Virus record (IMG/VR): IMGVR_UViG_3300010885_012574
Coordinates: 1 to 36,143 of that record
Source of the DNA: a virus
Direction: 5' to 3' (one strand)
Length of the DNA stretch: 36,143 nucleotides
A model generated the notes under the pieces. It worked only from the letters and a program-made list of their open reading frames with translations. It searched no databases and was not told where the DNA came from. The first letter of the stretch is position 1, and each line of letters opens with the position of its first letter. Positions 1 to 36,143 of the stretch are shown piece after piece. A program made the translations under genes and the position numbers.

Positions 1-1
1 G

Positions 2-91
2 GATATATGTGTTGTAGTCATTGTTATTATTATTTTCCTTGGTTATAACATTATAACAGTTATAATTCAAATGTCAACGATAATGTTATAA
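2..91 (+). CDS. Possible 3' end of an upstream gene (hydrophobic C-terminus)
   Basis: The second forward frame is open from the window edge to a TAA at 89-91 and would give a 29-residue C-terminus. It is very hydrophobic (DICVVVIVIIIFLGYNIITV, then a short polar end), as in a membrane segment. AT-rich non-coding DNA often gives Ile/Val-rich translations by chance, and a 12-bp inverted repeat lies inside the same stretch. This is therefore only a possibility; no start or upstream sequence is available to test it. Confidence 0.22.
   Translation, partial: DICVVVIVIIIFLGYNIITVIIQMSTIML
43..91. repeat. Perfect 12-bp inverted repeat upstream of the tail genes
   Basis: TTATAACATTAT at 43-54 is exactly complemented by ATAATGTTATAA at 80-91, with 25 bp between. 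The left arm is followed by further TTATAA-like units (51-66), so the region is a small cluster of TTATAAC words. It lies 49 bp before the first clear start codon. It could be an operator, a weak hairpin or a transcription signal. The stem is only A/T-rich and is not followed by a run of T, so it is not a typical terminator. Confidence 0.55.
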
Positions 92-109
92 GAGCACTTT
101 ATTTATTGG

Positions 110-117
110 TTAAATAC
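110..117 (+). promoter_or_regulatory. Possible weak late-promoter-like box
   Basis: GTTAAATAC-type sequence 23 bp before the ATG at 140. It matches 6 of 8 positions of the T4 late promoter box TATAAATA. Listed because better copies of the same box stand before two other gene starts in this window (7628 and 27923). On its own the match is weak. Confidence 0.2.
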
Positions 118-139
118 ACTATATAAGGAATTATAAATT

Positions 140-985
140 ATGCCAGTATTGAGCCCTACGGGATTTCCAACTTCTCCTATTATACCTAATTCGTTAGCTG
201 GTACTGCGGCTGATTTTACGGCAAAAATATCACCAATGACTAGCGGTGCTATACAAGCCGCAATTGGGACACGTATTGTACCAGGAGTTGGTGCAGGTGC
301 CATGCCATCTATTCCATCTGGAGCAAGTCTTGATCAGGTAACCATAACTGGACAGTTTGGCAATCAAGATATTCTCAAACATACTACAGAACAAAGAGTC
401 AGGATAAAAGTACCACCTAAGTATTTGGTACAATATACATCAGGTAGTGACGCCGGTGAGTTATCCGACGAAACAGGGTTTGGCGGCATAATATTTCCCT
501 ACACTCCGACAATTTCTTATGAAAATAAAGCAGATTGGACTGAAATAAAACCATTACACTCAAATTTTAATATACCATTCTATCAACGTAGCAGTGTTGG
601 AACAATTAATATCAGTGGAAAGTTTACAGTGGAAAATAGTAGAGATGCACAAGTTTATCTGGCCACAGTACATTTATTAAGAGCATTAACAAAGATGCGG
701 TTTGGTGGTGCATCGAACGGAGATGCAGATAGCGGAGCACCACCACCTATATGTCGATTATATGCATTTGGGCCTTTTATGTTAAAAAATGTGCCAGTGG
801 CTATTACTAGTATTCGTGTTGAATTACCCAATGATTGCGATTATTTTAGTTTAAATGGTGTAACTTCTGTTCCTACTATATCTACATTGGCTGTAACATG
901 CTTACCTGTGTACAGTAGAAAAGAAATGCAAGACTTCTCTGTAACCAAGTATCTAAATAGAAACTATAATGAAGGATATATTTAA
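140..985 (+). CDS. Putative tail-tube cap / baseplate-tube junction protein (gp48/gp54-like)
   Basis: This is probably one of the proteins that join the baseplate hub to the tail tube and start tube polymerisation, as gp48 and gp54 do in T4. The protein has 281 residues (T4 gp48 has 364 and gp54 has 320). The second half reads like a tube-type beta fold: a segment with NISGKFTVENSRDAQVYLAT, then TKMRFGG, a PPPICRLYAFGPFMLKNVPV stretch, DCDYFSL, and a closing TCLPVYSRKEMQDFS. That order of 'PP - gene-specific strand - NVPV - D-DY - L-P-Y-R' is how I remember the gp48/gp54 and tube families. The N-terminal 60 residues are Pro/Gly/Ala-rich and look extended. An AAGGA ribosome site lies 9 bp before the ATG. 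The stop overlaps the next start by one base (TAATG). Position directly before gp53, the hub and gp5 supports the role. Which of gp48 or gp54 it matches best is not settled. Confidence 0.6.
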   Translation: MPVLSPTGFPTSPIIPNSLAGTAADFTAKISPMTSGAIQAAIGTRIVPGVGAGAMPSIPSGASLDQVTITGQFGNQDILKHTTEQRVRIKVPPKYLVQYTSGSDAGELSDETGFGGIIFPYTPTISYENKADWTEIKPLHSNFNIPFYQRSSVGTINISGKFTVENSRDAQVYLATVHLLRALTKMRFGGASNGDADSGAPPPICRLYAFGPFMLKNVPVAITSIRVELPNDCDYFSLNGVTSVPTISTLAVTCLPVYSRKEMQDFSVTKYLNRNYNEGYI

Positions 986-1278
986 TGTACAGCAAAACTA
1001 GTCCTTACTATACCACTGAGTTAGTAAATGGATATCTTGATATTATGTCATTTCGAGATATACCATATCAAGCAGACGATATATTGTTTGAAGTAACAAA
1101 TACCTATGAAAATAGACCAGATTTGTTGGCCTATGACTTGTATAAAGATTCTTCTCTTTGGTGGGTATTTGCCATGCGTAATAAGTCAACCATTAAAGAT
1201 CCTGTATACGATCTTGTAGCTGGTGCAAAAATATACCTACCTAAATTATCCACACTTAATTCTGTATTAGGAATTTAA
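985..1278 (+). CDS. 53: Baseplate wedge protein, gp53-like (LysM-like fold)
   Basis: A short wedge component. In T4, gp53 clamps the gp6-gp7-gp25 wedges together around the hub. The 97-residue protein carries the family signature: PDLLAYDLYKDSSLWWVFA (residues about 45-65), then N-x-IKDPVYDLVAGAKIYLP near the end, typical of the LysM-like part of gp53. T4 gp53 is about twice as long (196 residues), so this looks like a minimal version holding mainly the conserved core. The start overlaps the upstream stop (TAATG), with AAGGA 9 bp upstream, suggesting translational coupling. The next gene follows after 3 bp. The family call is fairly firm; the symbol is by analogy with T4. Confidence 0.75.
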   Translation: MYSKTSPYYTTELVNGYLDIMSFRDIPYQADDILFEVTNTYENRPDLLAYDLYKDSSLWWVFAMRNKSTIKDPVYDLVAGAKIYLPKLSTLNSVLGI

Positions 1279-1281
1279 TAT

Positions 1282-4200
1282 ATGGCATATGATGCAAATG
1301 GGAATTATACAGGAGATTATGAAGGGTCTGATGATACTCAACGTAAAACAGATAAATCTGATGCTAAGAAAGATGAAGCAAATCAGATAGTAGACTTATC
1401 TGGCGAAAGTAATGTTTTTAACAAGTATAGAACTATCACTTATAATTTTACTTTAGCAGCCCTTGAAAAACGACATTTAGACCATCCTGAATCATATAGG
1501 AAAGATGATGCTGACTTAAAATTAATTATATTAAAGTCAGGTGGTAAAGGGGCATCAATGATGGAAAGAACTCTATCCACTAATGATCCTAACTTCAACA
1601 AATTGGCACAGGATCAAGTTGGAAAAGGAAGTCAAAGCGCTCGGCGAAACCCAGGCCCTCAAGCCCATAGTGCTAATTATTATGCTGAAAAATATATGGA
1701 GGATTTTAATAATAAAAGTCCTGGCAGATTTGACATGTTTATGGAAAATGTTGAAATTGAAAGTTTAATAGCACCTAGCCAAAAAACCAACACCACCACT
1801 GCTACAAAAATTAAATTTGATGTCATTGAGCCATATAGTATTAATGGATTCATTGAAGCGTTACATACCTCTGCTGTTGCTGCTGGATTTCCTAGTTACC
1901 AAAATGCTACCTTCTTGCTCAAATTAGAATTTTGGGGATATCCCGACGATGAAGAGTTTCCAGAACCTGTAAAGATTCCAAATAGCACTAGATATTATCC
2001 AATGTCTATTACCGAAGCTAATATTGAAATTACTGAAAAAGGTACATTATATAGATGTAATGCAGTTCCTTACAATGAACGATCATTTGGTCATCCTAAT
2101 ATGATCAAGAAACCTATAAAGATGCAAGGAAAAACAGTCGGCGAAATTTTAAGAAATTTATTTAAAGCCATTGACACTACTTCTAAAGAAATTCAAGAGA
2201 TAGAAAATAAAGAGGCAGGTGTTAACTCCAAGGAATGGGATAAGTATGAAATTAAATTTCCTACTTGGTCTGATACAGAAGGTTGGCTCAATGACAAAGA
2301 AAATAAGATAGCTGCTAGTGAAATGGGAAATGTTCTTACAGGACCATTGCTAGTAGGGATGAATAAACCTCAGGATACCTCGCAGGCAAACGGTTATAGT
2401 GCTAACGATGCAAAAAAACCTAAAGAAGGTGAGCAACCACCGTCTGTTAAGTTTAAACCCAATGAATCTGTTGTACAAATTGACCAAGATACAAATATCA
2501 GTGAGCTTATAACTGAAATTGTTAGAGATAGTGAATATGCTAAAGATTTATTAAAAGGACTTACTGAAAACAAACCTGGAATACCTGATCAATATGGATT
2601 CGTGGAGTATTGGTTAATCAGAGTTGAAACTACAAATTCTGACGAAATTAATGAGTTAGGACAAAAACCTTTTCAGAAATTTACGTACTTAGTGTCTCCA
2701 TATAAGGTTCATTATACTCGAATACCAGGGTTTGGTAGAGAACGTATTAATGAGAAAGATCTAAGAAAAGTAAGTAACCGTGAATACAATTGGATCTATA
2801 CAGGAAAGAATATAGATGTTTTAAATTTTAAACTTAATTTTAATAATTTATTCTTTGAAGCAGTTCCTATCAATATGGGAAATAAACCAACTTCTGGAAA
2901 GTCTGATGCAGCCGCTCCTGCTAATACTACCAATGCTAAATTAAATGCTAAACCCGCTGAAGTTAGTCAAGGCAACAGGGCACAAGGACAAGTTCCTGAT
3001 CCTGCTGTTAAAATATTATCTGCAAAACTACAAGCATACGGAGGTAATGCAGCACAACCTCAAGAAGATCCTTATCAGTTACTAGCCAGAACAATGCACA
3101 ATGCTGTAATTAATTCTAAGGCTAGTATGTTAACCGGTGACATTGAAATTTTAGGTGATCCTTTTTATCTTGCAGGTGCAGGTGCAGGCAATTGGAATCC
3201 TAAACCTGCTAAACGAGGACAAACACAAACAGGTGAAATAAATCACAATTATGGTGCTGCTCTTATTACCATTAATTTTAGAAATCCTGAAGATATTAAT
3301 AGTTTCGAAGACGGAGGCATGATGAGGTTTGATAGTAATCGTGTTCCGTTTAGCGGAGTCTATCAGGTAACTACAGTTATTAGTACATTTAAAGATGGCA
3401 TATTTAAACAGAAATTAGATATTATAAGAATGCCTGGACAAGTATTAGATTCTGATCTCCGCAGCAGTGATCCTGCTGATAGAATGTCAACTGAACCTAA
3501 ACCAGGCTCACAGGTAGTTCCTGATGAAACTAGATCAATGAGTCCAGAAGCCAGAGCAGATTCAAGATCAGTGGAAACTGTACTTGGCAGAGGCTTACCT
3601 GATTTAACTACAAATTTTGCTGCCGCTGTAGGTGGGCTAGGTGGTAGTCCATTATCACAACTAACATCTGCGTCACCTCTAAGTAAACTTCCTGCTGCTG
3701 GTGTAGATTTATTGAAGCAGACTCCTGGATTAACTGTGCCTTCGTTAAATGTATCGTCAGTAGTTGGAAATGCCTTGCCTACTGATCTAACATCTAATAT
3801 AAGATTGAATACTTCAGGGCTTGCATCATTGCAGAGTGCGGCATTGAGTGTGTTAGGTGCAGCAGCATCGGTATCAGCTGCTGCAAATATAGTAAAAGGC
3901 ACATTCTCGCAGCAAGGGTTAACTGGGCTCATTGGAGGAACATTAGCAGCTTCCGCAATTAGTGCTGCAAAAAATATATCTAATCAAGGGTCGGGCATAG
4001 GACAAGGTGCAAGTGTTTTAATAAATCCTAGTTCGGCTATACCAGCAATTCCTACAGCAAATGATATTAAACAAGGTTTGAATATTAATTCAAGTGTATT
4101 GTCTGGCGATAATATATCTAAAACTATTTCAGGAGTAGCAACAGGTATACCTAATGCGTTGAAAACTATGGGTAGCGATGTTGGCAATCTTATTAGCGGA

Positions 4201-4857
4201 GTAGGAAATAAAATCAATGCATTAACATCGTTGCCCACTGATCCACAGGGCATTGCTGCTAAAGTAGGGTTAGATCCAAGTAAATTATCAGGATTAGGCG
4301 GAGCATTACAAAGCAAACTGCCAACACAAGTAACTGATCTTCTTAATAAGATACCAGGTAATGTAAATCTAACACAGGCAAAAGCTCAAGGATTGGTGTT
4401 GGATTATATACCTATAGCTAAAATAGCCAACATACCTGCAACACCAAATTTTTCTAAAGCACCTATTGCACAACCTGATCCTGCATATCTTAAACAAGTT
4501 GTTGCGCAGGGTGGGCCAACCGCATTGCAAAATTTATTTGGTGTTACTAGTATGAGTAAGTTATCTACTAATTTAGTACCCGGTGATTTAATTGCTTCTG
4601 CTGAACAAGCTGTATCTAACTCACGTCTTAACCCACTTGGTAACTTAACAGGAATAACTAATCTTGTAGATATAAATGCTGCTAAAGACAAATTAGGTAG
4701 TTTCCAAAATCAATTATCTGGATTAACAGGACAAGTTAAGATACCCGACTTAGGTTCAGCAGGATCAGCGGTTACTAAATTTGCAGCAGGGTCATTAGGA
4801 TCAAGCCCATTAACTAATTTAGTTAATGGTTTAAACAAAAACACAGGAAGCACATAG
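1282..4857 (+). CDS. Baseplate hub protein (gp27-position) with long low-complexity C-terminal tail
   Basis: 1191 residues, sitting directly before the gp5-like spike where a hub protein is expected. Residues about 45-760 look folded. They include SPGRFDMFMENVEIESLIAP, KFDVIEPYSINGFIEALHTS, NATFLLKLEFWGYPDDEEF, then VSPYKVHYTRIPGFGRERIN and YTGKNIDVLNFKLNFNNLFF, followed by a segment ending in FRNPEDINSFEDGGMMRFDS. This pattern of paired beta domains recalls hub proteins of large T4-like phages, but I could not tie it to T4 gp27 by residues alone. Residues about 760-1191 are quite different: rich in Ala, Ser, Gly, Leu and Asn with recurring 'GSPL-L-SASPL-KLP' and 'LP-V-LL-KIPG' type phrases, no Cys, and little predicted core. 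An AGGA site precedes the ATG, and the stop is one base before the next start. Hub is the best reading; a role for the tail in needle or tube-lumen packing is inference. Confidence 0.6.
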   Translation: MAYDANGNYTGDYEGSDDTQRKTDKSDAKKDEANQIVDLSGESNVFNKYRTITYNFTLAALEKRHLDHPESYRKDDADLKLIILKSGGKGASMMERTLSTNDPNFNKLAQDQVGKGSQSARRNPGPQAHSANYYAEKYMEDFNNKSPGRFDMFMENVEIESLIAPSQKTNTTTATKIKFDVIEPYSINGFIEALHTSAVAAGFPSYQNATFLLKLEFWGYPDDEEFPEPVKIPNSTRYYPMSITEANIEITEKGTLYRCNAVPYNERSFGHPNMIKKPIKMQGKTVGEILRNLFKAIDTTSKEIQEIENKEAGVNSKEWDKYEIKFPTWSDTEGWLNDKENKIAASEMGNVLTGPLLVGMNKPQDTSQANGYSANDAKKPKEGEQPPSVKFKPNESVVQIDQDTNISELITEIVRDSEYAKDLLKGLTENKPGIPDQYGFVEYWLIRVETTNSDEINELGQKPFQKFTYLVSPYKVHYTRIPGFGRERINEKDLRKVSNREYNWIYTGKNIDVLNFKLNFNNLFFEAVPINMGNKPTSGKSDAAAPANTTNAKLNAKPAEVSQGNRAQGQVPDPAVKILSAKLQAYGGNAAQPQEDPYQLLARTMHNAVINSKASMLTGDIEILGDPFYLAGAGAGNWNPKPAKRGQTQTGEINHNYGAALITINFRNPEDINSFEDGGMMRFDSNRVPFSGVYQVTTVISTFKDGIFKQKLDIIRMPGQVLDSDLRSSDPADRMSTEPKPGSQVVPDETRSMSPEARADSRSVETVLGRGLPDLTTNFAAAVGGLGGSPLSQLTSASPLSKLPAAGVDLLKQTPGLTVPSLNVSSVVGNALPTDLTSNIRLNTSGLASLQSAALSVLGAAASVSAAANIVKGTFSQQGLTGLIGGTLAASAISAAKNISNQGSGIGQGASVLINPSSAIPAIPTANDIKQGLNINSSVLSGDNISKTISGVATGIPNALKTMGSDVGNLISGVGNKINALTSLPTDPQGIAAKVGLDPSKLSGLGGALQSKLPTQVTDLLNKIPGNVNLTQAKAQGLVLDYIPIAKIANIPATPNFSKAPIAQPDPAYLKQVVAQGGPTALQNLFGVTSMSKLSTNLVPGDLIASAEQAVSNSRLNPLGNLTGITNLVDINAAKDKLGSFQNQLSGLTGQVKIPDLGSAGSAVTKFAAGSLGSSPLTNLVNGLNKNTGST

Positions 4858-4858
4858 C

Positions 4859-7153
4859 ATGGCAGAAGAAACAAGAGTGCATAGCGGCGGCCCAAGTTCA
4901 CAACAATCAACTCCGGGTCCGTTTCTAGCAGAAGTAACAAATCACCTTGACGGAACTTATATGGGTATGTTAGAAGTTGCGTTACTAGGAGGCATGCCAA
5001 ATAATCCTAAGATACAGGAAGAAACTCATGTTGTTAGATATCTAAGTCCGTTTTCTGGATTTACATCTAGCAGATATGAAGGGACCAATAGCAGTGACTT
5101 CAACGATGTACAAAAAAGTTATGGATTTTGGATGGTTCCTCCCGACGTCGGAAGTAAAGTTATGGTTATCTTTATCGATGGTGATCGCAATCAAGGATAT
5201 TGGATTGGATGTGTATCCGATATGTTTCAGAATCATATGATTCCGGGTATTGCTGCCAGCAAGCAAGTAAAAATGACTGATGAGCAACGTAGAAAATATG
5301 GAACAGATAATCTACCAGTTGCTGAATTTCATAAAAAATCTCAAAATTTACAGAACCCTGTTCCTCAAAAATTTGCTAAACCAATACATCCATTTGCTGA
5401 TAGACTAATGCAGCAAGGACTGTTATTGGATACCATCCGCGGGGTTACATCTAGTAGTGCCAGAAGAGAAGTTCCAAGTAGTGTGTTTGGTATATCTACT
5501 CCTGGACCGTTAGATGATAGTCCTGGTGCAAAACGAGGTAAGATTGGGTATGAAGGCGGAACCCGTGCACCGGTAAGCAGACTAGGTGGTACAACATTTG
5601 TCATGGACGACGGTGATATAAATGGTCAAAATGAACTAGTTAGAATTCGTACAAGGACTGGCCATCAGATATTAATGCATAACAGTCAAGATTTAATCTA
5701 TATAGGCAATAGCAAAGGAACTACATGGATTGAATTAACATCTAATGGCAAGATTGATATATATGCCCAAGATTCTGTAAGCATACATTCTGAAAATGAT
5801 TTTAATTTCCGTGCTGATAGAGATATTAATATCGAAGCAGGTCGTAATATTAATGTCAAAGCTGGCAAGAACATGGAGACAAATATCACTGGATATAATT
5901 ATCTTACAGTAGATGGCGATCAAAAGATAGCAATCAGAGGAAGTCATGATGAAACTATCGGTGACGAAGTTAAAATAACAGCAGGAAATAATTATAGTCT
6001 GAGCTCTGCCAAAGATATTAAACAAGCAGCAGAAGGCTCAATAAATTTCTCATCAGAAGGAAATCTTAACTTAGGCACAGCAGCACAATTAAACTTAGGT
6101 GCAAATGGTAATATTGTTGGATCAGGGGCCAATATACATTGGAATGGACCAGCAGCAGATGCACCTGCACAACCTGATGCTGCTACAATACCACCACTAT
6201 TACCTATTTTTAGTTTACCTAATAGAAGTGTAACTGCCGGCTGGGCCAATAGTATATTCTATAATACTAGTACTATTAAAACTATTATGCAACGTGTACC
6301 AACGCACGAACCATGGCCGCAACATGAAAATATTAATTCTCCGCAGTTTTCTCCAGCAGCTACAGATGTAACATTAGCTGATAGATCAGCATCGGGTATT
6401 CCTCCTAACCCTGCTGCTGCTCAACAAGAACCTGCCAATCCTCCAGAAGTTGTTCCAGGAACTTGTACACCTGAGTATTCTAAAGATATCAACGCTAGTT
6501 CGTCTCAGGCAGGTATTTCTGCTATTAAAGCAGCATGTGCCAAATATGGGTTAACAAGTCCATATGCTGTTGCAGCATTGCTAGGCATTGCAGGTGGTGA
6601 ATGTCGTTGGAAATTAGTTGAAGAAGGATTTAATTATCCAGCTGATAGATTATTACAAGTATTTCCAAGTGTATTCAAAGGAGATAAAGATCTTGCACAG
6701 AAATATGCTGGCAATCCTAATAATAGCCTACCTGAATTCTTATATGGTCATACAACTGCTAAAGGAAAAGGATTAGGAAACACTCAAGTTGGCGATGGCG
6801 GTAATTTTATAGGTCGTGGATATATTCAACTAACTGGTAGAAGCAACTATGCCAAGTACGGTGCTATGGTAGGTAAGGATCTATTAAACAATCCTAAATT
6901 ATTAAATGACCCAACTGTAGCTGCTGAAGTAAGTGTAAAATACATGCTTGATAGATGTAAAGCTGATCAAAATGATACTGGGTATGTTGAAAAAGCTATT
7001 CATGCAGTTGGATTTTGCGTTCCTGACATATATGCTAGAAAGAAAGGATATTATGAATGCTTCCTTGGTCAGTTAAAAGGGAGTACTCTAAGTTCTGGTA
7101 ACGGTGGTATTGTTACTGACAGCAGCGGTAAGCCAATAAAAACTGGTTCTTAA
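4859..7153 (+). CDS. 5: Central spike protein, gp5-like, with C-terminal GH19 lysozyme/chitinase-like domain
   Basis: Spike at the centre of the baseplate: it punctures the envelope and cuts peptidoglycan on entry. Residues about 30-120 form a VgrG/gp5-type OB fold (SYGFWMVPPDVGSKVMVIFI, then DRNQGYWIGCVSD). Residues about 262-430 hold the repeating strands of a triple beta-helix (GHQILMHN, SNGKIDIYAQDSVSIHS, DINIEAGRNINVKAG). After a Pro/Ala-rich linker, residues about 540-740 match glycoside hydrolase 19: AGGECRW with probable catalytic Glu581, a second acidic pair at 588-589, LGNTQVGDGGNFIGRGYIQL, TGRSNYAKYG and LLNNPKLLNDPTVAAE. GH19 enzymes cut chitin or peptidoglycan beta-1,4 bonds; here peptidoglycan is the likely target. 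T4 gp5 differs: its lysozyme is of the T4 lysozyme type and sits between the OB fold and the helix. The start overlaps nothing but follows the hub stop by one base, with AGGA upstream. Confidence 0.85.
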   Translation: MAEETRVHSGGPSSQQSTPGPFLAEVTNHLDGTYMGMLEVALLGGMPNNPKIQEETHVVRYLSPFSGFTSSRYEGTNSSDFNDVQKSYGFWMVPPDVGSKVMVIFIDGDRNQGYWIGCVSDMFQNHMIPGIAASKQVKMTDEQRRKYGTDNLPVAEFHKKSQNLQNPVPQKFAKPIHPFADRLMQQGLLLDTIRGVTSSSARREVPSSVFGISTPGPLDDSPGAKRGKIGYEGGTRAPVSRLGGTTFVMDDGDINGQNELVRIRTRTGHQILMHNSQDLIYIGNSKGTTWIELTSNGKIDIYAQDSVSIHSENDFNFRADRDINIEAGRNINVKAGKNMETNITGYNYLTVDGDQKIAIRGSHDETIGDEVKITAGNNYSLSSAKDIKQAAEGSINFSSEGNLNLGTAAQLNLGANGNIVGSGANIHWNGPAADAPAQPDAATIPPLLPIFSLPNRSVTAGWANSIFYNTSTIKTIMQRVPTHEPWPQHENINSPQFSPAATDVTLADRSASGIPPNPAAAQQEPANPPEVVPGTCTPEYSKDINASSSQAGISAIKAACAKYGLTSPYAVAALLGIAGGECRWKLVEEGFNYPADRLLQVFPSVFKGDKDLAQKYAGNPNNSLPEFLYGHTTAKGKGLGNTQVGDGGNFIGRGYIQLTGRSNYAKYGAMVGKDLLNNPKLLNDPTVAAEVSVKYMLDRCKADQNDTGYVEKAIHAVGFCVPDIYARKKGYYECFLGQLKGSTLSSGNGGIVTDSSGKPIKTGS

Positions 7154-7169
7154 GGGTAATAAATATAAT

Positions 7170-7607
7170 ATGCCTTATAAGAATCTTGAAATAAACCCAG
7201 TTCAATATAGTGAACAACATACCGATAAGTTAAGTCAATACTATCGAGGATTTAGCACAGCTAATCCAACTAACCGGGGCTCTAAACTCTACGACTTTGA
7301 TTTAATTAAACAAGATATTTTAAATCAATTTAATACTCGTAAAGGCCAGCGAGTAATGAATCCTAAGTTTGGATCTATTATATGGGACTTATTAATGGAG
7401 CCATTAACCCCACTAGTCAGCGATTTACTCAAGCAAGATATTGCTACTATTTGTAATTCAGATCCTAGAGTTTATCCATTACAAATGAATGTAAATGAAT
7501 ACCCACAAGGATATTTAATTGAGATAACATTGGCAATGAAGAACACAAATCAAACTTCCAATCTACGATTAGCATTTGATCAGAAGCTTGGCATAGTTGT
7601 ACAATAA
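7170..7607 (+). CDS. 25: Baseplate wedge subunit gp25 (GPW/gp25 family)
   Basis: A small wedge core protein, related to the gp25 subunit that starts sheath assembly in T4 and to protein W of P2-like phages. 145 residues against 132 in T4. Typical features: YDFDLIKQDILNQFNTRKGQ, RVMNPKFGSIIWDLLMEPL (the family's R-x-M-P-FG-x-L-W core), a following helix with SDLLKQDIATI, and a C-terminal strand YLIEITLAMKNTNQTSNLRL. Sixteen bases separate it from the spike gene. No clear Shine-Dalgarno is seen; the leader instead holds AATAAATA (7158-7165), too close to the ATG to be a standard promoter. The next gene encodes gp6, its usual partner in the wedge. Confidence 0.88.
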   Translation: MPYKNLEINPVQYSEQHTDKLSQYYRGFSTANPTNRGSKLYDFDLIKQDILNQFNTRKGQRVMNPKFGSIIWDLLMEPLTPLVSDLLKQDIATICNSDPRVYPLQMNVNEYPQGYLIEITLAMKNTNQTSNLRLAFDQKLGIVVQ

Positions 7608-7627
7608 TACTCTCACTTAATTACTAC

Positions 7628-7635
7628 AATAAATA
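7628..7635 (+). promoter_or_regulatory. Putative T4-type late promoter before gp6
   Basis: AATAAATA, 7 of 8 positions of the T4 late box TATAAATA, followed by CGG. It lies in the 42-bp gap between gp25 and gp6 and ends 14 bp before the gp6 ATG. That gap is one of the few non-coding spots in the tail operon, and the gp6 start has no clear Shine-Dalgarno. If it is used, the leader would be only about 10 bases long. Confidence 0.35.
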
Positions 7636-7649
7636 CGGTATAAACTATT

Positions 7650-10600
7650 ATGATACCATCAACAAATACACAATTATTAGTCAGCGAAGATTGGAAAAAG
7701 ATATATCAATCTTTCCGTAATGCTGACTTTAAAAGCTACGACTTTGAAACTCTTCGTCGTACAATGATTTCTTATCTTCAAGAAAAATATCCTGAAGAAT
7801 TTAATGACTATATTGATAGCAGTGAATACATTGCTCTTATTGATGTTATTGCTTACCTAGGGCAAAATCTAAGTTTTCGCATTGATTTAAATGCTCGTGA
7901 AAACTTCTTAGAAACTGCTCAACGTAGAGAAAGTATATTACGCCTTGCCCAACTGATAAGTTACAACCCTACTAGAAATGTTCCTGCTAGCGGATTCTTA
8001 AAACTTACTGCTGTGGCTACTACAGATAATGTTTATGATGCTAATGGAACAAATTTATCTGACACAACAATTGGGTGGAATGATACAACCAACCCAGATT
8101 GGTATCAGCAATTTATTAATGTTATGAATTCTGCAATGTCCAGCAACTTTGGCAATCCAGCCGACCGTGCTACCATTGATGCAATTACCACTGAAAAATA
8201 TAGAATCAGTACTTCGACAAAAGATGTTCCTGTGTTTAGTTTCTCTAAAAATATAAACGGAACATCAATGAGTTTTGAAGTAGTTCCTGCTACATTCTCC
8301 GATGATAAGACTTATGTTGAAGAATCACCACCAACACCCGGCAGTCTATTCAGCATCATATACAAGAATGATAATCAAGGAAGTGGTAGTGCAAATACAG
8401 GTTTCTTCACACATTTTAAACAAGGAACAATTAGTCTTTCACAATTTAGTATTAGCAATCCTGTAACCAACGAAATAATAGGAATTAATACTCCTAATAT
8501 CAATAATACAGATACGTGGTTATGGCAAAAAGATAAATCAGGCAATTATTCAACCCTATGGACACTTGTTCCGTCGTTGGTGGGAAATAATGTAATATAT
8601 AACAGCGTTAATAAAAGTCTTAGAACTTTATATGCTATCAGTAGTCGCGATCAAGATCAGATAGATTTAAATTTTTCTGATGGTGTATTTGGCGACCTAC
8701 CTAAAGGAGCATTTTCGTTCTTCTATAGACAAAGTAACGGATTAGCCTACATCATTAAACCTGAGCAAATGAGTGGAATTTCTGTAACTATTCCTTACAA
8801 AAATGCAGCTGGTCAAAATCATTCATTGACATTAACATTAAGTTTACAGTATACAGTTACAAATAGTGCAGGGGCTGAATCTAATTCTAGTATACAAACA
8901 AAAGCACCGCAACTTTACTACACACAAAATAGAATGATCACTGGAGAAGATTATAATATTGCTCCATTAAAAGCAGGATCTGATATTTTAAAAATCAAGA
9001 GTATAAATCGGGTGTCAAGTGGACTTAGCAAATATATTGATTTATCAGATGTTACAGGCAAATATAGTTATACTAATATTTTTGCCAACGATGGCATTTT
9101 ATACAAAGAAGAATCTACAAACATATTTGAATTTGAATCTACAAACAGAAATCAAGTGTTATCAATTATAAAAAATAAAATAGCACCTATAATTTCATCT
9201 CCTGAACTAAGATCATTTTATATAGATCAGTTCAGTAGAATTACTCTAGGATCGTCATTGTTAACATGGAAAGAAGTTAATTCGTTACCTAACGAAAGTA
9301 GAGGATATTTTTATATTGGGTCAACTGCTTATTCTGTAAGCGGATCTTATATTACCAACGGTGCTATGATTAAGTTTTTACCACCTTCTGGCAAATATAT
9401 AACAAATACCAATATGTTAAAAACTATCCCAGCATCGGGAATTCCTACTAATGGAAAATTGTATTTTTGGGCAACGGTTAAAAAAATTGTAGGCGATGGC
9501 GCCAACTACGGTCAAGGAACATTGTCAGATGGTACAGGTCCTATAATTTTCTCAACTGTGGTACCTAACGGGTGTATGCCTTCAGAAGTTATTCCTAAAT
9601 TTAATAATATATTAAGTTATTCAGTTGAAACTGAAATTGCAAATATTTGTACAACCAAGAAAAACTTTGGTCTTACTATTGACACGACCACACGTGAATG
9701 GGTAATAATACTCAATTCTAATCTAAACATTACAGATCCGTTTAGTTTGGTTAATCAAAATAACATAGAAGATCAAGGAGTTGATGCTAGTTGGTTAATT
9801 TCATTTGTATGGACAGGAAAATCTTATAAAGTAACTTCAAGAGCATTAAACTACATATTTGAAAGTCAGGCGGAAACAGCATTTTTTATTGATAATTCAT
9901 CTGTTAACTATGATTTTACTACTAATACAGTTATTAAAGATAAAATTAATGTATTATCTATAAATTCTTTGGCAACCTCATCTATTACTGGGTTAGGATA
10001 CGATCATCCATGGCAAGTTGATAGTGCTGTTATAGAAGCAGATGGGTATGTTGAACCTAAAAAAGTAAAAGTTAGTTTCTATGATTATAATAATCTAGGA
10101 CAATTATTTGATCCTGATTCGTTTGATGTAATAGTAGGATCTGAATTTATATATTTTGAAAAAAACGCTGCTGGAACAAGATACAGTTTAACCAATGCTA
10201 ATATAATGGCATTTGGTAATGAATTTGATTTCCTATCATATATATCTAATGTTAGTAACACAGTAGCTAACGGAGATTTATTTTATTTTTACGACCCGTC
10301 ATTAAATTTAGTAAAGTATTGGTCATCGGCTTTTCAGAAATTAATTTACACAGATCAATATATTGGTAGAATGGGTCGTTCAGATATAAAATTTCACTAT
10401 CAGCATAATAGTGGAAGTGAACGTAGAATTGATCCTAGTAAATCAAACATTATTGATATCTATGTATTGACAACAACATATGATAACAATATTAGAAGTT
10501 GGTTATTAGGCAACTCATCATCTGAACCTATGGCACCAACAAGTCAAAGTTTAGAACAAAATTATATATCAGCATTGTCTCCTATTAAAGGAATTAGTGA

Positions 10601-11024
10601 TGAAATAGTATTTCATCCTGTACAATATAAAATATTATTTGGATCTAACGCAGTACCTAATCTACAGGCAAAATTTAAGGCAGTTAAAAATTCCAACAAT
10701 ACAACAACTGACAACGATTTAAAAACTAGAATATTATCTGCAATTAATAATTTCTTTGCATTAGAAAATTGGGAGTTTGGACAAAGTTTTCACTTTGGAG
10801 AACTTTCTACATATGTAATGAATTTGCTTACACCAGATATTACAAATTTTGTAATTGTTCCAATTACAAATAACAGTGCTTTTGGAAGTTTATATGAGGT
10901 AACATGCTTACCTAATGAATTATTCGTTAGCGGTGCAACAATTTCAGACATTGAAATAATTGATGCTATTACAGCATCGCAGTTAAAATCATCTTCATCG
11001 ATCATAACAACAAGTGGAACTTAA
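7650..11024 (+). CDS. 6: Baseplate wedge subunit gp6 (baseplate J-like), enlarged
   Basis: The main structural protein of the wedge; in T4 gp6 forms the inner ring that connects wedges and moves when the tail contracts. The N-terminal 110 residues are diagnostic: YDFETLRRTMISYLQEKYPE, IALIDVIAYLGQNLSFRIDL, NARENFLETAQRRESILRLA and LISYNPTRNVPASGFLKL. The C-terminal part (about 965-1124: GISDEIVFHPVQYKILFGSN, then FFALENWEFGQSFHFGELST and a VTCLPNELF strand) fits the end of baseplate J-like proteins. The protein has 1124 residues, far longer than T4 gp6 (660), with the extra length in a beta-rich, Ser/Thr/Asn-rich middle (about 400-950). No clear ribosome site precedes the ATG, and the gap carries a late-promoter-like box. 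The stop lies 2 bp before the next start. Confidence 0.87.
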   Translation: MIPSTNTQLLVSEDWKKIYQSFRNADFKSYDFETLRRTMISYLQEKYPEEFNDYIDSSEYIALIDVIAYLGQNLSFRIDLNARENFLETAQRRESILRLAQLISYNPTRNVPASGFLKLTAVATTDNVYDANGTNLSDTTIGWNDTTNPDWYQQFINVMNSAMSSNFGNPADRATIDAITTEKYRISTSTKDVPVFSFSKNINGTSMSFEVVPATFSDDKTYVEESPPTPGSLFSIIYKNDNQGSGSANTGFFTHFKQGTISLSQFSISNPVTNEIIGINTPNINNTDTWLWQKDKSGNYSTLWTLVPSLVGNNVIYNSVNKSLRTLYAISSRDQDQIDLNFSDGVFGDLPKGAFSFFYRQSNGLAYIIKPEQMSGISVTIPYKNAAGQNHSLTLTLSLQYTVTNSAGAESNSSIQTKAPQLYYTQNRMITGEDYNIAPLKAGSDILKIKSINRVSSGLSKYIDLSDVTGKYSYTNIFANDGILYKEESTNIFEFESTNRNQVLSIIKNKIAPIISSPELRSFYIDQFSRITLGSSLLTWKEVNSLPNESRGYFYIGSTAYSVSGSYITNGAMIKFLPPSGKYITNTNMLKTIPASGIPTNGKLYFWATVKKIVGDGANYGQGTLSDGTGPIIFSTVVPNGCMPSEVIPKFNNILSYSVETEIANICTTKKNFGLTIDTTTREWVIILNSNLNITDPFSLVNQNNIEDQGVDASWLISFVWTGKSYKVTSRALNYIFESQAETAFFIDNSSVNYDFTTNTVIKDKINVLSINSLATSSITGLGYDHPWQVDSAVIEADGYVEPKKVKVSFYDYNNLGQLFDPDSFDVIVGSEFIYFEKNAAGTRYSLTNANIMAFGNEFDFLSYISNVSNTVANGDLFYFYDPSLNLVKYWSSAFQKLIYTDQYIGRMGRSDIKFHYQHNSGSERRIDPSKSNIIDIYVLTTTYDNNIRSWLLGNSSSEPMAPTSQSLEQNYISALSPIKGISDEIVFHPVQYKILFGSNAVPNLQAKFKAVKNSNNTTTDNDLKTRILSAINNFFALENWEFGQSFHFGELSTYVMNLLTPDITNFVIVPITNNSAFGSLYEVTCLPNELFVSGATISDIEIIDAITASQLKSSSSIITTSGT

Positions 11025-11026
11025 AA

Positions 11027-14000
11027 ATGGCGGATAACAGAAAATCAGTTAATTTACTACCAGATTATTTAAAGTCAGATAAAAATTCAAAATTCTTATC
11101 TGCTACAGTAGACCCATTGATTCAATCTCCACAGTTAGAGCGTATTGATGGATTTGTAGGATCACGTTTAACACCAAATTACAATAATACAACAGATTTT
11201 TATATCAAAGAAAACTCTGCTCTAAGAACAAATTATTCTCTTGAACCAGCATTAGTTTTAAAAGAAGCATCTTCTAAGATTACAGATGTAATTGCATTCG
11301 ACGACTTAATTAATGAAATTGATATTCAAAGTGGAAAAACAAACAACCTTGATAGATTATTTAGATCTAAGTTCTATTCCTATGATCCTTATATTAATTG
11401 GGATAAGTTAGTAAATTATTCACAATATTATTGGTTGCCCAATGGTCCTGATTCTATAGTAATAAACATTCTTCCAGAAGATATAGAAGGATTAGTATCT
11501 TATACAATGCAAAATGGATACCCATTAAGCAATGGAATGAAATTGCGTTTTGATTCCAATGGCAACGAATATTATGTCGAAGGAGTGGGTAGTAGTATTA
11601 AATTAATTAATATTAAACTACTGGAAGTTAACGAATTAGCTGATGTAGCATATAACGAAACATTTGACAGTGACAAATTTGATAGTTATCCATTTGACGG
11701 TGATAAAAAAATACCATTAACCGCAGAATATATAACAATTAATAGAGCAAGTACTGATTTAAATCCGTGGTCAAGATATAATAGATGGTTTCACTCTGAG
11801 ATAATTCGTATCACATCAATAATCAATAATCAGCCATTTATATTACCTCTTAATTCAAGGGCTCAACGCCCCATTGTTGAATTTAAACCTAACATACAAT
11901 TATATAACTTTGGAAAAACTGGCATAGAAAAGATTACTGTAATTGATACAGACACTACTAATGCATTTTCCAGTGTTGATGGCACAATAGGTTACTATGT
12001 TGATGGAGTATTATTAGAGCACGGTAATACAATTATATTCAATGCTGATACCAATGACAATGTAAGGGGAAAAATTTACACAGTAAATTATGATATTTCT
12101 ACCAACCCATCTACACTTAGATTGGTAGATCCAGTTACTCCTAACAATTTAGATTCTGTTGCAATAAATTACGGAACTAATAATGCAGGAACGTGCTGGC
12201 ATTACAATTCTGCTACTGATAAATGGATATATTCTCAGCAACATATAAAAATAAATCAGGCACCATTATTTGATCTGTTTGATCATAATGGAATTAGTTA
12301 CACTGATACGGTATTATATAATTCTAATTTTGTTGGATCTAAAATATTTGGATATGATATAGGAACAGGAACATCTGATAAAATTTTAGGGTTTCCTCTC
12401 AAGTACAAAAATAGTGTAGGTGTTGGTAGTTATTTGTTTAAGAATTATTTCATGACAGATAGTATCAATGTTAGTTCAAGTGGTGTAATTTCCACTGTTC
12501 CTACTAGTGTTACATATTTTAAATTTTCTGATTCAGGCTTATTAAAAAATGTTTGGAGCATTGCTGTTGATTATCAAATACCAGTAATTGAAATACAAAC
12601 AATATTAACTGCTACAAATATAGCAACTATTTCATCAATTAGTCCTACACCTAATGTATCTGTAATTGCTTCTGTTAATTCTACTTTAACTACTGCAACT
12701 TTGTCAAAGACAGATTTAACTCTTACGTTTGACAAACCATTAAATGTAAATGATGTTCTATCATTGAAAATAACTTCTGATCAAATACCAAATAGTAATG
12801 GATTTTATGAAACTCCGCTTGGGTTAACAAACAATCCATTAAACGGCATTATTGCTAGTTTCACATTAAGTGAGCTCAGTGATCATTTGCATTCAATGGT
12901 TAATCGCATTACCAATTTCTCAGGATCTTTTCCTGGGTTGAGTAATTTAAGAGATTTAGATGATTATTCAAAATACGGAACCAGGCTTATTATAAATGCC
13001 AATCCTATTTCTTTTGCACAATTGTTTATTGGTAAGAAAGATCATAATGTAGTTGATGCAATACGACACGCAGCTGATCAATACAATCAGTTTAAGATGA
13101 ATCTTTTAAGAGCAATGGTAAGAGTAGATAGCCAATTAACTCCTGCCGAAGCACTTGATATGATTTTAACAGATATTAATAATAAAAGTTCAGGAGCACC
13201 GTATTATAGATCTGATATGTTAGGATATGGTTTTAATAAAATTAAAAGAACATATACAGTATCAAATACAAATGTAACACATTATCCTATTGGATTGGAC
13301 TTTGATTTAACTACATTAAGTTTTAAATCAGTGTTAGTATATATTAACAATATACAATTAGTTAACGAAGTGGATTACAGATTTTCTGTTGACGAAGTAA
13401 TAATTTCTTTAGGCTTATCTCTAAACGATGTAATAGATATTCATTACTATCCAGATACACTTGGATCATTTATTCCTTCAACTCCTAGCAAGTTAGGCTT
13501 GTATCCTGCTTATTCTCCAGTGATATATTACGATGAGTCGTATATTAGTGCTAATACAGTTTTAATACGTGGGCATGACGGCAGTGTTATGCAAGCCTAT
13601 GGCGATTACAGAGATAATATTATACTTGAATACGAAAAACGTGTTTATAACAATATAAAAACTAAGTATAATTCAGATATATTTGATATTAATGCTGTAA
13701 TTCCGGGTGTATATAGGAAAGACAAATATCAGTTATCAGATGCAAATGATATATTAATAAAAGATTTTATCAAATGGACAGGTGCATACGGTATAGATGT
13801 AAGTACTAATAATATATATGATGAGGGCGATCCGTCTACTTGGAATTATAAGAATAGTATTAATAAGTTAACCAATACTGCCATCTCAGGACACTGGAGA
13901 GGAATTTACAAATATTTCTATGATACAGACAGACCAGATATATACCCATGGGAGATGCTTGGCCATTCATCTAAACCTACATGGTGGGATACTCATTATA

Positions 14001-17000
14001 GTTGGGTAAATCCAAGTAAGCGAAGTGATCTAATATCAGCAATTACCATTGGTTGGACTGAAGAGCCTCCTTCAATTAAAATAAATGCTAACTATGCTCG
14101 GCCCGATTTTCCGTTCATGTGTCCTGTTGATCTGTTAGGTAATCTATTAATGCCTAATGAGTTCCTGGTAAGCGATACTGGATACTATGATAAAATATCT
14201 AGTTGGGAATTTGGCGATTACGGTCCGGCAGAAACTGCTTGGCGTAAAAGTAGTTATTGGCCATTTGCTCTAAATGCAGCAGCAGCATTGCTTGATCCTT
14301 GTACCTATACATCATCAATGTTTGATACAAGCAGAACTGAATTGAATAGCAATGGACAATTAACTTATAAAGTGGATAATGCATATTTAAATCCTAATAA
14401 ATTGTTAATTGAAGGATATGACAATGTACAAACAGCAGGGTTTGGTATATATGTTGTTGAGAAGGGTTTACAGAAAGATATAAATTATCTTTCTATATTG
14501 AAACAAGATTTAACATATATTAATTTTAACTTATTTCATAAAGTAGGCGGATTTGTCAGCAAAGATAAATTGCAGGTAGTTATTGATTCCATTGATCCAT
14601 TGTCACATTCTCCCGGTGCAGTATTGCCACCAGAAAATTATACATTGGTATTAAATGTCAGTAACCCAATTAAGTCTGCAAGTATATCAGGAGTTGTAAT
14701 TCAGAAATTTAATGGTAAATTTATTATCAAAGGATACGATAAATCTAAACCATATTTTAATGTATTATTACCTCTTAAATCTTCAGCATCTGGATCATTG
14801 ACCGTTGGTGGAAAATCTGAAGAATTTACCGAGTGGGCTGGATCAATAACTTCAAGCGGACTTGGAGCAATTGATGTTACTGCGCCAACTCCTACTACTA
14901 CTCGTTATTACAAACAAGGACAAATTGTAAGATATAATAATAGATATTATCGTGTTAAGGTTGGTCATGCAACTCAGCCCACATTTGATTCTACATTGTT
15001 TTATCTTTTATCAGAGTTGCCAATGGTCGGTGGATCAACTGTACAAAAATCTTCTAGATTTGAAAATAATGTAACTAAAATATCATATGGCACTAGTTAT
15101 TCTTCTATACAAGAAATCTATGATATATTAATAGGCTACGGTGCTTATCTTGAAAGTCAAGGATTTATATTTGACGAATTTAATACCGATCTAAATGAAA
15201 TAGTAGATTGGAAATATACAGGTAAGGAATTCTTATATTGGACTACACAAAATTGGGCAGATGGCAACTTAATTACATTAAGTCCATTTGCAGACTATTT
15301 GAAGTATGCATATAATGATTCTATTGTTGATAATATTTCAACAGGAGATTATGAATACAGTTTATTAAAAGCTGATGGAAAATCTTTTCCAATAGATAAA
15401 TTCCGACTTTCTCGAGAAGATGGAGTATGTGTCATTAATACCATTGATACACTTGAGGGAATATTCTTTGCTACATTAAATTCTGTACAGAAAGAACACG
15501 GTATGGTTCTTGATAACACTACAATTTTTAATGATACCATTTACGAAATTGATACAGGATATAAACAACAAAGAATTAAACTTCTAGGATTTAGAACTGC
15601 TGGATGGAATGGCGATTTGTCTAGTCCTGGATTTGTATATGATAATGTTGATATCACCGATTGGGCACCTTATACTCTATATTTGCCTGGAAAAGTAGTA
15701 CGATATAATGGTGCATATTATGAATCAAATTCAAAAGTTATTAACAATGCTATATTTGATTTCAATAAATGGGACAAACTAAACAGTAAACCTGAGTCAA
15801 ATCTTTTATCAAACTTTGATTATAAGATTAAACAATTTGAAGATTTTTATAGTTTAGATATTGATAACTTTGATATTTCTCAACAAAAACTAGCTCAGCA
15901 TCTTGTTGGATATACTCAACGCCCATATCTTAATAGTATTATTACTGATCCAATTGCTCAATATAAATTTTATCAAGGTTTTATTAAAGAAAAAGGCACT
16001 AAAAATGCCGTTGATAAATTGTCAAAGGTTGGCAATTTTACAAATCAAGGCGATATATCATTTAATGAAGAGTGGGCATTTAGAGTAGGACAATACGGTA
16101 GTTTTGTAACATATAATGAAATTGAAATTAATTTAACTGAAGGAACAGCATTAGAAAATCCGTATGTTGTTAAATTTGTAAATAGTAATCCGTTGAATGC
16201 TAATCCGTTAATAACTTACAAACTGCCGTCTGATCTATTATTAACTCCAGACGAATATATTTCTTCGTCAACATTTAATACCTATCCTAGCACCTTCTCA
16301 GATAACAATATAAAATTAAATACTGCTGGATATGTACGAGCAGACGACGTTACTGCTACTGCTTATAATAAAAATAGTTTATTAGATATTGCTAACAATT
16401 CATTAATACAAGAAGGTAATACTATTTGGTTAGGATTTTTAGAGAATGGTGACTGGACCGTTTATAGATATAGTAATCAATCTGCTAAAATTGCAGGAGT
16501 ATATGTTAGTTCTCCTGCAATTGATATTACATTTACCACAGATATAAATCATAGTTTGTCTGTAGGCGACATTATATCAATTGTTAGATTTAATGATCAA
16601 GTAAATGGAATACATATTGTCACAGCTATTCCTAGATTGGATCAGTTTACTGTAGCATCATCATTGACTACAATTGCCAATGCAGAGCTATTAAGTAATG
16701 GATCATTGTTTAAATTTGAACAAGCTAGATATAATAACTTAAACGAATTAGTTAATGGAGATATTGTATCAAAATTAAATTATGGAGAAAAAATCTGGAT
16801 AGATAACGGAGTTGGCGATAAATGGCAAGTATATGAAAAAATACAAAATCTTACTGTCGGATCTATTACTACAGCTTCTTCATTAGTACTTAATCAACAA
16901 TTTGGAAATAGTATATATACTCAAGAAGATAGCAATATATTATTAATGTCTGCTACAGGAAAATATACCAATGCTCCTAAATATGGTAATATATCTGTTT

Positions 17001-20000
17001 TTTATAAAATTAAAAATCTTTTAGAAAAACGTTTTGATTATACACTGAATAATAGTTTTAAAGTTTACTGCGACGATGTTTTACCAAATGAATTTGGATA
17101 TTCGTTGGCATATGATACTACCAAAGGACTTTATATCGCTGGTGCACCTGCGGCATCTTTGATAAAGGCTCCGTTAGTATCTGGAGTGGTAGTAACCAGT
17201 GACGGCTCCGGGACTCCTAAATCTTTTAATAGCGAAGGCTTGGTAAAAATTAGTAGCTATGACGAAATATTTAATACTGAAAAAACGGAAGCAGTATTAG
17301 TAAGTCCATACGCTACAAATGCAGCTACTGCTGAACATGCTAGATTTGGTCATTCTGTGTACGTTAATAATGTTGCATACACTGCTTCTACAATATTATT
17401 AGTTGGTGCACCTGGCGATATATACAGCAATAATAACTATTGCGGAAATGTATATGCATATAAGATAGACAGATTTAACTATTACAAAGCAACTAGAGCT
17501 CAGGTAATATATGCTCTCGCTGCTAATCCATTGGCTCCTTTGTATTACGGCGAGCAAACTATATTAAATTGGATGTTAGTTGGTCTTACAGGATTTCAAC
17601 AATTTCATATAGACTATAGAATAGCACATCCTGACGAAGCATCAATATGGGATGCTCAGAGAGCACAAGATGCAGTTGGAATAATAAACACAAGAGTAGA
17701 AGTACTAGCAGCATATCAGAATAACATTGATGCACAACTATACCCAGACGAAGCAAGTATTAGATACTGGATGATTAATGGATTAGGTGCAGATCTTAGC
17801 ACTTTTAATTATTCAGTTATTGTAGAAAATGAAAAAAATCCTGTACAACATCAGAAAAATCTAATTGAACGTAATACGGTAGAAAAACCCGCCGCTATAT
17901 ATATCAATCCACATCAGTCAGGAATATCTCTTAATTCTCACGTTGCATTAACTACCAGTAGCCATTATGGAAGTAAAATTGTAGGCGATACTTTGGGCAA
18001 TTTTATTGCAATATCAGCACCTTATCATATTGACTCTACGACTGATAGAACTGGGGTTGTGCAAGTATTTAATTCTCAATTAAATTGGGTACAAACGTTA
18101 TATTCACCATTTGAAAACAATGAAGTATTTGGTAATGATATGGCAGTTTCGTCAGATGGATCATATCTATTTGTATCATCAACGAATACAAAAGTTTCAG
18201 AAAATTCTCGTGGCAAAGTTGCAATTTATAAATTATCCGGATCTGGTAAAATTATTATATCCAGACGATCATCTGTATTAATTGCATATGCTGAAAATTT
18301 ATTAGCACCGTTATATCCAACTGAAGAAGAAATACAATATTGGATGTATGCAGGGCTAGGAACCAACAACAGTGATTTTTCATCTGCGGTCTTAAATGAC
18401 AGAGAATTAAATCCAGGTCAAGCCGCGTTAAATGATCAAGCAAGAGCAGCAGATATTCTAGGAATTAAATCAACACGAGCAGCAGTATTAACTGCTTATC
18501 GCAATAATTTAGATGCTCCTATATACCCAGATGAAGCAAGTATTAGATATTGGATGATCAATGGGCTTGGCTCAGGAGTTGATGGATTTACCGCAGAAAT
18601 TACAGCATTTAATGCAGCCAACCCTGATCAATATGCAGCAAATCTTGCAGAACGAGCAGCGTTGTTAGCACCGTCGCCTTACTTATCTACACGTTTTGAA
18701 GTAATATATGCGTTTGCTGCTAATTTATTAGCACCTGTATTCCCTAGCAATGCAATGATTTTGGATTGGATGACATCTGGGCTATCAGGGTTTGCATCGG
18801 GAATAAATTCATACAGGTCAGCACATCTATCTGAAGCAGCAAACTGGGATACAGATAGAGCAAATGACGAAACTGGAATTTACGGAAATCCTATAATAAA
18901 CACACGAGCAGAAGTAATATCTGCATATCAATCTAATCTCAATGCAAACTTGTATCCTACTGATACTGATATTAGATATTGGATGACCGTTGGGCTTGAT
19001 AGATTTGGTTCTAAGATAAAAAATGATAACACTAATTTTCCAGAACAATATGCAAGTTATCTACAAGTTCGTGCAACTGATGATCCGATTGCAACCAAAG
19101 CACAAGTAATATTAAAATATGCATCTAATTTAGAAGCAGAATTATATCCTAGTGACACTTCAATAAATTATTGGATGGTCCACGGACTTACTGAGTTTGA
19201 TAGTACAAATAATATAACCAGAAACAATGACCCTGCACTAGCTGCCTCCATTGATGATGCTCGTGCTGTTGATGCTAGAAATACAAAATCAACTAGAGCA
19301 GAAGTAATAACTGCATATCAAAATAATGTTGATGCTCCTCTATATCCCATTGAAGCAGATATAAGACGCTGGATGTTGGCTGGAATTACTAGCAATACTT
19401 TTAATTCTTTTAATAATAGTATTATTTCTTACAATGTATTGTATCCTGCCAATTATATAAAATTCCTTGCCCAACGCGATCGTGAAAATTCAAACGTTGA
19501 CTATAAGTTTGATATTCATCAGATTATAGTTAATCCGTTAATTCATAGTGGATTAAAATTTGGTACGTCAATTTCAATTAGCAAAAATAATAACAATCTG
19601 GCAATAAGTGCAATGGGCACTAATAATTCAGAATTATTAACTTTTGATAAAAATTCTAAAAACGGAAAAACTACATTTGACGGCGGCGTAACTAAATTTA
19701 CCGCAAATATACCTAATTCAGGCATTGTATATGTTTATGGTAATATAAATGGATATTTTGTTCAAGGAGAAACACTCAGCGACCCAGCATCATTAGCAGG
19801 TAACGGGTTCGGATATGCTATCGCTGCCACAAATAATAATATTTTTGTAAGTGCTTCGTCAACAATAAGTGCTTCAAGATTTTTTGAATTCTATAAACTT
19901 GACAGTAATGTTAATGGATTGAAACTTCTTAGAGAACAATCTGACCTAGTTGATATTTCTACTATTGATAGATTATCATTAATTGATTCTTTCAAAGAAG

Positions 20001-23000
20001 AACTAGTTGAATACTTGGATATAATTGATCCACTTAAAGGAAAGATTGCAGGAATTGCAGAACAAGAATTAAAATATAAATCAGCGTTTGATCCTGCTAC
20101 ATATTCAATTGGCACAGAGTTAACAGTTGTTGATAATAATACAAGTTGGATTGATGACCATGTTGGAGAATTGTGGTGGGATCTAAGTACCGCAAAATAT
20201 CAATGGTATGAGCAAGGTGATGATATATTTAGAAGAAATAATTGGGGCAAGTTATTCCCTGGTTCGAGTATTGATGTATATGAATGGGTTAAATCAGATT
20301 TGTTACCTAGTGAATGGGCAGCTCAGGCTGATACCAATGACGGATTAACAAAAGGAATAAGCGGACAACCTAAGTATCCTGATAACACCGTTGTTTCTGT
20401 TAAACAATTATTCAACAATGTAACAGGTGCATTTGAAAGTGTATATTTCTTCTGGGTAAAGAATAAAGTAACAGTGCCTAATGTTAAGAATAGAAGAATT
20501 AGTAGCTATCAGGTATCAACTATAATTTCTGATCCTGTTGCAAATGGATTAAAATTTGCTGAAATATTATCAGCAGACTCAATAGCATTTGCTAATGTTC
20601 AGCCGATGCTAGTTGGTAACAGAATAAATGCAAATATTGCTATCAATTCAGCCCGTAGTGAAATTCCTAGACATACCGAATGGTTGTTAATGTCCGAAGG
20701 TAATGATAGACGCATGCCACATCCATTGCTAGAGAAAAAATTAATTGATAGTTTGCTAGGACATGATTCATTAGGCAATACTGTTCCTAGCATGGAATTG
20801 ACATATAGAAATAGATATGGAACAGGAATACGTCCTCAACAAACATTATTCAAAGATAGAGTCAAAGCGTTAAGAAATCAAGTTGATTTTGCTAATTCTA
20901 TTTTAATTAAAGAAAGAATAACAAGTAATTACAATTTTAATAATTTAAATAGTTTTGATCCTGTACCTGATGAATTGTCTAGAGAGTACGATTTAATTGT
21001 TAATTCAGTTGAAGAACTTAATAGTATCAATACACAGCAGTTTGAGCAAGCATTACTAACTTGTACTGTCAATAATGGTAAAATAATATCAGTTGATATA
21101 TCAACTATGGGATATGGTTATACATTGCCTCCGCTAGTGACTATCGCAGGATTGTCTGGAAATGATGCAGTTATATTAACAGAAATTGATAGTAGCGGTC
21201 GGGTTATAAATGCGGTAATATCTAATCCAGGAACTGGGTATGTTGTTGCTCCTCGATTAATTGTTAGACCACAAACTGTTATTATTAAACATCATCCGTT
21301 ATATGGCAATCGTTGGACCAAGCATCAATTTGATTATGCTTCCCCTAATACTGATCGTGAACCATGGATAATAGTTAAAAATCAAACATACAATACCACA
21401 TTGTATTGGGACTATGTAGACTGGGCCAGTGATAGTTACTCGCCGTATAAAGATTACAAATATGTAATTGAAGGAGTATATGGACTTTCAACATTAGAGA
21501 ATATTGTAGTTGGTGATTACATAAAGATTAATAATATTGGCGATGGACGATTTGTTATTCTTGAAAGAATAGCAGATTCTGAATTTGGAGATTTCTCTCC
21601 ACATTATAATTTTGTTTATAGTGAGAAAGGGACAATTCAAATATCAGAATCTATATGGAAATTTTCTGATAAGAATGTTGCCTATGACGATGCTACATTA
21701 GAAGAAACATTATATGATCAAATACCTGACATAGAGTTATACTATATATTATTAGCATTAAAAGAAGATATTTTCATCAACCATCTCAAAGTTAATTGGA
21801 ATAAGTTTTTCTTTGCTGCTGTGAAATATGCCTTAACTGAACAAAAATTATTAGACTGGGCATTCAAAACATCATTCATTAATGTTGTTAATAGTGTTGG
21901 ATCATTAGATCAGAGACCTGTCTATAAATTAGATAATGAACAATACTTTGAAGATTACATCAAAGAAGTTAAACCTTATCATACAAATATTAGAACTTAT
22001 ACATCTAAATATTCTTCATTAGAAGAAAACTCAACTCTTTCTTTTACTGATTTTGATTCACCGTTATATTATAATACTGAAACAAACCAATTTAATGTTG
22101 TTAACTTCAACAATGGAGATTTATTAAGTCAGCAACCGTGGAAATCATGGGTAGACAATTACACATATTGTGTAGGTTCAATAATAGTAGCAGATGCAGG
22201 AACAAATTATACTCAAATTCCAACTGTTACTATTTCAGGTGGCGGAATGTCTGTTACATCAGTTGCAACTGCTGAAGCTTATATTAGAAACGGCGGAGTT
22301 TTCCAAATACTTGTAACACACCCTGGTGCAGGATATACTGAAACACCTACAATTACAATTTCAGGTGGCGGCCCATATGTAACTGTAACTGCGACTGTTT
22401 CTGTATCATTATTAAACTTGACCACAAGAAAAAATATTATAGGACTAAAGTTTGATAGGGTTGGTGCTCAATCTGAAATTGGAGATATTAATGTTTATGA
22501 TAAATTTGTATGTTCAGGAAAAGAAGATAAATTTTTATTATCATTGGTAGCCAATCGTAATAAAACAGACATCATTCCTACTCTTAATGGTAGATTGATA
22601 TTTGCCAATGACTATAAAATTGAATATTATTCAGAATTATATAACGGATACACAAAACATTATTCTAGATTTGTATTTTTAAATTATGTACCTGCTAAGG
22701 ATCAAATATTTGAAATTCATTATAAAAAGAGCATTGATTATTACACAGCAGTTGACAGAATAGATCAATTCTACACAGCTACTACTGCGTTATCATCGTT
22801 GATGTCAGGAGTAATATATCCTAATAATATTATACAGGGATTGCCATTTGAATATTCTACAGCCTGGGATACTATTCAAGGAAATTCAAAATATGATGTG
22901 TCTGCATGGAGCGATAATATAAGTTATTATGCATCAGCAAAATTAGTTAAAAATGTTATAGCAGGAACTTCAACTTTATATCTTAGTACTATCACTGATA

Positions 23001-26000
23001 TATATCCTGGACAAGTAATTAATATTTTAAATTCAACAACTAATCGTGTTCGTGCTGATACAGTAGTAGTCTCGGTTAATACTGAGGCTAAAAGTATTAC
23101 TATCAGTCAACCTCATTATGCAATTAAAACAGTTAAGTCAACTGCAACAAATGTAGGATCAGATATTGTTGTTACTACTGCGGTGCCATTTAATAGAAAC
23201 ATCGTATTAGGTGATACAGTTACCATAGTAGGAATTTCTGCTAAAGAATTTAATGGACAATATGTTATTGCTTCAACAGTAGACAATAATAAGTTTATTG
23301 TAACTGCTAAATCTGTGCTATCAACTACATCTACAATTAATACCTACGGTGATGCTAATGCAACAGTTTCGTCAATATTGTTTAATATTAATACAGCAAC
23401 TGTATTAATAAATTACATTAATGATACATATTTGAAATTATCTAACAATACAATTGTAATTGATTTAATGACACGATATGATGAAATTGCAAAAGTTAAA
23501 GTTTTAAAAGATAATGTTACAGCTGAAATGCTTACTGGAGATCCTTTAGGATCACATCCAGGTAGTGAATATTATCATTTAACTATTGATAATGAAACTA
23601 AAAATGTAATAGCAACTTTTTATCAGATGTCAAATTCTTCATATAATTTAGAAGTTTTTGTTTATGGTAATACAAATATTGAATTCTGGAAAACAGATTT
23701 CAATCAAAGTGGATTAGATTCAACATTGCCAGGTGGCCATTGGAACTCAGGATGGAACGATTTTGTTGGCGGTGCTGGTGTTACATTTACATCAACCTCA
23801 ATACTATCATCTACAACTGGAAATATTATTGATGGCGATTCATTCTTAAATGAACGTTCAGGATATGCTCCTGAAGAATGTGTTGCAGGTCATGTATTAG
23901 ATAGTTTAGGTATCAATGTTTATACAAAAGAAGATAACTCATATCCAACAGTATTATCTGGTTCGTTCTATATAAAAGCAGGTGCTACACCGTCTGCAAT
24001 AATAAGTGTAACGGATACTCAATCTGCTGGTATGATGGTTCATTATAATGGAAAAATACTTGACAGAGTAGCGAATCAAGATGAATTATCAAGTTCACAT
24101 GAATACTATATGGTTGGAAATACAATCCATCTTGGACCACAGACAGTATCTGGCCGCGGCGGATATACAATGATAACCATTGGTGGTAATTATTCATTAC
24201 TTGATAGTAATATGGAAACAATCTATCCTGGTGATACTCCTAAGGTGATAAGTTTATTATCAAGTATTAATGATGTTCATGGAACATATGTGTTAGTTGA
24301 CGGTGTAGAGATATCTGAGATTACTCAAGCAGATGCTGATGCAGGCGCCTATGGATATGTTGTTGGACCATATAGCAGTACAAATAACAGAGCCAGTGTG
24401 ACTGTCTACGATTTATCACGTGGTACACACAATATTCAGGCATGGTTCTTTGAATCAAAATATACAAAATTCAATAGAGTTCATGAAGAATTACTCGATG
24501 CTGGTACAGATCAAACAATGTTTGAACTTGGATTTGTTCCAGGAAATATTGAACCAGTTAGTGCTCAGGTAATTGTTGAAATATTTGATAATACAACATC
24601 AAGAAAAAGATTGCTTCCGCCTTGGGTAAGTTATTATCAGATTTCTGGTAATCAATTAACTTTTGCAATTGATAATAAACATACTCGTCTACCAGATACT
24701 TATTCTCCAAACACTGTATTTGTATATGCTAATGGTGTTAAATTACGTCCAGGATTTGATTATACATTAAATGCAGCCGATAGTACAATTACTATTATTG
24801 ATAAATTATTGAAAAAAGGAGATGCGGTTGCTGTAGTCGGATTGATAGATTATGACTATATAATAGATGGAAATATTTTAGAATTGACTACTCCAGTTTC
24901 CAATGTTAGCATAAAAGTTACATCGTTTACAAATCACGATAAAATGTTAACCAAAACAGAAAGATTTAATGGAGCATTATCTCGTCGCTTCACATTATCA
25001 TTTCCTACATTGTCTGATGACTATGTTTGGGTATACGTCGACGGTGTTCCATTAACTGCTAGAGATGAATTCAATATATTAGATGATGCACGTACAATCG
25101 AAGTAAGTGATTTAATATCTGTTACAACTGCATCGTCGGTGGTTATTACAACTATTAATCCACCGTCTTTTGGTAATATAATACTTGGATTTAGAATATT
25201 CAATGATATGTTTGATAAATCACACTTTAAAAGATTGTCAGCATTCCATAGCACAACATTATTACAACCATTAAGACATACCGATGACGTTATTGTATTA
25301 GCTGACGGAAATGGAATAATTCCACCTAACCCAATAATTAATAAACCAGGTGTTGTTATTATTGATGGCGAGCGTATTGAATTTGCAGAAAAAAATGGTA
25401 ATTTGTTAAAAAGATTAAGAAGAAGTACATTAGGAACTGGTCCTGCTACATTCTCAAATGTAGGTACTCAAGTATTTGATCAAAGTTCTCAACAAACTAT
25501 ACCTTATAGTGAAATAACATTAGTACAATCAACATCAACCACAAGTACAACATATATTATTAATACAGTAACTACAACTGCTACAGGAGCCGGCATCGTT
25601 TTAGATCCGTCTATAAATGCAGTAGATCAAGTTACAGTCTATTATGGTGGTCGACAGTTACGTAAGTCACCTGTAATAGTGCATGATAAGTTCTATGATA
25701 AACCTGTCTATGCTCCAGCGGCAAGAACAGCATATATTTTAATAGTTGGACAATCTAATATAGGTAACTATGGAGAACATACAGACAATTATATTCCTAA
25801 TATTAAAGTAAAACGTCTTGACATTAACGGCCTATGGGAACCTGCAGTTTCTCCAGCTGGTCCAGATAGATTAGCCACAGGATATAATTGGGCATCAGGC
25901 TCAGCAATTGATGTTCCGGGCGGAGTATCCGGTGGAAATATGGATGGCAGAATAGGTGATATACTTCTTAACAGTGGCGAGTATGACGAAGTTTATATTG

Positions 26001-26821
26001 TTAATGTTTCTGTAGGTGGAACGGAATTAGGTTGGTGGCTCAGCACAGCATTGTCATCAGACTACAACGGCGGAACTCCAAGAGGTGAAGATAATTTTTC
26101 ATATACTAATAACAAGCTATATGAAAGATTACAATTTGCTGTAAACAAATCAAATGATAAAGGGTTTAAATTTACACATGTTCTTCTTGGAATAGGAGAA
26201 TCAGATAGCATTAATTTTATTTCGTCGGCTAATTATTTTGATCACTTCTCAAAATTTAAAACAGATATTAGAAATTTAGGTATAGATGCTCCTATCTATA
26301 TTAGCAAAACTTCATATGTATCGTATTTGGATGGTGCGCTAATTTCAACTCGTAGTGAACTTATTGAATGCCAACAAAATATAATAAATGAATATTCAGA
26401 TGTATACTTTGGAGCCTATACGGATCAATACGGCGATAACTATCGATGGGACCATCTACATTTTAAAATAGCAGGATTAAATGCAGTTGCTAGCGATTGG
26501 GGCAACTCGATTATTACAGCAATAACATCATTTAATCCTAATGCTCCAGAGTTTTCTATAAACACTGCAACTAACGAATTGTCGTTAAATATTTCAGACT
26601 ACAACGGAATATCAACTAATATTACCATTGTACAAAGAAAAGGACATATTTGGACCGGAACAGAATCGTTGTTAACTAGTAACTCAATACAAGCTGAATT
26701 CTTACGTGATAGAAAATCAACATTACCTGATATATATTATTATGGCGGAGATACAGTGATTAGAGATAATAATAACAGCATTATTACTGACGATAACAAC
26801 CAACCCTTAGAAGGATATTAA
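11027..26821 (+). CDS. Giant 5264-residue baseplate/tail structural protein with propeller, helical repeats and SGNH esterase domain
   Basis: One unbroken reading frame of 15.8 kb, placed where T4 has gp7, gp8, gp9 and gp10 after gp6. Regions in order: residues 1-150 open with FVGSRLTPNYNNTTDF and VIAFDDLINEIDIQSG; about 690-1060 include DQYNQFKMNLLRAMVR, DTDRPDIYPWEMLGH and WWDTHY, a pattern I associate with very large structural proteins of marine T4-like and jumbo phages; about 2020-2965 are FG-GAP-like beta-propeller blades; eight helical repeats sit within the propeller (2156-2290 and 2413-2824); about 3345-3415 and 3717-3792 carry glycine-rich 'G-GY-P-TI' strands; about 4570-4710 hold two 'VYVDG-L-DY' beta modules; 4895-5165 is an SGNH hydrolase-like domain. 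GGAAC lies 8 bp before the ATG, and the stop is followed after 1 bp by the fibre gene. A baseplate-linked fibre or wedge role is inferred from position; the exact T4 equivalent is unknown. Confidence 0.7.
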   Translation: MADNRKSVNLLPDYLKSDKNSKFLSATVDPLIQSPQLERIDGFVGSRLTPNYNNTTDFYIKENSALRTNYSLEPALVLKEASSKITDVIAFDDLINEIDIQSGKTNNLDRLFRSKFYSYDPYINWDKLVNYSQYYWLPNGPDSIVINILPEDIEGLVSYTMQNGYPLSNGMKLRFDSNGNEYYVEGVGSSIKLINIKLLEVNELADVAYNETFDSDKFDSYPFDGDKKIPLTAEYITINRASTDLNPWSRYNRWFHSEIIRITSIINNQPFILPLNSRAQRPIVEFKPNIQLYNFGKTGIEKITVIDTDTTNAFSSVDGTIGYYVDGVLLEHGNTIIFNADTNDNVRGKIYTVNYDISTNPSTLRLVDPVTPNNLDSVAINYGTNNAGTCWHYNSATDKWIYSQQHIKINQAPLFDLFDHNGISYTDTVLYNSNFVGSKIFGYDIGTGTSDKILGFPLKYKNSVGVGSYLFKNYFMTDSINVSSSGVISTVPTSVTYFKFSDSGLLKNVWSIAVDYQIPVIEIQTILTATNIATISSISPTPNVSVIASVNSTLTTATLSKTDLTLTFDKPLNVNDVLSLKITSDQIPNSNGFYETPLGLTNNPLNGIIASFTLSELSDHLHSMVNRITNFSGSFPGLSNLRDLDDYSKYGTRLIINANPISFAQLFIGKKDHNVVDAIRHAADQYNQFKMNLLRAMVRVDSQLTPAEALDMILTDINNKSSGAPYYRSDMLGYGFNKIKRTYTVSNTNVTHYPIGLDFDLTTLSFKSVLVYINNIQLVNEVDYRFSVDEVIISLGLSLNDVIDIHYYPDTLGSFIPSTPSKLGLYPAYSPVIYYDESYISANTVLIRGHDGSVMQAYGDYRDNIILEYEKRVYNNIKTKYNSDIFDINAVIPGVYRKDKYQLSDANDILIKDFIKWTGAYGIDVSTNNIYDEGDPSTWNYKNSINKLTNTAISGHWRGIYKYFYDTDRPDIYPWEMLGHSSKPTWWDTHYSWVNPSKRSDLISAITIGWTEEPPSIKINANYARPDFPFMCPVDLLGNLLMPNEFLVSDTGYYDKISSWEFGDYGPAETAWRKSSYWPFALNAAAALLDPCTYTSSMFDTSRTELNSNGQLTYKVDNAYLNPNKLLIEGYDNVQTAGFGIYVVEKGLQKDINYLSILKQDLTYINFNLFHKVGGFVSKDKLQVVIDSIDPLSHSPGAVLPPENYTLVLNVSNPIKSASISGVVIQKFNGKFIIKGYDKSKPYFNVLLPLKSSASGSLTVGGKSEEFTEWAGSITSSGLGAIDVTAPTPTTTRYYKQGQIVRYNNRYYRVKVGHATQPTFDSTLFYLLSELPMVGGSTVQKSSRFENNVTKISYGTSYSSIQEIYDILIGYGAYLESQGFIFDEFNTDLNEIVDWKYTGKEFLYWTTQNWADGNLITLSPFADYLKYAYNDSIVDNISTGDYEYSLLKADGKSFPIDKFRLSREDGVCVINTIDTLEGIFFATLNSVQKEHGMVLDNTTIFNDTIYEIDTGYKQQRIKLLGFRTAGWNGDLSSPGFVYDNVDITDWAPYTLYLPGKVVRYNGAYYESNSKVINNAIFDFNKWDKLNSKPESNLLSNFDYKIKQFEDFYSLDIDNFDISQQKLAQHLVGYTQRPYLNSIITDPIAQYKFYQGFIKEKGTKNAVDKLSKVGNFTNQGDISFNEEWAFRVGQYGSFVTYNEIEINLTEGTALENPYVVKFVNSNPLNANPLITYKLPSDLLLTPDEYISSSTFNTYPSTFSDNNIKLNTAGYVRADDVTATAYNKNSLLDIANNSLIQEGNTIWLGFLENGDWTVYRYSNQSAKIAGVYVSSPAIDITFTTDINHSLSVGDIISIVRFNDQVNGIHIVTAIPRLDQFTVASSLTTIANAELLSNGSLFKFEQARYNNLNELVNGDIVSKLNYGEKIWIDNGVGDKWQVYEKIQNLTVGSITTASSLVLNQQFGNSIYTQEDSNILLMSATGKYTNAPKYGNISVFYKIKNLLEKRFDYTLNNSFKVYCDDVLPNEFGYSLAYDTTKGLYIAGAPAASLIKAPLVSGVVVTSDGSGTPKSFNSEGLVKISSYDEIFNTEKTEAVLVSPYATNAATAEHARFGHSVYVNNVAYTASTILLVGAPGDIYSNNNYCGNVYAYKIDRFNYYKATRAQVIYALAANPLAPLYYGEQTILNWMLVGLTGFQQFHIDYRIAHPDEASIWDAQRAQDAVGIINTRVEVLAAYQNNIDAQLYPDEASIRYWMINGLGADLSTFNYSVIVENEKNPVQHQKNLIERNTVEKPAAIYINPHQSGISLNSHVALTTSSHYGSKIVGDTLGNFIAISAPYHIDSTTDRTGVVQVFNSQLNWVQTLYSPFENNEVFGNDMAVSSDGSYLFVSSTNTKVSENSRGKVAIYKLSGSGKIIISRRSSVLIAYAENLLAPLYPTEEEIQYWMYAGLGTNNSDFSSAVLNDRELNPGQAALNDQARAADILGIKSTRAAVLTAYRNNLDAPIYPDEASIRYWMINGLGSGVDGFTAEITAFNAANPDQYAANLAERAALLAPSPYLSTRFEVIYAFAANLLAPVFPSNAMILDWMTSGLSGFASGINSYRSAHLSEAANWDTDRANDETGIYGNPIINTRAEVISAYQSNLNANLYPTDTDIRYWMTVGLDRFGSKIKNDNTNFPEQYASYLQVRATDDPIATKAQVILKYASNLEAELYPSDTSINYWMVHGLTEFDSTNNITRNNDPALAASIDDARAVDARNTKSTRAEVITAYQNNVDAPLYPIEADIRRWMLAGITSNTFNSFNNSIISYNVLYPANYIKFLAQRDRENSNVDYKFDIHQIIVNPLIHSGLKFGTSISISKNNNNLAISAMGTNNSELLTFDKNSKNGKTTFDGGVTKFTANIPNSGIVYVYGNINGYFVQGETLSDPASLAGNGFGYAIAATNNNIFVSASSTISASRFFEFYKLDSNVNGLKLLREQSDLVDISTIDRLSLIDSFKEELVEYLDIIDPLKGKIAGIAEQELKYKSAFDPATYSIGTELTVVDNNTSWIDDHVGELWWDLSTAKYQWYEQGDDIFRRNNWGKLFPGSSIDVYEWVKSDLLPSEWAAQADTNDGLTKGISGQPKYPDNTVVSVKQLFNNVTGAFESVYFFWVKNKVTVPNVKNRRISSYQVSTIISDPVANGLKFAEILSADSIAFANVQPMLVGNRINANIAINSARSEIPRHTEWLLMSEGNDRRMPHPLLEKKLIDSLLGHDSLGNTVPSMELTYRNRYGTGIRPQQTLFKDRVKALRNQVDFANSILIKERITSNYNFNNLNSFDPVPDELSREYDLIVNSVEELNSINTQQFEQALLTCTVNNGKIISVDISTMGYGYTLPPLVTIAGLSGNDAVILTEIDSSGRVINAVISNPGTGYVVAPRLIVRPQTVIIKHHPLYGNRWTKHQFDYASPNTDREPWIIVKNQTYNTTLYWDYVDWASDSYSPYKDYKYVIEGVYGLSTLENIVVGDYIKINNIGDGRFVILERIADSEFGDFSPHYNFVYSEKGTIQISESIWKFSDKNVAYDDATLEETLYDQIPDIELYYILLALKEDIFINHLKVNWNKFFFAAVKYALTEQKLLDWAFKTSFINVVNSVGSLDQRPVYKLDNEQYFEDYIKEVKPYHTNIRTYTSKYSSLEENSTLSFTDFDSPLYYNTETNQFNVVNFNNGDLLSQQPWKSWVDNYTYCVGSIIVADAGTNYTQIPTVTISGGGMSVTSVATAEAYIRNGGVFQILVTHPGAGYTETPTITISGGGPYVTVTATVSVSLLNLTTRKNIIGLKFDRVGAQSEIGDINVYDKFVCSGKEDKFLLSLVANRNKTDIIPTLNGRLIFANDYKIEYYSELYNGYTKHYSRFVFLNYVPAKDQIFEIHYKKSIDYYTAVDRIDQFYTATTALSSLMSGVIYPNNIIQGLPFEYSTAWDTIQGNSKYDVSAWSDNISYYASAKLVKNVIAGTSTLYLSTITDIYPGQVINILNSTTNRVRADTVVVSVNTEAKSITISQPHYAIKTVKSTATNVGSDIVVTTAVPFNRNIVLGDTVTIVGISAKEFNGQYVIASTVDNNKFIVTAKSVLSTTSTINTYGDANATVSSILFNINTATVLINYINDTYLKLSNNTIVIDLMTRYDEIAKVKVLKDNVTAEMLTGDPLGSHPGSEYYHLTIDNETKNVIATFYQMSNSSYNLEVFVYGNTNIEFWKTDFNQSGLDSTLPGGHWNSGWNDFVGGAGVTFTSTSILSSTTGNIIDGDSFLNERSGYAPEECVAGHVLDSLGINVYTKEDNSYPTVLSGSFYIKAGATPSAIISVTDTQSAGMMVHYNGKILDRVANQDELSSSHEYYMVGNTIHLGPQTVSGRGGYTMITIGGNYSLLDSNMETIYPGDTPKVISLLSSINDVHGTYVLVDGVEISEITQADADAGAYGYVVGPYSSTNNRASVTVYDLSRGTHNIQAWFFESKYTKFNRVHEELLDAGTDQTMFELGFVPGNIEPVSAQVIVEIFDNTTSRKRLLPPWVSYYQISGNQLTFAIDNKHTRLPDTYSPNTVFVYANGVKLRPGFDYTLNAADSTITIIDKLLKKGDAVAVVGLIDYDYIIDGNILELTTPVSNVSIKVTSFTNHDKMLTKTERFNGALSRRFTLSFPTLSDDYVWVYVDGVPLTARDEFNILDDARTIEVSDLISVTTASSVVITTINPPSFGNIILGFRIFNDMFDKSHFKRLSAFHSTTLLQPLRHTDDVIVLADGNGIIPPNPIINKPGVVIIDGERIEFAEKNGNLLKRLRRSTLGTGPATFSNVGTQVFDQSSQQTIPYSEITLVQSTSTTSTTYIINTVTTTATGAGIVLDPSINAVDQVTVYYGGRQLRKSPVIVHDKFYDKPVYAPAARTAYILIVGQSNIGNYGEHTDNYIPNIKVKRLDINGLWEPAVSPAGPDRLATGYNWASGSAIDVPGGVSGGNMDGRIGDILLNSGEYDEVYIVNVSVGGTELGWWLSTALSSDYNGGTPRGEDNFSYTNNKLYERLQFAVNKSNDKGFKFTHVLLGIGESDSINFISSANYFDHFSKFKTDIRNLGIDAPIYISKTSYVSYLDGALISTRSELIECQQNIINEYSDVYFGAYTDQYGDNYRWDHLHFKIAGLNAVASDWGNSIITAITSFNPNAPEFSINTATNELSLNISDYNGISTNITIVQRKGHIWTGTESLLTSNSIQAEFLRDRKSTLPDIYYYGGDTVIRDNNNSIITDDNNQPLEGY
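17090..19910 (+). other. Beta-propeller-like (FG-GAP-type) region inside the giant protein
   Basis: Residues about 2020-2965 contain at least six segments of the type 'FG-S-(8-12)-L-V-GAP...G-VY-Y': FGYSLAYD...LYIAGAPA; FGHSVYVNN...ILLVGAPGD...GNVYAYKID; YGSKIVGDTLGNFIAISAP; FGNDMAVSSDGSYLFVSS; FGTSISISKNNNNLAISA; FGYAIAATNNNIFVSAS. These resemble the blades of integrin-alpha type FG-GAP propellers. Blades two and three, and again four and five, are separated by the helical repeat units described separately. A propeller of six or seven blades is an inference from spacing. Such domains usually bind proteins or glycans. Confidence 0.5.
17492..19498 (+). repeat. Eight divergent repeats of 64-72 residues in the giant protein
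   Basis: Repeat starts are at 17492, 17690, 18263, 18473, 18689, 18902, 19094 and 19292, with a 370-bp propeller segment between the second and third. The consensus is T-R-x-x-V-[IL]-x-x-Y-x-x-N-[LI]-x-A-x-L-Y-P-x-[DE]-x-x-I-x-x-WM-x-x-GL, followed by a helix ending in a P-x-x-x-x-x-L-x-x-R/A phrase. They come as four A-B pairs: A units (first, third, fifth, seventh) and B units with the better conserved LYP-E-IRYWM core. The second and fourth units share 40 of 43 bases at 17739-17781 and 18522-18564; the three changes are silent transitions. The repeats look helical. They recall DUF4214-type extracellular repeats only loosely, and I do not assign a family. Confidence 0.8.
21059..22402 (+). 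repeat. Two glycine-rich beta double-repeats (G-GY...P-VTI) in the giant protein
   Basis: Four copies of a short strand motif occur in two pairs. Pair one lies at 21059-21267 (MGYGYTLPPLVTIAG and NPGTGYVVAPRLIV). Pair two lies at 22175-22402 (DAGTNYTQIPTVTISGGG and HPGAGYTETPTITISGGG). The intervening phrases are also alike (KIISVDIS, GRVINAVIS, GVFQILVTH). This looks like an internally duplicated small beta domain used twice, as is common in phage fibre proteins. Between the pairs lies a different segment (WDYVDWASDSYSPYKDYKYV and on). Confidence 0.6.
25715..26521 (+). other. SGNH hydrolase / sialate O-acetylesterase-like domain (C-terminal part of giant protein)
   Basis: Residues about 4895-5165 carry the ordered blocks of the SGNH fold: block I GQSN with probable nucleophile Ser4910 (LIVGQSNIGNYGE); block II VSVGGTELGWW, as in carbohydrate esterase family 6 and sialate O-acetylesterase-like proteins; a GESD at 5057-5060 (LLGIGESDS), the position of 'QGESD' in that family; and block V DHLH with probable catalytic Asp5142 and His5145 (WDHLHFKIAG). 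All key residues appear intact. The family removes O-acetyl groups from sugars; on a tail protein the likely substrate is acetylated surface polysaccharide, which is inference. About 100 beta-rich residues follow it. Confidence 0.75.
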
Positions 26822-26822
26822 C

Positions 26823-27893
26823 ATGACAAAAATTACACAAGCACCATTTATTACACCAGGCGCGGGCACCGGGCTAGTAGTAACAGATTCGTTAGCAATA
26901 GGAAGGATACATTATAATGATTTGGTACACCAACTAGCACAAGACATTCAAGGTCTTCAAGGAACACAAGGTAGTTCTACTGGAAATACTGGAGCTCAGG
27001 GGATGTATGGAGTTCAAGGATTACGAGGATCTCAGGGGACTGTTGGACGTACTGGAACTGGTGCTCAGGGAATAGCAGGCTCTGCTGCTGCACAAGGTGT
27101 ACAAGGCCGTCAAGGAGCTCAAGGAGTACAGGGTGCTCAGGGATTAGGACTTCAAGGGCGGCAAGGGATATCAGGGTCAGCTGTTGCACAAGGATCCCAA
27201 GGACTTACTGGTACTGGTTCTCAAGGAGTTCAAGGAGTACAAGGTGCAGGTAGTCAGGGAGTTCAAGGCACAATAAGTCCTACAGCTGGTTCTGCAAATC
27301 AAGTAATATATAAGAATGCAAGTAATATAGCATCAGGCAGTGAGTATCTTATATTTGACGGAGCTGCACTTTACTCTTATACAATGGTATCTGCAAGACA
27401 AAACGGAGCCGAAGGCGGGTATTTTAACTTGTTTGTACCTGCGTCTGGACATACTCTAAATGGGGCAGCCGTGATAATAGATGTATACGCTAATACACTT
27501 AGAGTATATGAATCTGGATCTCCTAAACGCGGCGGATATATTGATATTACAAAATTATCAGCAGATGCAAGTACTAATTTACTCGGTGTGGGTGTAGGAC
27601 AGGCATGGTCTGACAATCTCTCACCATCGGGTACTTCAGAACGCACACTTAGTTCATCTTATAGAAATACTTCTGGACAACCCATATCAGTACAAGCTGG
27701 TGCTTCAGTTAACGGATCTTACATGTTTCTTTATTACAGTACAAACAACACAGACTGGATTACACTTGATCAAACATATGGCGCTGGCGGAGCAACTGGG
27801 GTTGCAGTTAAGGCAATTATACCCGATAGTGGATATTATAAAGTTGAATGTTCTAACTTAGTTGCCTGGAGTTTTTGGCACGAATTAAGATAA
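26823..27893 (+). CDS. Collagen-like tail fibre protein
   Basis: 356 residues in three parts. Residues 1-42 form a short N-terminal anchor (MTKITQAPFITPGAGTGLVV, then IHYNDLVHQLAQDIQ). Residues about 43-150 are collagen-like G-x-y triplets with Gln very often in the third place (GVQGRQGAQGVQGAQG). There is almost no proline, as in bacterial and phage collagens. The triplet register is broken twice by GSAAAQ/GSAVAQ and three times by single dipeptides (GT, GL, GA). Residues about 155-356 are a C-terminal globular head (ARQNGAEGGYFNLFVPASGH, SYMFLYYSTNNTDWITLDQ, ending YYKVECSNLVAWSFWHELR) that resembles a beta-sandwich binding domain. AAGGA lies upstream, one base after the giant gene's stop. 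A trimeric fibre carrying a receptor-binding tip is the natural reading; the receptor is unknown. Confidence 0.78.
   Translation: MTKITQAPFITPGAGTGLVVTDSLAIGRIHYNDLVHQLAQDIQGLQGTQGSSTGNTGAQGMYGVQGLRGSQGTVGRTGTGAQGIAGSAAAQGVQGRQGAQGVQGAQGLGLQGRQGISGSAVAQGSQGLTGTGSQGVQGVQGAGSQGVQGTISPTAGSANQVIYKNASNIASGSEYLIFDGAALYSYTMVSARQNGAEGGYFNLFVPASGHTLNGAAVIIDVYANTLRVYESGSPKRGGYIDITKLSADASTNLLGVGVGQAWSDNLSPSGTSERTLSSSYRNTSGQPISVQAGASVNGSYMFLYYSTNNTDWITLDQTYGAGGATGVAVKAIIPDSGYYKVECSNLVAWSFWHELR
26948..27275 (+). repeat. Collagen-like G-x-Q coding repeat
   Basis: About 35 consecutive Gly-x-y units, written in DNA mainly as variants of CAAGGAGTT, CAAGGAGTA and CAGGGTGCT. The near-identity of units (for example CAAGGAGTTCAAGGAGTACA at 27223-27242) makes length change by slippage or recombination likely between relatives. 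Confidence 0.8.
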
Positions 27894-27922
27894 TTTAAAT
27901 GAAAATTCAATGACAATATGGA

Positions 27923-27930
27923 TATAAATA
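27923..27930 (+). promoter_or_regulatory. Putative T4-type late promoter
   Basis: A perfect TATAAATA, the T4 late promoter box, followed by CAC, in the 58-bp gap between the collagen-like fibre and the next gene. It ends 21 bp before the ATG at 27952, a normal spacing for a start site about 6-10 bases downstream and a short leader. The gene after it has no clear Shine-Dalgarno (leader ACTTATATATATTATG). Tail genes in T4 are late genes driven by this box, so the match fits the context. Confidence 0.5.
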
Positions 27931-27951
27931 CACAATCAACTTATATATATT

Positions 27952-28596
27952 ATGACAAGCCCAACTAATAATCAACCCATTGCTCCGCAGTCAAAACCCA
28001 ACGAATCGGGTGCTGTTAGCATTCAGGGTCATATTAAAATCTTCGATCCTGTTACTAAGGAAGTCCTTATTGACAAAAGAAACGCTATACATTATGAAAA
28101 TTTCTCTATTGCATTAGCACAAAGTATTTCAAATAATGAAGGGCCAATTGGAGAAATGGTGTTTGGCAACGGCGGATCACGAGTAGATCCAACTGGAATA
28201 ATTACATATCTAACACCAAACAATGTAGGTAGCAATGCCGCATTGTATAATCAAACTTATTATAAAACAGTTGATGCTAAACGTAGTTATTCGTTAGATC
28301 CAGCAAGAAATTTTATGGAAACTAGACATATTGCAGGTACAGCCTATTCTGATGTTCTTGTAAGTTGTTTATTAGATTTTGGCGAACCAAATGATCAATC
28401 TGCATTCGATACTGGAACATCTAGTACTACTAATTATATATTTGATGAGTTGGGTTTAAAATCTTATTCTGCAGCTGGTCCTAATGAAGGAATGTTACTA
28501 ACTCATGTAATATTCCATCCTGTGCAAAAATCGTTAAACAGGATGATTCAAATTGACTATACTATAAGAATACAAAGTATTAGTAGTGGAATTTAA
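27952..28596 (+). CDS. Unrecognised virion-associated protein between fibre genes
   Basis: 214 residues; I do not recognise the family with confidence. After a Pro/Asn-rich opening (about 1-22), a beta segment with GHIKIFDPVTKEVLIDKRNA leads into a helix HYENFSIALAQSISN. Later parts include EMVFGNGGSRVDPTG, SYSLDPARNFMETRHIAG, VLVSCLLDFGEPNDQSAFDT, FDELGLKSYS and a closing strand LLTHVIFHPVQKSLNRMIQI. There is no signal peptide or membrane segment. The mix resembles small structural proteins coded near fibre genes in T4-like marine phages. It has the best late-promoter box of the window 21 bp upstream and ends 2 bp before the next start. A structural or fibre-attachment role is inference from position. 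Confidence 0.6.
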   Translation: MTSPTNNQPIAPQSKPNESGAVSIQGHIKIFDPVTKEVLIDKRNAIHYENFSIALAQSISNNEGPIGEMVFGNGGSRVDPTGIITYLTPNNVGSNAALYNQTYYKTVDAKRSYSLDPARNFMETRHIAGTAYSDVLVSCLLDFGEPNDQSAFDTGTSSTTNYIFDELGLKSYSAAGPNEGMLLTHVIFHPVQKSLNRMIQIDYTIRIQSISSGI

Positions 28597-28598
28597 TT

Positions 28599-30341
28599 AT
28601 GTCATATATATTACATTTTTCAGATCCAAATGCTACAGCAACAATTTCAGTATCATCAAAGGCCGAAGGCACTGGCGTTAATATAGATAGTACCAGCTTA
28701 ACTCTTGTTGGTGCTGGATATCAAAACTATGGACTACCTACAGCACAGAATTTTTTAAAGTTATTAGAAAATTTTGCCAGCCCTAGTCAGCCTAACAATG
28801 CAATTAAAGGCCAACTTTGGTATGATACTAGTAATACACTAAGACCTGTTTTACGAGTTAATAATGGAACAGGTACTGCCGGAAGATGGACTCCTGCTAA
28901 TGGCATATACCAACAAACAACTGATCCTACAATAAGATATACTAGTATCGGAGATGGAGATATTTGGGTAGATACAGCTAACAACCAATTAAAAATTAGA
29001 TTTGAAAATACATGGACTATAGTAGGACCAACTGTACTAAATGGAGCAACTAAAACTGGAGCCAGCTCTGAAATTGTACAAAGCGTCACTGGAGATTCAT
29101 ATCCAATATTAAAGAATTGGGTAAATGGAAAAGTAATAGAGATTATCTCCAACGATGCATTTACTCCTAGAACCGTTATTGATGGGTTTTCTACCATAAA
29201 AACTGGTACAAATATTACATCTAAAGTTTTAGCAAAGTATAACGGACTTTCAGAAAAATCATCTGCACTTGAAGTATCACCGGGTGTACTAATTACAGCA
29301 GCTGATTTATTAAAAAACAAAGTAACATCTCAAATTCATACAGGAACGTTGTATGTAGAATCTGCAAATGGGTTGTATATTCGACCAACTTCTAATGGCA
29401 ATGCACTTAACTTATATAGTAATACAACTAATAATGGATTTATTAATTATCCAGGTTCTACATTACAAATAGGAATACAAAATACTTCATATTTAAAATT
29501 TAATTATGCATATGCTAGCCTTGGTATAAACAAAGATCCTACATCTATTAGTCCTACGTTAGATGTCGCAGGCGGCGCCAAATTTACTAATTTAGTAACA
29601 ATTGCATCTTCTGCTACAGTGGCTTTGTCAGTTGCAGGCGGCGCAACATTTGGTGGTGCAGTAGCATCACATGGCTTATATGTTACTGGACTAACAACAT
29701 CTACTGGGAAATTAACAGTGAGCTCAGTATCTGATGCTGTTGCAATCGAACCATCATTGGATAATTTATACGATATTGGATCTGCTTCGAAGAAATTTAG
29801 ATCAATATATGTTTCAGATATATATGGCCCAGATCTGTTACATGGTAGTGTAACTGGTTCCGCAGCTTCTTTAACAAGTTCTAGAAATTTCAAGATACAA
29901 GGTCAAGTTACTACTACAAATTCTGTTTTGTTTAATGGTACAGAAGATGTAACATTAATAACCACACTAACAAAATCAATCATTAGTGATCAGAGTACTG
30001 TCAATACAACAACGTCCACACAAACAATATTAGTTTTAAACACAGCTACCACAACATCTGAGTTAGAAAAAATATCTAAATCAGATTTCTTATCTGATGT
30101 ATATCCTATATTGTTTCAAACTGGAATGATTACTGCATTTGGAACTTCTACTAATATTCCTTTAGGATTCTTACCATGCGACGGTGTTACATCATATTCA
30201 GGTGTAACATATTCTAAACTGTATGCTCTTATTGGTAAAACTTACGGAACTGATGGCGGCACTACATTTAAGACTCCAAATATGTCATCAGCCACATTGG
30301 TTTCGCCAGGTGTGTATTTAACATATATTATAAAGACATAA
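28599..30341 (+). CDS. Tail fibre protein with C-terminal tail-collar domain
   Basis: 580 residues. The N-terminal module (about 1-150) is shared with the two following genes: LVGAGYQNYGLPTAQNFLKL LENFASP, GQLWYDT, then GDGDIWVDTANNQLKIRF and a WTIVGP close. This is probably the attachment to the baseplate. The middle (about 190-480) is a Ser/Thr/Val-rich fibre shaft with repeat-like TLDVAGGAKFTNLVTIASSA and LSVAGGATFGGAVAS phrases. The C-terminus (about 505-580) is a phage tail-collar domain: GMITAFGTSTNIPLGFLPCD, YSKLYALIGKTYGTDGG, TFKTPNM, as in T4 gp12-type short fibres. The ATG follows the upstream stop by 2 bp, with GGAATTTAATT before it. Receptor binding by the collar tip is inferred. 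Confidence 0.8.
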   Translation: MSYILHFSDPNATATISVSSKAEGTGVNIDSTSLTLVGAGYQNYGLPTAQNFLKLLENFASPSQPNNAIKGQLWYDTSNTLRPVLRVNNGTGTAGRWTPANGIYQQTTDPTIRYTSIGDGDIWVDTANNQLKIRFENTWTIVGPTVLNGATKTGASSEIVQSVTGDSYPILKNWVNGKVIEIISNDAFTPRTVIDGFSTIKTGTNITSKVLAKYNGLSEKSSALEVSPGVLITAADLLKNKVTSQIHTGTLYVESANGLYIRPTSNGNALNLYSNTTNNGFINYPGSTLQIGIQNTSYLKFNYAYASLGINKDPTSISPTLDVAGGAKFTNLVTIASSATVALSVAGGATFGGAVASHGLYVTGLTTSTGKLTVSSVSDAVAIEPSLDNLYDIGSASKKFRSIYVSDIYGPDLLHGSVTGSAASLTSSRNFKIQGQVTTTNSVLFNGTEDVTLITTLTKSIISDQSTVNTTTSTQTILVLNTATTTSELEKISKSDFLSDVYPILFQTGMITAFGTSTNIPLGFLPCDGVTSYSGVTYSKLYALIGKTYGTDGGTTFKTPNMSSATLVSPGVYLTYIIKT

Positions 30342-30344
30342 AAC

Positions 30345-31373
30345 ATGGCCTACATTATATATAAAAGCGATGGTACAATATTAGCAAATATAGCTAATGG
30401 ACAAGTTGATAGTAATTCTACTAGTTTATCTCTAGTTGGTAAAAATGTTGATAACTATGGGCAATTATTCAATAATAATTTAGTTAAGTTGTTAACAAGT
30501 TTTGCTAATAATGCTAGCCCTACTGCTGCTCAGACTGGACAACTATGGTTTGACACTGTTACAAAAAAATTAAATATTTTTGATGGAACATCATTTAATC
30601 CTACCTATGGTGCAACTGTAAATGGAACACCATCTGTAACAACAAGTACAGGAGATTTATGGTATGATACTTCTAATAGTCAATTAAAGTTATGGGATGG
30701 ATATAATTATAAATTAATTGGTCCAGCAGTTTCAGGAGTATTGGGAAAATTTGGTATTGAACCACCTGTTACTACAATAAGAGAAGATGATACAAACTTG
30801 CCACAAAAAGTTGGTGTAATATATTCATATGGTAATGCAGTTGGATTAATTACTACATCTTCGTTTGTTATGAAAGCCGCTGATGCTAATACTTATTTTA
30901 ATATAGAAGCCGCTACTAATATAGTAAATGGTACAACGTTTGTACATGATGTTGATGTTAAGGGCGATTTAGCTATCAAAGGTGAGTTTTATGTTAATGG
31001 TATAAAACAGTTTCCAAATGGTCAAACATTAACAGCATCGTTTGATATTACACCATATGGTGATCCTGATCCTGCAATGTCAGATGTCCCTACTGCAATA
31101 ACATATATCGAAGCAGGTAACATTGCAATACGAGATTTCTTACCTTTGGTATTTTCTACAGTTACTAATGTAACATATGGTGATATTGGATATCCTCTTG
31201 ATTCTATTGCAAAAGTTGTTTGTTCATATAACAACGGAACAACAATTGATTTATCTGTTAGAAGATTTAAATTAATCGACGATCCATTAAATCCCGGAAT
31301 TAGCATATGGAATTGGGACGATGTATATAATACTCCAAGTCTTAGTGCAACTACAAACATTGTGACAATTTAG
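30345..31373 (+). CDS. Tail fibre paralogue, second of three
   Basis: 342 residues. Residues about 1-135 are the same N-terminal module as its two neighbours: MAYIIYKSDGTILANI, SLSLVGKNVDNYGQLFNNNL, GQLWFDT, then STGDLWYDTSNSQLKLWDGY and NYKLIGP. The rest is different: VGVIYSYGNAVGLITTSS, a NIVNGTTFVHDVDVKGDLAI shaft-like part, and a C-terminal beta region (DSIAKVVCSYNNGTTIDLSV, ISIWNWDDVYN). There is no collar motif. The ATG lies 3 bp after the previous stop with no strong Shine-Dalgarno (AAGACATAAAAC), so it may rely on coupling. It probably forms or decorates a tail fibre; the specific function of its C-terminus is unknown. Confidence 0.7.
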   Translation: MAYIIYKSDGTILANIANGQVDSNSTSLSLVGKNVDNYGQLFNNNLVKLLTSFANNASPTAAQTGQLWFDTVTKKLNIFDGTSFNPTYGATVNGTPSVTTSTGDLWYDTSNSQLKLWDGYNYKLIGPAVSGVLGKFGIEPPVTTIREDDTNLPQKVGVIYSYGNAVGLITTSSFVMKAADANTYFNIEAATNIVNGTTFVHDVDVKGDLAIKGEFYVNGIKQFPNGQTLTASFDITPYGDPDPAMSDVPTAITYIEAGNIAIRDFLPLVFSTVTNVTYGDIGYPLDSIAKVVCSYNNGTTIDLSVRRFKLIDDPLNPGISIWNWDDVYNTPSLSATTNIVTI

Positions 31374-31382
31374 GAGTTTTAA

Positions 31383-32630
31383 ATGGCATATATTTTAAAT
31401 AAAACCAACGGATCAATTGTTGCAACAGTACAAGATGCAACAATTGATACAACTACTGATTTATCATTTGTAGGTAGAAACTATGCTGCATATGGCGAAA
31501 TACAAAATGAGAATTTTTTAAGATTATTAGAAAATTTTTCTAATATAACAGCACCTTTGCATCCTATAGAAGGACAACTTTGGTACGATTCAAATAAAAA
31601 ACATATAAATGTTTATAATTCATCAAATTGGAAAAGCATTGCAGCACTTGAAGTAAACTCAGTTAATCCAATATCTACAGTTATACCTTCAGCTGGAGAT
31701 TTATGGTACAATACAATAGAGCAACAATTAAATGTTTTTAATGGAACAAACTATGTATTAGTAGGACCACCTATTGGATCAGAATCCAATGCAGGCTGGC
31801 GCGGAGACTTTGAATCTGCAGATGGCCTAAACAAAATTTATAATAGCAAGGCTGTTGTTAATGATGAAGTTATTGCAACTGTATCTAATCAAGAATATGC
31901 ATTAAATTCTGTATTAACTGGTGCATACACTATATATAAAGCTGATGCAAAATTGCATAAGGGAATTAACTTAACCGGTGCAGATCCTGTTACAGGAAGT
32001 TCAGAATTAGCTAAATCTTATTTCTGGGGAACTGCTGCTCATGCATTACGATCAAATACATCAACTTATACAAATGGATTTGCAACATCGCAAAGTACAG
32101 AAAACAAATATAAGCCTGTAACATTTATTAATACATCCTCGTCGTCATTTACAGATGGAACTATTTCTATAAATTATGGATTTACATATAACCCATCTAC
32201 TAACTATGTTAAAGCAACAAGGTTTGAAGGTGTGGCCACTAGTGCATTGTATGCCGATTTAGCAGAAAGATACGAAGCAGATGCAATATATCAACCCGGA
32301 ACCGTTGTAGTAATTGGTGGAGAAAAAGAAGTTACTATTTCTGAATCATATGCCGATACAAGGGTAGCGGGTATAGTGAGTACAAACCCGGCATATATGA
32401 TGAATTCTGAGGCAGGATCTGACGAAACTCACCCCTATATTGCCTTAAAAGGCCGTGTTCCTTGTCAAGTTGTAGGTACTATTAACAAAGGCGATCTACT
32501 AGTAACAAGTGCAACACCGGGACATGCCGCAGCTTGGCTTGGTGGATCTGCTCCAGATGGAACTGTAATAGGAAAAGCCCTCGAATGTCATTTCGAAGGC
32601 CTCGGTATTATTGAAGTATTAGTAATCTAA
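31383..32630 (+). CDS. Tail fibre paralogue with C-terminal peptidase-G2/IMC-like domain
   Basis: 415 residues. Residues about 1-135 repeat the shared module: MAYILNKTNGSIVATV, LSFVGRNYAAYGEIQNENFL, GQLWYDS, then SAGDLWYNTIEQQLNVFNGT and NYVLVGPP. The middle (about 140-285) is shaft-like. The last 130 residues form a recognisable phage-fibre end: TSALYADLAERYEADAIYQP, GTVVVIGGEKEVTIS, RVAGIVSTNPAYMMNS, IALKGRVPCQVVGTINKGDL, LVTSATPGHAA. This order resembles the peptidase G2 type intramolecular chaperone/autoprocessing fold; whether it cleaves itself cannot be told here. AGGAG lies 7 bp before the ATG. It is the last plus-strand gene, and its stop overlaps the stop of the opposing thymidylate synthase gene by 3 bp. 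Confidence 0.74.
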   Translation: MAYILNKTNGSIVATVQDATIDTTTDLSFVGRNYAAYGEIQNENFLRLLENFSNITAPLHPIEGQLWYDSNKKHINVYNSSNWKSIAALEVNSVNPISTVIPSAGDLWYNTIEQQLNVFNGTNYVLVGPPIGSESNAGWRGDFESADGLNKIYNSKAVVNDEVIATVSNQEYALNSVLTGAYTIYKADAKLHKGINLTGADPVTGSSELAKSYFWGTAAHALRSNTSTYTNGFATSQSTENKYKPVTFINTSSSSFTDGTISINYGFTYNPSTNYVKATRFEGVATSALYADLAERYEADAIYQPGTVVVIGGEKEVTISESYADTRVAGIVSTNPAYMMNSEAGSDETHPYIALKGRVPCQVVGTINKGDLLVTSATPGHAAAWLGGSAPDGTVIGKALECHFEGLGIIEVLVI

Positions 32631-33508
32631 ACTGCCATTGGCGCTTTAATACTAGCGTAGCAGTTATAGTCAACCAATTTAGTATCTTGCATAGTAAATT
32701 TGGTTATATCATTAATATCTTTATCAAGCTCTAATGTAGGTAACACTAATGGTTCTCTACTCAATTGCTCTCTTACCTGCTCTAAGTGATTATCATAGAT
32801 ATGAGCATCACCAAAAGAAATAATTAATTCACCCACTGAAAGATTGCATACCTGTGCAATCATGTGTGTAAATAATGCATAACTTGCAATATTAAATGGC
32901 ACTCCAAGAAACATATCAGCACTACGTTGATACATATGGCAACTTAACTTACCACTACTACCTACATAGAATTGAGCCATCATATGGCATGGAGGTAACG
33001 CCATTGAATCAAGTTCTCCTGGATTCCAAGCACTGAGAATATGCCTACGTCCATATGGATCTTTTTTAATACCATTAATCAACAATTGAAGTTGATCAAT
33101 ATGTTTAACTGCCATACGATTGGCACCAAACACCGGAGCACGCCACGAACGCCATTGTACTCCATATACCCGACCTAGGTCTCCTTTAAATCGTGCTTTA
33201 GGTCGCCAATAATCTGCATTAGCATTACCAGTCCAGATAGTATTTTCTGTACTAGTACGACTACCATGCAATATTTCTTTTAAACGATTCTCATCCCCGC
33301 TACCTTCAATGAACCATAGAAGTTCACTAACAACAGATTTCCAAGCCAAACGTTTTGTAGTTATGGCTGGAAATCCTTGTTGTAGATCAAACTTTAATTG
33401 TAGTCCAAACTTACTGATAGTACCTACTCCAGTACGATCTGGACGATGTTCACCTGTGTCTAAAATTTCTTTTAGAGCATTAAGATAAGCGTCTTCGGGA
33501 TGTGTCAT
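32627..33508 (-). CDS. thyA: Thymidylate synthase (ThyA)
   Basis: Makes dTMP from dUMP using methylene-tetrahydrofolate, feeding phage DNA synthesis. 293 residues, a normal length. The signatures are all visible: HRPDRTGVGTISKFG at 21-35 (phosphate-binding Arg22/Arg25), TKRLAWKSVVSELLWFIEGS at 51-70, NADYWRP and LGRVYGVQWRSW, double arginine at 154-155 (PYGRRHILSAWNP), catalytic Cys174 in ALPPCHMMAQFYV, then CHMYQRSADMFLGVPFNIAS and SFGDAHIYDNH. No intron or insertion is present, unlike the T4 td gene. The ATG overlaps the upstream stop by one base (TAATG), so it is probably translated coupled with the 214-residue protein. It is the last gene of the minus-strand unit. Confidence 0.97.
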   Translation of the reverse strand: MTHPEDAYLNALKEILDTGEHRPDRTGVGTISKFGLQLKFDLQQGFPAITTKRLAWKSVVSELLWFIEGSGDENRLKEILHGSRTSTENTIWTGNANADYWRPKARFKGDLGRVYGVQWRSWRAPVFGANRMAVKHIDQLQLLINGIKKDPYGRRHILSAWNPGELDSMALPPCHMMAQFYVGSSGKLSCHMYQRSADMFLGVPFNIASYALFTHMIAQVCNLSVGELIISFGDAHIYDNHLEQVREQLSREPLVLPTLELDKDINDITKFTMQDTKLVDYNCYASIKAPMAV

Positions 33509-34152
33509 TAAGCTTCAACAGTTTTCTTAGCCTTAGACTCTTTAGCCTTAGGAGGATCAATCGCGTCTGCCATTCTACGGAAGTTAGCAGCATCTTTAGC
33601 CAGCTTATCAGCTTTAGAACGATATTGTTTTGCTACTAGTACAGGGTCAGAAATTTCTTCAGTAGACTCAACTACCGCAGCTTTCTTTGTTTCAGGTACT
33701 ACAATATCTGATACAACAATTTCTTCTTTGACAGCAGCTTTACTTTCTTCTTTAGGAGTACCATCTGTAACTGCTAGGTCTTCTAATTTAACTCCTTTTT
33801 GTTCAGCAATAATATTGTTGAGTTCATCTAATGGAGTTGAAGTTTGACTATTAGGAGTCATTAATACAAGTTTAGTAGGCACTTTTTTAAGATGACCATT
33901 GGCATGCATATATTGTAGCATGACAGTACCATCTGGAAAACGCCGTACTGCAAGAACATCTGCAAGCTCATTAGCCTGTTGTCCTGCATCACTATCAATT
34001 AAACTCATTAATGAGTCATGATAAGCGTCGGTGAGACCATTAGTTCCTACAACCAATGCACTGTGGGGATCTCCTGGAAGAGTACGATAAACTACTGCTA
34101 TGCGAGCAGAATTGTTTTTCATCTTTCCTACATGTTTGGTAAATTTAGCCAT
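33508..34152 (-). CDS. Unrecognised protein with charged Ala/Glu/Lys-rich C-terminus
   Basis: 214 residues; I do not recognise the family. Residues about 15-110 look folded: RIAVVYRTLPGDPHSALVVG, LTDAYHDSLMSLIDSDAGQQ, ELADVLAVRRFPDGTVMLQY, LKKVPTKLVLMTPNS. Residues about 125-214 are low-complexity and strongly charged (KEESKAAVKEEIVV, SKADKLAKDAANFRRMADAI, ending PPKAKESKAKKTVEA) and contain a likely helix. No signal peptide or membrane segment is seen. A strong ribosome site AAGGAG lies 9 bp before the ATG, and the stop overlaps the thyA start. Its place in the operon with thyA suggests a cytoplasmic role, not a virion one, but that is only context. Confidence 0.7.
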   Translation of the reverse strand: MAKFTKHVGKMKNNSARIAVVYRTLPGDPHSALVVGTNGLTDAYHDSLMSLIDSDAGQQANELADVLAVRRFPDGTVMLQYMHANGHLKKVPTKLVLMTPNSQTSTPLDELNNIIAEQKGVKLEDLAVTDGTPKEESKAAVKEEIVVSDIVVPETKKAAVVESTEEISDPVLVAKQYRSKADKLAKDAANFRRMADAIDPPKAKESKAKKTVEA

Positions 34153-34167
34153 GCTACTCTCCTTATA

Positions 34168-34389
34168 TTATTCTGCGGCAGCAGTTTGTTCTTCAGGCTT
34201 AGGTGGTGCTACTGCAATTAGAAATGCATTTAATTTGTCATAGGTTGCACCTACAGCTGAAATTTCATTGGCGGCAAATACTCCACGACGTACAGCAACA
34301 TCTACAATTGATCGTAGATTACCTAGATCGGTGATTGTAAGTTCTGGTGTTTGTGGTGCAGCAGCTTCTTGTGTTTGATTTTCTTCCAT
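34168..34389 (-). CDS. Small conserved phage protein of unknown function
   Basis: 73 residues. After a Gln/Ala/Pro/Glu-rich start, the core reads LTITDLGNLRSIVDVAVRRG (about 18-37) and ANEISAVGATYDKLNAFLIA, two probable helices, with an acidic Ala-rich end. Near-identical small proteins with 'DL-NLR-IVDVA-RRG-F-A-E-VG-YD-L-FL' are, as I remember, common and uncharacterised in T4-like phages of marine bacteria. AAGGAAAA stands before the ATG. It lies 15 bp upstream of the 214-residue gene and 11 bp after the 93-residue gene in one transcription unit. Confidence 0.75.
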   Translation of the reverse strand: MEENQTQEAAAPQTPELTITDLGNLRSIVDVAVRRGVFAANEISAVGATYDKLNAFLIAVAPPKPEEQTAAAE

Positions 34390-34400
34390 TTTAATTTTCC

Positions 34401-34682
34401 TTATTTTTTATGTAAATGTTGGCATCCTATTGCCAGCATGGTTAGCTCTTTTGGATCTTCCATTCCTATTTCTGTAAAAGCAACGACTTTCCTATCATGA
34501 TCTAAACCATATCCGTCTTTGATAGCATACCTGCCATCTAAGTTATATTCGATCCAATGCTCAATATCTTTAACATCAAATCTATGCTCTATCGAAAGTT
34601 TAGTAAAATGCTCTGGAATAAAGGATAACTTTCGCAATCCTAATACTGACAAAGCATTTATTGTTCCTCTATTTAGAGACAT
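34401..34682 (-). CDS. Small hypothetical protein
   Basis: 93 residues; family not recognised. It has a basic, helical N-terminal half (LNRGTINALSVLGLRKLSFI) and an alpha-beta second half with IEHWIEYNLDGRYAIKDGYG, LDHDRKVVAFTEIGMEDPKE and a C-terminal LTMLAIGCQHLHKK. The WIEYNLDGRY-AI pattern looks like a small compact domain. TAGG lies about 9 bp before the ATG, and only 12 bases separate it from the VWA gene upstream, so it belongs to the same unit. Confidence 0.62.
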   Translation of the reverse strand: MSLNRGTINALSVLGLRKLSFIPEHFTKLSIEHRFDVKDIEHWIEYNLDGRYAIKDGYGLDHDRKVVAFTEIGMEDPKELTMLAIGCQHLHKK

Positions 34683-34694
34683 TATATACCTACT

Positions 34695-35957
34695 TTATTT
34701 ATAATAAGCTGTCTGGCCGAAGGGTGCAATTATGGTATCATTGCCGTGAATAACAAACAAACTTTCGCAATAATCCTCATCTCCCCAACTTCCGCAAGGA
34801 TATCCGTCTGTAAACATAATGAAACGCTTGGGATTAATATCTTCACGTTTCATAAATTCGTAGTTAGCATCAAAGTCAGTACCACCACCGCCTTTAACTT
34901 CGTAGCTCATAATGTCATCTGCATTGTCTCCAGAGAAGCGAGCATAGTTATATACTTCTGTGTCAAAACACCAGAGATCCAATTTAAAGTCTCTGTATTC
35001 ATCCATAATGCCTTTAACTTCACTGATAAAGTCTTTGGCCATTACATCAGAAATACTACCGCTCATGTCAATGGCCACGGATACATCAATGGTTTCTTCA
35101 TTCATCATTCCAGGCAAAATAGCACCGCAATGTTGACTCTTACGATTTGGACGAGCAAAGCTAAAATTACTTTTAAAGATGCTTTGGATATTCATACGCA
35201 GGATTTGACGCCAATCCATTTTAGGCTCAGTGAAGTCTGTAATCATACGACGGATACCAGCTGGTACTCGTCCAGCACCTGCAGATTGAGCAGCAGCCAT
35301 TACAGCTTCTTTGATCTCATCGCGGATCTGTTTCTTTTCTTCAGCAGTTAACTTTGGACGACCTTTACCCTTGCCGTTATCGTCTCCGTCCTCGCCATCA
35401 CCACCGTCTCCATCTTCGCCATCAAGGTGTTCGTCAAGCAATTCACCAAGGGAGCCAATGTCAATCTTTTCTGCTTTCTCGTAGAGCTCGTTGTAGATCT
35501 CTTCATAGCTCTTACCACGATACTTGTCATCTTGGAAGATTTTAATAAAACTTGGCACTACGCCAATACGTTCATCTTTAAGAATCTGATTAGCAGCATA
35601 GTCAGCAGCAATGTTTGATAGTGTAGGATCGCGGCTATCACGACGTCCCATATGATCAAACACATTATGTAGAACTTCATGAGCAAAGCCAAACTCTGCT
35701 TCTTTGGGATTCAATTTATTAACAAATCCATTATTGTAGTAGAAGGTGCGACCGTCCGTGGCCAATGTATTACACCATTCACTGGCATCGACTAATTTCA
35801 TACGTGTAGCAAGATTGCCAAAGAACGGATGTTTCAACAATAGTCCAACACGAGCCGTAATCAGCTTCTCAAGAATTTTATTCTTTTCCGCAGGAGTAAA
35901 TTGTTTGGTAGTCCAATCTTGTTTAGCAGTTTTTTCGGCCTTCATTACTTTAGACAT
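34695..35957 (-). CDS. Metallopeptidase-like plus VWA-domain protein (DUF2201 type)
   Basis: 420 residues in two domains. Residues about 25-165 match the zinc-peptidase-like N-terminal half: GRTFYYNNGFVNKL, then HEVLH at 93-97 (HExxH) and NIAADYAANQIL with Asp119 as a possible third ligand. Residues 174-200 are a Asp/Glu/Gly-rich linker. Residues about 288-415 form a von Willebrand A-like domain with a complete MIDAS: DMSGS at 297-301, Thr360 in GGGGTDF and Asp384 in FTDGYP. The architecture is that of VWA-like proteins (COG3864) which in bacteria often work with a MoxR-type AAA ATPase. Its role in phages is unknown; protein remodelling or cleavage is inference. AAGGA stands before the ATG, and a sigma70-like promoter lies about 30 bp upstream. 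Confidence 0.85.
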   Translation of the reverse strand: MSKVMKAEKTAKQDWTTKQFTPAEKNKILEKLITARVGLLLKHPFFGNLATRMKLVDASEWCNTLATDGRTFYYNNGFVNKLNPKEAEFGFAHEVLHNVFDHMGRRDSRDPTLSNIAADYAANQILKDERIGVVPSFIKIFQDDKYRGKSYEEIYNELYEKAEKIDIGSLGELLDEHLDGEDGDGGDGEDGDDNGKGKGRPKLTAEEKKQIRDEIKEAVMAAAQSAGAGRVPAGIRRMITDFTEPKMDWRQILRMNIQSIFKSNFSFARPNRKSQHCGAILPGMMNEETIDVSVAIDMSGSISDVMAKDFISEVKGIMDEYRDFKLDLWCFDTEVYNYARFSGDNADDIMSYEVKGGGGTDFDANYEFMKREDINPKRFIMFTDGYPCGSWGDEDYCESLFVIHGNDTIIAPFGQTAYYK

Positions 35958-35986
35958 AGTGTATCCTTGTTAGTGTTTAAGCATAT

Positions 35987-36015
35987 ATTATACATTAAAT
36001 TTATCAAAAGAGCAA
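35987..36015 (-). promoter_or_regulatory. Sigma70-like promoter for the minus-strand unit
   Basis: On the minus strand TTGCTC (36010-36015) and TATAAT (35987-35992) are separated by exactly 17 bp. The -10 box is perfect and the -35 box matches 4 of 6 positions of TTGACA. It lies between the terminator of the previous gene and the ATG of the VWA gene and would give a leader of about 22 bases carrying AAGGA. This suggests early or host-polymerase transcription of the unit running to thyA, in contrast to the late-type boxes before tail genes. Confidence 0.5.
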
Positions 36016-36017
36016 GT

Positions 36018-36043
36018 AGAAAAGGCCCTTGCGGGCCTTTTTT
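36018..36043 (-). terminator. Rho-independent terminator
   Basis: AAAAGGCCC TTGC GGGCCTTTT: a 9-bp stem (five G/C pairs flanked by four A/T pairs) with a 4-base loop at 36020-36041. It begins next to the stop codon of the partial minus-strand gene and is the natural terminator of that gene. The plus strand carries a run of six T after the stem, so it could also stop transcription from the other side. Confidence 0.85.
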
Positions 36044-36143
36044 AACTCTCCATTGCGACCAAAATGTACTTGCCGTACTTGTCATGGAAGCGATCAAAGT
36101 GCTTCAACTTACTAGCATCAAACGGGAGATTGTAGCTAGTCAA
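36042..36143 (-). CDS. 3' end of a gene cut by the window edge
   Basis: The minus strand is open from the edge to a TAA at 36042-36044, giving 33 C-terminal residues: LTSYNLPFDASKLKHFDRFH, then DKYGKYILVAMES. The stop abuts the hairpin terminator, which supports a real gene. The composition is ordinary for a soluble protein. Proteins of the neighbouring VWA type are often encoded next to a MoxR-like AAA ATPase, so that is a candidate identity, but nothing in these residues shows it. Confidence 0.65.
   Translation of the reverse strand: MTSYNLPFDASKLKHFDRFHDKYGKYILVAMES

Follow-up and report, generated by a model that had tools for sequence, protein, structure and literature searches.

The giant open reading frame (ORF) of the 36,143-base virus record analysed here (the whole stretch is referred to as the window) most probably encodes a genuine virion structural protein of jumbo T4-like phages, which holds the genomic slot of T4 gp7 and forms a modular baseplate arm with swappable domains that bind or modify the host surface; we put the probability of this reading at roughly 0.78. 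Sequence comparison bears out an intact frame, membership of a known family, the order gp25–gp6–giant, two conserved cores, variability in the middle and at the end, and a cassette-like turnover of domains (Table 1).

Table 1. Positions in the window of the giant gene, its predicted modules, and neighbouring genes of the tail operon.
Feature	Residues	Position	Strand	Remarks
gp5-like hub/needle gene with GH19 chitinase domain		4859..7153	+	
gp25-like baseplate wedge gene		7170..7607	+	
gp6-like baseplate wedge gene, 1124 aa		7650..11024	+	directly upstream of giant; phrog_10646, E 2.9e-290
Giant virion structural protein gene, 5264 aa		11027..26821	+	PHROG 10938 family
Core A	1-1860	11027..16606	+	common to PA5oct, RaK2, Atu_ph07
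Fibre-anchor-like beta-module, copy 1	732-812	13220..13462	+	Foldseek match presumably placed here
CBM5/12-like chitin-binding-type module 1	1290-1330	14894..15016	+	PF02839, E 5e-5, below curated cut-off
CBM5/12-like module 2	1545-1588	15659..15790	+	weak
Highly conserved block of core A ('FYQGFIKEKGTKNA...EEWAFR.G.YG')	1590-1720	15794..16186	+	found in 60 isolate records
Seven FG-GAP-like propeller blades	1959-2964	16901..19918	+	interrupted by two inserts
Insert 1 (predicted helical), one A-B repeat dimer	2156-2290	17492..17896	+	between blades 3 and 4
Insert 2 (predicted helical), three A-B repeat dimers	2413-2820	18263..19486	+	between blades 5 and 6
Core B	2960-3690	19904..22096	+	common to PA5oct, RaK2, Atu_ph07
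Glycine-rich beta module 1	3349-3413	21071..21265	+	
Glycine-rich beta module 2	3715-3782	22169..22372	+	matches phrog_460
Fibre-anchor-like beta-module, copies 2 and 3	4560-4648, 4650-4718	24704..25180	+	
Putative SGNH/SASA carbohydrate-esterase cassette (Ser4910, Asp5142, His5145)	4892-5172	25700..26542	+	absent from most relatives
C-terminal domain	5174-5264	26546..26818	+	conserved in most relatives
Collagen-like tail fibre gene		26823..27893	+	downstream of giant
Three genes with similarity to PA5oct gp358 (annotated as T4-gp10-like) and gp359		28599..32630	+	

The giant is encoded by one ATG-to-stop frame of 15.8 kb, or 43.7% of the window, in agreement with an earlier reading of the sequence alone (hereafter the sequence-only reading), which had described an unbroken single gene occupying over 40% of it; at the base composition of the window, a frame of this length would arise at random with a chance of ~10^-190. 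The window comes from a metagenomic contig, which favours an assembly artefact fusing separate genes, but several lines of evidence make this extremely improbable. GC content by codon position is even along the whole frame (GC3 0.15–0.23), so that no internal frame switch is visible, and no exact repeats of at least 18 bp occur inside the ORF, which renders a repeat-driven join unlikely. Independent assemblies have the same architecture: the homologue on one such contig (L117) encodes 5257 aa and aligns end to end with the window giant at 65% identity, with the same modules, and this locus and its copies contradict an artefactual fusion. Relatives of the first 1000 residues were found in 92 candidate stretches, from which 80 loci were kept; 19 of the 20 relative records read over the whole gene have a single intact frame (4273–5257 aa). 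In the other (L123, record G009), the homologue lies in two frames (3916 and 841 aa), owing to either a sequence error or a genuine split of the gene. For the related pair L115/L116, dN is 0.066 and dS 0.311 (dN/dS ~0.21 over 4585 codons), which indicates that purifying selection maintains the giant in that pair along its full length, further contradicting an artefact. The artefact is thus rejected, and the 15.8-kb ORF is confirmed as a real single gene.

By sequence similarity, the giant belongs to a known family of RaK2/PA5oct/Atu_ph07-type jumbo phages, PHROG 10938 ('virion structural protein'), rather than being a new kind of protein, with profile matches extending from residue 4 to ~3690 (E 2.7e-133, 1.7e-138, 2.5e-60, and others). 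Using tblastn, it was matched over residues 6–1860 and 2968–3690 in ~60 jumbo-phage isolate records, including the PA5oct group, RaK2, K64-1, 121Q, PBECO4, GAP32, CBB, Munch, Atu_ph07, and Phosso. Homologues include PA5oct gp355 (3857 aa), RaK2 gp465/ORF070 (3326 aa), Atu_ph07 gp180 (4449 aa), and CBB_236 (3340 aa); the window giant is longer than all isolate homologues examined and all 20 fully read relatives. PA5oct gp355 is annotated as detected by ESI-MS/MS, and CBB_236 has been found in virions (21 peptides, 7.72% coverage; PMC5259590). The sequence-only reading had regarded the domain combination as one not previously known; the protein family itself proves to be known, with members confirmed in virions by mass spectrometry (MS), and what is new is its modular variation, i.e., A–B dimers in propeller loops and a shuffled esterase cassette.

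The giant lies directly 3' of the gp6-like gene in a gp53–gp5–gp25–gp6 operon, consistent with membership of PHROG 10938. This operon is collinear with PA5oct gp347, gp348 (gp53), gp349, gp350 (gp5), gp353 (gp25), and gp354 (gp6), and the collinearity continues through gp355 (the giant), gp357, gp358 (annotated as gp10-like), and gp359; the PA5oct baseplate operon, the order of which the window matches, is MS-confirmed. The gene directly upstream of the giant is gp6-like in 70 of the 73 metagenomic relatives for which that gene was readable. An exception was noticed among the isolates, Salicola phage SCTP-2, in which the giant is distant from gp6; here the 3807-aa giant homologue (L164) adjoins a second, 3096-aa giant with which it has no relationship by profile. 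The gp6-like neighbour and the operon order uphold the earlier placement of an intact giant tail/baseplate gene at the T4 gp7 position. The accompanying suggestion that one chain may replace separate wedge and fibre proteins is unsupported for the fibre/pin part, given that the collagen-like fibre gene and the gp358/gp359-like genes persist downstream.

Other genes of the window have features of their own. In the gp5-like hub/needle protein, a C-terminal GH19 chitinase domain stands in place of a T4-type lysozyme. The three genes related to PA5oct gp358 and gp359 have in common an N-terminal module of ~100 residues (GQLWYD motif), which is also present in those two PA5oct proteins; they look as if a gp10-like or fibre gene had been duplicated in place. 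A thymidylate synthase gene, recognised by eye (32627–33508, minus strand), is convergent with the tail operon. The gene at 34695–35957 (minus strand) encodes a DUF2201 protein with putative metallopeptidase and VWA-like domains (PF13203, 2.5e-42; PF09967, 4.5e-15); the family is labelled 'HNH endonuclease' in PHROGs, which looks like a misannotation.

T4 gp7 initiates baseplate wedge assembly. In T4 the gene following gp6 is gp7, in P2 it is gpI, and in the window it is the giant; by position, the giant occupies the gp7 slot, whereas homology to gp7 is unsupported. It is possible, though doubtful, that the giant is a true but very diverged homologue of T4 gp7 or P2 gpI, with a gp7 fold inside core A or B and the rest added. 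Apart from the location directly after gp6, common to both proteins, this reading draws on a cyanophage protein of ~3000 aa that is annotated as gp7 baseplate wedge initiator in the same slot, and on residues 1660–1685 (KGT...EEW), which by eye resemble KGT...TEWW of gpI. However, hhalign of all giant segments against a 26-sequence gp7 family gave probabilities of at most 0.5%, Tail_P2_I (PF09684) was not found in the giant at E ≤ 10, and the hhalign score against P2 gpI fell within shuffled controls, after which the likeness of the KGT...EEW block to gpI was dropped; this region is also modelled at low confidence. Searches with hhalign and hmmsearch against single sequences of T4 gp8, gp9, gp10, gp11, and gp12 gave nothing convincing, including a marginal match to gp9 at residues ~1710–1840 (E 0.003 in a 13-sequence database).

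Structure prediction lends no support to gp7 homology within residues 1–1200. The AlphaFold2 model of these residues is confident (pLDDT 86.9, pTM 0.83), and in BFVD its fold matches jumbo-phage relatives (TM 0.6–0.79); in the PDB, no Foldseek match reached E < 0.001, to wedge proteins or to any other solved structure. The wedge-like N-terminus of the sequence-only reading therefore stands by position only, and neither profiles (probabilities <1%) nor the fold of this model sustain the proposed relationship of residues 1–1100 to T4 gp7, gp8, or gp10. The model of residues 1180–1960 is poor (pLDDT 68), with no solved-structure match at E < 0.001; matches to ubiquitin E1 were taken as chance, the model being too weak to interpret.

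Below threshold, Foldseek aligned parts of ~75 residues of the model of residues 1–1200 locally with fibre-anchor domains. The giant contains a beta-module (~70–90 residues) in three copies, which recognise each other (E 8e-8 to 7e-3), and the top match of their profile is gp49 from the tailspike complex of B2 (E 0.0026), followed weakly by a phage tail-fibre N-terminus. Because the short local Foldseek matches include chains from the same entries (9d84 and 7y1c), these modules are best read as fibre-anchor-like, a view that we hold with modest confidence. The first CBM5/12-like module has PDB profile matches to a deacetylase (E 0.015), and the paired glycine-rich beta modules reported previously were recovered.

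The region between cores A and B contains FG-GAP-like blades starting at residues 1959, 2023, 2107, 2314, 2368, 2845, and 2928, which confirm a predicted FG-GAP beta-propeller of seven blade repeats; the blade profile derives from the units of the window itself, and the best PF14312 match lies just below cut-off (E 1.6e-4). Near relatives that lack the inserts (e.g., L118) have the same seven blades at regular spacing, and no blades were found in PA5oct, RaK2, or Atu_ph07 at the threshold used. The inserts comprise eight units of 64–72 aa, forming four A–B dimers that are predicted to be helical, and the earlier description of a propeller with inserted helical repeats is thus sustained, with helicity read from the sequence. 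Four dimers (eight units) are present in the window and L117, and approximately one in L115, L116, L119, and L127; the rest of the full-length set has none, and where the dimers are absent (e.g., L118) BLAST gives clean continuity. A DUF4214-type origin, suggested by eye, was rejected on finding no Pfam match to the A–B repeats. Outside the giant's own relatives, no relatives of the repeats were found in the phage collection, the viral-contig scan, or the genome contigs, the 8-mer pattern scans among these being insensitive; the repeat alignment is too diverged for a profile-guided scan. The A–B dimers may constitute an undescribed repeat family.

Near the end of the giant, PF03629 matches residues 4889–5173 with 27.9 bits against a curated cut-off of 24.8, passing alone, and the catalytic motifs GQSN (which includes the serine) and DHLHF (Asp-x-x-His) are retained, as they are in L117 and L247. 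The cassette is therefore a putative SGNH/SASA esterase with predicted activity, in line with the intact esterase-like domain that had been recognised from the sequence. Besides the window, it occurs in four viral-contig loci, three being the L117 group and the fourth L250. In the window and L117 it is at a single site that is skipped in other relatives; in most of those lacking the esterase, the C-terminal domain comes immediately or almost immediately after residue ~4890. L250 (2180–8533) encodes an unrelated 2118-aa Calx-beta/Ig-like protein without a PHROG match, in which the esterase is 58% identical and nothing else is detectably common with the giant. That an unrelated protein on a different contig also carries this cassette is direct evidence that domains are shuffled among the giant tail proteins of phages. 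In addition, two laminin-G domains (L121 residues 967–1439) are inserted in L121 at window residue ~946, and Big_9/cadherin-like domains are appended after the C-terminus in L119. These comparisons show that domains have been gained and lost at a few sites that tolerate them, and the exchanged domains may set host range.

In the proposed arrangement, the cores would build a large peripheral baseplate arm on the gp6 ring, in the place of T4 gp7, and the fibre-anchor-like beta-modules would fix the chain or dock separate fibre proteins, the genes for which lie just downstream. The propeller and its helical repeats, the CBM-like modules, and the esterase would face outward and bind host surface glycans, which in the window lineage the esterase would de-acetylate before sheath contraction. 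Exchange between phages would take place at residue ~946, the two propeller loops, residue ~4891, and the C-terminus. For other phages, it is established that esterase tailspikes can act on LPS (PMC11654681). Counting against a gp6-linked arm are the SCTP-2 giant, which is not adjacent to gp6, the undetectable homology to gp7, gp8, gp10, and P2 gpI, and the low quality of the model of residues 1180–1960.

The adhesin-like cargo (anchor-like modules, FG-GAP propeller, CBM, LamG, Ig, and esterase) could also suit a protein that is mainly a side fibre or whisker-type adhesin rather than a wedge component, and that merely sits in the baseplate operon; RaK2-like phages bear ramified fibres and whiskers, the proteins of which are unassigned (PMC3622015, PMC5259590). 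We consider this unlikely, as the linkage to gp6 is nearly strict and cores A and B are strongly conserved throughout the group, both of which point to a fixed structural site, and no other gp7 candidate was recognised in the operon. Extending the preferred reading of a modular baseplate arm, we tentatively suggest that a gp7-slot giant unrelated to gp7 might serve as a single-chain chassis, the fixed sites of which accept exchangeable enzymes, lectins, and repeat arrays; that cassettes might move to and from unrelated adhesins of other phages; and that the A–B dimers might be a previously undescribed repeat family that expands in place and could act as a tunable spacer or as a tunable element for receptor binding.

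In the RaK2/PA5oct group, a giant in which gp7 homology is undetectable holds the gp7 slot, which in cyanophages is likewise occupied by a giant; this raises the question of how such baseplates assemble and what role the giants play. The metagenomic relative set maps which parts of the giant are rigidly conserved and which accept cargo, providing defined domains for expression and defined cores to seek in cryo-EM maps.

Compared with known systems, T4 gp7 (1031 aa) has the same place after gp6 but no profile similarity to the giant and no fold similarity to the model of residues 1–1200. The cyanophage giants S-SSM6a CYVG_00275 and S-SSM7 gp7 ('baseplate wedge initiator'), of ~3000 aa, also directly follow gp6 in a T4-like baseplate operon, with no convincing homology to the window giant beyond short common beta/glycine-rich modules. 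VrlC has been described as a gp7 substitute in pelagi- and cyanomyophages (PMC7029224), and a giant in the gp7 slot of the window phage fits the pattern set by VrlC and the cyanophage giants. For the esterase cassette, the Rhizobium phage acetylesterases, also phage esterases, match at ~25% identity, and B2 gp48/gp49 and the G7C-type SASA/SGNH esterase tailspikes, likened here by description, also carry an esterase on a tail protein; phage esterase tailspikes are separate spikes, whereas the window esterase sits close to the C-terminus of a giant encoded in the baseplate operon. The PHROG 10938 members PA5oct gp355, RaK2, Atu_ph07, and CBB_236 are homologous at residues ~1–1860 and ~2960–3690 and have the same post-gp6 place. 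The PA5oct and CBB members have been seen in virions by MS, and the window giant is by homology a predicted virion protein; the isolate members read have 3326–4449 aa, compared with 5264 aa in the window; and PA5oct, RaK2, and Atu_ph07 are without a detectable FG-GAP propeller, helical A–B dimers, or SASA esterase segment, whereas the window giant has all three.
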